DNA from: Streptococcus sp. DD13
GTDB lineage: Bacteria; Bacillota; Bacilli; Lactobacillales; Streptococcaceae
Assembly: GCF_001578875.1 (NCBI RefSeq)
Contig: NZ_KQ969506.1
Location: 264,378 to 310,871, forward strand
Length of the DNA stretch: 46,494 bases
Direction: 5' to 3'
The notes under the pieces were generated by a model, which did no database searches, was not told where the DNA came from, and was given only the letters and a program-made list of their open reading frames with translations. Position numbers and translations under genes: made by a program. Of the stretch, positions 1-46,494 are shown in pieces (the first letter of the stretch is position 1; the number at the start of each line of letters is the position of its first letter).

Positions 1-11
1 TTAGTGTGATA

Positions 12-20
12 TGGTATAAT
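12..20 (+). promoter_or_regulatory. Extended -10 promoter of deoB
   Basis: The sequence TGGTATAAT is a perfect -10 hexamer with the TGn extension. It lies about 33 bases before the deoB start codon, and an AAGGAG ribosome site follows at 43-48. Any -35 element would fall before the first base of the window. Confidence 0.75.
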
Positions 21-53
21 AAAAGTATATTTTCTACTTGTAAAGGAGACATT

Positions 54-1265
54 ATGTCTAAATTTAAGCGCATCCATTTAGTGGTGTTAGACTCTGTCGG
101 AATCGGGGCGGCACCCGATGCCAATAACTTTGTCAATGCCGGCGTACCTGATGGCGTATCAGATACCCTAGGTCACATTTCGAAAACCGTTGGGCTGAAT
201 GTACCCAACATGGCTAAGATTGGCCTTGGAAATATTCCGCGGGAGACACCCCTTGCGACAGTGCCTGCTGAAAAAAATCCCACGGGTTATGTGACCAAAC
301 TCCAGGAAGTTTCCCTTGGAAAAGACACCATGACCGGACACTGGGAAATCATGGGCCTAAATATTACCGAGCCTTTCGATACCTTCTGGAATGGCTTCCC
401 TGAAGAAATCATCACCAAAATCGAAGCATTTTCAGGCCGTAAGGTTATCCGTGAGGCCAATAAACCCTACTCAGGGACAGCGGTCATCGACGATTTTGGC
501 CCTCGTCAGATGGAAACGGGTGAGCTGATTATCTATACCTCTGCGGACCCTGTGCTTCAAATTGCGGCCCACGAAGATATTATTCCATTGGACGAACTCT
601 ACCGGATCTGTGAATACGCTCGTTCGATTACACTTGAGCGTCCTGCCCTTCTTGGCCGGATCATCGCTCGTCCTTATGTGGGTGAGCCTGGAAACTTTAC
701 ACGGACAGCCAATCGTCGAGACTTAGCCGTATCACCTTTTGCCCCAACAGTTTTGGATAAACTCAACGATGCAGGGATTGATACCTATTCTGTCGGAAAG
801 ATTAGCGATATCTTTAACGGCGCTGGAATCAATCACGACATGGGGCACAACAAATCCAACAGTCACGGTATCGATACCCTGATCAAGACTTTGGGTCTGC
901 CAGAATTTGAAAAAGGCTTCTCCTTTACCAACTTGGTGGACTTTGATGCCCTTTATGGTCACCGTCGGGATCCACATGGCTACCGGGATTGCTTGCATGA
1001 GTTTGATGAGCGCTTGCCAGAAATCATCGCTGGCTTGCGTGAAGACGACTTGCTCTTGATCACTGCTGATCATGGAAATGATCCAACCTATGCAGGGACA
1101 GATCACACCCGTGAGTATATTCCCCTCTTGGCTTACAGCCCATCCTTTAGGGGCAATGGCGTGATCCCTGTCGGACATTTTGCGGATATTTCAGCTACTA
1201 TTGCTGATAACTTCGGTGTTGAAACTGCCATGATTGGAGAGAGCTTCTTGGATCAATTGAACTAA
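54..1265 (+). CDS. deoB: Phosphopentomutase
   Basis: Interconverts ribose-1-phosphate or deoxyribose-1-phosphate with the 5-phosphates, linking nucleoside phosphorolysis to central metabolism in the cytosol. The 403-residue product has the usual family length. It belongs to the alkaline-phosphatase superfamily: the metal-binding motif [12 protein letters not shown] includes Asp13, the KDTMTGHWE segment near residues 90-98 holds the threonine expected to be phosphorylated, and [16 protein letters not shown] near the C-terminus supplies the second metal cluster. I chose the ATG at 54 because AAGGAG sits 5 bases upstream. An in-frame ATG at 6 would overlap the promoter. The next gene starts 2 bases after the stop, so deoB leads an operon with the DUF1697 gene, punA and the CLC gene. 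punA makes the sugar phosphate that DeoB uses. Confidence 0.97.
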
Positions 1266-1266
1266 G

Positions 1267-1812
1267 ATGACCCGTTTTGCACTTCTGGTCAGAGGCATCA
1301 ATGTCGGTGGCAAAAATAAGGTCGTCATGGCAGAGCTTCGTCAAGAGTTGACAGGGTTGGGACTTGAAAAGGTTGAGACCTACATCAACAGTGGCAATGC
1401 CTTCTTTGACGCCACGCAGCCTAAAGATGACTTAGTTCCTCTATTGAAGCATTTCTTTGCAAAACACTATCCTTTTATCCAGTCTTTTTCTTTGCTGAGT
1501 CAGGAGGAGTTTGAGACGGAGCTGAAACATCTACCAGATTGGTGGAAGAAAGACATGGCTCGAAAAGATGTCCTCTTTTACACGGAGGGAGTGGATATGG
1601 ATCGGGTTATCAGGCAAGTTTCAGAATTGAACCTACAGGATGAAGTGCTTCATTTTGGGAAACTTGGGATTTTCTGGGGGAAATTCTCTGAAGCAACTTA
1701 CGCCCAGACAGCTTATCACAAGCAACTACTCAAGTTGCCTTTCTACCGCACGTTGACCATCCGAAATGCCAATACTTTTGATAAAATCGGTCACTTACTA
1801 ATAAACTATTGA
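1267..1812 (+). CDS. DUF1697 family protein
   Basis: The 181-residue protein matches the DUF1697 family: the N-terminus MTRFALLVRGINVGGKNKV is the family signature, and the ETYINSGNAFF segment follows. The family has no settled biochemical function, so none is assigned. It has no signal peptide or membrane segment and should be cytosolic. Its ATG begins one base after the deoB stop codon, and punA follows 10 bases after its own stop, so it is very likely translated from the deoB-punA message. The conserved position inside a nucleoside-salvage operon suggests a link with nucleoside metabolism, but this is inference from context only. Confidence 0.85.
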   Translation: MTRFALLVRGINVGGKNKVVMAELRQELTGLGLEKVETYINSGNAFFDATQPKDDLVPLLKHFFAKHYPFIQSFSLLSQEEFETELKHLPDWWKKDMARKDVLFYTEGVDMDRVIRQVSELNLQDEVLHFGKLGIFWGKFSEATYAQTAYHKQLLKLPFYRTLTIRNANTFDKIGHLLINY

Positions 1813-1822
1813 AGGAGAAAAA

Positions 1823-2632
1823 ATGACTTATTTAGAAAACATTTATGAAACGCGTGATTTTTTGAAAAACGCTGGTGTGGAAGCACCGGAATTTGGGTTA
1901 ATCCTTGGATCAGGATTGGGAGAACTTGCAGAAGAGATTGAAAATGCCCTCGTCTTTGACTATGCAGATATTCCCAACTGGGCCCAATCAACGGTTGTCG
2001 GTCATGCGGGGAAGCTTGTCTATGGAGACCTGGCTGGTAAGAAGGTTCTGGCATTGCAAGGACGGATCCACTACTACGAAGGCCTAGGCCTACAAGCCGT
2101 CACCTTCCCAGTCCGTGTCATGAAAGCCCTTGGCTGTACAGGTATCTTAGTAACCAACGCGGCTGGAGGTGTTAGCTTTGGTCCTGGAACGCTTATGGCT
2201 ATTTCTGACCACATCAATATGACAGGGGCAAATCCCCTCATTGGTGAAAATTTAGATGAGTTTGGTCCTCGCTTCCCAGATATGTCGAAAGCCTACACGC
2301 CAGAATACCGTGAGATTGCGCATCGTGTAGCGAAAGAAGCTGGTATCAAGTTGGACGAAGGGGTTTATTGTGGATGGTCAGGACCTGCTTATGAAACACC
2401 TGCTGAAATTCGTGCCCTTAAGACACTAGGAGCAGATGCAGTCGGCATGTCTACAGTGCCAGAGGTGATTGTTGCCGTTCATTCAGGTTTAAAGGTGCTT
2501 GGTATCTCCTGCATCACCAATCACGCAGCTGGTTTCCAAGATTCGCTTAGTCACGAAGAAGTGGTCGCAGTGACTCAGCAGGTCAAGGGGGATTTTAAAG
2601 GATTGATTAAAGCCATCTTGGCAGAACTGTAA
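1823..2632 (+). CDS. punA: Purine nucleoside phosphorylase, trimeric class
   Basis: Cleaves inosine, guanosine and deoxy forms with phosphate to give the free base and (deoxy)ribose-1-phosphate. The 269 residues fit the trimeric low-molecular-mass PNP family. Visible motifs are GLILGSGLGELAEE (phosphate loop), VVGHAGKLVYG with the phosphate-contacting His, LQGRIHYYEG, VTNAAGGV and the C-terminal CITNHAAG. A GAAGGAGA ribosome site lies just before the ATG. The gene follows deoB, whose enzyme consumes its sugar phosphate. The window also has the hexameric-type deoD 2.2 kb downstream, so both PNP classes are encoded close together, probably splitting guanosine/inosine and adenosine substrates. 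Confidence 0.96.
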   Translation: MTYLENIYETRDFLKNAGVEAPEFGLILGSGLGELAEEIENALVFDYADIPNWAQSTVVGHAGKLVYGDLAGKKVLALQGRIHYYEGLGLQAVTFPVRVMKALGCTGILVTNAAGGVSFGPGTLMAISDHINMTGANPLIGENLDEFGPRFPDMSKAYTPEYREIAHRVAKEAGIKLDEGVYCGWSGPAYETPAEIRALKTLGADAVGMSTVPEVIVAVHSGLKVLGISCITNHAAGFQDSLSHEEVVAVTQQVKGDFKGLIKAILAEL

Positions 2633-2636
2633 AAAG

Positions 2637-3914
2637 ATGCGATCTAGAATCCTTCGTCTTCCTTACCCACTAAGGTTGATTTTGGCGATCTTTGCTCTTG
2701 GAGTTGGGGCGGGCCTTGTCGGGATGGCTTGCCATTACTTACTCGAATTGGTTCAACTAGTAGCATTTGGGAGTGATGCTAGTAATTTATGGAAACAGTA
2801 TGATCAGGCTGGAGGGCTACGGCGCTTTCTGGCTCTCGGCTTGACGGGTTTATTGGCTGCTGTCTTTTGGTTTGAACTTCAGAGACGGTACAAGATCTTA
2901 TCAATCAAACAGCAAATGAACCTTGTAGGGGAAGGAGAGCCAAAGATTCGTCTTCAAATCGCTCATGCTGCAGCGCAAGTAGCCATTGTTGGAGCGGGTG
3001 CCTCAGTTGGCAAGGAAGGGGCACCACGGGAGGTCGGTGCATTAATCGGTGGTCGTTTGTCCAAATGGCTGGATTTGATGAAAAAGGATCGCAAATTATT
3101 GATTGCTTGCGGAGCAGGTGCGGGTCTTGCTGCTGTCTATCAGGTTCCTTTTGCAAGTAGTCTCTTTGTCCTTGAGACTCTGGGGATTGCTTGGACCAGT
3201 CGCAATGTCCTCTTGATTCTGATCAGTTGTTACTTGGCTGATTTTCTGGCCCAACCGCTTGTGGGAAATGCTCCTCTCTACCAAATGGCCTCCCTTTCAT
3301 GGACAGCAGGTAGTTTCTTGCAAGCCCTTTTGTTAGCAACAGTGGTAACCCCCTTGGCTATGGGCTTTGCTTGGTTGACCAAAAGAGCCAGCCAGAATCG
3401 GACTAAAGACCGTAAAATCCTCTGGGTCTTGCCAATCGTTTTTCTAACCTTGGCAGTGGTTGCTATCGATTTCCCGATCTTTATGGGGAATGGGCAAGTC
3501 ATGGCCCAGTTGCTTTTATCGGAACAATCTCTGCCAGCTTTGCCTCTCGTTTTGATTTTGAAGGGACTATTTGTTTACCTTCTCTTGCGAAATGGAGCCT
3601 ACGGAGGGACCTTGACGCCTTCTTTTGCTTTGGGGATTGGAGCAGGCTATTTGGTAACCGTGATCGCAAATCGTTTAGGGTTCGCTTTTTCACCCTCTAT
3701 GGGAATGCTCTTGGGAGCTAGTGTCTTTTTAGGGACCACGCTAAAAGCCCCTTTGACAGGGGCAACCTTGGTTCTTGGATTTACGGGGCAGCCGCTCCTT
3801 CTAAGTCTCCCCCTGTTACTCGCTAGCTTTTCAGCTCAGTGGCTTTCGAGGATTCTTGATAAGATCAGAGAAAAAGCAATAAAACCCCTTCTCCAAAATA
3901 GAAGAAGGGAATGA
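2637..3914 (+). CDS. CLC-family anion transporter
   Basis: Polytopic membrane protein of 425 residues in the CLC chloride channel/antiporter superfamily. The recognisable core is GASVGKEGAPREVGALIGG near residues 121-139, equivalent to the GREGP motif whose Glu is the proton-coupled gate. It is followed by GAGAGLAAVYQVPFASSLFVLE and, later, GGTLTPSFALGIGAG. The GSGIP selectivity-filter motif of chloride members is not evident; the aligned segment reads GEGEP. The TP in place of FAP in the last motif is reminiscent of the fluoride-exporting CLC-F branch. Chloride/proton exchange, fluoride export or another anion are all possible. The ATG lies 4 bases after the punA stop, so it is probably the last gene of the deoB operon. 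No clear terminator follows. Confidence 0.85.
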   Translation: MRSRILRLPYPLRLILAIFALGVGAGLVGMACHYLLELVQLVAFGSDASNLWKQYDQAGGLRRFLALGLTGLLAAVFWFELQRRYKILSIKQQMNLVGEGEPKIRLQIAHAAAQVAIVGAGASVGKEGAPREVGALIGGRLSKWLDLMKKDRKLLIACGAGAGLAAVYQVPFASSLFVLETLGIAWTSRNVLLILISCYLADFLAQPLVGNAPLYQMASLSWTAGSFLQALLLATVVTPLAMGFAWLTKRASQNRTKDRKILWVLPIVFLTLAVVAIDFPIFMGNGQVMAQLLLSEQSLPALPLVLILKGLFVYLLLRNGAYGGTLTPSFALGIGAGYLVTVIANRLGFAFSPSMGMLLGASVFLGTTLKAPLTGATLVLGFTGQPLLLSLPLLLASFSAQWLSRILDKIREKAIKPLLQNRRRE

Positions 3915-3924
3915 GAAGCAGTGT

Positions 3925-4275
3925 TTATTGATTTTCTCGTGTTTCTTGAGAATAGTCCGGCACATCAGGGATATGTTTAAAGAGGTGGTTAACGGATTTT
4001 AAGAGCGTGGACTGTTCCAGAGGATTGCCACTAAAGAGATCCGTAGCTCGTAATTCTTCTTTTTCGAGTAGAGTTTTTAGAGTGACAGCCCTCATCCGGA
4101 TATCATACTATCCTTGAAAAAGTGGCAGGATGGGCTTATCAGATGTCTCTACTGTCAATACAACATCCCCTTCGAGTTCTACAAACAGACCGATGAAGGC
4201 GAGATTGGGGCTGTTCTTTGGAATAATCTGTGGACGGTCGGTTAGCTTTCTCGGCATAAATTGTGATCTAATGTA
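3925..4275 (-). pseudogene. Decayed C-terminal fragment of oleate hydratase (MCRA family)
   Basis: Reading the minus strand from about 4275 gives TYIRSQFMPRKLTDRPQ, then NLAFIGLFVELEGDVVLTVE. These match the conserved YITSQFMPRK...DRPQ and NLxFIGQFVEIPDDVVFTVE region near the end of oleate hydratase, also called myosin-cross-reactive antigen. This FAD enzyme hydrates unsaturated fatty acids. The frame carries an in-frame TAG at 4108-4110 and a further TAA immediately upstream of the conserved segment. About twenty residues expected after TVE seem to be missing. The reading frame otherwise stays open to a TAA at 3925-3927. All of the FAD-binding N-terminal part is absent. This is a gene remnant, not a working gene. 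Confidence 0.8.
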
Positions 4276-4435
4276 GGTCAATTATCGTGTCATTTAGAAG
4301 ACATTGCGCAACCGCTGAATTGTTTGCTTGGCTCTTTCTTGTTCCGCTTGGTTTTTACAGGTATGCTATCCTTTTAACTGCTGTAGATTTCTCAATACCT
4401 CAAACGATAGAAAAGTTGACCCTGTGTTCTCATTG
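4276..4435. other. Gene-poor stretch between remnant and repeats
   Basis: No intact gene is supported here. On the minus strand, about 4296-4350 reads as the end of a charged helical protein (KNQAEQERAKQTIQRLRNVF then stop), preceded by a TAG. This may be the tail of a second decayed gene, which I do not recognise. A plus-strand frame beginning at 4287 has no family resemblance and runs into the repeat, so I do not call it. Confidence 0.3.
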
Positions 4436-4601
4436 GAACACGAGCGGAAAACTTTCTGATACTGATAAAATAAAAATGAAAAGAAAGGGAGTTCGGGTTT
4501 GAAATTGAACCCGGGCTAGAAGCAGTGTAAAAAAGATAAATCCTCCTAGATGCGATGCATTTTTGTCGGATTTCCTATTTTTACTGTGCCTCTTTAACGC
4601 C
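4436..4601. repeat. 166-bp direct repeat, copy 1
   Basis: The 166 bases from GAACACGAGCGG to TCTTTAACGCC recur at 4650-4815 with only a handful of substitutions and no gap. The unit has two palindromic parts. The first is a hairpin at about 4488-4515, with arms TTCGGGTTT and GAACCCGGG around GAAATT. The second is a longer imperfect inverted repeat, from GTGTAAAAAAGATAAATCC to GGATTTCCTATTTTTACTGTG. It encodes nothing recognisable. The structure is like a small non-autonomous element (MITE-like) or an intergenic repeat, but no target-site duplication was identified. Confidence 0.75.
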
Positions 4602-4649
4602 TATCACTCAAAAAAATTTATAGAAAGGAAAGAGCGTGCGTTCAGATTT

Positions 4650-4815
4650 GAACACGAGCGGAAAACTTTCTGAAACTGATAAAATAAAAATGAAAGGAAA
4701 GGGAGTTCGGGTTTGAAATTGAACCCGAGCTAGAGGCTGTGTAAAAAAGATAAATCCTCCTAGATGCGATGCATCTTTGTCGGATTTCCTATTTTTACTG
4801 TGCCTCTTTAACGCC
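4650..4815. repeat. 166-bp direct repeat, copy 2, abutting deoD
   Basis: Second copy of the unit at 4436-4601. It has the same length, the same hairpin (arms TTCGGGTTT and GAACCCGAG) and the same long imperfect inverted repeat. The 48-bp spacer between the copies (4602-4649) itself contains a degenerate version of the hairpin part, so the block may have grown by repeated duplication. Copy 2 ends 16 bases before the deoD start codon and probably displaced the original upstream region of that gene. Confidence 0.75.
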
Positions 4816-4831
4816 CTTGGTATCTTATATT

Positions 4832-5545
4832 ATGTCTATCCATATTTCTGCTAAGCAAGGTGAAATTGCTGATAAAATTCTTCTTCCAGGAGATCCTCTT
4901 CGGGCTAAATTTATCGCTGAGAATTTTCTTGAAGATGCTGTTTGTTTCAATGAAGTCCGTAATATGTTTGGGTACACGGGAACCTATAAAGGGGAGCGTG
5001 TTTCGGTCATGGGGACTGGGATGGGAATGCCTTCGATTTCCATCTATGCGCGTGAGTTGATTGTCGATTATGGTGTGAAGAAATTGATCCGTGTAGGGAC
5101 TGCAGGATCTTTAAATAAGGATGTTCATGTGCGAGAATTGGTTTTAGCCCAAGCAGCGGCGACCAACTCCAACATTATCCGCAACGACTGGCCACAGTTT
5201 GATTTCCCACAAATCGCAAGCTTTGATCTTTTAGACAAGGCCTACCATATTGCCAAAGACTTGGGTATGACGACTCATGTCGGAAATGTCTTGTCATCAG
5301 ATGTCTTTTACTCAAACTACTTTGAAAAGAACATTGAGCTTGGAAAATGGGGCGTCAAGGCGGTCGAAATGGAAGCAGCAGCCCTTTACTATTTGGCTGC
5401 CCAACACCAAGTAGAGGCTCTGGCCATCATGACCATTTCGGATAGCTTGGTCAATCCAGATGAGGATACAACGGCAGAAGAACGGCAAAACACCTTCACC
5501 GATATGATGAAGGTCGGACTAGAAACGCTTATTTCAGGAGAATAA
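4832..5545 (+). CDS. deoD: Purine nucleoside phosphorylase, hexameric DeoD type
   Basis: Phosphorolyses purine nucleosides, typically including adenosine, to base and (deoxy)ribose-1-phosphate. The 237-residue product matches the hexameric family throughout: [20 protein letters not shown] with the phosphate-binding [10 protein letters not shown], the [10 protein letters not shown] and RVGTAGSL loops, [10 protein letters not shown] with the ribose-contacting Glu, and the catalytic Asp in [12 protein letters not shown] chose the ATG at 4832 because homologues begin MSIHI. An earlier in-frame ATG at 4769 lies inside the repeat and adds residues foreign to the family. There is no Shine-Dalgarno sequence before this ATG, which is unusual here. 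A TGGTATCTT at 4818-4826 could be a weak extended -10, which would make the transcript nearly leaderless. A strong terminator follows. Confidence 0.95.
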
Positions 5546-5551
5546 CAGAGG

Positions 5552-5577
5552 AAACGGCTATTGGGCCGTTTTTTTTT
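5552..5577 (+). terminator. Rho-independent terminator of deoD
   Basis: Stem AAACGGC (5552-5558) pairs with GCCGTTT (5565-5571) around a six-base loop and runs into nine consecutive T. It begins 7 bases after the deoD stop. Confidence 0.92.
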
Positions 5578-5634
5578 GATAAAGAAATAATATATAAAAT
5601 GATATAGGTGCCACTAGTTCTGACTCCTATTTTT

Positions 5635-5643
5635 TGTTACAAT
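5635..5643 (+). promoter_or_regulatory. Extended -10 promoter of the ABC-F gene, likely leaderless
   Basis: TGTTACAAT is an extended -10. A start site about 7 bases downstream would fall on or next to the A of the ATG at 5650, leaving almost no 5' untranslated region. The only purine stretch, AAGG, ends 2 bases before the ATG, too close to act as a ribosome site. Confidence 0.55.
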
Positions 5644-5649
5644 AAGGCT

Positions 5650-7548
5650 ATGATTATCTTACAAGGAACCAAATTAGAGCGCTCATTTGCGGGAGATGTG
5701 CTATTTGAAAATATTTCCCTACAGGTTGATGAGCGGGATCGTATCGCCTTGGTCGGGCGAAATGGAGTAGGAAAGTCTACCCTCTTGAAACTATTGGTGG
5801 GAGAAGAAAGCCCCACATCCGGAACAGTTCAGATGAAAAAAGGGCTTTCCTATTCTTATCTGGCACAAAATAGTCGATTCGAGTCCAATAAAACGATCTA
5901 TGAAGAAATGTTATCGGTGTTTTCCGAATTGCGTTCGGATGAGAAACGATTACGGAAGCTGGAAGAAGAGATGTCACAATCAACAGGAGAGGACTTGACG
6001 AGACTGATGGCGACTTACGATGCCTTGTCAGAGGATTTTCGTCAGCGGGGCGGTTTTACCTATGAACGGGATGTTCGCTCCATTTTACAGGCCTTCCAGT
6101 TTGATGAGATGATGTGGCCAATGAAGATTCACGAGCTTTCTGGAGGACAAAATACTCGTCTAGCGCTAGCCAAGATGCTGTTGGAACAGCCGGAGCTCTT
6201 GATTCTGGATGAGCCGACCAACCACCTAGATATCGAAACGATTTCTTGGTTGGAAAACTATCTAAGTAATTATCGTGGTGCCTTAATAATCGTAAGTCAT
6301 GACCGTTATTTTCTGGATAAAATCGCGACGGTTACCCTAGATTTAAATCCACACTCTCTGGATAGATATGTGGGGAATTATTCTCGGTTCATGGATTTGA
6401 AGGCTGAAAAATTGGCCACTGAAGAGAAAAACTATGAAAAACAGCAAAAGGAAATTGCAAAACTAGAAGATTTTGTTCAACGCAATATCGTTCGTGCGTC
6501 GACAACTAAACGGGCCCAAGCTAGACGTAAACAGTTGGAAAAGATGGACCGGTTGGAAAAACCAAAAAATCATGAAAAGTCCGCTCACATGGCCTTTTCT
6601 GCTGAGAGGCCATCTGGGAATGTTGTTTTAACAGTAAAGGATGTTGCGATTGGTTATGATGGGCAGGTCTTGTCAGAACCCATCCAGCTAGACGTCCGGA
6701 AAATGGACGCAATCGCAATCGTCGGTCCCAATGGAATCGGAAAAACGACCCTTCTGAAATCTATCGAGGGAAGTTTATCTCCAATCAGGGGTGATATTCG
6801 CTTGGGAGCCAATGTAGATATGGGCTATTATGACCAGCAACATTCCCAATTGACACCGAGTAATACGGTGCTAGACGAGATTTGGAATGACTTTCGGACA
6901 AGTCCAGAAGTGGACATTCGCAATCGGCTAGGAGCCTTTCTCTTTTCAGGTGACGATGTGAAAAAGACGGTTTCTATGTTGTCTGGTGGGGAGCGAGCTC
7001 GATTATTATTGGCCAAGCTATCTATGGAAAACCACAATTTTCTGCTGTTAGATGAGCCGACCAACCACTTGGATATTGACAGCAAGGAAGTATTAGAGGA
7101 GGCCTTGATAGCCTTTGATGGAACCTTGGTATTTGTTAGCCATGACCGTTATTTTATCAATCGTGTGGCGACACAAATTCTTGAAATTTCAGAAAACGGT
7201 TCTCATTTGTATCTAGGGGATTATGATTATTACCTAAGTAAAAAAAGCCAGCAAGAAGAGCTGGTTTCTAGCCAGGAGGACTTGCCAGACGAACAATCGG
7301 GACAAGACCAGTATCGACAGCAAAAGGCCAATCAGAAGGAAGAACGAAAACTCCGTCGGCTCTTAGAAGAACTGGAAGAAAAGATTGATAATACGGAAGT
7401 CCAACTAGAAGAGCTTCAAGATCGTATGGGAGCGACCAATGAGCTTGCAGAGTTGAGCCGACTACAAGAAGAGCTGGAGCAAATCGAAGAACGACAGGAA
7501 AGACTCTTAGCAGAGTGGGAAGAGCTCTCACTAAAGTTGGAAGCTTAA
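5650..7548 (+). CDS. ABC-F ATPase, Uup/YfmR-like, with C-terminal coiled coil
   Basis: Cytosolic, ribosome-associated type of twin-ATPase with no membrane domain. ABC-F proteins act in translation (resolving stalled ribosomes, or ribosome protection). The 632 residues contain NBD1 with Walker A GRNGVGKST, signature LSGGQNTRLALAK and Walker B LLILDEPTNHLD. A charged inter-domain linker follows (about residues 255-310). NBD2 has GPNGIGKTT, LSGGERARLLLAK and LLLDEPTNHLD. The final 100 residues are a charged coiled coil (ERKLRRLLEELEEKID onward) typical of the Uup/YfmR branch. Both ATP sites look intact. The ATG at 5650 is supported by the MIILQGTKLERSF start; earlier in-frame codons precede the promoter. 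The HAD gene begins 20 bases after the stop. Confidence 0.92.
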   Translation: MIILQGTKLERSFAGDVLFENISLQVDERDRIALVGRNGVGKSTLLKLLVGEESPTSGTVQMKKGLSYSYLAQNSRFESNKTIYEEMLSVFSELRSDEKRLRKLEEEMSQSTGEDLTRLMATYDALSEDFRQRGGFTYERDVRSILQAFQFDEMMWPMKIHELSGGQNTRLALAKMLLEQPELLILDEPTNHLDIETISWLENYLSNYRGALIIVSHDRYFLDKIATVTLDLNPHSLDRYVGNYSRFMDLKAEKLATEEKNYEKQQKEIAKLEDFVQRNIVRASTTKRAQARRKQLEKMDRLEKPKNHEKSAHMAFSAERPSGNVVLTVKDVAIGYDGQVLSEPIQLDVRKMDAIAIVGPNGIGKTTLLKSIEGSLSPIRGDIRLGANVDMGYYDQQHSQLTPSNTVLDEIWNDFRTSPEVDIRNRLGAFLFSGDDVKKTVSMLSGGERARLLLAKLSMENHNFLLLDEPTNHLDIDSKEVLEEALIAFDGTLVFVSHDRYFINRVATQILEISENGSHLYLGDYDYYLSKKSQQEELVSSQEDLPDEQSGQDQYRQQKANQKEERKLRRLLEELEEKIDNTEVQLEELQDRMGATNELAELSRLQEELEQIEERQERLLAEWEELSLKLEA

Positions 7549-7568
7549 GGAGGATAGACAGAGGGGAC

Positions 7569-8227
7569 ATGAAAGTATTCGGAAAGAAATCCTTACTGAT
7601 TTTTGATTTGGATGGTCTTTTATGTAACACAGAAGATGTCTATCTTGAAGGCTGGAAGCAAGGGCTTGACCAGATTGGTTTGTCGATTGACAGATGCCAG
7701 CTTTCAACCTTATCTGGACAATCCCCACGAGCGATTGATGCGTTTTTTATCAACAAGGATTGACAGAGAAGCAAGTATCTAACATACGACAGTTTCGCGA
7801 GGATTACATTGATTTTGCCCTTCAACAAGGGCGGATTGAGATGATGCCTGGAGTAGAAGCTTATCTCACAAATCTCTCGGTGGATCAAAGGTGTGCGGTC
7901 TGTTCTTCCTCTCCTAGAAAAAGAGGGAAGAGAATTTTACAGTATCTTGGGCTCTACGAAAAGATGGATTTTTGTTTGTTTGTAGACGATGTCGAAAGGG
8001 CCAAACCGGATCCTCTTCCCTACTTGAAGGTCCTAGACCATTTTCAACTTACAGCGAATCAGGCCTTGGCGTTTGAGGATTCAATCTCCGGTGTTCAATC
8101 TGCCCAAGCTGCAAAGATAGAAGTCATTGGAGTCCGTCATCCGCTAACACGTGATTTTCGAAGCTTGTGTGGTGAAGGGCATGCTATTTCTAGTTTTGAA
8201 GAATTAATGGGAGTTCATAAGGTATGA
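7569..8227 (+). pseudogene. HAD-superfamily phosphatase, frameshifted at a T6 tract
   Basis: Two frames together make one HAD subfamily IA phosphatase (beta-phosphoglucomutase-like). The first, from the ATG at 7569, has motif I FDLDGLLCNTED and stops at TGA 7761-7763. The second carries motif II (CAVCSSSP), motif III Lys (AKPDPLPYLKV) and motif IV (LAFEDSISGVQSAQ) and ends at 8227. The break lies just after a run of six T at 7743-7748. Seven T would give DAFFYQQGLTEKQ and restore one frame of 219 residues, while the present sequence gives DAFFINKD then stop. It could be a real inactivation, slippage-based switching or a base-calling error. The substrate is unknown. It sits between the ABC-F and phosphatase genes and overlaps the latter by ATGA. 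Confidence 0.82.
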
Positions 8228-8961
8228 AAAGAGAATTATACATTGTTGGCGATATCCATGGCGAATATGCGATGATGAAGGATATCCTTCAGTATTGGAA
8301 AAAAGAAGAACAACAGTTGGTCCTGCTTGGAGATTTGGCAGAAAGAGGGCCACAAAGTTTAGAGTGTTTCCTAGAAGGGAAGCGCTTGGTAGAAGAGGAA
8401 GGGGCGATTTATATCCGCGGGAACCATGAAAAGATTCTCTTTGATTGGCTGGAAGATCCACGAGAGGCCTTTGACTGGTATATGCGAAATGGGGGTGGGG
8501 CGACCATCACGAGTTTATTAGGCGAAGAAGCTTTTGAAGTTCTTTCGCCAGAAGAAATGGCGCAAAGCATTCACAAACAATACCCTGATTTACTTGATTT
8601 TTTAAAAAATCGCCCCCTCTATTTTGAGACAGAAACGGCTATTTGTGTCCATGCTGCAGTCGACCTAAGTCTTGACGACTGGCACGAAACATCAATCCGT
8701 GACTTTATTTGGCAACGAGAGCCGTTTCATTCGACTCCGAACCATTTGGATAAGACCATTATTTTTGGACATACGGTAACTAGTCATCTCTTTAAAGACG
8801 ATACACGACTAACGATTTGGGAAAAGGATGGGAAAATCGGAATTGATACCGGAGCAGCCTATGGTGGGGCTCTGACGGGATTGGTTTGGGATGATCGTGC
8901 TGGACGCGTCGCAGAAATTCATCAAATCCGTCATCAAAAGAAAGAAGAAGCGAAGGACTGA
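8224..8961 (+). CDS. PPP-family metallophosphatase (Ser/Thr phosphatase or Ap4A hydrolase-like)
   Basis: The 245-residue cytosolic protein shows the three metal-binding signatures of the PPP superfamily in order: GDIHG at residues 9-13, GDLAERG near 38-44 and GNHE near 66-69. A later HTV motif (IFGHTVTSH) supplies a further metal-binding His. The relatives are bacterial protein phosphatases (PrpA/PrpB type), PrpE and symmetrical dinucleoside tetraphosphatases. The sequence alone does not separate these. Its ATG overlaps the stop of the preceding HAD gene (ATGA), so the two are translationally coupled, and the frameshift in the HAD gene may lower its expression. A bidirectional terminator follows. 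Confidence 0.85.
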   Translation: MKRELYIVGDIHGEYAMMKDILQYWKKEEQQLVLLGDLAERGPQSLECFLEGKRLVEEEGAIYIRGNHEKILFDWLEDPREAFDWYMRNGGGATITSLLGEEAFEVLSPEEMAQSIHKQYPDLLDFLKNRPLYFETETAICVHAAVDLSLDDWHETSIRDFIWQREPFHSTPNHLDKTIIFGHTVTSHLFKDDTRLTIWEKDGKIGIDTGAAYGGALTGLVWDDRAGRVAEIHQIRHQKKEEAKD

Positions 8962-9001
8962 GGATCAGTGATCCGTGATCTTCAGATATTCTTGGTATTC
9001 T

Positions 9002-9056
9002 AAAAAACCAGATGGTGTAGTGGGAATAAGCTCCAACTACACCATCTGGTTTCTTT
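9002..9056. terminator. Bidirectional terminator between phosphatase gene and gatD
   Basis: A perfect 17-bp inverted repeat runs from AAACCAGATGGTGTAGT (9005-9021) to its complement at 9036-9052, with a short GG/CC extension towards the loop. It has T-rich flanks on both strands: TTTCTTT on plus, and six T on minus from 9002-9007. It lies between two convergent genes and can stop transcription from either side. Confidence 0.88.
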
Positions 9057-9077
9057 GATTTATAGGAGAAAAACATC

Positions 9078-9866
9078 TTAGTTTTCAGTAAAATCAGCTT
9101 TCGACTTTACATCATGGTATTCCTCCGGAACTTCATTTGACAGGATGTCTTGATAGGTCGGAAGAGAAATATCCTGGCCATATTTATTTTTGAGAGCCGT
9201 TGTGACCATGCGGTAGGCTAGGTTGACATTGCGAGAGAGAATTGGACCATGGAAGTAACTTCCAAAGACGTTTTTATAGTGAACGCCTTCCACTCCATCT
9301 TCGTGATTATTTCCGTTTCCATAGATGACTTTTCCAAGCGGGCGCTGATGGTCGGCTAGAAAGGTCCGTCCCTGATGATTTTCAAACCCATAGTAGGTTT
9401 CATCAAGGTCTTCATTGTAGATTTTGATATCTCCAATATAGCGATTGTTGGACTGGTTGACGGTGTAATGGTCCATCAGTCCTAGGCCGTCAACTCGCTT
9501 CCCATCGGCTTCGATGTAATACTGACCAAGAAGTTGGAAACCACCACAGATCGCCAGCATCACGCCGTCCTTCTCAATAAAATGGCTTAAGCCTTCTTTT
9601 TTAAGGGGTAAATCAGAAGCAAGAATCGACTGCTCGTAATCTTGGCCCCCACCAAAAAAAGCGATGTCATATTGGTCCTCATCAAATGGGTCTTCGAGGG
9701 ATACGATATCCACATGTACCGAAGCTCCTAGCTTTTCAGCAACGTATTTGAGCATAAGGATATTGCCATTATCCCCATAAGTATTCATCAGATCCCCGTA
9801 TAAATGAGCAATACGTAGGGAATAATCTCCGACTTTACGAGTCGTTTCTAAGGAAGTGTAAACCAT
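9078..9866 (-). CDS. gatD: Lipid II isoglutaminyl synthase, glutaminase subunit
   Basis: GatD supplies ammonia from glutamine to MurT, which amidates the alpha-carboxyl of D-glutamate in lipid II. This amidation is needed for efficient cross-linking in Gram-positive cocci. The 262 residues form a class I glutamine amidotransferase (CobB/CobQ-like): [10 protein letters not shown] near 70-79, the catalytic Cys107 in [20 protein letters not shown] near 160-167 and catalytic His206 in GSYFHGPIL. The start ATG overlaps the murT stop by one base (TAATG), so the two subunits are translated together in fixed ratio. A bidirectional terminator lies just past the 3' end. Confidence 0.95.
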
Positions 9867-11209
9867 TATTTCATCTCCTTGTTCACAGCATGACGTTGAG
9901 CGAGTAATTCCCTCATTTCTAACATAGCAGTATAGGTTGCTAAGATATAGGCATGAGGACAGTCTTGCTGTTCGATCACTGAAATGAGCTCTTCTAGCTC
10001 AGGATATTCATGGATTTGATCGGCTGGATAACCTGTGACACGGAGCCTGCGGGCCATTTCTGAAGAGCGAACCCCTCCTGTCAGGATCTGTGGAATCTTC
10101 ATATCAGTGACCTGTTCGAAGTCTGCATCCCAAATCCAACTGGTGTCGATTCCATCTGCGTAGTTGGCATTCAATAAGACAGACAAGCTGAAATCATAAG
10201 GAGCTAGTTTCATCATTTCAATTGCTTGCGTAGCTCCTACAGGATTTTTAATGAGGACGAGGGTACATTTTGTATGACCTAAGGTAAAGGTTTCTTGTCG
10301 TCCGAAAACAGCTCGACTCTTATCAAATCCTGCCTTGATCTTATCTGAAGGAACACCGAGAAACTCCGCAACTGAAACAGCAGCAAGGGCATTGTAGACA
10401 TTGTACAAGCCACCGATATTGATGGCGTATTCCTGTCCGTCAATGACAAATTGACTGGAGACGTTTGTTTGATGGAGTAGCTGAGTCAAACGATAGTCTA
10501 AAGGAGGACGTCTAAAATCACAATGCTCACAGAGATAATGTCCTAGGTTTGCATAAGTGTTCATCTTATAGGTCAAGATATGGTGGCAGTTTGGACAGAG
10601 GATTCCTTCGGTATTGTAGTGAACTCGCTGAGCAGGTCCTTCATTGTGATCGAAACCGTAGTAGCGAATAGGATTGACCAGGTCACTTGATTGAAACAGT
10701 GGACTGTCTCCATTTGCTAAAATGGTTGCAGTAGGGACTTGAGCAGCTCCTTTTGCGATCATCTTGTAGATATTATAGATTTCGCCATACCGATCCATCT
10801 GGTCACGAAAGATATTGGTAAAGACGATCAGAGTTGGGGTCAGGTAGCGGGTGACCTTAGCGAGGCTTGCTTCGTCGATCTCTAGGACGGCAATCTTTTT
10901 CCCGTTTTTATTGGTCTTAGCTGTCAAAAAAGTCGTCGTAATCCCAGGTAACATATTGGCACCCGTAGAGTTGGTCGTGACGGAGCCAAAGGCTTCTTCC
11001 AGGATCCCCACTGTCAAAGCGGTGGTCATGGTCTTTCCATTTGTGCCTGTGATGATGACAATCTCATAATCTTTGGCTAAGTGGTTTAAAATATCTGAAT
11101 CAAATTTTAAGGCGATGTTGCCGGGAAGAGTTGACCCACGTCCGACCTTTGAAAGGACAAAATGTGCACTCCGTCCAGCGATAAGGCCCATGGCTGTTTT
11201 TAGTTTCAT
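9866..11209 (-). CDS. murT: Lipid II isoglutaminyl synthase, Mur-ligase subunit
   Basis: MurT is the ATP-dependent ligase half of the MurT-GatD complex and activates the D-Glu of lipid II for amidation at the inner face of the membrane. The 447 residues show the P-loop ITGTNGKT (Gly55-Thr60) and [14 protein letters not shown] of the Mur ligase central domain. A zinc ribbon insert follows with Cys205, Cys208, Cys227 and Cys230 (CPNC and CEHC). The DUF1727-type C-terminal domain that contacts GatD comes last. An AAGGA lies upstream of the ATG. The gene diverges from cdaA, so D-Glu amidation and c-di-AMP synthesis genes share an intergenic region. A decayed copy of its own first 40 codons lies directly upstream, in frame. 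Confidence 0.95.
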
Positions 11210-11231
11210 AGTCTTAGTCCTTGGTTCAATA

Positions 11232-11353
11232 GTTTTTGGATTGGTGTTTTTAAAGTTGTAAGCGAGGTTGTTGGAAAGAGTGGGATTTCGTCCGATTTCG
11301 AAAAGGATAAACGTGCACTCTGACCGGTTTTAAAGTCGATGATTGTCTTTCAT
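11232..11353 (-). pseudogene. Decayed tandem duplicate of the murT 5' end
   Basis: On the minus strand this begins ATG AAA and reads MKDNHRL, stop, then [26 protein letters not shown]. It aligns with the true MurT start [34 protein letters not shown]. The nucleotides also align, for example the CGTCCGA...TCGAAAAGGAT...GTGCACTC stretch against CGTCCGA...TTGAAAGGAC...GTGCACTC in murT. The flanking TAGTCTTA upstream of each ATG is duplicated too. The offset is exactly 144 bases, so it stays in frame with murT, but a TAA after seven codons blocks read-through. It now forms most of the murT leader. No function is known. Confidence 0.75.
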
Positions 11354-11363
11354 TTATAGTCTT

Positions 11364-11372
11364 ATTCTATCA
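11364..11372 (-). promoter_or_regulatory. Extended -10 of the murT-gatD promoter
   Basis: On the minus strand TGATAGAAT gives a TGn-extended -10 (TAGAAT, 11369-11364). No good -35 is seen. Initiation would be near 11357, so the leader to the true murT ATG would be about 148 bases and would include the decayed duplicate. Confidence 0.45.
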
Positions 11373-11434
11373 TAAAACAAACAGAAAGACTAGAAATGAA
11401 CATCAGTCATTTATCTACCGAATAGCCAAGTTTG

Positions 11435-11443
11435 TGGTATAAT
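11435..11443 (+). promoter_or_regulatory. Extended -10 promoter of cdaA-cdaR-glmM
   Basis: TGGTATAAT is a perfect extended -10, 38 bases before the cdaA ATG. The -35 region is poor. A purine-rich GAGGGAAGA ribosome site lies at about 11469-11477. Confidence 0.75.
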
Positions 11444-11480
11444 ATTCTTTGTATGTAGACGGAAAGTATGAGGGAAGATT

Positions 11481-12326
11481 ATGAATCTTCAAAACTTTAT
11501 GAATGCCAATTATTGGGCGAGTTTAGTCTCTAGTCCATGGATGGCTTTGATGCACCTGTTTGACATTCTCATGGTCATTATCATTATTTATAATTTTATC
11601 CGCTTTGTTTCTGGAACAAAGATTATGATACTGATTCGTGGGGTCTTGTTTTTCATTGCAGGCTATGTGATTGCGACGCTTTTGGGGCTTCAAACGATTG
11701 CTTGGCTGATGAATCAGGTCCTGACTTATGGGGTGATTGCTGGTGTTATTATCTTTGCACCAGAGCTAAGAGCGGCACTCGAAAAGCTTGGTCGAACGAC
11801 TCAGATATTCAATAGTCAATCGGTCCCAGCAGAGGAACTTCTGATCCAGGCATTTGTGAAGTCGGTCAGGTATATGGCACCTCGAAAAATCGGGGCCTTG
11901 GTTGCCGTTGAACAAGCTCAAACCTTGCAACAATATATTTCTACAGGGATTCCGTTGGATGCGGATATCTCCGGAGAATTATTGATCAATATCTTTATTC
12001 CAAATACTCCCTTACACGATGGAGCTGTGATTATACAAGACAATAAGATTGCGGTCTCTTGTGCCTATCTCCCTCTATCAGAAAGTAAGAGTATTTCAAA
12101 GGAATTTGGAACCCGTCACCGGGCCGCGATTGGTTTGTCGGAGGCTTCTGATGCCTTTGTCTTTGTCGTTTCAGAAGAAACGGGAGGCATTTCGATTGCA
12201 CGAAATGGCGTGTTCAAGCATGGGCTTTCGATTGAAGAGTTTGAAGAAGAACTTAGAACCCTTTTCCAAACGGAAGACACCCAACCATCTGGTTGGATTA
12301 AACGAATTGGAGGGCTTCGCAAATGA
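11481..12326 (+). CDS. cdaA: Diadenylate cyclase CdaA (c-di-AMP synthase)
   Basis: Condenses two ATP to cyclic di-AMP, the second messenger that controls potassium and osmolyte uptake and wall homeostasis. The 281 residues start with about three membrane helices (roughly residues 20-40, 47-67 and 72-92). A cytosolic DAC (DisA_N) domain follows, with the catalytic DGA motif at Asp180 (PLHDGAVII) and RHR at 212-214 (GTRHRAAIGLSE). Length and order are typical for CdaA. Its TGA overlaps the cdaR ATG (ATGA), and glmM follows. This cdaA-cdaR-glmM order is conserved in Firmicutes, where CdaR and GlmM bind and modulate CdaA. Confidence 0.97.
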   Translation: MNLQNFMNANYWASLVSSPWMALMHLFDILMVIIIIYNFIRFVSGTKIMILIRGVLFFIAGYVIATLLGLQTIAWLMNQVLTYGVIAGVIIFAPELRAALEKLGRTTQIFNSQSVPAEELLIQAFVKSVRYMAPRKIGALVAVEQAQTLQQYISTGIPLDADISGELLINIFIPNTPLHDGAVIIQDNKIAVSCAYLPLSESKSISKEFGTRHRAAIGLSEASDAFVFVVSEETGGISIARNGVFKHGLSIEEFEEELRTLFQTEDTQPSGWIKRIGGLRK

Positions 12327-13024
12327 AGAATAAATTAAAATGGATTGGTCATTTGACCGGATCAATCATCGTAGCCTTGGCCTTGTTTTTCAATGCGACT
12401 CTTGGCAATTATCAAAATAAGGTCGAACCCAGTCAAGCCTCTCCAACTGAAAATTATTCACATACCTTGACGTATATCCCTATCGAGATGGACTATGATA
12501 GCAGTCAGTATTATATCTCAGGATTTACTTCAACGGTTACAGTGGAACTTTCTGGCTCCAATCGCGTCTTGCTTCAAGGGGAGACAGAAGAGGGAACGCG
12601 AAGCTTTAAGATTCGGGCAAACTTGAGAAACTTGGAACCTGGAACTCATACGGTCAAATTGGAAGCCGTGAATTTGCCGACTGGAATCACGGCCAACATC
12701 GATCCCTCAACCATTACGGTGCAGATTGGGAAAATTGCCAAAAAGGATTTCGCTGTAAAAGGGGTTGTGAAAACGGAACAAGTGGCTACTGGTTATCAAG
12801 TGGACAAAGTGACAGTAGATACAACGAGCATCACGATCACAACAGACGAAAGCACCTTAGCTCGGATCGATCATATCGAAGCGATTATTCCAGACGAAAC
12901 CGCCTTAAAGGCTGATTTTTCTGGGACAGCTCGTCTTCAGGCGGTAGATAGCAAAGGAAATGTACTACCAGTCTCTCTCTCAAGCGATGAGACACAGATG
13001 CATGTAACGATTAAAAAGAAATAG
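12323..13024 (+). CDS. cdaR: CdaA regulatory protein CdaR (YbbR domains)
   Basis: A single N-terminal membrane anchor (about residues 8-27, WIGHLTGSIIVALALFFNAT) is followed by an extracytoplasmic region with YbbR-type beta-strand repeats. One example is NLRNLEPGTHTVKLEAVNLPTG near residues 95-115, and another copy begins around 145. The 233 residues are short for the family, which often has three or four YbbR repeats; two are clear here. CdaR modulates CdaA activity in related bacteria. The start ATG overlaps the cdaA stop by four bases, consistent with coupled translation. glmM starts 20 bases after its stop. Confidence 0.92.
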   Translation: MKNKLKWIGHLTGSIIVALALFFNATLGNYQNKVEPSQASPTENYSHTLTYIPIEMDYDSSQYYISGFTSTVTVELSGSNRVLLQGETEEGTRSFKIRANLRNLEPGTHTVKLEAVNLPTGITANIDPSTITVQIGKIAKKDFAVKGVVKTEQVATGYQVDKVTVDTTSITITTDESTLARIDHIEAIIPDETALKADFSGTARLQAVDSKGNVLPVSLSSDETQMHVTIKKK

Positions 13025-13044
13025 GAATATAAGGAAATTAGAAA

Positions 13045-14397
13045 ATGGGAAAATATTTTGGAACAGACGGTGTGCGTGGGGAAGCCAATGTAGAATTAAC
13101 ACCAGAGTTAGCGTTTAAATTAGGCCGATTTGGTGGGTATGTCTTAAGTCAACATGAGACGGAGACTCCTCGGGTATTGGTGGCTCGTGATACACGTATT
13201 TCAGGGCAAATGTTGGAAGCGGCTTTGGTAGCCGGCCTGCTCTCCGTTGGAATCCACGTTTATAAGTTAGGTGTGATTGCAACTCCAGGAGTTGCTCACT
13301 TGGTTCGAACAGAAAGAGCCAGTGCAGGGGTGATGATTTCGGCCAGTCATAATCCAGCTCTGGACAATGGGATAAAGTTCTTCGGTGGAGATGGTTTTAA
13401 ATTGGACGATGAAAAAGAAGCGGAGATTGAAGCCTTGCTAGATGCGACTGAAGACTTGCTTCCAAGACCGTCTGCTCAAGGATTAGGAGATGTGGTAGAT
13501 TATCCTGAAGGGGTTCGCAAATATCAGAAATTTTTGGTTTCTACAGGGGTTGAGCTTGGAGAGATGAAGGTTGCTCTTGATACAGCAAATGGTGCAGCCG
13601 CAACTTCAGCTCGCCAAGTATTCCTGGATTTGGGGGCGGATCTTCTAGTCATGGGTGAAAGTCCAGATGGCATCAACATCAATGATGGAGTGGGGTCTAC
13701 CCACCCAGAAGCCCTTCAAGAGTTAGTGCTTGAAAGTAAGAGCCAAATTGGGCTGGCATTTGACGGTGACGCCGATCGCTTGATTGCGGTGGATGAAAGA
13801 GGTCAACTCGTCGATGGAGATAAGATCATGTTTATCATCGGGAAATACCTTTCTAAAGCCAATCAATTAGCTGAAAATACCATTGTCACGACCGTCATGT
13901 CAAATCTTGGTTTCCACAAAGCCCTCGATCAATGTGGTATTCAAAAGGCGATTACAGCCGTTGGCGATCGGTATGTGGTGGAAGAAATGAGGAAAAATGG
14001 GTACAATCTGGGTGGCGAACAATCCGGTCATGTCATCTTGATGGACTACAACACTACTGGAGATGGTCAATTAACTGCTGTACAGCTAACAAAAATCATG
14101 AAAGAAACCGGGAAGTCTCTTTCAGAGTTGGCTGATGAAGTGACCATTTATCCACAAAAACTAGTTAATATCCGTGTAGACAATAGTAAAAAAGATGTCG
14201 CGATGGAGGTCCCAGCGATTGCTGCAATCATTGCCCAAATGGAAGAGGAAATGGCTGGAAATGGCCGAATCTTAGTTCGACCAAGTGGGACGGAGCCCCT
14301 CTTGCGTGTGATGGCTGAAGCCCCAACGGATGAAGCCGTGGATTATTATGTCGATACGATTGCAGCAGTGGTCCAAGAAGAAATCGGAATAGTGTAA
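13045..14397 (+). CDS. glmM: Phosphoglucosamine mutase
   Basis: Converts glucosamine-6-phosphate to glucosamine-1-phosphate, an essential step towards UDP-GlcNAc for peptidoglycan. The 450 residues have the full alpha-phosphohexomutase set: the active-site Ser101 in [13 protein letters not shown], the metal loop FDGDADRLI near residues 240-248, the sugar-binding GGEQSGH near 323-329 and the phosphate-binding [12 protein letters not shown] near 411-422. GlmM binds CdaA and lowers c-di-AMP synthesis in other Firmicutes, so its place in the cdaA operon links wall precursor supply to second-messenger output. nagB, which also acts on glucosamine-6-phosphate, lies 28 kb downstream. Confidence 0.97.
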
Positions 14398-14422
14398 GGA
14401 TTGGGTGAAAACCTAAGAGGAT

Positions 14423-14445
14423 AAAAGGCGGCCAAGCCGTCTTTT
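14423..14445 (+). terminator. Probable terminator after glmM
   Basis: AAAAGGCGGC pairs with GCCGTCTTTT (one G-U pair) around a CAA loop. The T run is only four bases followed by GCATT, so termination may be partial and some read-through into the ABC-F gene is likely. Confidence 0.6.
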
Positions 14446-14463
14446 GCATTGTAAGGAAAATAG

Positions 14464-16008
14464 ATGAGTATATTAGAGGTAAAAAATTTAAGTCATGGTT
14501 TTGGCGATCGAGCCATCTTTGAGAATGTTTCCTTTCGCCTGTTAAAGGGGGAACATATCGGTCTTGTCGGGGCAAATGGAGAGGGAAAATCCACCTTTAT
14601 GTCCATTGTGACGGGTCGTTTGCAGCCAGATGAGGGGAAAGTAGAATGGTCCCGGTATGTCACTGCAGGCTATCTAGATCAACATGCTGTTTTAGAAAAA
14701 GGAATGACGGTGCGCGACGTGTTGCGGACGGCCTTTGATGAATTGTTTAAGACAGAAGCACGGATCAATGACATTTACATGGCTATGGCGGATGAGGCAG
14801 CAGATATGGATGCCCTTATGGAAGAAGTCGGAGAACTACAGGATCGTCTGGAGAGCCGTGATTTCTATACATTAGATGCCAAGATCGATGAAGTGGCTCG
14901 AGCTTTAGGGGTCATGGATTATGGGATGGAGACAGATGTCACAGCTCTTTCAGGAGGGCAGCGGACAAAGATTCTTCTAGCGAAGTTGCTTCTCGAAAAA
15001 CCGGACATTCTCCTTTTAGATGAGCCGACCAATTATTTGGATGCTGAGCATATCGAGTGGCTGAAACGCTACCTACAAGAGTATGAAAATGCCTTTGTAT
15101 TGATCTCCCACGATATCCCCTTTTTAAATGATGTCATTAACATCGTTTACCATGTCGAAAACCAGGATTTGGTTCGCTATAGTGGAAATTACGTCCAATT
15201 TGAAGAAGTGCATGCTATGAAAAAAGCTCAGCTTGAAGCAGCTTATGAGCGCCAACAGAAGGAAATCGCCGACCTACAAGACTTCGTAAACCGCAACAAA
15301 GCGCGTGTCGCGACTCGAAATATGGCCATGTCCCGTCAGAAAAAGCTGGATAAGATGGAACTTATTGAGTTACAATCTGAAAAGCCAAAGCCTTCCTTTG
15401 AGTTTAAATCAGCTCGAACGCCTAGTCGTTTCATTTTTCAGACAAAAAATCTCGAGATTGGATATGACCGTGTTTTAAACAGGGTCCCGCTTAACTTAAC
15501 CTTTGAACGGAATCAAAAAATTGCAATTGTCGGAGCCAATGGTATCGGAAAATCCACTCTATTGAAAAGTCTTTTAGGCCTTATCCCTTCCTTAGGAGGG
15601 CAAGTGGAACGGGGAGAATACCTTGAAATTGGTTATTTTGAACAAGAAGTAGCCTCTGGAAATCGGAAAACTCCCTTGGAAGCCGTTTGGGATGCGTTTC
15701 CTTCCTTGAACCAAGCAGAAGTTCGTGCTGCCTTAGCACGGTGTGGCTTGACTTCCAAGCACATTGAAAGTCAGATTCAAGTCCTATCCGGTGGTGAACA
15801 GGCGAAGGTGCGCTTTTGTCTGTTGATGAATCGAGAAAACAATGTCTTAATCCTTGACGAGCCGACCAATCATCTGGATGTGGATGCCAAAGAGGAGTTA
15901 AGCCGTGCCCTCCAAGCTTATAAAGGCTCTATCTTGATGGTCTGCCATGAACCTGATTTTTATGAGGGATGGGTAGATGCTGTTTGGGATTTTAATGAGT
16001 TGATCTAA
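14464..16008 (+). CDS. ABC-F ATPase, YkpA/YbiT-like
   Basis: Second translation-type ABC-F protein of the window, 514 residues with two nucleotide-binding domains and no membrane helices. NBD1 has Walker A GANGEGKST, signature LSGGQRTKILLAK and Walker B LLLDEPTNYLD. NBD2 has GANGIGKST, LSGGEQAKVRFC and LILDEPTNHLD. A basic linker with RNKARVATRNMAMSRQKK lies between them. It lacks the long C-terminal coiled coil of the ABC-F at 5650-7548, which places it nearer the YkpA/YbiT branch. No antibiotic-resistance specificity can be read from it. A GTAAGGAAAA ribosome site precedes the ATG. Transcription may partly come from the cdaA operon. Confidence 0.92.
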   Translation: MSILEVKNLSHGFGDRAIFENVSFRLLKGEHIGLVGANGEGKSTFMSIVTGRLQPDEGKVEWSRYVTAGYLDQHAVLEKGMTVRDVLRTAFDELFKTEARINDIYMAMADEAADMDALMEEVGELQDRLESRDFYTLDAKIDEVARALGVMDYGMETDVTALSGGQRTKILLAKLLLEKPDILLLDEPTNYLDAEHIEWLKRYLQEYENAFVLISHDIPFLNDVINIVYHVENQDLVRYSGNYVQFEEVHAMKKAQLEAAYERQQKEIADLQDFVNRNKARVATRNMAMSRQKKLDKMELIELQSEKPKPSFEFKSARTPSRFIFQTKNLEIGYDRVLNRVPLNLTFERNQKIAIVGANGIGKSTLLKSLLGLIPSLGGQVERGEYLEIGYFEQEVASGNRKTPLEAVWDAFPSLNQAEVRAALARCGLTSKHIESQIQVLSGGEQAKVRFCLLMNRENNVLILDEPTNHLDVDAKEELSRALQAYKGSILMVCHEPDFYEGWVDAVWDFNELI

Positions 16009-16077
16009 GGGACATTCTATTGGTTTTTCAAATGTTGGCTCCTCCCCCAATGGCTCTTAGCTAGCCATTCAAAAATA

Positions 16078-16086
16078 TGGTATAAT
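16078..16086 (+). promoter_or_regulatory. Extended -10 promoter of hemW, likely leaderless
   Basis: TGGTATAAT is followed by only six bases (AAACAC) before the hemW ATG at 16093. With the usual 6-8 base spacing, transcription would begin at or next to the A of the ATG. No Shine-Dalgarno sequence can fit. Confidence 0.65.
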
Positions 16087-16092
16087 AAACAC

Positions 16093-17250
16093 ATGTTATC
16101 AAAACCGACGTCTGCCTATATTCATATCCCTTTTTGCACACAGATTTGCTATTACTGTGATTTTTCGAAAGTTTTTATCAAGAACCAGCCTGTAGATGCT
16201 TATCTTCAGGCTCTTATTAAAGAAATCCAGCATTATAAATTACCCCAATTGCGGACTCTTTATATCGGAGGTGGGACACCATCTGCTCTCTCCGCTTCTC
16301 AACTCGACTATCTTCTGACCAACTTATCAAAAGAAATTGATCTCAGTCACATTGAGGAGTTTACCATTGAAGCCAATCCAGGTGATTTAACGAAGGAGAA
16401 AATTCAAGTGCTTCAGGCATCGGCCTGTAATCGTGTCTCCCTCGGGGTGCAGACTTTTGATGATGGGATGCTCAAGCGGATTGGTCGAAGTCACAATCGT
16501 CAGCAGATTTATGAAACCATTGAGGCCTTAAAAGAAGCGGGTTTGACCAATATCTCCATTGACCTGATTTATGCCCTACCGGACCAGACCTTAGACCAGG
16601 TAAAAGACAATGTAGCGCGTGCTTTAGACCTAGATATCCCCCATCTGAGTCTTTACAGCCTTATCCTTGAGCAACACACCATCTTTATGAATCGTCAAAA
16701 GCGGGGCCAACTTCATTTGCCTGGAGAGGACGTGGAATCAGAGATGTTTGAGTATATCCTGTCCGAACTAGAGGCACATGGATTTGAACATTATGAGATT
16801 TCGAATTTTACCAAGCCAGGCTTTGAAAGTCGTCACAATCTCATGTATTGGGATAATGCTGAGTACTATGGTTTAGGAGCTGGGGCTTCCGGCTATCTAG
16901 CTGGGATGCGCTACCGTAATCGGGGGCCTATCCAGCATTATTTGACTTCCATCCAAGAAAAGGGGCATGCCCGCCTGCATGAGGAACAGCTCACTCAAAA
17001 GGAAATGATGGAAGAGCAGATGTTTCTAGGCTTGAGGAAGAAGGCTGGGGTTTCCATCACAGACTTTCAAACCAAGTTTGGTGTCAGTTTTGACCGGGTT
17101 TATGGGCCGATTGCTGACCGATTAAAAGAAGAGGGGCTTTTACAAGAGGAGGGCGATCGTTTACGGATGACCAAGCGAGGTCTGTTCCTCGGTGATACGG
17201 TCGCGGAGAGATTTATTTTAGATGAAGGGAGTTATGGACTATGGGATTAA
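16093..17250 (+). CDS. hemW: HemW-type radical SAM protein
   Basis: Radical SAM protein of the HemW group (related to HemN, but thought to be a heme chaperone rather than coproporphyrinogen oxidase). The 385 residues start with the cluster motif CTQICYYC: Cys15, Cys19 and Cys22, spaced CxxxCxxC. GGGTPS near residues 57-62 binds SAM, and the C-terminal HemN_C wing runs from about 290. The fourth cysteine of true HemN (CxxxCxxCxC) is absent: the motif continues CDF. No heme biosynthesis gene is visible nearby, which fits a chaperone role in a streptococcus that takes up heme. The last 10 bases overlap the thioesterase start. Confidence 0.93.
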   Translation: MLSKPTSAYIHIPFCTQICYYCDFSKVFIKNQPVDAYLQALIKEIQHYKLPQLRTLYIGGGTPSALSASQLDYLLTNLSKEIDLSHIEEFTIEANPGDLTKEKIQVLQASACNRVSLGVQTFDDGMLKRIGRSHNRQQIYETIEALKEAGLTNISIDLIYALPDQTLDQVKDNVARALDLDIPHLSLYSLILEQHTIFMNRQKRGQLHLPGEDVESEMFEYILSELEAHGFEHYEISNFTKPGFESRHNLMYWDNAEYYGLGAGASGYLAGMRYRNRGPIQHYLTSIQEKGHARLHEEQLTQKEMMEEQMFLGLRKKAGVSITDFQTKFGVSFDRVYGPIADRLKEEGLLQEEGDRLRMTKRGLFLGDTVAERFILDEGSYGLWD

Positions 17251-17987
17251 TTTATAAAGAGGAATTTACCATTCCCTACAGTATGTCGGATGTCAACCAT
17301 TTAGCCAATTTACCGGCCTTGCTAGGAGAATGTATTTCGGTATCGGGACGTCAGTCCATCGCTCTAGATAATAGCGATGATTGGGTCTTTGAAAACTATG
17401 GTCTGGTGTGGATCATTACGGATCATGATATTCAGGTCAACCATCTTCCTCGCTTGTATGAGACGGTTGTCATTGAGACTGAAGCCTTGGCCTACAACAA
17501 GTTCTTTTGTTACCGTGCTTTTCGCGTCTTGGACCAGGAAGGTCAGCTCTTGGTTGATATCTGCAGTAGCTTTGCTCTCCTTGACTGGGAAAGCCGAAAA
17601 GTTCACCCTGTTTTGCCCGAAATTGTAGCGTGTTACCAAGCGGATTTTGAGAAGAAGTTGCGTCGGGGACCCAAATATTCTACTTTAGATCATTTCGCGA
17701 GCGAAGACTATCGGGTTCGGTTTTATGACATTGACATGAATGGACATGTCAATAATGGACGCTATATTGAATGGGTCTATGAGGTTATGGGATTTGATTT
17801 TCTATCCCACCACATCCCGAAACGGTTGCAACTCAAGTACTCAAAAGAGGTCTCACCGGGTGGTTTGATTCAGTCACGCTATGAGCTGGACGGATTGACC
17901 AGCCAGCATGAAATTGTCTCAGATGGACAAGTTAATGCTCAGGCGATTGTTCGCTGGCAAAATGTGGAGGAGGATTATGTCTCATAA
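17241..17987 (+). CDS. Acyl-ACP thioesterase (FAT family)
   Basis: Predicted to hydrolyse acyl-acyl carrier protein to free fatty acid, setting chain termination of type II fatty-acid synthesis in the cytosol. The 248 residues form a double hot-dog fold of the FatA/FatB-like family. The N-terminal half begins YKEEFTIPYSMSDVNH, and the second half holds VRFYDIDMNGHVNNGRYIEWVYE (about 155-177), where the Asp, Asn and His cluster is the family's catalytic region. Its start overlaps hemW by 10 bases and its end overlaps the NUDIX gene by 11, so translation is tightly linked. The chain-length preference cannot be told. Confidence 0.9.
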   Translation: MGLIYKEEFTIPYSMSDVNHLANLPALLGECISVSGRQSIALDNSDDWVFENYGLVWIITDHDIQVNHLPRLYETVVIETEALAYNKFFCYRAFRVLDQEGQLLVDICSSFALLDWESRKVHPVLPEIVACYQADFEKKLRRGPKYSTLDHFASEDYRVRFYDIDMNGHVNNGRYIEWVYEVMGFDFLSHHIPKRLQLKYSKEVSPGGLIQSRYELDGLTSQHEIVSDGQVNAQAIVRWQNVEEDYVS

Positions 17988-18597
17988 AGATGAATGGTTG
18001 ACCTGGGCAACCAAGCTCCAATCTCTAGCACAGAATGGTTTGGCTTATACTGAAAATGTCTTTGACAGAGAACGTTTTGAAGAAATCCGACAAATTTCGG
18101 TGGAAATGTTAGCCTGTGCATCTGGGCTTCCCGAGGACAAGGTGAGGGATCTCTTTGCCAATGAAACGGGTTACCAAACGCCTAAGATTGACACACGGGC
18201 TGCGATTATCAAGGAAGGACGAATCTTACTCGTCCAAGAGAATAATGGAACCTGGTCATTACCAGGTGGCTGGTGTGACGTCGATCAGTCGGTTCTAGAA
18301 AATGTCCAGAAAGAAGCTAAGGAAGAAGCGGGGCTTGAGATTGCCGTCGAAAGATTGGTTGCCGTTCTGGATAAGAGAAAGAACAATCCTGTCACCTCTG
18401 CTCATTATGTGACCAAGCTATTCTTTTTGTGTCGAGAGCTGGGAGGTCAATTTGAAAAAAATAATGAAACTCTGCAATCGGCCTATTTCTCTATGGATCA
18501 ACTTCCACCATTAGCAGAAGGAAAAAACACAGTTGCGCAACTCCAGTTGTGTTTTGAGGCGGCAGCAGCAGAACACTGGGAAACCGTAGTCGATTAG
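17977..18597 (+). CDS. NUDIX hydrolase with N-terminal NUDIX_N domain
   Basis: The 206-residue cytosolic hydrolase has a helical N-terminal domain of the type found before some NUDIX folds (about residues 1-65), then the NUDIX domain (about 70-190). The NUDIX box reads [24 protein letters not shown]. Its EAKEEAGL core supplies the metal-binding glutamates, with Lys in the usual Arg position. Relatives hydrolyse ADP-ribose or similar nucleoside diphosphate derivatives; the true substrate is unknown. I chose the ATG at 17977 because GGAGGAGGA lies just before it. It overlaps the thioesterase stop. Confidence 0.9.
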
Positions 18598-18610
18598 GAA
18601 AGGAAAGAGG

Positions 18611-19384
18611 ATGAACTACTCAGGCTATTTGATAGATTTAGATGGAACGATCTATAAGGGGAATGAACGAATCCCTGCTGGTGAACGATTTATTGCTCGC
18701 TTGCAAGAGAAGGGGATCCCTTATTTATTTGTTACGAATAATACCACCCGAAGCCCTCAAGCTGTCCAAGAGATGCTGGCAGATAAATTTTCGATTCAGA
18801 CGGGTCTTGAGACGATATATACGGCTAGTCTCGCTACGATCGACTATATGGAGGAGTTAGGAAAAGGGAAAACAGCCTATGTCATAGGCGAATCAGGTCT
18901 GAAGGAGGCCATTCTAGCGGCGGGTTACACCGAGGATACGGAAAATCCAGCCTATGTGGTAGTGGGCCTTGATTGGAAAGTAGACTATGAAAAATTTGCC
19001 ATTGCGACCTTAGCAATCCAAAAAGGTGCCCACTTCATAGGGTCTAATCCTGATCTTAATATTCCAACCGAACGTGGTCTCCTTCCTGGAGCTGGAAGTT
19101 TGATAGCCTTTCTAGAGGCAGCAACGCGTGTACAAGCGACCATTATTGGCAAGCCCAAAGCAACCATCATGGAAAAAGCCCTTGAGCGATTGGGGACTAA
19201 AAGAGAAGAGACCTTGATGGTTGGAGATAATTATCTAACGGATATCCGAGCTGGTATTGACAATGGCTTTCCCACTCTCTTGACCTTGACCGGCTTTACG
19301 ACTAAAGAAGAAGTGCCTGACCTACCGATCCCTCCGACCCATGTCGTTCGTGACCTAGATGAATGGAGTTTGGATGAAAAATAA
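18611..19384 (+). CDS. NagD-type HAD phosphatase
   Basis: HAD subfamily IIA phosphatase of 257 residues (TIGR01457-like). Motif [12 protein letters not shown] sits at residues 7-17, motif II is [10 protein letters not shown] near 41-50, the Lys motif is [14 protein letters not shown] near 180-193, and motif IV is [14 protein letters not shown] near 203-216. The C2B-type cap lies between motifs II and III. Members dephosphorylate small phospho-metabolites, including nucleotides or sugar phosphates; the substrate here is unknown. AGGAAAGAGG precedes the ATG. The last 11 bases overlap the membrane-protein gene that follows, which commonly travels with this phosphatase in streptococci. Confidence 0.93.
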
Positions 19385-19997
19385 GATTGTCCTTTTTTCA
19401 ACGATTGTTTTTAGCTTCAGCTTTGCCATTCTCGCTACGATCTACCTTGCCTGGCTCTTGTATCCTTTAGAAATCTCAGGCTTGGATTTAACAGCTCTGT
19501 CGGGTCTCTCGTCTGAGCGGATCCTGCTAAATTTTCACCATCTCATGGATTACCTGACCAATCCTTTCAGTTGGACTTTAGCCATGCCAGATTTGCCCTC
19601 TTCCACGAATGGTCTTCATCACTTTGCACAGGTTAAACTCTTATTTCATCTCGTACAGTTCCTCTTTTTCCTCTCGCTTCCCGGATTTGTGTGCTATCTA
19701 AAAGAGATTTTTGGGAAAGGTTTTGGCCGGCTTTACCGGAGAATTTTTTTCGGTTTAGCTGTGTGTCCATTCCTTCTTTTCCTCTTTGTTTTCTTCATAG
19801 GCTTTGACCAATTTTTTGTTTTATTCCACCAAGTATTGTTTGTCGGGGATTCAACCTGGCTCTTTGATCCTGCTCACGATCCGGTGATTTTGATCCTGCC
19901 CGAGGTCTTCTTTCTCCATTGTTTTCTCGTCTTTTTCTTCCTATATGAGCTGACTTGCCTTGTCTTTGCTTGGGGAGGAAAGAAGCGAAAGGATTAA
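19374..19997 (+). CDS. DUF1461 (TIGR01906) integral membrane protein
   Basis: The 207-residue protein has about five hydrophobic helices: the first at about residues 4-26, then around 85-105, 120-140, 148-165 and 182-202. Between helices 1 and 2 is the segment with [14 protein letters not shown] and [18 protein letters not shown], the family signature with conserved histidines. No biochemical function is established. I prefer the ATG at 19374 because GGAG lies 5 bases before it; the in-frame ATG at 19359 has no ribosome site. It overlaps the NagD-type gene and ends the operon. Confidence 0.85.
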
Positions 19998-20031
19998 GTA
20001 AGAAAAGGAAACCTTGCAGCACTAAGGTTCA

Positions 20032-20060
20032 TTGCTTTTTTAAAACTTTTTCAGTATAAT
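20032..20060 (+). promoter_or_regulatory. Promoter of the ABC exporter operon
   Basis: TTGCTT (20032-20037), a 17-base spacer and a perfect TATAAT (20055-20060). The start of transcription would be near 20067, giving a leader of nearly 200 bases. Confidence 0.65.
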
Positions 20061-20261
20061 GATTCGGTACCGGATCATACAAAAAAACTTACCTACAGCT
20101 GGTCTGCTAGGTAAGTTTATCTATGTAAAGGAAATAGGGAACTTCCCCTGATAACCTATAAGAGATGGATGAGACCTTTCATCTACTCTTTACAATGATT
20201 TTCTATTATTAGAAGAGAAGATTTCTCATTTTGAAAAACAACTATTTTTATGGAGGTAAGT
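20061..20261 (+). promoter_or_regulatory. Long structured leader of the ABC exporter
   Basis: The leader holds a strong hairpin: AAACTTACCTA (about 20087-20097) and TAGGTAAGTTT (about 20110-20120), with CAG/CTG pairs inside. A weaker hairpin AGATGGA/TTTCATCT follows near 20163-20184. A 15-codon frame, MDETFHLLFTMIFYY (20165-20212), crosses the second hairpin but has only a weak ribosome site. None of the hairpins has a T run, so there is no classical terminator. A GGAGG at 20252-20256 serves the first ABC gene. Regulation by leader structure is possible but not shown. Confidence 0.45.
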
Positions 20262-22007
20262 ATGCTTCAGTCACTTATTGCTGAGATAAAGGAATATCGA
20301 AAACCATCCTTTCTAGCGTCTTTTTATATGGTCCTAGAGGTTATGTTTGAAATTTCGATTCCCTTTGTAATGGCAAGTTTGTTGGACCAAGGAGTCCAAC
20401 AGTCCAATATGGACAATATTCTTTTCTATGGAGGAATTATGCTGGTTTGTGCCTTTTTATCCCTTTTTTGTGGAATGCAATCGGCACGCTACGGGGCTTT
20501 TGCCTCAGCAGGCTTTGCGAAAAACTTACGTAAAGCCCTCTTCAAGAAGATCCAGACCTTCTCCTTTGAAAATATCGATTCCTTCTCATCTGGAGGATTG
20601 GTGACGCGGATGATGACCGATGTCACAAATGTTCAGAATTCCTACCAAATGATTATTCGGGTCTGTGTTCGGGCACCCTTGAATCTTATTTTTGCAATTG
20701 CAGCTAGTTTCCTCATCAATGCGGAGATGGCCTTTATTTTCGTTGGTGTTAGTCTTTTCTTAGGGGCTGTTCTGTTCTTGATTACAAAGATTGTCTACCC
20801 GCGTTTTACAGCAGTTTTTGCGGCCTATGACCAACTCAACAACAATATCCAAGAAAACATCACCAACATGCGGGTAGTCAAATCCTATGTCAAGGAAGCT
20901 GAAGAAACATCTAAATTTAAAAAATCTTCTCGGCGGATTTACAATATGTTTATGAGAGCCATTCGAGTGATTACCCTCAGCAATCCGGCAATGATGTTGT
21001 CCATCTATACGTCCTTTATCCTGATTTCCTGGCTTGGAGCCCAATTAATCGTTGGAGGGACAATGACAACAGGTGAACTAACTTCGATGTTTACCTATAC
21101 GATGACCATCCTGATGTCCTTGATGATGTTTTTGATGATCTTCGTCATGCTGTCGATCTCGATTGCATCGGTCTCTCGGATCAATGAGGTCTTGCATACG
21201 GAGTCGACGATCGTCTCTCCAGAGTCGGGTCTTACAGCAGTGGCGGATGGCAGTGTTTCGTTTGATCATGTCCAATTTTCCTATCAAGATGAAAATGGCG
21301 ATAAAACCCACGTATTAAAAGATATCAACTTAGATATCCAATCGGGTGAGTTTATTGGGATTATTGGAGGAACGGGTTCTGGGAAATCCAGTCTTGTTCA
21401 ATTAATTCCTCGCTTGTATGATGTTGAAGCAGGTCAAGTTCGGGTCGGTGGTCAGGACGTGAAAGACTATGATCTGGACTATTTGCGCAAGCAAGTAGCG
21501 ATGGTTCTTCAGACAAATGTCTTGTTTAGTGGGACGATTAAGGAAAACATGCGCTGGGGAAATAAACATGCGACGGATGAAGAAATTATCGCAGCCTGCA
21601 AAATTGCTCAAGCGGATGAATTTATCCAAGACTTTAAAGATGGCTATGACACAAAAATTGAGCGTGGTGGAAGCAATGTCTCTGGAGGTCAACGCCAACG
21701 TCTCTGTATCGCACGTGCTCTTTTGATGAATCCAAAAATTCTGATTTTGGATGACTCGACATCTGCCGTCGATACCAAGACAGATGCCTCTATCCGTCAG
21801 GGCTTGGCTGCGAGTCTGAAGGATACAACGAAAATTATCATCGGTCAGAGAATTTCCTCTATTCAAGATGCAGACCGCATCATCGTCATGAATGATGGGA
21901 AAATTGATGCGATTGGCAGGCACGAGGATTTGGTTTTGACCAACGCAATCTACCGAGAAATCTATGAAATGCAAACACAAGGGAAAGGAGAAGCAGATGC
22001 AAAATAG
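20262..22007 (+). CDS. Heterodimeric ABC exporter, subunit with degenerate ATP site
   Basis: Half-transporter of 581 residues: a six-helix type IV exporter membrane domain (about 1-310), then a nucleotide-binding domain (about 335-575). Walker A GGTGSGKSS and the signature VSGGQRQRLC are intact. The residue after Walker B is Asp498 (LILDDSTSA) where the catalytic Glu should be, and the switch His is Gln529 (IIGQRISSI). This subunit therefore gives a good signature but a poor catalytic site, the mark of LmrCD/BmrCD/SatAB-type heterodimers. Substrates may be drugs, peptides or lipids. The ATG at 20262 follows GGAGG; the ATG at 20250 lies before that site. Its 3' end overlaps the partner gene by 11 bases. 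Confidence 0.92.
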   Translation: MLQSLIAEIKEYRKPSFLASFYMVLEVMFEISIPFVMASLLDQGVQQSNMDNILFYGGIMLVCAFLSLFCGMQSARYGAFASAGFAKNLRKALFKKIQTFSFENIDSFSSGGLVTRMMTDVTNVQNSYQMIIRVCVRAPLNLIFAIAASFLINAEMAFIFVGVSLFLGAVLFLITKIVYPRFTAVFAAYDQLNNNIQENITNMRVVKSYVKEAEETSKFKKSSRRIYNMFMRAIRVITLSNPAMMLSIYTSFILISWLGAQLIVGGTMTTGELTSMFTYTMTILMSLMMFLMIFVMLSISIASVSRINEVLHTESTIVSPESGLTAVADGSVSFDHVQFSYQDENGDKTHVLKDINLDIQSGEFIGIIGGTGSGKSSLVQLIPRLYDVEAGQVRVGGQDVKDYDLDYLRKQVAMVLQTNVLFSGTIKENMRWGNKHATDEEIIAACKIAQADEFIQDFKDGYDTKIERGGSNVSGGQRQRLCIARALLMNPKILILDDSTSAVDTKTDASIRQGLAASLKDTTKIIIGQRISSIQDADRIIVMNDGKIDAIGRHEDLVLTNAIYREIYEMQTQGKGEADAK

Positions 22008-23865
22008 AAAAAAAGCGGGTTTTGGATCCATCCTTCGACTCTTGAAGTTCATGTGGCAGGATTATAAGGTTGCACTCCTAGTTTCCTTTGCCCTTATCGT
22101 TATCTCCTCTCTTGCGACTGTAAATATTACGGCGTCTATCCAGTCACTGGTGGACCAGTATATAGAGCCCATGCTTTCTACAGGAAGTCGTGATTTTGGA
22201 CCTCTCTTGAAATTCTTATCGGGTGTTGCCATTTTCTCTCTTTTTGGAGTCTTGGCCAACTACGGCTTTTCGCTCATCATGGCGACAATCTCTCAGGATA
22301 TGTTGCGCACTCTTCGGAATCAGCTCTTTAGTCGAATGGAAAAGTTGCCGATTCGCTATTTTGATACGCATCAGCATGGAGATATCATGTCTATCTACAC
22401 GAATGATATTGATGCTTTGCGCCAAGCGATTGAACAGTCCATTCCTCAGTTGCTCCAATCAACTATTACCATTATTGGTGTTACGTTCGCGATGCTTGGA
22501 GTGAGTCCGCTTCTCTTTCTAGTCGTCCTTCTCATGCTATTGGTAATGATTTTTGTCATTCGTGATATTTCGGGCAAGTCAGGGCGTTACTTCGGAGAGC
22601 AACAAGCGAATCTCGGGATTGAAAATGGTTATATCGAAGAAATGATGTCTGGTCAAAAGGTGGTGAAAGCCTTTGTCCATGAAGAAGAAAGTATCGCCGA
22701 ATTCAATCGGATTAACGAACAACTCTTTGAGTCTTCTTATCTTGCCAATCGTTATGGGAATGTGTTGATGCCCATCCTTGGAAATTTAGGGAATATCTCC
22801 TTCGTCATTACAGCCATTGTCGGTGGAAGTTTAGCTTTAGGGGGTGTTGGTGGTTTGACAATCGGAGGTTTGATGGCCTTTTTGCAGCTCAACCGGTCCT
22901 TTACCAGTCCCATCACACAGGTCTCCCAACAAATTAACTTTGTCCTCATGGCCTTAGCTGGGGCGGACAGAATCTTTGATTTGTTGGACGAGGAAGAAGA
23001 GGTTGACCAGGGAGTGGTGACCTTAGTCAACTATAAGCTAGTAGATGGCGAAAAGGTCGTGACTGAAGAAAAAACCAATTACTGGGCTTGGAAACATCCA
23101 CGGGAAAATGGGAAGTTTGAGCTAGTTGATTTAGTCGGAAATGTCGTCTTTACGGATGTGGATTTCTCCTATGACGGCAAACATCAGATTCTTCATGATA
23201 TCAACCTTTTTGCGGATAAGGGTCAAAAAGTAGCCTTTGTCGGAGCGACCGGAGCTGGTAAAACGACCATTACCAATCTGATTAATCGCTTTTATGATAT
23301 CCAGTCAGGTTCGATCACCTATGATGGGATCGATGTTAAATTGATTGAAAAGGATTCCCTCCGCCGTTCGTTAGGAATCGTTTTGCAAGATACGCACCTC
23401 TTTACAGGTAGCATTGCAGAGAATATCGCCTATGGTCGTAAAGACGCCACTCGAGAAGAAATTTTAGAGGCGGCTCGGATTGCCAATGTCGACAGCTTTG
23501 TCAAAAATCTGGACCAGGGCTACGAGACAGTCTTAACTGATGATGGAGCTGGCTTATCCAATGGCCAACGTCAGTTGATTGCGATTGCACGAGCAGCCTT
23601 AGCAGATGCTCCTGTTCTCATCCTAGACGAAGCAACTTCCTCTATCGACTCTCGTACGGAGAAAATGGTCCAAGAAGGAATGGACCGTCTGATGAAAGGT
23701 CGGACTGTCTTTGTCATTGCCCACCGCTTATCGACGATTGTCAATTCGGATGTCATCATGGTCATGGACCATGGACGCATCATCGAACGAGGCAATCATG
23801 CAAGTTTGATGGCTGAGCGGGGAACCTATTATCGACTCTACACGGGTGGATTAGAAATTGATTAG
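21997..23865 (+). CDS. Heterodimeric ABC exporter, catalytic subunit
   Basis: Partner half-transporter of 622 residues. Six membrane helices occupy about residues 1-330. An insertion of about 40 residues (VTLVNYKLVDGEKVVTEEKT onward) precedes the nucleotide-binding domain, a feature of the longer subunit in LmrD/BmrD-like pairs. Walker A is GATGAGKTT, Walker B ends in catalytic Glu545 (LILDEATSS) and the switch His576 is present (IAHRLSTI). Its signature is altered to LSNGQRQ. Together with the first subunit this makes one competent and one degenerate ATP site. The ATG at 21997 follows AAAGGAGAAG and lies inside the end of the upstream gene, which fits coupled translation. A strong terminator follows. 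Confidence 0.92.
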   Translation: MQNRKKAGFGSILRLLKFMWQDYKVALLVSFALIVISSLATVNITASIQSLVDQYIEPMLSTGSRDFGPLLKFLSGVAIFSLFGVLANYGFSLIMATISQDMLRTLRNQLFSRMEKLPIRYFDTHQHGDIMSIYTNDIDALRQAIEQSIPQLLQSTITIIGVTFAMLGVSPLLFLVVLLMLLVMIFVIRDISGKSGRYFGEQQANLGIENGYIEEMMSGQKVVKAFVHEEESIAEFNRINEQLFESSYLANRYGNVLMPILGNLGNISFVITAIVGGSLALGGVGGLTIGGLMAFLQLNRSFTSPITQVSQQINFVLMALAGADRIFDLLDEEEEVDQGVVTLVNYKLVDGEKVVTEEKTNYWAWKHPRENGKFELVDLVGNVVFTDVDFSYDGKHQILHDINLFADKGQKVAFVGATGAGKTTITNLINRFYDIQSGSITYDGIDVKLIEKDSLRRSLGIVLQDTHLFTGSIAENIAYGRKDATREEILEAARIANVDSFVKNLDQGYETVLTDDGAGLSNGQRQLIAIARAALADAPVLILDEATSSIDSRTEKMVQEGMDRLMKGRTVFVIAHRLSTIVNSDVIMVMDHGRIIERGNHASLMAERGTYYRLYTGGLEID

Positions 23866-23870
23866 CCTAC

Positions 23871-23902
23871 AATCTGAGACAGATGCGTCTCAGATTTTTT
23901 TT
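23871..23902 (+). terminator. Rho-independent terminator of the ABC operon
   Basis: AATCTGAGAC (23871-23880) pairs with GTCTCAGATT (23887-23896) around AGATGC and continues into a run of T to 23902. It starts 5 bases after the stop codon. Confidence 0.93.
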
Positions 23903-24016
23903 GACGTCAGACCATTTTGTCTTTTCTCTAGAATGGACGATGGGAGACCGACGAGATAGGCTATTCTTTGAAAACAATCGTCAGAATAAGTTTTGGAGAT
24001 GGATAAGAAAAGTCAA

Positions 24017-24045
24017 TTGACAAGGTTCTAAAACTTGGATACAAT
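24017..24045 (+). promoter_or_regulatory. Consensus promoter of the GDPD gene
   Basis: A perfect TTGACA (24017-24022), a 17-base spacer and TACAAT (24040-24045). Initiation near 24052 gives a short leader that includes the ATG at 24076. Confidence 0.85.
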
Positions 24046-24075
24046 AAAGCAAGTTTCTATTATTGAGAGGTAGTT

Positions 24076-24126
24076 ATGTCTGAAAAAAGGCTATTAGACA
24101 CCGCATTGGCCAAGCTTTGTCTATGA
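24076..24126 (+). CDS. 16-residue ORF overlapping the GDPD start (leader peptide or broken N-terminus)
   Basis: ATG at 24076 with GAGAGGT a few bases upstream encodes MSEKRLLDTALAKLCL and stops at TGA 24124-24126. The TGA overlaps the GDPD ATG at 24123 (ATGA). It could be a translationally coupled leader peptide. Alternatively it is the true N-terminus of the GDPD protein put out of frame by one lost base: adding one A in the CCAAGC context gives ALAKALSMINRYKF in a single frame. The good promoter and ribosome site serve this ATG, not the internal one. Confidence 0.5.
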   Translation: MSEKRLLDTALAKLCL

Positions 24127-25844
24127 TTAATCGATACAAGTTTTCCTATCTTTCTGTCGCGATAATGCTACAGATTGTGATGGCGTTTGGCTTTCAGGTT
24201 TTACGGTGGGTGTTTCGATTGGCCATCATCGCTTCGGATGAATACAATTTGGATAAAAACAATCTTTTCGTGATTTTGTCCAATCCCATCAGTGTGTTCC
24301 TGCTGGCTCTTTTTCTAATTGTATTTGCCTTTTTCTTCCTGGTGGAGTTTTCGACGCTCGTCTCAGTGATTTATGTATCACAAGCTGGCGGAGATCTTGA
24401 ATTGAAAGAGGTTCTCAAGCAGTCCTTGAGAAGGCTTAAAAATATTTTTGGAATTCAGTTTTTGTATTTTCTCCTTTACCTCATCGTCACCATTCCCTTA
24501 GCTGGCTTGGTCATTGGCTCCAGCCTAACCGAGCATCTCTATGTTCCAGACTTTATTACTGGAGAATTCATGAAGTCGACCAGCGGTCTAATCGGGACTT
24601 TTGTCGTTTTGATAGGATTTGTCTATCTAAATGCTCGTTTGCTCTACGTAGTTCCCTATCTCATCACCAAGGACCAACCTTTTTTAGACTCAGTCAAAGA
24701 TAGCTGGAAAAAGACCCGAAAGGGCCTCTTTCCCTTGCTCATTTCGATCGGATTGTTTGAATTTATCCTGTCCCTGGCCTATGCTATTTTAGTATTTTTA
24801 CTTGTTGGGGTCGTCAGTTTTTTAGATCCAAGTGGTCAAAATCGGTGGATGGAAATTGCTTTTTTGGTCTTGGTTCGGGTCTTTAGTTTTGCTTTCTCGG
24901 TCTTTACAAAACTTGGTGTCTTAAGTATCTTGGTGTCCGGTTTGCAACATGAGAACAAAGCCATGCTTCAGCCACGTCAAGTTTCTGGACGGATGAAGTG
25001 GCTCTTTTTGGGAACAGTAGGTACATTATTAGCTGTCTCCATTTCATCGGCTTATGACATCGCCACTGCAACCTTGAATCAATCAGAGATGATTATAGCG
25101 CATCGAGGAGATATCCGGCATGGAGTAGAAAATTCGCTCGAGGCCTTAGAAGCAGCGTCTGAGAATAAGGCCAATGCAGTCGAAATGGATATTCTTTTGA
25201 CAAAGGATAACCAGTTCGTAGTGATGCATGATAACAAGTTGAAACGTCTTGCAGGGATAGACCGCCGGGTGCAAGATATGACGCTAGAAGAATTGCAAAA
25301 GGTTGAAATCACTCAGGATGGACATCGCTCGCATATCTCCTCTTTTGAGGATTATGTCAAGCGGGCCAAGGAATTACACATGCCTCTCTTGGTCGAGTTA
25401 AAACCACATGGGGGAGAACCATCCAACTATGCAGACCTTTTTATTGCTGAAGCTAAGCGCCTAGGTATTGAAAAAGAATACCGTGTGATGTCTTTGGATC
25501 TTGACCTCATACAGGAAATTGAAGAAAAAGATCCCGCGATTGAAACAGGCTATGTGATTCCCATCCAATTTGGTCTGTTTGCTGAGAATCAGGTCGATTT
25601 TTATGTCATCGAAGACTTTTCTTATCGGCAAGAACTAGTCACTCAGGCGCATCAAGAAAACAAAAAAATATTTGTTTGGACCATTAATGATTCACAAAAA
25701 ATCGAAAACTACCTTCAGCGTCCAGTTGATGCCATCATTACAGATGAGACAGAAGAAGCGGCTTCGATTCGCCAAGAACTAAAACAAGAAACGAGCTATT
25801 TCAATCGTTTCCTTCGATTATTGGACAGTGATTCAAATAGTTAA
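24123..25844 (+). CDS. Glycerophosphodiester phosphodiesterase with N-terminal membrane domain
   Basis: Hydrolyses glycerophosphodiesters to glycerol-3-phosphate and an alcohol. The roughly 573 residues comprise a membrane domain with six or so helices (about 1-315, the GDPD-associated membrane domain) and a C-terminal TIM-barrel GDPD domain (about 322-560). The catalytic region begins IIAHRGDIRHGVENS, with His327 and the metal-binding Glu of ENS; EMDILLTKDNQFVVMHD follows. Substrates in Gram-positive cocci could be phospholipid-derived diesters or teichoic/lipoteichoic chains, depending on topology. The start is uncertain: the ATG at 24123 lacks a ribosome site and overlaps a preceding 16-codon frame that may be its displaced N-terminus. 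Confidence 0.88.
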   Translation: MINRYKFSYLSVAIMLQIVMAFGFQVLRWVFRLAIIASDEYNLDKNNLFVILSNPISVFLLALFLIVFAFFFLVEFSTLVSVIYVSQAGGDLELKEVLKQSLRRLKNIFGIQFLYFLLYLIVTIPLAGLVIGSSLTEHLYVPDFITGEFMKSTSGLIGTFVVLIGFVYLNARLLYVVPYLITKDQPFLDSVKDSWKKTRKGLFPLLISIGLFEFILSLAYAILVFLLVGVVSFLDPSGQNRWMEIAFLVLVRVFSFAFSVFTKLGVLSILVSGLQHENKAMLQPRQVSGRMKWLFLGTVGTLLAVSISSAYDIATATLNQSEMIIAHRGDIRHGVENSLEALEAASENKANAVEMDILLTKDNQFVVMHDNKLKRLAGIDRRVQDMTLEELQKVEITQDGHRSHISSFEDYVKRAKELHMPLLVELKPHGGEPSNYADLFIAEAKRLGIEKEYRVMSLDLDLIQEIEEKDPAIETGYVIPIQFGLFAENQVDFYVIEDFSYRQELVTQAHQENKKIFVWTINDSQKIENYLQRPVDAIITDETEEAASIRQELKQETSYFNRFLRLLDSDSNS

Positions 25845-25886
25845 AAGGAATGGTTTCGCTAACCTGATTCTAAAACAGTATTTCCT

Positions 25887-25930
25887 ACACCCCAAAAGGG
25901 AGAGAAAAACTTTCTCTTTGGGGTGTTTTT
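25887..25930 (+). terminator. Terminator of the GDPD gene
   Basis: ACACCCCAAA (25887-25896) pairs with TTTGGGGTGT (25917-25926), with further GGGAGAG/CTTTCTC-type pairing inside, then a T run. Confidence 0.88.
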
Positions 25931-26051
25931 GATTGAAATGGATATCCTGCTGTCCCCTAAACGTTACTTCCCCCCACGAGACTGTTAGATCGTTCCCTCT
26001 TCTTTCTATCCTCAATCTAGTGTCTCAGATAGCTTTACAAACGAAGTGGTC

Positions 26052-26091
26052 AAAAAAAGGATCTAGCCTGTGGATACAGAGCTAAATCCTT
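26052..26091 (-). terminator. Terminator of the glutathione peroxidase gene
   Basis: On the minus strand AAGGATTTAGC pairs with GCTAGATCCTT (one G-T pair) and is followed by a run of T (the A run at 26052-26058 on plus). It lies about 50 bases past the gpx stop. Confidence 0.82.
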
Positions 26092-26139
26092 GGTTAAGAT
26101 GGGAAATTGAACTTGTCTGCTGCGATACTAGAAAGTCGT

Positions 26140-26634
26140 CTAGTCCGTCTCAGGAGAAGCCAAGAGTTTCTGGATACTGGATGCGATCTCTTCAGGGAGT
26201 GTCTTGGATGAAAAGCGCTGGACCACCTGTCCTTCTTGGTTGACCAGGAATTTTGCAAAATTCCATTCAATTCGCTTTCCTAGAGGACCCGATGCCTGGT
26301 CTTTTAGCCACTGATAGAGGGGGTCGGTCTCTGCTCCATTCACTTTGATCTTTGCAAAGCGCGGAAAGGTGGTAGCGTAGTGGAGGCTACAAAAGCTATT
26401 GATTTCTTCCGCACTACCAGGTGCTTGTCCCATAAATTGATTGCAGGGGAAATCCAAAATTTCAAATCCTTGGTCCTGAAACTGGTCGTAAAGAGACTGT
26501 AATCCTTCATATTGAGGAGTGAGGCCGCAACCTGTCGCTGTATTGACTAAGAGTAGCACCTTTCCTTGGAAGTTGGAAAGGGGAAAAGCCTGGTTGGCTT
26601 GATCCATCACGGTAAAATCATAAATGCTCGTCAT
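26140..26634 (-). CDS. Glutathione peroxidase-family thiol peroxidase
   Basis: Reduces hydrogen peroxide or lipid hydroperoxides in the cytosol; bacterial members often use thioredoxin rather than glutathione. The 164 residues hold the catalytic tetrad: Cys36 in NTATGCGLTPQ (cysteine, not selenocysteine), Gln70 in FPCNQFMGQ, and Trp124-Asn125 in IEWNFAKFLV. A second Cys64 in FPCNQF is the usual conserved one. Streptococci make much peroxide, so the role fits. It is a single-gene unit with its own extended -10 promoter, an AAGGAG site and its own terminator, convergent with the GDPD gene. Confidence 0.95.
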   Translation of the reverse strand: MTSIYDFTVMDQANQAFPLSNFQGKVLLLVNTATGCGLTPQYEGLQSLYDQFQDQGFEILDFPCNQFMGQAPGSAEEINSFCSLHYATTFPRFAKIKVNGAETDPLYQWLKDQASGPLGKRIEWNFAKFLVNQEGQVVQRFSSKTLPEEIASSIQKLLASPETD

Positions 26635-26669
26635 CAGATTCTCCTTGCTGTTGATTCTTTATTGCTATT

Positions 26670-26678
26670 ATTATACCA
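26670..26678 (-). promoter_or_regulatory. Extended -10 promoter of the glutathione peroxidase gene
   Basis: Minus-strand TGGTATAAT lies 36 bases before the ATG. An AAGGAG ribosome site stands between them. Confidence 0.75.
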
Positions 26679-26763
26679 GTGAAGTTCTCTAAGGTCGAGA
26701 AAAACAAATCGGTTCTTTTCCTTCTTAGCGAGATAAAATAGAAAGGCCTCATTCTAGGTAAAC

Positions 26764-26792
26764 TTGCCTGTCATCGCCAAAAGTAGTATGAT
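26764..26792 (+). promoter_or_regulatory. Promoter of the thioesterase-HAD operon
   Basis: TTGCCT (26764-26769), 17-base spacer, TATGAT (26787-26792). It lies 30 bases upstream of the thioesterase start. Confidence 0.6.
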
Positions 26793-26822
26793 TAAAGGGT
26801 TGTGGTAGGAGGAAAGAAAAGG

Positions 26823-27227
26823 ATGAAAGATATTCATTTTGATGCTATTTCGGCATTTGAAAACTATGAAATCAAAGAAATGAGAGATGGACGTGTGGTT
26901 GTGACGACAAAGGTCGTGGATTCATCCCTTAATTACTACGGGAATGCGCATGGTGGCTATCTATTTACCCTATGTGATCAGATTTCTGGTCTAGTCGTGG
27001 TTTCTCAGGGGGTAGATGGCGTGACCCTCCAGTCTTCGATTAACTACCTCAAGGCTGGAAAGTTGGGGGATATCTTGACCATCACAGGGGTTTGTGTGCA
27101 TAGTGGACGGACTACCCGCGTGGTGGACGTTGAGATCCATAATCAAGATGGAGTCAATGTTTGCAAGGCCACTTTTACCATGTTTGTTACAGGAGAAAGA
27201 CTAGAAAATGCCCAAGTTCGCATATAA
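26823..27227 (+). CDS. PaaI-type hot-dog thioesterase
   Basis: The 134-residue single hot-dog protein is of the PaaI/YdiI-like acyl-CoA thioesterase family. The signature NAHGGYLFTLCDQISG (about residues 41-56) carries the catalytic HGG and the helix-borne Asp. LQSSINYLKAG and GRTTRVVDVEI follow, as in the family. It is probably active as a tetramer on an aromatic or acyl-CoA; the substrate is not known. I chose the ATG at 26823, after TAGGAGGAAAG; a GTG at 26802 lies before that ribosome site. The end overlaps the next HAD gene by 20 bases. Confidence 0.88.
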   Translation: MKDIHFDAISAFENYEIKEMRDGRVVVTTKVVDSSLNYYGNAHGGYLFTLCDQISGLVVVSQGVDGVTLQSSINYLKAGKLGDILTITGVCVHSGRTTRVVDVEIHNQDGVNVCKATFTMFVTGERLENAQVRI

Positions 27228-27957
27228 AAACTACCTATTTGATTTTTATGGTACCTTAGTGGATATCCATACAGATGAGGAAGACCCTCTTGTTTGGGAG
27301 CAACTTGCAGCGCTCTACCGTGCCTATGGCATAAACTATAGTGGGGAAGGGTTACATATTGCCTACAAAGATTTGATTGCTAGGGCGGAAAAGGAATTAA
27401 AAAGTCACTTGCAAATCGATTTTCCAGAGCCTGATCTGCGAGTGATCTTTGCCCAGCTCTATCTATCCGGCGAAAAGCAAAAGACCCACCTATCTAAGGG
27501 CGTGAATCTGCGATCTTGGGGGGATTACCTTGCTAATACCTTTCGTATCCTTAGTCGAAAGCGCTTGGCTCCTTACCCTTGTACCCATGAGACCTTGGAG
27601 AAGTTGAAAAAGAAAGGAGCTAGGCTTTTCTTGCTGTCCAATGCTCAAGCTTCTTTCACTCAGTCGGAAATTGATCTGACAGCTTGTCGTCCATTTTTTG
27701 AGAAGATTTATCTCTCTTCCGATTACCAGATGCGCAAGCCTCAAGCAGACCTTTACCGTCGTGTCCTAGCGGAAAATCATCTAGAGGTATCCGAAACGGT
27801 CATGGTTGGCAATGACCTTTTTACCGATATGGCTGGAGCAGGCGCTATTGGTTTGGATGGAATTTTGTTGAACACTTTTCCTTATTCTGAGGATCAGTTG
27901 CATCATCTGAACCCAATGAATCATCCAGTTATTCGGAATATTTCAGAATTAGGCTAA
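27208..27957 (+). CDS. HAD hydrolase with dehalogenase-like motif I
   Basis: HAD subfamily IA protein of 249 residues. Motif I is FDFYGTLVD (about residues 11-19): the nucleophile Asp is present, but the second acid of DxD is Tyr, as in haloacid dehalogenases (DxYGT), not in ordinary phosphatases. Motif II is LLSNAQ, motif III is RKPQADLYRRVL and motif IV is MVGNDLFTDMAGA. YjjG-like nucleotidases are relatives by overall order. Phosphatase activity may be weak or the chemistry different; the substrate is unknown. The gene starts inside the thioesterase gene, so both are on one message. About 80 bases separate it from the SseB-like gene. Confidence 0.85.
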   Translation: MPKFAYKNYLFDFYGTLVDIHTDEEDPLVWEQLAALYRAYGINYSGEGLHIAYKDLIARAEKELKSHLQIDFPEPDLRVIFAQLYLSGEKQKTHLSKGVNLRSWGDYLANTFRILSRKRLAPYPCTHETLEKLKKKGARLFLLSNAQASFTQSEIDLTACRPFFEKIYLSSDYQMRKPQADLYRRVLAENHLEVSETVMVGNDLFTDMAGAGAIGLDGILLNTFPYSEDQLHHLNPMNHPVIRNISELG

Positions 27958-28038
27958 TGGTCTAAAGGATAATGGCAAGATGCAGATCCATCCTTCAGTG
28001 GACAGACATCATGATAGAAGAAAAGAGAAAGAATAGAT

Positions 28039-29112
28039 ATGGGAGTATTTGATTTTTTACGAAAGAAGCCATCCAAAGAGGCTGTTTCTCGTCCAGACCA
28101 AGGTATTGAAGCTTACGACGACTATCTAAATCAGATTGGGGAGTACTATGTCGCCTTTAAAGAATTAGACTTGTCGGAAGAGGATTTTAAGGAAGCAAGG
28201 GTAACCGATCTAGCTGAAGCTTGGCGGCTCTTTATATGGTTTTTAAAAGAGCGTGTCGGGATGGACCAGCTGACGGAAGAGCAGTTGGCCATAGCCAATC
28301 AGAGGATTCGTCGACTGGCTGAAGTGTTAACGCAAAAGATCCTTGAGCTAGACCATCTCTATTGCCTGTATCATCGAAATACCGATGAGCCGGCCCTCTT
28401 TAGCCAGCTAACGGTGTTAGAGGATGGACGACGGTCTTCCTCAGAGCCGATGATTCGGATTTTTACTGATCGAGATTTGGAAGTGGCGGCTTCCTATCCA
28501 GAGGACCAATTTTCCATTGTCAAAATCGACCGAGCAGATGGTCAAGGAATTCTGAATTTTCTCCATCATGCTTTTTATATCGACGGTGCGATGGGGATTG
28601 AATTGGGATCAGATGCGGTCTCCATAGCGTCTTCAAAATTACTAGAAGAGCCCGACTTCAGTCACTTACCAGAGGTCCAACGGCCTATTCATAACCCGTC
28701 GATCATGCGGTGGTTGCTTTTAATGGCACAGTTAGGGGATGTTAGAGAGCACCCTGAAAGTCAAGGAGACTATGCTCATTATCATTATCTGATGCGCCAG
28801 AACCTAGCAGAGGCACGTTTCTTGGTTCCGAGCCAGGTGGATGGACTCTCCTATGATGAGGAGGGGAATGCTGTTTTGTCTCAAGGAAGTAGCCTTGCTC
28901 TCGTCACCATGGATGGAAGAGGAAAGCGCAAGGCCATACAGATGTTTACCGATTGGAATCAATTTCGAAAGCGTTACGATCTTGATTATGACGGCTGGAT
29001 GATGACGATTGCGGAGATCATTGATCACTATGATGTCACGATCAATCCAAATCCAGACTTTCCCTACTTGGGGATCTATCTAGACCAAGAAGCCTTTCAG
29101 GAACTAATCTAA
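28039..29112 (+). CDS. SseB-like domain protein
   Basis: The 357-residue protein has no signal or membrane segment. The N-terminal half is helical and charged (MGVFDFLRKKPSKE onward). The C-terminal half, from about residue 255 (NLAEARFLVPSQVDG) through ALVTMDGRGKRKAIQMFTDWNQFRKRY, resembles the SseB N-terminal domain found in proteins of unknown role. A similar, weaker segment near residues 110-170 (DEPALFSQLTVLED, MIRIFTDRDLEVAA) may be a second copy of the same fold. GAAAGAAT is a modest ribosome site. It ends just before a bidirectional terminator and is convergent with the sensor kinase gene. I do not assign a function. Confidence 0.7.
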   Translation: MGVFDFLRKKPSKEAVSRPDQGIEAYDDYLNQIGEYYVAFKELDLSEEDFKEARVTDLAEAWRLFIWFLKERVGMDQLTEEQLAIANQRIRRLAEVLTQKILELDHLYCLYHRNTDEPALFSQLTVLEDGRRSSSEPMIRIFTDRDLEVAASYPEDQFSIVKIDRADGQGILNFLHHAFYIDGAMGIELGSDAVSIASSKLLEEPDFSHLPEVQRPIHNPSIMRWLLLMAQLGDVREHPESQGDYAHYHYLMRQNLAEARFLVPSQVDGLSYDEEGNAVLSQGSSLALVTMDGRGKRKAIQMFTDWNQFRKRYDLDYDGWMMTIAEIIDHYDVTINPNPDFPYLGIYLDQEAFQELI

Positions 29113-29166
29113 AGAATGGCGTACACAGCCTGTAAGGATTGGATTTTTCATGAGTATAGAAGGATC

Positions 29167-29201
29167 AAAAAATCTCTTTCTCATCCGGGAAAGAGATTTT
29201 T
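29167..29201. terminator. Bidirectional terminator between SseB-like gene and kinase gene
   Basis: AAAAATCTCTTTC (29168-29180) pairs with GAAAGAGATTTTT (29189-29201) around an eight-base loop. T runs on both strands mean it can end both convergent transcripts. It touches the stop codon of the kinase gene. Confidence 0.9.
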
Positions 29202-29202
29202 G

Positions 29203-30519
29203 TTATGAGCTGGAATTGGTAGGAATCAAGATTTTTACATGAACCCAATCTCCTTTTTGCCGAAAGGTCATGTGGCCACCATATTTTTTGGCGATGTAAT
29301 CCATACTCTTTAAACCATAGCCATGAGCCTCTTTGTCTTTTTTTGAAGTAGTTGGGAAATCAGCTAGATGATCCTGCAGATGGTGAGGAAAATAGTTGTC
29401 AAAACGAAAGACCATAAACTGACTGTAAGGGGCGATTTTTACAGTGATCAGCCGTTGATCCAGGTTAGAAATCTTTTCCACTGCCTCGATAGCATTGTCA
29501 ATAGCATTGCCAATGAGGGTCGATAAATCAATCACATCCATGAAATCTAGACCAGCACCATTCACGAGACAGGTGAAATTGATATCATTGTGCAAACAGT
29601 AGTGGTTTTTCTGGGTTAAAATGGTGTCCAAAACGGGATTTCCAGTGTTAACCTTGGCTTCAAAATTTTGAATGGCTTCATTAATCTCGCTGAAGTACCG
29701 TTGTCTACGTTTATGATCAGCTTCTTGTTCTAAAATGGCTAATTGATGCTTGAGATCATGGACTTTACGACCAATCATTTCACTATTTTCTTGGTAAGCT
29801 TGGTATTGCTTGTACTGGAGTTGAAACATTGAATGAATAGAGGTTAGTTCTTCTTTGAGATAGCGCTCATGCTGCAAGGTCTCCTGGGTCAGTAATAGTA
29901 AAATTCCGGAGACATTGATCGTCGTCCGTAAAATAAAAATGCTCGTCGAGTCTCTGAATTGCTCCGTATGGTTGAGCAGAAAGCCAGAGTTGGAAAGAAC
30001 GAAAATTGCTAATGAGGTGAAACAGGCGGTGTAGACATCGCGTATTTCAATGATCGATTCTAAATCACTCGTCGAGAGCTTTCGGTTTTGCCAATAGAGG
30101 ATGGATAATGTCAATCCGCCAAATAGGAACATAAAGCTGGCTTGACTCCATCCTGAGTCATAAGGGCTTTTATAAAGAAGAAGGCAGTAGAGATGCCAGG
30201 AGACAGAAGCCACAAGCTCTGCTGCGATAAAGGATTTAGCCGTTTGATACAGCTGCAGGGAGAGCTTTGAGACGCCTAAGAGCCGAATAGAGAGAAACAT
30301 CCAGACAATATTTAGGAGGATTCCTGGAATCCAGAAAATTAAAGGGAGTTGTCCTGCAAACAATTGGAGGATCATCTGAGCGCATAAGAGGATCAAAATC
30401 CGAAGGAGACCCTTTTTAAGCCCCAGATGCTTCAGGGAATCCATGGCGATGATGCAGCAGGCGGCACTTTCGGCTAAGGCTGTGTAGATGCGCGGAATAT
30501 CAGGAAAAGTGTTCATCAT
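29203..30519 (-). CDS. AgrC/HPK10-like sensor histidine kinase
   Basis: Membrane sensor of 438 residues. The first 210 residues have six or seven hydrophobic helices with little extracellular loop, as in peptide-sensing kinases of the AgrC/ComD/BlpH group. A coiled region (about 215-250) leads to the phosphoacceptor His254 in KVHDLKHQL. The GHKL ATPase domain carries the N box IGNAIDNAIEAV and the G-box segment GYGLKSMDYIAKKYGG. The classical F box is weak, as is usual for this class. Its ATG overlaps the stop of the response regulator gene (ATGA). No small double-glycine peptide gene or processing protease lies nearby, so the signal is unknown. Confidence 0.93.
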   Translation of the reverse strand: MMNTFPDIPRIYTALAESAACCIIAMDSLKHLGLKKGLLRILILLCAQMILQLFAGQLPLIFWIPGILLNIVWMFLSIRLLGVSKLSLQLYQTAKSFIAAELVASVSWHLYCLLLYKSPYDSGWSQASFMFLFGGLTLSILYWQNRKLSTSDLESIIEIRDVYTACFTSLAIFVLSNSGFLLNHTEQFRDSTSIFILRTTINVSGILLLLTQETLQHERYLKEELTSIHSMFQLQYKQYQAYQENSEMIGRKVHDLKHQLAILEQEADHKRRQRYFSEINEAIQNFEAKVNTGNPVLDTILTQKNHYCLHNDINFTCLVNGAGLDFMDVIDLSTLIGNAIDNAIEAVEKISNLDQRLITVKIAPYSQFMVFRFDNYFPHHLQDHLADFPTTSKKDKEAHGYGLKSMDYIAKKYGGHMTFRQKGDWVHVKILIPTNSSS

Positions 30520-31241
30520 AAGAGGGTATCTCCGATATATTCGGTCAAAGCTTTCATAAAGTCTTTCTTACGAGGGCGACTGACTGGTATGGTATCTCCA
30601 GCTACTGTAATCAGATTTCCTTGCGTTTGTTCCACGTAGGCGAGGTTCACGATAAATCCAGAATTACAGCGGAAAAAGGAGTGACCATCAAGGGAGCTTT
30701 CTAACTTTTTGAGGGTTGTCGTAGTCGTCAAGATTTGCTCTCCATAGTGGATATGGATGGAATGCCCTTCGCTTTCAATGTAGGTAATCTCTGATTGAGG
30801 GATTTTATAGGTTTTGTTCTTGTTTTTAATGTATAAAAACTGTTCCTGCTCTGCATCGGACGGCAGCTTGCGAAGGATTTTTTTGAAATGCTCCTCAAAC
30901 ACAAAGGCAGTCAACGGCTTTAAGAGGAAATCAATGGCATCCACTGAATAGCCCTGGATGGCTACTTGGGAATGGTTGGTCACAAAGACGATCAAGACAT
31001 CGGGGTCGACTTCACGGATTTTTTTGGCGGTTGTCATCCCATCCATAATAGCCATCTCGACATCCAAATAAATGACGTCATATTGACGTTGATAATCACT
31101 GGTAATGCCAAGTCCGTCATTAAAGTAGTGAAGGGAAACAGAGACCCCATGCTCCTTTGCAGCATTTACGATATAGTTGTTTAATTTCTTTTGCTCTTGA
31201 AGTTGGTCTTCGACAATGGCGATATGTATGGTTTGTTTCAT
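30516..31241 (-). CDS. LytTR-family response regulator
   Basis: The 241-residue transcription factor has a receiver domain (1-125) with Glu11-Asp12, phosphoacceptor Asp60 in IYLDVEMAIMDG, Thr88 and Lys108. A LytTR DNA-binding domain follows (about 140-238: YIKNKNKTYKIPQSEITYIES, FFRCNSGFIVNLAYVEQ and PVSRPRKKDF). These regulators, such as AgrA, ComE and BlpR, bind pairs of 9-bp half-sites about two helical turns apart. Exactly such a pair lies 43 bases upstream of this gene, between it and the GH3 operon. It is co-transcribed with the sensor kinase. AAAGGA precedes the ATG. Confidence 0.95.
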   Translation of the reverse strand: MKQTIHIAIVEDQLQEQKKLNNYIVNAAKEHGVSVSLHYFNDGLGITSDYQRQYDVIYLDVEMAIMDGMTTAKKIREVDPDVLIVFVTNHSQVAIQGYSVDAIDFLLKPLTAFVFEEHFKKILRKLPSDAEQEQFLYIKNKNKTYKIPQSEITYIESEGHSIHIHYGEQILTTTTTLKKLESSLDGHSFFRCNSGFIVNLAYVEQTQGNLITVAGDTIPVSRPRKKDFMKALTEYIGDTLL

Positions 31242-31248
31242 ATCCTTT

Positions 31249-31278
31249 AGTATAGCATGAATTGACTCATTTTAACAA
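31249..31278 (-). promoter_or_regulatory. Promoter of the two-component genes
   Basis: On the minus strand TTGTTA (31278-31273), an 18-base spacer and TATACT (31254-31249). The upstream edge is only 5 bases from the nearer LytTR half-site, so the same sites could adjust this promoter too. Confidence 0.55.
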
Positions 31279-31283
31279 AATGA

Positions 31284-31313
31284 ACAGGTTATGCAGATAA
31301 ATGAACAGTTTAT
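31284..31313. promoter_or_regulatory. Paired LytTR-type binding sites
   Basis: Two direct repeats within AAATGAACAGGTTATG and AAATGAACAGTTTATG place ACAGGTTAT at 31284-31292 and ACAGTTTAT at 31305-31313. They are 21 bases apart, two helical turns. The second fits the LytTR half-site consensus (W M M G T T N R K) at all positions; the first differs at one. The downstream edge is about 10 bases from the -35 position of the GH3 promoter, the usual place for an activator of the ComE/AgrA type. Confidence 0.78.
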
Positions 31314-31323
31314 GAAGAAAGGG

Positions 31324-31352
31324 TTTTCTTTTCATTGATTTGTCGCTATACT
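31324..31352 (+). promoter_or_regulatory. Activator-dependent promoter of the GH3-GtrA-GH3 operon
   Basis: TATACT (31347-31352) is a fair -10, but the expected -35 at 31324-31329 reads TTTTCT, far from consensus. That pattern, together with the LytTR sites just upstream, suggests it needs an activator. An AGGAGG ribosome site precedes the ATG at 31394. Confidence 0.55.
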
Positions 31353-31393
31353 AAAAACAAGAAAGGGCTTACAAAGTCAAATAGGAGGTTCTC

Positions 31394-34327
31394 ATGATCA
31401 ATCGAAATCAACAAAGAAGTCTACTCGCAGTGATTGTGTCCATGTCCTTTATTGGTTCACCCGTGTCTGCTGCAGATACCTATCCAAGTAGCTATCAGTC
31501 CTGGGATGCTGAAACAGTTGTTCGCTACACGCTTGTCTTAGCGACCATTGCAGTCGTAGCTGCTATCGTTTTCGGGATTTACCGTATTGTCAAAATCAAA
31601 TCCCTGAAGTCGCTCAAACGCCGGATTAGTTTTGGACTGTCTGCCTTACTAGGGATCCTTGTCATTGCTGCTAATGTTGCAGTAAGTGCGTATACCAATG
31701 TCATCGATGCTTATTTTGCACCCAGTTATGCAGATCAAGCAGCCATAAAGGAGACAAGTGCTGTTTCAAGAAAGTTGGTCTCATCGATCCAGGAAGAAGG
31801 AAGCGTCTTACTCGAAAATAAAAACAAGGCTCTTCCATTAAAGGATGAAACGAAAGTCAATGTATTTGGAATCTCATCCGTAAAATTGACCTATGGCGGG
31901 TCAGGGTCAGGAGCAGCCGATGAGTCGCAAAACGTCGACTTACAAACATCTCTCAAAGATGCAGGATTCGAGGTCAATGATGAATTAACAGACTTCTATA
32001 AAAAACACCTGCCGGAAAAGAAAAAAGAGAATGTCTTTTCTTTGAATGGCGGCGATTATAATATCTATGAGCCAGCACAATCTGAATACTCAGAGGACCT
32101 GATGGCCAATGCCAAGAAATTTTCAAATACAGCTATTTTTGTCGTATCACGAAATGGTGGTGAGGGAGCAGACCTTCCTCAGGATATGAAGGATTACAAA
32201 CAAGGGGACGCTGGAAAGCATTACCTTGAGTTGCAAACTGTCGAAAAAGAATTGCTTCAAAAAGTAGAAGAAAATTTTGATAAAGTCATCGTCCTCGTCA
32301 ATTCTTCGAATGCCATGGAGCTTGGCTTCTTAAAAGACTCAAAGGTAGATGCAGCGCTTTGGATCGGGGGACCTGGTGTGACAGGGATGTCTGCTGTAGG
32401 AAAAATCCTGAAAGGGGAAGTCAATCCATCTGGACGATTGGTGGATACTTACGCTTATGATTTGGAAAGCAACCCAACTTTCTTTAATACGGGAGATTTC
32501 ACCTATACCAATACAGGTTATTCGATAAAAGGCATGGATGGTAAGGAGAAAGAGGCCTTTCATCACTTCGTTCATTATCAAGAAGGAATCTATCTTGGCT
32601 ACCGCTACTACGAGACCAGATTTGTCGATAATCAAACTGGTCAAGTGGATGAGTCAAACTACAACCAGACAGTTCAGTACCCATTTGGATATGGTTTAAG
32701 CTATACTAGCTTCAAACAAGAAATGACGGGACTGACAGAAGCCGATGGTAAGATAACCGTCCAAGCTAAACTAACGAATACTGGGGATGTGGCTGGAAAA
32801 GAAGTCGCTCAAGTGTATTTCACAGCCCCATATACCCAAGGAGGCATTGAAAAATCTCATGTCGTTTTGGCTGGATTTGCTAAAACAAAGGATTTGGCAC
32901 CAGGGGAGTCACAAACCCTCAATATCGAATTTAACCGGGATGATCTTGCATCTTATGATTACAAAAATGCCAAGGCTTATGTCCTTGATAAGGGAGATTA
33001 TCAGATTAAATTGATGAATAATGCCCATCAAGTATTGGATAGCAAGACGTATACCGTGGCACAAACAGAAATCCGCAACCAACGTTCAACTGATAAACAA
33101 GCTGTGACCAATCAGTTTGACGATGCCGCAGGAGATGTGAGTTATGCAAGCCGTGCAGACTGGGCTGGAACACTGCCAACCAAACGAACAGAAAATAAGA
33201 AAGCTACTGAAACTCAAATCAAAGAACTAGACGTCAAAAACGACCGCGTATCGGATTCGGGTGCAAAAGCCAGTGAAGCAACCGGTCAAAAAGGAGATCT
33301 TCGCCTTCTTGACCTAAAAGATGCAGACTATGATGATCCGCGCTGGGACAAGTTATTGGATCAAATGTCTACTGCTGAAATGGCTAAATTGATTGGCTAT
33401 GGCGGATATACGACGGGTGCGGTAGCATCTGTAGACAAGCCAGCCACTCTGGACATCGATGGGCCTGCTGGAGTAAACGGAATTTTCCAAAATATCCACG
33501 GCGTCCAATACAACTCCGAAGTGGTGGTGGCTTCTACTTGGAACACAGAATTGGCAAAAGAGATGGGAGATGCCTTTGCAAAAGAAGCAAAAGCACATGG
33601 TGTGGTCGGTCTGTATGGTCCTGCGGTCAACATCCACCGTTCACCATTCTCTGGTCGAAACTTTGAGTACTATTCTGAAGATCCAACGATTTCTGGTAAA
33701 ATGGCTTCAGCTTTGTCTCAAGCCGCACTTAAAAATGGCGTTTATACCTATACCAAACACTTTGCCTTGAATGATCAAGAAGACAACCGGATCGGTGTGG
33801 CCACTTGGGCGAATGAACAAGCCATCCGTGAAATTTACCTTAAAGCATTTGAAATTCCTGTAAAAGATGGTGGTTCAACAGCTATTATGTCCGCCTTTAA
33901 CCGCTTAGGGACTCTTTGGGCTGGTGGTAATAAAGCTTTGTTACAAACTGTCTTGCGCGATGAATGGGGCTTTAAAGGAATGGTCATCACGGACTACTTT
34001 ATGCCAGGTTCTTATATGAGTTCTGATCAGGCTATTCGTGCTGGTGGTGACTTGATGCTCTCTACTCTAGGGGCTCTTCCATCTGAAAAGTCAACTGGAA
34101 CAGAAGAAGGTCAAGCGGCCTTACGCAAAGCAAGCAAGAATATCTTGTACACCGTCGCTCACTCAGCAGCCTTTGACCTTTATTCACCGAAGACAAAATG
34201 GTGGTTAGTGATCTTGATCGTGGTGAATCTACTTCTAGTTGCCTTGACAGCCTTTGGCTTAATCAAATCAACAGCTAGAAAAGCAGAAAAAACAGTTCAG
34301 AAAGAAAAAAGTAGCAAATTAGGATAG
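31394..34327 (+). CDS. Membrane-anchored GH3 beta-glucosidase with permuted domain order
   Basis: Glycoside hydrolase family 3 protein of 977 residues. It begins with a signal-like hydrophobic stretch (about 7-26) and two further helices (43-64, 79-100), and has a last helix at about 935-957. The catalytic parts are in reverse order to the normal family. The GH3 C-domain comes first (about 130-365) with the probable acid/base Glu257 in RNGGEGADLP. A fibronectin-III-like domain (about 430-560) and a low-complexity linker follow. The (beta/alpha)8 barrel then runs from about 640 to 905, with KHFALNDQE and nucleophile Asp867 in VITDYF. Both catalytic residues are present, so it should be active on the outer face. 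The substrate is unknown. It is first gene of the operon with gtrA-like and GH3 genes. Confidence 0.9.
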   Translation: MINRNQQRSLLAVIVSMSFIGSPVSAADTYPSSYQSWDAETVVRYTLVLATIAVVAAIVFGIYRIVKIKSLKSLKRRISFGLSALLGILVIAANVAVSAYTNVIDAYFAPSYADQAAIKETSAVSRKLVSSIQEEGSVLLENKNKALPLKDETKVNVFGISSVKLTYGGSGSGAADESQNVDLQTSLKDAGFEVNDELTDFYKKHLPEKKKENVFSLNGGDYNIYEPAQSEYSEDLMANAKKFSNTAIFVVSRNGGEGADLPQDMKDYKQGDAGKHYLELQTVEKELLQKVEENFDKVIVLVNSSNAMELGFLKDSKVDAALWIGGPGVTGMSAVGKILKGEVNPSGRLVDTYAYDLESNPTFFNTGDFTYTNTGYSIKGMDGKEKEAFHHFVHYQEGIYLGYRYYETRFVDNQTGQVDESNYNQTVQYPFGYGLSYTSFKQEMTGLTEADGKITVQAKLTNTGDVAGKEVAQVYFTAPYTQGGIEKSHVVLAGFAKTKDLAPGESQTLNIEFNRDDLASYDYKNAKAYVLDKGDYQIKLMNNAHQVLDSKTYTVAQTEIRNQRSTDKQAVTNQFDDAAGDVSYASRADWAGTLPTKRTENKKATETQIKELDVKNDRVSDSGAKASEATGQKGDLRLLDLKDADYDDPRWDKLLDQMSTAEMAKLIGYGGYTTGAVASVDKPATLDIDGPAGVNGIFQNIHGVQYNSEVVVASTWNTELAKEMGDAFAKEAKAHGVVGLYGPAVNIHRSPFSGRNFEYYSEDPTISGKMASALSQAALKNGVYTYTKHFALNDQEDNRIGVATWANEQAIREIYLKAFEIPVKDGGSTAIMSAFNRLGTLWAGGNKALLQTVLRDEWGFKGMVITDYFMPGSYMSSDQAIRAGGDLMLSTLGALPSEKSTGTEEGQAALRKASKNILYTVAHSAAFDLYSPKTKWWLVILIVVNLLLVALTAFGLIKSTARKAEKTVQKEKSSKLG

Positions 34328-34368
34328 GGAGGAGTTTTCCTCCTTGTCTCTTTTTAAAGGAGAAGGGT

Positions 34369-34848
34369 ATGAAAGAATGGATCGAAAAACATCCAGACTT
34401 ATGGGAGTTTATTAAATTTAATATTTTATCAAATGTCGCAACGATTACCAATTTTTGTGTTCTTTGGCTGGCTTCGAACTTTCTATTTACCCGCTTTGCC
34501 CATCAGAGTTTTAACTGGTTTATCTTTCAGTATGATGTCAAAAGCGGAGGACTAAATGGTTTCTTGTCCTTCTTATTAGCCTATATTTGTGCACAAATAG
34601 TGAACTATATTGTGCAACGAACACTCGTATTTGGCGCTCAAAACGATTTCAGAAAAACCCTTCATTGGTATATTCTAACGGTTCTTGTAGCTGGGGTTTT
34701 ATCGATTGTGTTGCCCCCTTATACGACGGCTATCTTCCAATCCTGTGGGTTCGGACTTGGGATTGCGCAAATGTTGGCCAATGTCATCAATATTGTAGTA
34801 CAAGTGGTGATCAACTATCCCATGATGAAATTTGTCATTATGAGATAG
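34369..34848 (+). CDS. GtrA-like membrane protein
   Basis: The 159-residue protein has four hydrophobic helices (about 14-36, 60-80, 95-115 and 125-150) and the GtrA-family pattern FIKFNILSNVATITNF...NYIVQRTLVF. GtrA-type proteins are thought to move undecaprenyl-phosphate-linked sugars across the membrane, or to assist glycosyl transfer to surface polymers. No GtrB-like glycosyltransferase lies nearby. AAAGGAGAAGG precedes the ATG. The place between two GH3 genes suggests a role in a surface glycan or glycolipid that those enzymes trim, which is inference. Confidence 0.88.
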   Translation: MKEWIEKHPDLWEFIKFNILSNVATITNFCVLWLASNFLFTRFAHQSFNWFIFQYDVKSGGLNGFLSFLLAYICAQIVNYIVQRTLVFGAQNDFRKTLHWYILTVLVAGVLSIVLPPYTTAIFQSCGFGLGIAQMLANVINIVVQVVINYPMMKFVIMR

Positions 34849-34923
34849 AGGAGCTATTTGATAGGAGAATGGATGAGCTAGAAATAGATCTTATAGCAGG
34901 ATAAAAGAATTGGGAGATAAAAA

Positions 34924-37323
34924 ATGAAGCACAAGCATATCATTGACACATTGACGCTGGAGGAAAAGGCTGCGCTCATGTCAGGGAAATCCGTCTGGGA
35001 AACGAAAGATATCCCTGAAAAGGGAATCCCATCTATCTTTCTATCAGATGGTCCCCACGGGATTCGAAAACAGGAAGGGGATGGAGATCATCTCGGATTG
35101 AATGCGTCTATCCCGGCGACCTGCTTTCCGACAGCAGCGACATTGGCGAATAGTTGGGATCCGGAATTAGTTGAAGAAGTCGGGAGCGCCCTTGGGGCAG
35201 AAGCAAGAAGTCTTGGTGTCCAGATGGTGCTTGGTCCAGGTCTAAATATCAAACGGAGTCCCCTATGTGGGCGAAACTTTGAATATTATTCAGAGGATCC
35301 CTATCAATCTGGGAAGATGGCTGCAGCAATGGTTCGTGGCATCCAATCACAAGGTATTGCGGCAACACCAAAGCATTTTGCGGTGAATAGTCAGGAACTG
35401 CGCCGAATGGCTTCCGATTCGATTGTTGATGAGCGGACGTTACGGGAGCTGTATCTGACTGGCTTTGAAATAGCAGTAAAAGAAGGTCATCCCAAAGCCC
35501 TCATGAGCTCTTATAATTTGATCAATGGTGTCTATGCGAATGAAGACAAGAAGCTCCTTCAAGATATTTTGCGAGATGAGTGGGGCTTTGATGGCCTTGT
35601 CGTATCAGACTGGGGAGGCTCCAATGACCATGTAAAAGGTGTAGCAAGCGGGAGCCACTTAGAGATGCCTGGGACCAAGTCCATCGGACAAAAGGAAATT
35701 GTAGATGCTGTCCAATCAGGCTACTTGCAGGAAGAGCTCTTGGATCAGCGCGTGGATGAACTGTTGGATGTGGTTTTCGAGCTTGCGGTGGTAGACCGTC
35801 AGCCAATTGATCCTAGCAAACAACATGACTTGGCTCGAAAAGCCGCTAGAGAAAGCATTGTCCTCTTGAAAAATGAAGAAAAGGCATTGCCCTTGTCCAA
35901 GGGTGAACGTGTCGCCCTGATTGGAGAATTTGCCCAACATCCCCGTTACCAAGGGGCAGGGTCTTCCTTGATCCAGGCAAAGAACCTTGAAAACACCTTG
36001 AGTGCTATTCAGGATTATCCTCTTCAGTTTGTAGGATTTGCCAGTGGTTACCAGCGGACGGATCGGCCGGATGAAGGACTGATCGATGAAGCAGTTCGCC
36101 TTGCAAAACAAGCGGACACTCTTCTTTTATACCTAGGTTTAGATGAAATCAGTGAAAGTGAAGGCTTGGACCGCAGTCATTTGTCTCTTCCGAAAAATCA
36201 ATTGCAATTGGTAGAAGCGCTTGTCAAACTGGAGAAGAAAATTGTTGTCGTGCTTTCTGCAGGTTCTGTACTCGATCTATCTTGGGATGAGCAGGTGGAT
36301 GCAGTGGTTCATGGCTATCTTTCCGGAGAAGCAGGAGCCACAGCGCTCTTAGATGTCCTAACCGGACGTGCGAATCCATCTGGCAGACTAAGTGAAAGCT
36401 ATCCGTATGCTTTATCAGACATTCCATCCTCACGTGATTTTCCTGCTAAAGGCTTGTATTCCTACTACCGAGAAGCCTTGTATGTTGGCTATCGCTATTT
36501 TACCAGCGTAGAGCGAGCGGTTAAGTATCCTTTTGGTTTTGGTTTATCTTACAGTCACTTCACCTATCATGACTTGCAGGTGAAAGCAGATGGTATCGAG
36601 CTTTCTCTTACGAATACAGGGGATGTTGCAGGAGCTGAAGTCGTCCAATTTTATGTCGGAAAAAAAGATTCCAAGATATACCGTCCATCCTTGGAATTAA
36701 AAGGCTTCCAAAAAGTTTTCCTAAAAGCAGGTGAAAGCAAGCGCGTCCAGATTCCATTTGACGAGTGGACTTTCCGTTATTTCAATGTTGAAACGGGGGC
36801 ATTTGAAGTAGAAGAGGGCTTGTACCAGCTGTATGTCGGAGCAAATGTCGAGGAATTGTCCTTATCTGCTGAAGTCAACCGAAAAGGGACGACAGACCGG
36901 TATCCTAGCCAAGAAAACCTTCCATCCTATTGGAGTGGTCATGTGGAAGAAGGATCAGATCAGGAATTTGCAGTTTTATTAGGCCATGAACTTCCGATCG
37001 AAGGGATCGCGAAAGGCCGAGATCTAGGCTTGAATGATCCTTTGCTTAAAATGCAATATGCCAAAAGTTGGATAGCAAGAAGGGTCTATCATCTTTTGGA
37101 CCGACGTCTTCAAAAGGCGGAGAGAAAAGGGATCCCTGATTTAAATCTACTTTTTTTGTACAATATGCCTTTTCGAGCGCTTGCCAAGATGACAGGAGAC
37201 CGCATAGACCAAGCAATGGTCACCGCTATCTTACACATCGTAAATGGTCACTTTTTCAAGGGTCTAGGGAAGTTAGCTTCAGCCTATCGAGCTAAGAGGC
37301 ATTATCAAAAGACTCTATCTTGA
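34924..37323 (+). CDS. Cytosolic GH3 beta-glucosidase, normal domain order
   Basis: The 799-residue enzyme has no signal peptide. The barrel comes first (about 1-290) with LSDGPHGIRKQ, GRNFEYYSEDP, KHFAVNSQE and nucleophile Asp229 in VVSDWGG. The C-domain follows (about 315-530), with the acid/base Glu in SESEGLDRSHLSLP (Glu411 or Glu413). A fibronectin-III-like domain runs to about 660, and an extra 130-residue C-terminal tail rich in basic residues follows. Length and order match many lactic acid bacterial beta-glucosidases. It could hydrolyse beta-glucosides or oligosaccharides released or imported by the upstream system. GGGAGA precedes the ATG. It ends the operon. Confidence 0.93.
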   Translation: MKHKHIIDTLTLEEKAALMSGKSVWETKDIPEKGIPSIFLSDGPHGIRKQEGDGDHLGLNASIPATCFPTAATLANSWDPELVEEVGSALGAEARSLGVQMVLGPGLNIKRSPLCGRNFEYYSEDPYQSGKMAAAMVRGIQSQGIAATPKHFAVNSQELRRMASDSIVDERTLRELYLTGFEIAVKEGHPKALMSSYNLINGVYANEDKKLLQDILRDEWGFDGLVVSDWGGSNDHVKGVASGSHLEMPGTKSIGQKEIVDAVQSGYLQEELLDQRVDELLDVVFELAVVDRQPIDPSKQHDLARKAARESIVLLKNEEKALPLSKGERVALIGEFAQHPRYQGAGSSLIQAKNLENTLSAIQDYPLQFVGFASGYQRTDRPDEGLIDEAVRLAKQADTLLLYLGLDEISESEGLDRSHLSLPKNQLQLVEALVKLEKKIVVVLSAGSVLDLSWDEQVDAVVHGYLSGEAGATALLDVLTGRANPSGRLSESYPYALSDIPSSRDFPAKGLYSYYREALYVGYRYFTSVERAVKYPFGFGLSYSHFTYHDLQVKADGIELSLTNTGDVAGAEVVQFYVGKKDSKIYRPSLELKGFQKVFLKAGESKRVQIPFDEWTFRYFNVETGAFEVEEGLYQLYVGANVEELSLSAEVNRKGTTDRYPSQENLPSYWSGHVEEGSDQEFAVLLGHELPIEGIAKGRDLGLNDPLLKMQYAKSWIARRVYHLLDRRLQKAERKGIPDLNLLFLYNMPFRALAKMTGDRIDQAMVTAILHIVNGHFFKGLGKLASAYRAKRHYQKTLS

Positions 37324-37387
37324 GTAGGAAAAGAAAGAGTAGTCGGACAGGACTCGATTGAAAAGGACTCTTCGCATGTGTCAAAAA

Positions 37388-37413
37388 GAGGCTAGGACAA
37401 AAGTCCTAGCCTC
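37388..37413 (+). terminator. Hairpin after the GH3 operon
   Basis: A perfect 11-bp stem, GAGGCTAGGAC and GTCCTAGCCTC, around AAAA. The T content after it is modest (TCAATTGTTTTGG), so it is a moderate terminator or the edge of the intergenic repeat that follows. Confidence 0.7.
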
Positions 37414-37567
37414 TCAATTGTTTTGGATTGTCGAGCAAGACGCAGTGGTTGAGTGGGCTCTACTCCGCTGATTTCATCCGCTTTTACAGCCCTACTCAAC
37501 TGTGCGGAGGTGGGACGACCAAATCGACTTCTAAGGAATGACCGATTTCTGTCTTACTCTCTTTTTT
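37414..37567. repeat. Streptococcal intergenic repeat with two inverted repeats
   Basis: No gene is seen. The segment holds GTTGAGTGGGCT (37448-37459) facing AGCCCTACTCAAC (37488-37500), and then GTGGGAC-AAATCG (37510-37526) facing CGATTT-GTCTTAC (37543-37557) with six T after it. I recall very similar text (TTGTCGAGCAAGACGCAG and CAACTGTGCGGAGG) as a recurrent intergenic element of viridans streptococci. The second hairpin plus T run should work as a terminator on the plus strand and reaches the stop codon of the P-type ATPase gene. Confidence 0.6.
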
Positions 37568-39899
37568 ATGAATGGCGGCGATTCCATCGCATCACTGCTT
37601 TATCCAGTACTTGATAGATAAAGAATGCAAGGACAGAGAGGGCAGCCACCAACAATAGGACGCCTAGGGATAGGCTTGATAGGGAGAAAAGACGGGGCAT
37701 CAACAGACCTGCTATGAGGATTCCAATCAGGTTGATCAAGACAACTCCCCATTTAAAAGAATTCATTGGTAAGCTAATCTCAATCATGATCATAAAACCG
37801 ACCACAGCCATGAGAATGACACCTGCTGAGGAAACTTGGTCAGAACTGATGTGAAAGAGCTTGCCTGCGAGCATGACCGTTAGAACGGTCGCGATAGACG
37901 TCAGACTTGCAGGAAAAGCCTTCATCATGACCTGTCGTATAAAGTTTTTTCGGATCCGCTTGGTGTTTACTTCCAATGAAAGGAGGAAGCCCGGAATCCC
38001 AATCGTAAAGGCGGATATGAGTGAAAGTTGAGAAGCCTTAATGGGATAGCTGATGAAGAAGGTCATGGAAATAATAGCCAAAATCATGGAAAAGATATTC
38101 TTATTGAGGAAAAGAATAGCAGAACGTTGGACATTGTTGACTACCCGACGGCCTTCATGGAGAACATCTGTCATGCGGTCAAAGTCATTGTCTAAAAGGA
38201 CGACTTGAGCTACTTGAGTCGCAGCCTCACTACCAGAGGCCATGGCGATGGAACAGTCAGCCTCTTTCATAGCCAGGATGTCATTGACGCCATCTCCTGT
38301 CATGGCAACCGTACGGTCGGCACGATGCAAGGCCTGCACCAGCAGCCGCTTTTGTTCCGGTGTGACCCGACCAAATACAGTGTATTTCTCGATTGCTTGA
38401 TCAAAGTCAGCTTCTGATTGCAATTCACTCGCGTCCACATAGGATGTTGCATCTTGGATCCCTGCTTGGCTAGCCACTTTAGATACGGTCTCTGGATTGT
38501 CTCCTGAGATGACCTTGATGGTCACATCCTGCTCTGCAAAGTATGCAAAGGTTCGAACGGCATTTTCGCGGATGGGATTGGCAAGGACGAGATAAGCGAG
38601 TGGCGTCACACTGCCCTGTAAGGGAAGACTGAGTTCGTGAGTGCTGTGTCGGGCCAAGGCAAGGACCCGATTTCCAGATGTCAGCTCTTCTTGAAAGTCG
38701 GGAAGGGCCTCTTTGTAAGCTGGTCCTAACACAAATTCTGGTGCCCCTAATAAATAAACTCCGTCAGAGAAATGAATGCCACCAAATTTCACGGAAGAAG
38801 AGAAGGGGAGAACTTTTTTCACAGGAAATGGTTTAAAGGAGAGGTCGTTTTCAAGGACAAATCGCTCTAAGGCCTTCATGGTTTCATTGTCATCTTGACT
38901 AGCCCCGACATAGCGAGCGAGGAGACTTTCGAGTTCACTGGTAGAAAGTGGCTGTTCTCGACTTGGGATAATCCGCTGGACTTGCATGGTAGGTTCTGTG
39001 ATGGTCCCTGTCTTGTCGACGCAAAGGGTGTCGACATGGGCGAGAGACTCGATGCTCTTCATATTGTGAAGCATGACCTGCTGACGTGCTAGCTTGACAC
39101 TTCCCATGACCAAGGCAAGGGTTGTCAATAAATAGAGTCCTTCCGGAATCATCCCGATAATGGCAGAGACGGCCGACACAACACTCGATTGCAGATTATG
39201 TTGGTTAAAAAAGAAGTTTTGGCTAAAAAGGATGAGACCGATGGGAATCACGACGATGCTGACGTATTTCAGCACCTTATTGAGGGATTTTAAAATCTCG
39301 GACTGTTCTCCGACATCCATCGCTTTTGCTTCGAGAGATAGTTGAGAGATATAGGAGTCTGCTCCGACTTTCTCTAAGACTGCGTAGGCCTGTCCAGAGA
39401 CGACAAAGCTACCGGATAGGAGGTTTGCTCCCATGCCTTTTTCGATTTCGTCCGCTTCACCTGTCAGTAAGGCCTCGTTTACAGCAATCTGACCATCAAG
39501 GACACGCGCATCTGCAGGGATTTGATTGCCAGATTTTAAGAAGATGAGGTCTCCTTCCACCAACTCATCGGACGGAATGGACTGCTTTTCCCCCTCCCGG
39601 ATCACGGTGGTATGGGAGGCGTGTAAGAGATTCATTTCATCAAGAATCTGCTTAGCCCGAATTTCTTGGTAAATCCCAATGACCGTGTTGATGATAATAA
39701 TCGGTAAAAAAGTGAGCTGGTTCCAAGCTTGGACGATAGCCAATAAAAGGGCAATCATCAAAAAAATAAGGTTAAAAAAAGTAAAGGTATTTCGTTTGAC
39801 AATATCGATGACGGAGTTTTCAGTGTCCGATATCACCGCATTGGTTCTTCCTTGTCGAATTTTCTCTGCGACTTGAGCGTGTGTGAGTCCTGTTTTCAT
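37566..39899 (-). CDS. P-type cation ATPase, P2-like
   Basis: ATP-driven cation pump of 777 residues in the plasma membrane. Actuator motif LLTGEAD is near 144-150, membrane motif IPEGLYLLTTLAL near 251-263 and the phosphorylated Asp295 in CVDKTGT. SGDNPETVSK and MTGDGVNDILAMKEADC form the hinge. Helices cluster at about 38-55, 62-80, 208-228 and 240-265, with the remainder in the C-terminal third. The PEGL motif resembles calcium/magnesium-type P2 ATPases, but the ion is not settled. I chose the ATG at 39899 because AAGAGGAA lies upstream and homologues start MKTGLT-like; in-frame ATGs at 39917 and 39938 lack a ribosome site. It is convergent with the GH3 operon. Confidence 0.92.
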   Translation of the reverse strand: MKTGLTHAQVAEKIRQGRTNAVISDTENSVIDIVKRNTFTFFNLIFLMIALLLAIVQAWNQLTFLPIIIINTVIGIYQEIRAKQILDEMNLLHASHTTVIREGEKQSIPSDELVEGDLIFLKSGNQIPADARVLDGQIAVNEALLTGEADEIEKGMGANLLSGSFVVSGQAYAVLEKVGADSYISQLSLEAKAMDVGEQSEILKSLNKVLKYVSIVVIPIGLILFSQNFFFNQHNLQSSVVSAVSAIIGMIPEGLYLLTTLALVMGSVKLARQQVMLHNMKSIESLAHVDTLCVDKTGTITEPTMQVQRIIPSREQPLSTSELESLLARYVGASQDDNETMKALERFVLENDLSFKPFPVKKVLPFSSSVKFGGIHFSDGVYLLGAPEFVLGPAYKEALPDFQEELTSGNRVLALARHSTHELSLPLQGSVTPLAYLVLANPIRENAVRTFAYFAEQDVTIKVISGDNPETVSKVASQAGIQDATSYVDASELQSEADFDQAIEKYTVFGRVTPEQKRLLVQALHRADRTVAMTGDGVNDILAMKEADCSIAMASGSEAATQVAQVVLLDNDFDRMTDVLHEGRRVVNNVQRSAILFLNKNIFSMILAIISMTFFISYPIKASQLSLISAFTIGIPGFLLSLEVNTKRIRKNFIRQVMMKAFPASLTSIATVLTVMLAGKLFHISSDQVSSAGVILMAVVGFMIMIEISLPMNSFKWGVVLINLIGILIAGLLMPRLFSLSSLSLGVLLLVAALSVLAFFIYQVLDKAVMRWNRRHS

Positions 39900-39940
39900 C
39901 CAAGAATTCCTCTTCATATTCGTTTTGTAAGATCCCATTT

Positions 39941-39969
39941 ATTGTACCGTAAAGAAGGTAGAAATACAA
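39941..39969 (-). promoter_or_regulatory. Promoter of the P-type ATPase gene
   Basis: Minus strand TTGTAT (39969-39964), 17-base spacer and TACAAT (39946-39941). Confidence 0.6.
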
Positions 39970-40320
39970 AAATTGACTGTAGGGATACAGAGAAGTGAGT
40001 GGATGGAGGCACGAAAAAAGTTGAGAACAAAAGGTCGGAATTTTCCTAAGAATCAGGAAGTAACCCCCTCTATCTGAAGTGGTTTAAGCACTCGTTTTTA
40101 TGTCCTTCCTTGGAAACTCAAACTCGTTTCATCTCTCTTAGAATAGATCCGGTTACAGCTCTATAGGATGCCTATCGCATCAAGACTTCGGAAATAGAAG
40201 AAAAGGAGAATGTATCCGAAAGGCCATAATGAAATAGTTTTAAGAAATACGAACTAATCGGTTATTATACATCGTTTATATCTACAAAACACGAATATCT
40301 TAACAAAAAAACAATAAATA
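39970..40320. other. Intergenic region between divergent ATPase and guaC genes
   Basis: About 350 bases with no supported gene. The only possible signal is AAATACGAACTAA at 40245-40257, which resembles a streptococcal PurR box (A W W W C C G A A C W W T) with two mismatches. A weaker ATCCGAA is at 40215-40221. Either could mark purine control of guaC, but the matches are poor. Confidence 0.3.
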
Positions 40321-40349
40321 TTGACTAAAAACCAAACTATTGCTATAAT
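40321..40349 (+). promoter_or_regulatory. Consensus promoter of guaC
   Basis: TTGACT (40321-40326), 17-base spacer and a perfect TATAAT (40344-40349). The leader of about 65 bases has no riboswitch that I recognise. Confidence 0.82.
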
Positions 40350-40422
40350 AATCCATGGAATGGCCCAGGGCTAAGCGATGCGTCAGCATAGGTAGGTAAT
40401 CCATATAGAAAAGAGAACAGAA

Positions 40423-41406
40423 ATGTTAAATGAATTTCCCATTTTTGATTATGAAGATATCCAGCTCATCCCCAACAAATGCGTGCTAAAGAGCCGTTCA
40501 GAAGCCGATACGCGAGTGACTTTGGGCAACTATCAATTTAAACTGCCAGTTGTTCCAGCTAACATGCAGACCATTTTGGATGAGGATCTAGCGGAGCGCT
40601 TGGCTAAGGAAGGTTATTTTTACATCATGCACCGCTTTGATGAAGAAGGACGGATTCCTTTTATCCAGCGGATGCATCAGCAGGGTTTGATTGCCTCCAT
40701 TTCCGTTGGGGTTAAGGACTATGAATATGATTTTGTACGGTCCTTAAAGGCGGATGCACCAGAATTTATCACAATTGATATCGCACATGGACATGCGGAT
40801 AGTGTCATATCTATGATCCGTCATATTAAAGAGCAGCTGCCAGAGACTTTTGTGATTGCAGGAAATGTCGGAACACCTGAAGCTGTCCGAGAGTTGGAAA
40901 ATGCTGGGGCTGATGCGACCAAGGTAGGAATCGGACCCGGAAAGGTTTGTATCACCAAAGTCAAGACAGGTTTTGGGACAGGGGGCTGGCAACTGGCTGC
41001 TCTTCGTTGGTGTGCCAAAGCTGCTAAAAAGCCCATCATAGCAGATGGTGGGATTCGAACTCATGGGGATATAGCTAAATCAATCCGTTTCGGAGCGAGT
41101 ATGGTCATGGTAGGCTCATTGTTTGCAGGTCATCTGGAAAGTCCTGGAGAAGTAGTCGAAGTTGATGGGGAACTCTTTAAAGAATACTATGGCTCCGCTT
41201 CTCAGTACCAAAAAGGGGCCTACAAGAATGTCGAAGGGAAAAAAATCCTTCTTCCTGTGAAAGGCCCTATTCAAGATACCCTTATCGAAATGGAACAAGA
41301 TCTCCAAAGCGCCATTTCGTATGCTGGAGGGCAAAAAGTCTCGGATCTTCGGCATGTCGATTATGTCATCGTGAAAAATTCAATCTGGAATGGAGATGCC
41401 CATTGA
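40423..41406 (+). CDS. guaC: GMP reductase
   Basis: Converts GMP to IMP and ammonia with NADPH, returning guanine nucleotides to the adenine branch. The 327 residues form an IMPDH/GMPR barrel without the CBS insert. The catalytic Cys176 lies in [15 protein letters not shown], followed by the phosphate-binding [19 protein letters not shown] and MVGSLFAG. The length of about 325 and [17 protein letters not shown] start are typical of the Firmicute GuaC form. It complements the PunA/DeoD purine salvage genes at the start of the window. A terminator follows about 95 bases downstream. Confidence 0.95.
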
Positions 41407-41499
41407 TCACGATCTTTGGTGATTCGCATGAATGCATGAACAGATGCCCGTACTCTAGATGAGAAGGTCCTTATCTTCTAATTAACATACTTTCTAACA

Positions 41500-41542
41500 A
41501 ACTTTTAGCTCTTTTCTGGGTAGCAGGGCTAGAAGTTTTTTT
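41500..41542 (+). terminator. Terminator of guaC
   Basis: AACTTTTAGCTCT (41500-41512) pairs with AGGGCTAGAAGTT (41525-41537) with two G-T pairs, followed by a T run to 41542. Confidence 0.82.
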
Positions 41543-41671
41543 GTGTTTCCTTTTCCTAGCCTTAGATTTTCCATAATTTGTGTAGCAGATGACTAAAAGA
41601 AAGACTGGTTTTGTGCGGACAAGTTTGCTAGTTTAGAACTAGAAAAAACACAAAAGAAAGTGAGGGATAGC

Positions 41672-42706
41672 ATGCAGATTAAGAGACAAATCGTCGAAAC
41701 CATTGGAGATCAAGACATCGAGCAAATCATGCTCATCAATGACCAAGGAACCTGCGCACGTTTCTTGAGTCTTGGGGCGACCTGGCAGTCTTTTACAGTC
41801 AAGGACCAGGAGGGGCGTGAAAAGGAATGCATACTGGGTCTAGAACGTCCGTCTGATTATCTAAGGAGCCACTTATGTGCAGGTCAAGTAGTGGGACGAG
41901 TCGCTGGGCGCATCAAGGAGGGACGAATTGATCTAGATGGGACAAGTCTTCAATTGCCTTGTAATCAGAAGGGGCATTGCTTGCACGGAGGGCCAGAAGG
42001 ATTTCACACTCAAGTCTGGAAAGTAGAGACAGAACTCCTTCCTTCCCTTGCGAGGCTCACCTTTTCCTATCACGCTAAAGAAGCTGTGGATGGCTTTCCA
42101 GGGGACCTTTGGGTCTTGGTGACTTACGAGCTGGATGAAACAACTCAACTGACTCTGACCTTTACAGCTAGAGATGCAACGAAAGAAACCTTGTTTAATC
42201 CGACGAACCATGTGTATTTTAACCTGAGTGAGCGTCAGGACTTGGAGACTCACAGCTTGAAGATCCGGTCTCAAGAGTACTTGGAAGTGGATCAAGACTT
42301 AATTCCGACAGGGAGACGGATCCCAATCAGTGGCACGGCGTTTGACTTTGGACAAGCAAGAGATCTTGGACCGGCTCTTGGTGAAATGGGGGGACTGGAC
42401 CATGCCTTTATAGTAGGAGAAGACGCAAGGACCCCGATTGCAGTCCTTTGCGAGCGGGAGAGTGGGGACCAAATAGAAGTGTATTCGGATCGATCAGCTT
42501 TAGTCGTCTATAGTTTAAACGATCCTGAAGAGCTGACCTACTTTACAAGAGATCAGGGAAAAGCTTGTCAGAAACACCAGGGACTGGCTCTCGAAGCCCA
42601 GTTTGCTCCAGACGCGATCCACCATCCAGAATGGGGAGACACCAGGCTCCATCCAGGACAGACAAAGGAGTATCAGATTCGATTTGTCTACAAAAGAGGA
42701 AATTAG
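41672..42706 (+). CDS. galM: Aldose 1-epimerase (galactose mutarotase)
   Basis: Interconverts alpha and beta anomers of galactose or glucose for the Leloir pathway. The 344 residues are typical. Substrate-binding Arg lies in GRVAGRI, a catalytic His in CLHGGPEGFHTQVW, the conserved NPTNHVYFNLS near 175-185 holds the second His, and the catalytic Glu is in LALEAQFAPDA. I chose the ATG at 41672, after a GTGAGGGA ribosome site; the in-frame GTG at 41660 overlaps that site. It precedes nagB-nagA and the beta-galactosidase, which would feed it beta-galactose. No clear promoter was seen. Confidence 0.95.
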   Translation: MQIKRQIVETIGDQDIEQIMLINDQGTCARFLSLGATWQSFTVKDQEGREKECILGLERPSDYLRSHLCAGQVVGRVAGRIKEGRIDLDGTSLQLPCNQKGHCLHGGPEGFHTQVWKVETELLPSLARLTFSYHAKEAVDGFPGDLWVLVTYELDETTQLTLTFTARDATKETLFNPTNHVYFNLSERQDLETHSLKIRSQEYLEVDQDLIPTGRRIPISGTAFDFGQARDLGPALGEMGGLDHAFIVGEDARTPIAVLCERESGDQIEVYSDRSALVVYSLNDPEELTYFTRDQGKACQKHQGLALEAQFAPDAIHHPEWGDTRLHPGQTKEYQIRFVYKRGN

Positions 42707-42783
42707 ATTTTGACCCTATGGGTCTGAAGGGGAGGTTGGATGGATGGGTCTGTCTCGTATAGAGAAGGATGCCTTTTCTATAA

Positions 42784-42802
42784 AAAGGTGAAAAACACCT
42801 TT
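42784..42802 (+). terminator. Weak hairpin between galM and nagB
   Basis: AAAGGTG pairs with CACCTTT around AAAAA. There is no following T run (AGTTGG), so termination may be poor. Confidence 0.4.
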
Positions 42803-42822
42803 AGTTGGTTTTGGTAGAAATC

Positions 42823-42851
42823 TTGACAAAAACCATCAAAAGGTCTATGAT
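42823..42851 (+). promoter_or_regulatory. Promoter of nagB-nagA
   Basis: A perfect TTGACA (42823-42828), 17-base spacer and TATGAT (42846-42851). The operator palindrome begins within the -10. Confidence 0.85.
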
Positions 42852-42865
42852 TGGTATATACCAAT
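42850..42865. promoter_or_regulatory. NagR-type (GntR/HutC) operator
   Basis: ATTGGTATATACCAAT is a perfect 16-bp palindrome. It overlaps the end of the -10 and the likely start site. Its TGGTnTAnACCA core fits sites bound by NagR/DasR regulators, which release DNA when glucosamine-6-phosphate or N-acetylglucosamine-6-phosphate accumulates. No nagR gene is in the window, so it would act from elsewhere. Confidence 0.85.
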
Positions 42866-42879
42866 ACAAGGAGGAAATC

Positions 42880-43584
42880 ATGGAAGTTATCAAAGTAAAG
42901 AACCAGATCGAAGGAGCAGAAAAAGCAGTTGCGATCTTACGGGAATCGTTGGCGAATGGAGCAAAAACTCTGGGACTAGCGACAGGGTCGACACCGATTG
43001 AATTCTACAAGCAAATTGTTGCTAGTGATCTGGATTTCTCAGACATCATCTCGGTTAACTTGGATGAGTATGTAGGTTTGGGCAAGGAAAGCTCTCAATC
43101 CTATGTCACATTTATGGAGGAGCATCTCTTTTCGCACAAACCGTTTAAACATTCTTACCTTCCAAATGGCTTAGCGGCTGATTTAGATAAGGAAGTTCGG
43201 GAGTACAATCAATTGATTGCTGAAAATCCAGTTGATTTTCAGATTTTAGGGATTGGAGATAATGGGCACATTGGTTTTAATGAACCGGGAACCAGTTTTG
43301 AATCGTTGACACATGTGGTGGATTTGACGCCGTCGACGATTCATGCCAACGCTCGCTTCTTTGCGAATGAAGAGGAAGTACCGAAGCAAGCCATTTCTAT
43401 GGGGATTGCCAATATCTTAGCGGCAAAAACCATTGTCATCATGGCCTATGGGGCAAATAAGGCCAATGCTGTGAAGGCTATGCTTCGTGGTCAGGTGACC
43501 GAAGACGTGCCAGCAAGTGCCCTGCAAGGTCATCCTCGTGTTTACGTAATTGTAGACCAAGAAGCTGGGAAGGAACTAGACTAG
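42880..43584 (+). CDS. nagB: Glucosamine-6-phosphate deaminase
   Basis: Converts glucosamine-6-phosphate to fructose-6-phosphate and ammonia, sending amino sugars to glycolysis. The 234 residues are the short Gram-positive form. Phosphate-binding LATGSTP is near 35-41, catalytic Asp62 is in NLDEYVGL and His130 is in [13 protein letters not shown] chose the ATG at 42880 after a perfect AAGGAGG; the earlier in-frame ATG at 42805 is upstream of the promoter. The operator and consensus promoter directly before it suggest amino-sugar induction. nagA starts 15 bases after the stop. It opposes GlmM in directing glucosamine-6-phosphate. Confidence 0.97.
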
Positions 43585-43599
43585 AATCGAGGGGATAGC

Positions 43600-44760
43600 A
43601 TGGTAGTGTACATTAAGGCTAAGACCTTTTATTTTCCCTATTCTGTCCAAAAGGGAGGCTATTTGGAAGTCAAGGATGGGAAGTTTGGTGCCTATCGAAA
43701 AGACATACCAGATGGAGCTCAGGTACTAGACTATAGCTCTTACCAGATCGCACCAGGCTATGTGGACACTCATATCCATGGTTATGCGGGAGCAGATGTC
43801 ATGGATAATCAGCAAGATGGGCTAGAAACCATGAGTCGTGGCCTGCTATCGACCGGGGTAACCAGTTTTTTACCGACCACTTTGACAGATACCGCTGCCC
43901 ATTTTGAAGCGGTTTGTAAGACGATTGGTGATTTTGCTGGTCAAGAAACCGGTGCTAAAATTCAAGGAATCTATCTGGAAGGTCCGTATTTTTCGGAGGA
44001 GTACAAGGGGGCCCAAAATGAGAAATATATGCGGGACCCGTCCTTGGAAGAGTTCGCCTCGTGGCAGGAAGCTTCTGGTCATTTGATCAAAAAAATCGCC
44101 CTAGCCCCCGAACGAGAAGGAGCCAGGGACTTTATTCGGAAAGTGACAGATGAGGGAGTTGTCGTTGCGATTGGTCATTCCAATGCCACCTACGATCAGG
44201 CTGTCGAAGCCGTTGAAGCTGGTGCTTCGGTCTGGGTCCACGCTTATAATTGCATGCGCAATATGACTCACCGAGAGTTAGGGGTTGTAGGGGCTATGTA
44301 TAGTCTACCAGGGACGACTGCGGAGTTGATTTGCGATGGGCATCACGTAGACCCCAAGGCTTGTCAGGTCCTAGCTAGGCAAAAAGGGAAGGCTGAAATC
44401 GCCCTTATTACCGACTGCATGCGCGCAGGGGGATTGCCTGATGGGGACTATATGCTTGGAGAATTACCGGTGACCGTTGCTGAAGGAACAGCTCGACTCG
44501 TCCATGGAGGGAATCTGGCAGGCTCTATCTTGCAACTCAAAGATGGTGTTAAGAACATTATTAAGTGGGGATTGGCCAGCCCGGAAGAAGCTATACGGAT
44601 GGCTAGTCTTCAACCAGCTAAGTCGGTTGGGATAGAGGATCGATGCGGTCAGATTAAAGCAGGTTTAGCGGCTGACTTCCTAGTCTTAAATGATGACTTT
44701 GAGCTAGTCGAGACCTACTTAGACGGTCGGTCCGTCTATAAGGCAAGGGATCTTCAGTAG
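43600..44760 (+). CDS. nagA: N-acetylglucosamine-6-phosphate deacetylase
   Basis: Removes acetate from N-acetylglucosamine-6-phosphate to give the substrate of NagB. The 386-residue amidohydrolase has APGYVDTHIHGYAGADVMD (about 49-67) with the HxH motif, the metal-binding Glu in IYLEGPYFSEE, VAIGHSNATYDQA and WVHAYNCM with further metal His, and the catalytic Asp in LITDCMRAGG. GAGGGGA precedes the ATG. It lies 15 bases after nagB and ends at a strong terminator. The two form a complete amino-sugar 6-phosphate pathway; uptake genes are not in the window. Confidence 0.97.
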   Translation: MVVYIKAKTFYFPYSVQKGGYLEVKDGKFGAYRKDIPDGAQVLDYSSYQIAPGYVDTHIHGYAGADVMDNQQDGLETMSRGLLSTGVTSFLPTTLTDTAAHFEAVCKTIGDFAGQETGAKIQGIYLEGPYFSEEYKGAQNEKYMRDPSLEEFASWQEASGHLIKKIALAPEREGARDFIRKVTDEGVVVAIGHSNATYDQAVEAVEAGASVWVHAYNCMRNMTHRELGVVGAMYSLPGTTAELICDGHHVDPKACQVLARQKGKAEIALITDCMRAGGLPDGDYMLGELPVTVAEGTARLVHGGNLAGSILQLKDGVKNIIKWGLASPEEAIRMASLQPAKSVGIEDRCGQIKAGLAADFLVLNDDFELVETYLDGRSVYKARDLQ

Positions 44761-44812
44761 AAAGGGCTTTTCTACAAATTATAGAAGAATAAGAGTCATT
44801 TTAGGAAATGAA

Positions 44813-44843
44813 AAAGAAAGCGTTGAGAACGCTTTCTTTTTTT
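44813..44843 (+). terminator. Terminator of nagA
   Basis: AAAGAAAGCGTT (44813-44824) pairs with AACGCTTTCTTT (44828-44839) around GAG and runs into seven T. The -10 of the next gene starts at its very end. Confidence 0.93.
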
Positions 44844-44851
44844 GGTATAGT
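44843..44851 (+). promoter_or_regulatory. Extended -10 of the beta-galactosidase gene
   Basis: TGGTATAGT directly follows the T run of the nagA terminator, 22 bases before the ATG. An AAGGAGA site lies between. The -35 would lie inside the terminator stem. Confidence 0.6.
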
Positions 44852-44872
44852 GAAGTGAAAAGGAGACGGAAT

Positions 44873-46494
44873 ATGAGACGTTTACAGGGAAGAAGAGAAC
44901 TGAAGAAGGATTGGTATTTTAGTCAGACAGTGGATCAGGAAAGAGCTTTGTCGCCGGATTTTCGGGCAGCAGATTGGCAAGCCATCAGTCTCCCTCATGA
45001 TTGGAGTATCTTTAATGATTTTGATCCCCACTCACCTGCTCAAAATGAAGCAGGTCAGCTCAATGGAGGGACAGCCTGGTATCGGACGAGCTTTTTACTG
45101 GATACGGATGCTTCACAAAGGACCACTCGAATTTGCTTTGATGGGGTTTACATGAATGCCAAGGTCTTTGTGAATGGCCAGCTGGTTGGTCACTATCCCA
45201 GTGGTTATACAGGGTTTTCATATGATATTTCAGCTTATCTGCGCAACGATGGCCAGGCTGAACAGCTGGTGGTTTATGTAGAAAATCAGCAACCCAGCAG
45301 CCGCTGGTACTCAGGAAGTGGGATTTATCGCGATGTCTACTTATTGGTCGAGGACCTTGTGCACATTCCAGAGATGGGGATTACAATTACCAGTCCTGAT
45401 CTGGAAAAGGAGCAAGAGGGTCTTGTCAAGACCCGACTAGTGACGGAAGTCGTGAATCGAGGGGCGGTCGAACCATCGGTGTATATAGAGCAGTTTATTC
45501 TTGATGCGAGAGGGAAGGTCGTGGCTAACGGTCAGACTACAGTTGCAAAAACGGTAGGGGCAAATAGGTCCTGTCTTTTTGAACAAGATTTACTCGTCTT
45601 CCATCCGGACTTGTGGGATGTAGCGGATCAAACACCGGTTTTATACAGTTTGGTTACCCGACTTTATCGCGACGGACAACTTCTCTCCGAACGAACAGAT
45701 CGCTTTGGCTATCGTTATATGGATTGGACTGCTGATGAGGGCTTCTTTCTAAATGGTCGCTCTTTGAAGATCCATGGGGTCTGTCTGCACCACGATCACG
45801 GGGCCTTGGGAGCAGTGGAAAATGAAAAGGCAGAGTATCTCCGTCTGAAACAGATGAAGGAGATGGGGGCCAATGCGATTCGGACCAGTCACAATCCTGC
45901 TAGTCCTCAGACCTTGAAATGGGCGGCCCAACTTGGTTTGTTGGTTCAAGAAGAAGCTTTTGATACCTGGTATGGTGGGAAGAAAACCTTTGACTATGGA
46001 CGGTTTTTCGAAGAAAAAGCGACTCATCCAGATGCCCGAGACGGGGATAGTTGGTCGGACTTTGACCTTCGGAGAATGGTAGTAGCTGGAAGAAATAATC
46101 CTGCCATCTTTATGTGGTCTATCGGAAATGAAGTCAGTGAGGCAAATGGTGATACGCATTCTCTAGAAAGCGTTCAACGCTTAGTATCTGTGATTAAAGA
46201 AGTGGATTCTAGTCGCTATGTGACCATGGGGATGGATGCCTTTCGTTTTGGAGACGGACAAGGAGGTCACGAGAAAATCGCTGCCCATTTAGATGCCGTA
46301 GGACTCAATTATGCGGAAGACAATTTTGAAAATATTCGGCACCAGCACCCGGATTGGCTCTTGTATGGATCTGAGACATCCTCTGCGACGCGTAGTCGGG
46401 GGAGTTATTTCCGCCCTCAGGAGGAATGGATAGGCGACAATCGCCCTCTCCGTCGATTTGAACAATCAGACTATGGAAATGACCGTGTTCCATG
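44873..46494 (+). CDS. GH2 beta-galactosidase, N-terminal 540 residues (runs off window)
   Basis: Glycoside hydrolase family 2 enzyme, cut by the window end. MRRLQGRRELKKDWYFS begins the sugar-binding jelly-roll domain, which includes LPHDWSIFNDF, WYRTSF and GIYRDVYL. The immunoglobulin-like domain covers about 175-280, and the barrel starts near 285 with GVCLHHDHGALG and IRTSHNPA. The acid/base is Glu420 in SIGNEVSE and the nucleophile probably Glu501 in YGSETSS, so both catalytic residues are present. There is no signal peptide in the first 30 residues, so it looks cytosolic, unlike surface BgaA. GAAAAGGAG precedes the ATG. galM nearby would convert its beta-galactose product. No stop is reached. 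Confidence 0.93.
   Translation, partial: MRRLQGRRELKKDWYFSQTVDQERALSPDFRAADWQAISLPHDWSIFNDFDPHSPAQNEAGQLNGGTAWYRTSFLLDTDASQRTTRICFDGVYMNAKVFVNGQLVGHYPSGYTGFSYDISAYLRNDGQAEQLVVYVENQQPSSRWYSGSGIYRDVYLLVEDLVHIPEMGITITSPDLEKEQEGLVKTRLVTEVVNRGAVEPSVYIEQFILDARGKVVANGQTTVAKTVGANRSCLFEQDLLVFHPDLWDVADQTPVLYSLVTRLYRDGQLLSERTDRFGYRYMDWTADEGFFLNGRSLKIHGVCLHHDHGALGAVENEKAEYLRLKQMKEMGANAIRTSHNPASPQTLKWAAQLGLLVQEEAFDTWYGGKKTFDYGRFFEEKATHPDARDGDSWSDFDLRRMVVAGRNNPAIFMWSIGNEVSEANGDTHSLESVQRLVSVIKEVDSSRYVTMGMDAFRFGDGQGGHEKIAAHLDAVGLNYAEDNFENIRHQHPDWLLYGSETSSATRSRGSYFRPQEEWIGDNRPLRRFEQSDYGNDRVP

Follow-up and report, generated by a model that had tools for sequence, protein, structure and literature searches.

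The window analyzed here, a 46,494-nucleotide stretch of the Streptococcus sp. DD13 genome, contains genes for a sensor kinase and a response regulator that diverge from an operon encoding a permuted GH3 (pGH3), a GtrA-family protein, and a second, cytosolic GH3, with a LytTR-type repeat pair between the two transcription units (Table 1). The gene set rests on open reading frame (ORF) calls and Pfam. The first-pass annotation had described the same five-gene arrangement; its coordinates match ours, and its domain assignments were verified by Pfam. The intergenic gaps are 152, 44, and 78 bp (stop codons included in the gap).

Table 1. Features of the Streptococcus sp. DD13 locus, with positions in the window
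Feature	Position	Strand	Basis
GHKL sensor histidine kinase (HPK10/AgrC-like)	29203..30519	-	Pfam, hydropathy, alignment
LytTR response regulator	30516..31241	-	Pfam; overlaps the kinase gene
LytTR-type direct repeat pair, 21-bp register, 5' of pGH3	31284..31314	+	Pattern search; kept in streptococcal loci
Permuted, membrane-anchored, predicted outward-facing GH3 (pGH3), exchangeable cassette	31394..34327	+	Pfam, structure search, alignment
GtrA-family small membrane protein	34369..34848	+	Pfam
Cytosolic GH3, normal domain order, C-terminal extension	34924..37323	+	Pfam, hydropathy

The kinase combines an HATPase_c_5 (GHKL) domain (84.1 bits) with a polytopic N terminus of about six hydrophobic segments, and its His254 is kept in at least 85% of 66 aligned sequences. 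The regulator consists of a Response_reg domain (50.8 bits) and a LytTR domain (71.7 bits); all 18 streptococcal sequences compared share its phosphoacceptor Asp60. The small membrane protein matches GtrA_DPMS_TM (PF04138) at 37.2 bits, above the cutoff of 26.1, and the downstream GH3 has the normal Pfam domain order and no transmembrane (TM) segment in its hydropathy profile. No Pfam match to a polytopic GT-C type enzyme was found among the five proteins.

The permuted GH3

In pGH3, Pfam places GH3_C (residues 138 to 403) and an Fn3-like domain (470 to 540) ahead of GH3_N (683 to 889), and this permuted order of sandwich, FnIII, and barrel is backed by Foldseek and by collinear alignment to 5wug and 5k6l. 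The protein thus resembles the GlyA1-like permuted GH3s (PDB 5k6l-o; 5wug of Paenibacillus barengoltzii) in domain order, in a fold match of ~850 columns, and in the alignment of the catalytic Asp and Glu. It differs from them in sequence (28 to 29% identity), in its predicted TM hairpin and C-terminal TM segment, and in the adjacent LytTR system. Asp867, the putative nucleophile, aligns with Asp242 of 2x40 (Ala in 2x42), and Glu257, the putative acid/base, was placed by a phmmer alignment; we take the catalytic roles of the reference residues as given. Both residues are invariant across 39 aligned sequences. In a set of 112, the Glu257 column holds 110 Glu, 1 Gly, and 1 gap, and the Asp867 column holds 107 Asp and 5 gaps. 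Because the catalytic pair is kept, we rejected the view of pGH3 as a dead structural homologue.

Hydropathy and an AlphaFold2 model predict a signal-like start, a TM hairpin (39 to 68 and 74 to 99), and a C-terminal TM segment (936 to 960), with the ectodomain between them, so that pGH3 is predicted to be tethered to the membrane at both ends. The text on GlyA1 (PMC5104943) contains neither "transmembrane" nor "signal peptide," and the available excerpts of the literature matches listed hold no functional description of a membrane-anchored permuted GH3 branch. Of 122 GH3-like ORFs sorted by domain order, 93 were permuted and 18 were not; these 18 and a further 11 without a clear order were excluded from counts of permuted genes. 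A kinase or regulator gene lies near none of 10 small soluble permuted GH3s (nine of the loci L083 to L094, plus one more gene in L093).

Conservation of the gene set and exchange of pGH3

A kinase orthologue was found in 20 of 247 Streptococcus genomes, including S. suis, S. gallolyticus, and S. ovis. The neighborhood proved to be conserved across streptococci: the whole set is kept in 18 of the 247 genomes, all among these 20 (pGH3 is broken in one of the 18), and the other two retain remnants only, namely, the kinase, a GT2 glycosyltransferase, and fragments. GtrA and a full-length GH3 orthologue were likewise each found in 18 of 247 streptococci. Chance adjacency of the genes was rejected on the basis of the 18 conserved loci. 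GT2 lies after GH3 in 17 of 17 nonwindow loci and ~1 Mb from the locus in the window genome; it occurs in 63 of 247 streptococci, 43 of them without the kinase. All 20 kinase genomes fall within these 63, a co-occurrence with a hypergeometric probability of 1e-13 in which genome relatedness is not controlled. Unannotated extra ORFs separate GtrA and GH3 in three genomes (G144, G130, and G230).

Kinase/regulator and pGH3 are also linked in other Bacilli, in Clostridia, and in Olsenella and Bifidobacterium. In many nonstreptococcal loci (Olsenella, Lachnospiraceae, and Bifidobacterium), the fetched stretch contains kinase/regulator and pGH3 but neither GtrA nor GT2, so pGH3 need not work with GT2. 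Kinase and pGH3 distances are correlated over 48 pairs (Mantel r of 0.562, 0 of 2,000 permutations, species phylogeny not factored in); within Streptococcus, an identity table indicated that kinase divergence does not track pGH3 alleles. A widespread membrane-anchored permuted GH3 branch is tied to one regulatory module in two phyla, with directly testable promoter sites. Searches on LytTR, GH3, and GtrA links and on glucosylceramide, a candidate lead, with GH3 returned no description of the locus in the available excerpts of the matches listed. An empty-site test using the upstream SseB-like neighbor matched 8 of 59 genomes including its own, the other seven at only 31 to 37% identity.

In one streptococcal clade, pGH3 has been replaced by divergent alleles with 37 to 62% identity, and the flanking genes are 92 to 100% identical. 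By blastn, the edges of the replacement run nearly exactly from the pGH3 start codon to its stop codon, and the divergent ORFs occupy the same slot between conserved neighbors, behind the same conserved promoter site. The exchanged alleles have lower GC, and their nearest relatives are in distant taxa, as judged by nearest-neighbor distances alone in an unrooted tree. Neither this exchange, nor GT2 at the operon end in relatives, nor the wide distribution of kinase/regulator with pGH3 was part of the first-pass annotation. In one genome, pGH3 is duplicated and mosaic.

A conserved operon in which one enzyme was swapped several times for very distant homologues points to selection on what pGH3 recognizes. 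It is conceivable that conflict drives this exchange, with the enzyme being recognized by phages, competitors, or host immunity or removing a phage receptor sugar. Whole-ORF replacement, distant nearest relatives, lower GC, conserved neighbors, and the duplicated mosaic gene would all fit, but full-length alleles retain the catalytic pair, indicating that enzyme function is selected, and we regard the conflict explanation as very improbable.

LytTR repeat pairs and the nature of the signal

The repeat pair in the window, ACAGGTTATG-N11-ACAGTTTATG, is its sole match at up to 3 mismatches, with 0.01 expected from shuffling. The presence of the pair had been noted previously, with an extent of 31279 to 31314 that we revise to 31284 to 31314. 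Across the whole window genome, a slightly looser pattern gave two matches, one exact and the other with 3 mismatches; only the exact match was used, because a reversed control pattern outmatched the real one (5 versus 2 at up to 3 mismatches).

The 17 nonwindow loci (321 kb) contain 36 repeat pairs at a spacing of 21, compared to 0 to 2 pairs at each of the spacings 17 to 20 and 22 to 25 in the same sequences. Thirty-four are found no more than 400 bp upstream of pGH3 (17), GH3 (14), or GtrA (3). The remaining two belong to genes with over-long predicted ORFs, GH3 in G144 and GtrA in G130, and lie ~100 bp 5' of their aligned starts. Pairs occupy at least two promoters in 15 of the 17 loci and are confined to this operon within the fetched 321 kb. 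Since the site weight matrix was trained on pGH3-promoter pairs only (the GtrA-promoter pair for G154), the GH3-promoter sites are independent of it. A weight-matrix scan found no GH3-specific pair ahead of the window GH3, although one is present in most relatives, and no LytTR pair was found in 18 kb around the GT2 gene of the window genome, which is thus probably outside the regulon there. Outside Streptococcus, 18 upstream regions had pairs at 21 bp versus 0 to 10 at other spacings; this lends weak support, since coding sequence in the upstream regions raises the counts at multiples of three and, by eye, only some half of the 18 resemble LytTR sites. The putative sites at two or more promoters in most streptococcal loci make a strong, if indirect, case that the LytTR regulator would directly control the GH3 operon. 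The first-pass annotation had inferred such control by the adjacent system; conserved sites upstream of two or three genes of the operon in relatives, together with genome-level co-occurrence, give it good support.

Peptides are the usual signals of AgrC-, ComD-, and BlpH-type kinases. With its GHKL polytopic kinase, LytTR regulator, and direct repeats 21 bp apart, the system resembles AgrC-AgrA, BlpH-BlpR, and ComD-ComE; it could be an ordinary quorum-sensing system in which the HPK10-type kinase responds to a peptide whose gene lies elsewhere and the GH3 operon is one of many targets. Some streptococcal BlpRH loci indeed have no detectable BlpC nearby, according to the available part of PMC9638458. 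In contrast to the known systems, the apparent targets here are carbohydrate enzymes, and no peptide, processing, or export gene was seen at the window locus among the larger ORFs; the short gaps there leave little room for a peptide gene. The eight largest small-ORF clusters from 18 loci overlap promoter regions (in up to 8 loci) or, in another frame, an aldo/keto-reductase-like gene behind GT2, and by eye none was judged to encode a peptide. On this survey we rejected the idea that the locus hides a pheromone gene, and the earlier observation that none is present holds. Confinement of the pairs to this operon within the 321 kb around the 17 loci, the single exact match in the window genome, and a link with pGH3 that spans phyla also argue against quorum sensing, which we consider improbable. 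The locus thus offers an example of a LytTR system with a compact site set and no peptide gene seen nearby. Precedent for a nonpeptide ligand comes from BtsS-BtsR (LytS/LytTR), likewise a polytopic kinase with a LytTR regulator, in which the kinase senses a small metabolite within its membrane domain (available excerpt of PMC10653868); the kinase here differs in having no 5TMR_LYT domain, typical of LytS-type kinases, among its Pfam matches.

Candidate functions of the operon

GtrB/CsbB-type GT2 enzymes have C-terminal TM helices and yield a polyprenyl-P-sugar. In the GT2 of the window genome, no segment exceeded the hydropathy threshold for a TM helix, which leaves the analogy to a GtrA flippase incomplete, and a classical GtrAB pair was rejected on this ground. 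By Foldseek, the GT2 fold is nearest to the surface-polymer glycosyltransferases GalT1, TarS, RmlT, and TarP; it shares its fold with the wall teichoic acid tailoring enzymes TarS, TarP, and RmlT (E of about 1e-15 to 1e-11) but differs from them in sequence (15 to 18% identity).

We estimate an even chance that the locus is an envelope glycan remodeling operon, regulated by a two-component system and equipped with an exchangeable glycosidase. The polytopic kinase would sense a small ligand, probably membrane borne or carbohydrate derived, and, as in its family, phosphorylate Asp60 of the regulator, which would bind the 21-bp-spaced pairs ahead of pGH3 (in relatives mostly also ahead of GH3 or GtrA) and directly activate the operon. 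The soluble GT2 may load a carrier in the membrane or wall with a sugar, perhaps galactofuranose, and GtrA may help to move the carrier-linked sugar. The cytosolic GH3 and the outward pGH3 would trim or release sugars on either face of the membrane, with pGH3 acting as a cassette that sets outward specificity.

Alternatively, the operon could serve glycoside scavenging: pGH3 and the cytosolic GH3 would break down beta-glycosides from the diet or the host, the products would be moved by GtrA or another carrier, the kinase would sense a glycoside or aglycone, and the pGH3 alleles would follow the available glycosides. A catabolic role for both GH3s would be equally conceivable. The closest structures to pGH3 are permuted beta-glucosidases, and the permuted subfamily was defined by the rumen beta-glucosidase/xylosidase GlyA1, according to the available part of PMC5104943. 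Gut and rumen bacteria account for many of the 80 loci, and an MFS_2-type sugar transporter (8 of 80) or a GH2-type enzyme (7 of 80) occurs in the fetched stretch, one member each being Pfam checked. However, most streptococcal loci have no recognized transporter family from kinase to GT2 (G144, G130, and G230 have extra ORFs, and flanks are unannotated), the constant streptococcal partners GT2 and GtrA are biosynthesis-type genes, and pGH3, with a predicted membrane anchor at either end, contrasts with the permuted GH3s of the small soluble group. We consider scavenging, together with the sensing it entails, possible though rather unlikely.

Variable gtrC genes are found beside conserved gtrA and gtrB in three-component glycosylation, in which the third enzyme is a polytopic GT-C. 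Like GtrA-GtrB-GtrC, the operon combines GtrA, a GT2 enzyme, and one highly variable extracytoplasmic partner; it differs in that GT2 has no TM helices and the variable partner is a GH3. There is a slim chance that pGH3 takes the place of such a third component in a regulated pathway of surface decoration and sets its specificity, either as a transglycosidase with the GH3 fold or as a trimming enzyme in that role; its substrate would be a carrier-linked sugar that GT2 and GtrA provide. Exchange of alleles as whole ORFs would then let a strain alter its surface glycotype while the LytTR switch stays the same.

The glycan role suggested in the first-pass annotation remains plausible, with beta-glucoside trimming and precursor flipping as hypothetical steps in it; the linked glycosyltransferase strengthens it, and glf adds weakly. 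As a lead only, the sugar involved is perhaps galactofuranose: glf is present in 60 of 63 GT2-positive versus 103 of 184 GT2-negative streptococci, an association for which phylogeny may account, and a UDP-galactopyranose-mutase-like gene was found in the loci of 8 of 80 relatives (one member Pfam checked).

Gene content and conservation of the locus

The first-pass annotation had described a kinase and a LytTR regulator diverging from genes for a permuted, outward-facing GH3 (pGH3), a GtrA protein and a cytosolic GH3 (hereafter GH3), and gene calls and Pfam searches recovered all five genes at its coordinates, with the domains claimed. Hydropathy gives the GHKL-type kinase about six hydrophobic segments in its N-terminal part, and alignments place the conserved phospho-residues at kinase His254 and regulator Asp60. 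The GH3 halves of pGH3 are in permuted order (Pfam); the alignment of the protein to 5wug and 5k6l, both permuted enzymes, is collinear and shows the nucleophile Asp867 and the acid/base Glu257 to be retained. In an AlphaFold2 model (39-sequence alignment; mean pLDDT, 89.2), a predicted transmembrane (TM) hairpin is followed by an ectodomain and a final TM helix, and the top six Foldseek matches were permuted beta-glucosidases (5wug/5wvp and 5k6l-o). Hydropathy revealed neither a signal-like nor a TM segment in the second GH3. Across the whole window genome, 1.72 Mb in 15 contigs, the LytTR domain was matched twice. Downstream of the locus are possible sugar-processing genes, whose starts resemble, by eye, aldose epimerase, NagB, NagA and a GH2 enzyme.

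Features of the window locus and of related loci
Feature	Sequence	Position
Kinase	window	29203-30519 (-)
Regulator	window	30516-31241 (-)
LytTR pair	window	31284-31314
pGH3	window	31394-34327 (+)
GtrA	window	34369-34848 (+)
GH3	window	34924-37323 (+)
Possible sugar-processing genes	window	41660-46492
TM hairpin	pGH3 protein	39-68/74-99
Final TM helix	pGH3 protein	936-960
ORF between regulator and pGH3 (G188, G196)	L129; L131	~15888-17382; 7571-9053
Fragmented locus, Listeria floridensis	L038	13247-18360

Among 247 sampled Streptococcus genomes (G numbers; L numbers denote fetched loci), which include S. suis DE512T1, S. gallolyticus BSJ31 and S. ovis DSM 16829, the kinase is present in 20, GtrA in 18 and a full-length GH3 orthologue (at least 64% identity) in 18; besides the window genome, 17 others carry both GtrA and GH3. 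When these loci were read individually, pGH3 was recognized at 18/18, including two that a protein search at 1e-100 had missed; in G154 it is broken into two ORFs and preceded by GtrA. The remaining two kinase genomes hold remnants together with the glycosyltransferase GT2: in G221 a GH3 fragment is left, and in G098 part of the regulator and a short piece of GH3. Typically, the kinase and regulator diverge from pGH3, GtrA, GH3 and GT2, in that order. Additional, unannotated ORFs lie between GtrA and GH3 in three loci (G144, G130 and G230), and in G188 GtrA and pGH3 occur a second time as a pair, with this pGH3 split. In G188 and G196, an ORF of 405 or 409 aa is inserted between the regulator and pGH3. 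As named by eye from protein starts, an aldo/keto-reductase-like gene lies downstream of GT2 in 14/17 loci, with aspS visible behind it in 13/17, and rpsD falls inside the fetched stretch on the kinase side in 10/17.

LytTR repeat pairs and signal sensing

A 21-bp-spaced pair of direct repeats ahead of pGH3 is kept while much of the surrounding intergenic region diverges. A weight matrix built from eleven such pairs was used to scan 17 loci (321,109 bases) with a threshold of 22 bits, and it also picked up pairs outside its training set. At or above this threshold we found 36 pairs with the 21-bp spacing, compared with 0, 1, 0, 0, 0, 0, 2 and 0 at spacings of 17, 18, 19, 20, 22, 23, 24 and 25 bp, respectively. 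Seventeen lie upstream of pGH3 (two in G188), 14 upstream of GH3 and 3 upstream of GtrA; the last two are ~100 bp before the aligned starts of GH3 (G144) and GtrA (G130), within over-long predicted ORFs. At least two putative sites occur in 15/17 loci, and a single site in G242 and G154, as in the window. Despite the inserted ORF in G188 and G196, the site stays adjacent to pGH3 in both. Neither remnant locus yielded a pair, nor did the 18 kb surrounding the window-genome GT2. In other genera, loci of Aerococcaceae, Oceanobacillus, Enterococcus and Listeria show 21-bp pairs of LytTR-like appearance. In this wider set, 18 upstream regions had a 21-bp pair, against 0-10 at other spacings, which lends weak support: counts at multiples of three are inflated by upstream coding sequence, and about half of the 18 resemble LytTR sites by eye. 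We infer that the regulator would bind the pairs and that a phosphorelay would operate.

A precedent for a non-peptide ligand is provided by BtsS, a LytS-type kinase whose pyruvate site is reported to lie within the TM domain (PMC10653868); the window kinase, however, belongs to another subfamily and had no 5TMR_LYT match in Pfam. Among the open-access matches listed, no title or beginning of an abstract described a permuted GH3 or GtrA together with a LytTR system.

Exchange of pGH3 and its family beyond Streptococcus

The pGH3 gene has been exchanged as a cassette. In a clade of six genomes (G016, G022, G143, G147, G196 and G245), pairwise comparisons at the same chromosomal locus give 92-100% identity for the kinase, regulator, GtrA, GH3 and GT2 but 37-62% for pGH3 between allele types; G022, G143 and G245 share one type (90-98%).

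Pairwise identity (%) in pairs with unlike pGH3 alleles
Pair	Kinase	GH3	GT2	pGH3
G143 vs G016	98		100	62
G143 vs G147	96	96		37
G174 vs G138 (outside clade)	94	88		39

In 4/4 comparisons of unlike types, nucleotide matches break off no more than ~30 bases from the start and stop codons of pGH3, and between G143 and G016 an inner stretch of pGH3 still matches (73%, nucleotide). GC content is 36-39% in the G016, G147, G196 and G138 cassettes versus 42-43% in the main allele (G143 and G174). By nearest-neighbour distance in an unrooted tree of 98 pGH3 sequences, the G138 allele is closest to Olsenella-group copies (0.70), that of G147 to Konateibacter (0.73) and that of G196 to streptococcal solo kinase-regulator-pGH3 modules (0.28-0.31). 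Such solo modules (L130, L132 and L134) stand elsewhere in G144 and G230, two being the nearest kin of the G196 allele; no GtrA, GH3 or GT2 was labelled within their fetched stretches. The G188 pGH3 is a mosaic, 96-100% identical to that of G174 over approximately residues 400-600 and 28-84% elsewhere. Residues aligned with the putative sugar site are conserved in full-length alleles, except for position 690 in G138, while position 835 and residues 868-872, after the nucleophile, differ from one allele type to another. This pattern suggests that the exchanged alleles are working enzymes, probably with different substrates, behind one conserved promoter site.

The best 80 of 207 confirmed loci by pGH3 similarity (three streptococcal; near-identical records counted separately) come from Bacilli, Clostridia, Olsenella/Tractidigestivibacter and Bifidobacterium; 55 carry a homologous kinase, 53 a regulator, 21 GtrA and 9 GT2. 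They contain 93 permuted GH3 genes, of which 83 are long (75 above the TM hydropathy threshold, 8 below) and 10 small and soluble (787-814 aa). A kinase or regulator lies within 5 kb of 61/83 long genes versus 0/10 small soluble ones, from which kinase-regulator-pGH3 appears to be the unit, with GtrA, GH3 and GT2 as additions in part of the family. Six Olsenella-group loci (L045, L046, L049, L050, L051 and L090) have two pGH3 genes at a distance of ~5-6 kb, and a kinase-regulator pair lies between them. The Listeria floridensis locus has its kinase, GH3 and GtrA genes each split over several ORFs, indicating a decaying copy or sequencing error.

The unlinked GT2 and a candidate donor

GT2 (337-348 aa) follows GH3 in 17/17 non-window loci. 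The window-genome orthologue (70% identity) is ~1 Mb away, flanked by aspS-like and rpsD-like genes, which indicates that GT2 kept its place while the five-gene module relocated or was acquired separately. GT2 was found in 63/247 streptococci, including 20/20 kinase genomes (hypergeometric 1e-13, kinship ignored) and 43 genomes without the kinase. No TM helix was detected in GT2 by hydropathy, and the structures nearest to its model (pLDDT, 88.5) are GalT1 (5hea) and three teichoic acid glycosyltransferases, TarS, RmlT and TarP. In G001 and G097 (L141 and L142), GT2 occurs without the operon at a different site, where the neighbouring genes, judged by eye, would encode potassium uptake and a YSIRK-type surface protein, which suggests that it has a function of its own.

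The kinase would sense a ligand and pGH3 would act on a substrate, which GT2 and GtrA may supply. The main rival is that the locus serves glycoside scavenging, because GlyA1, a permuted GH3 of known structure, is reported to cut short cello- and xylo-oligosaccharides (PMC5104943). For GT2, the distribution of glf, a UDP-galactopyranose-mutase-like gene, points to a possible donor. Streptococcal glf is present in 60/63 GT2-positive versus 103/184 GT2-negative genomes (hand count; Fisher 6e-10, kinship ignored). Of the three GT2-positive genomes that lack it, two (G062 and G184) have a broken GT2; G089 has a third broken GT2, yet glf is present. Among non-streptococcal relatives, most of them Bacilli, a glf-like gene, the assignment of which was checked with Pfam for one member, also lies in the fetched stretch of 8 of the best 80 pGH3 loci. 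The window genome has glf as well, its end lying 1.2 kb ahead of the first base of the window. Co-occurrence and proximity thus make UDP-galactofuranose a candidate donor, no more.
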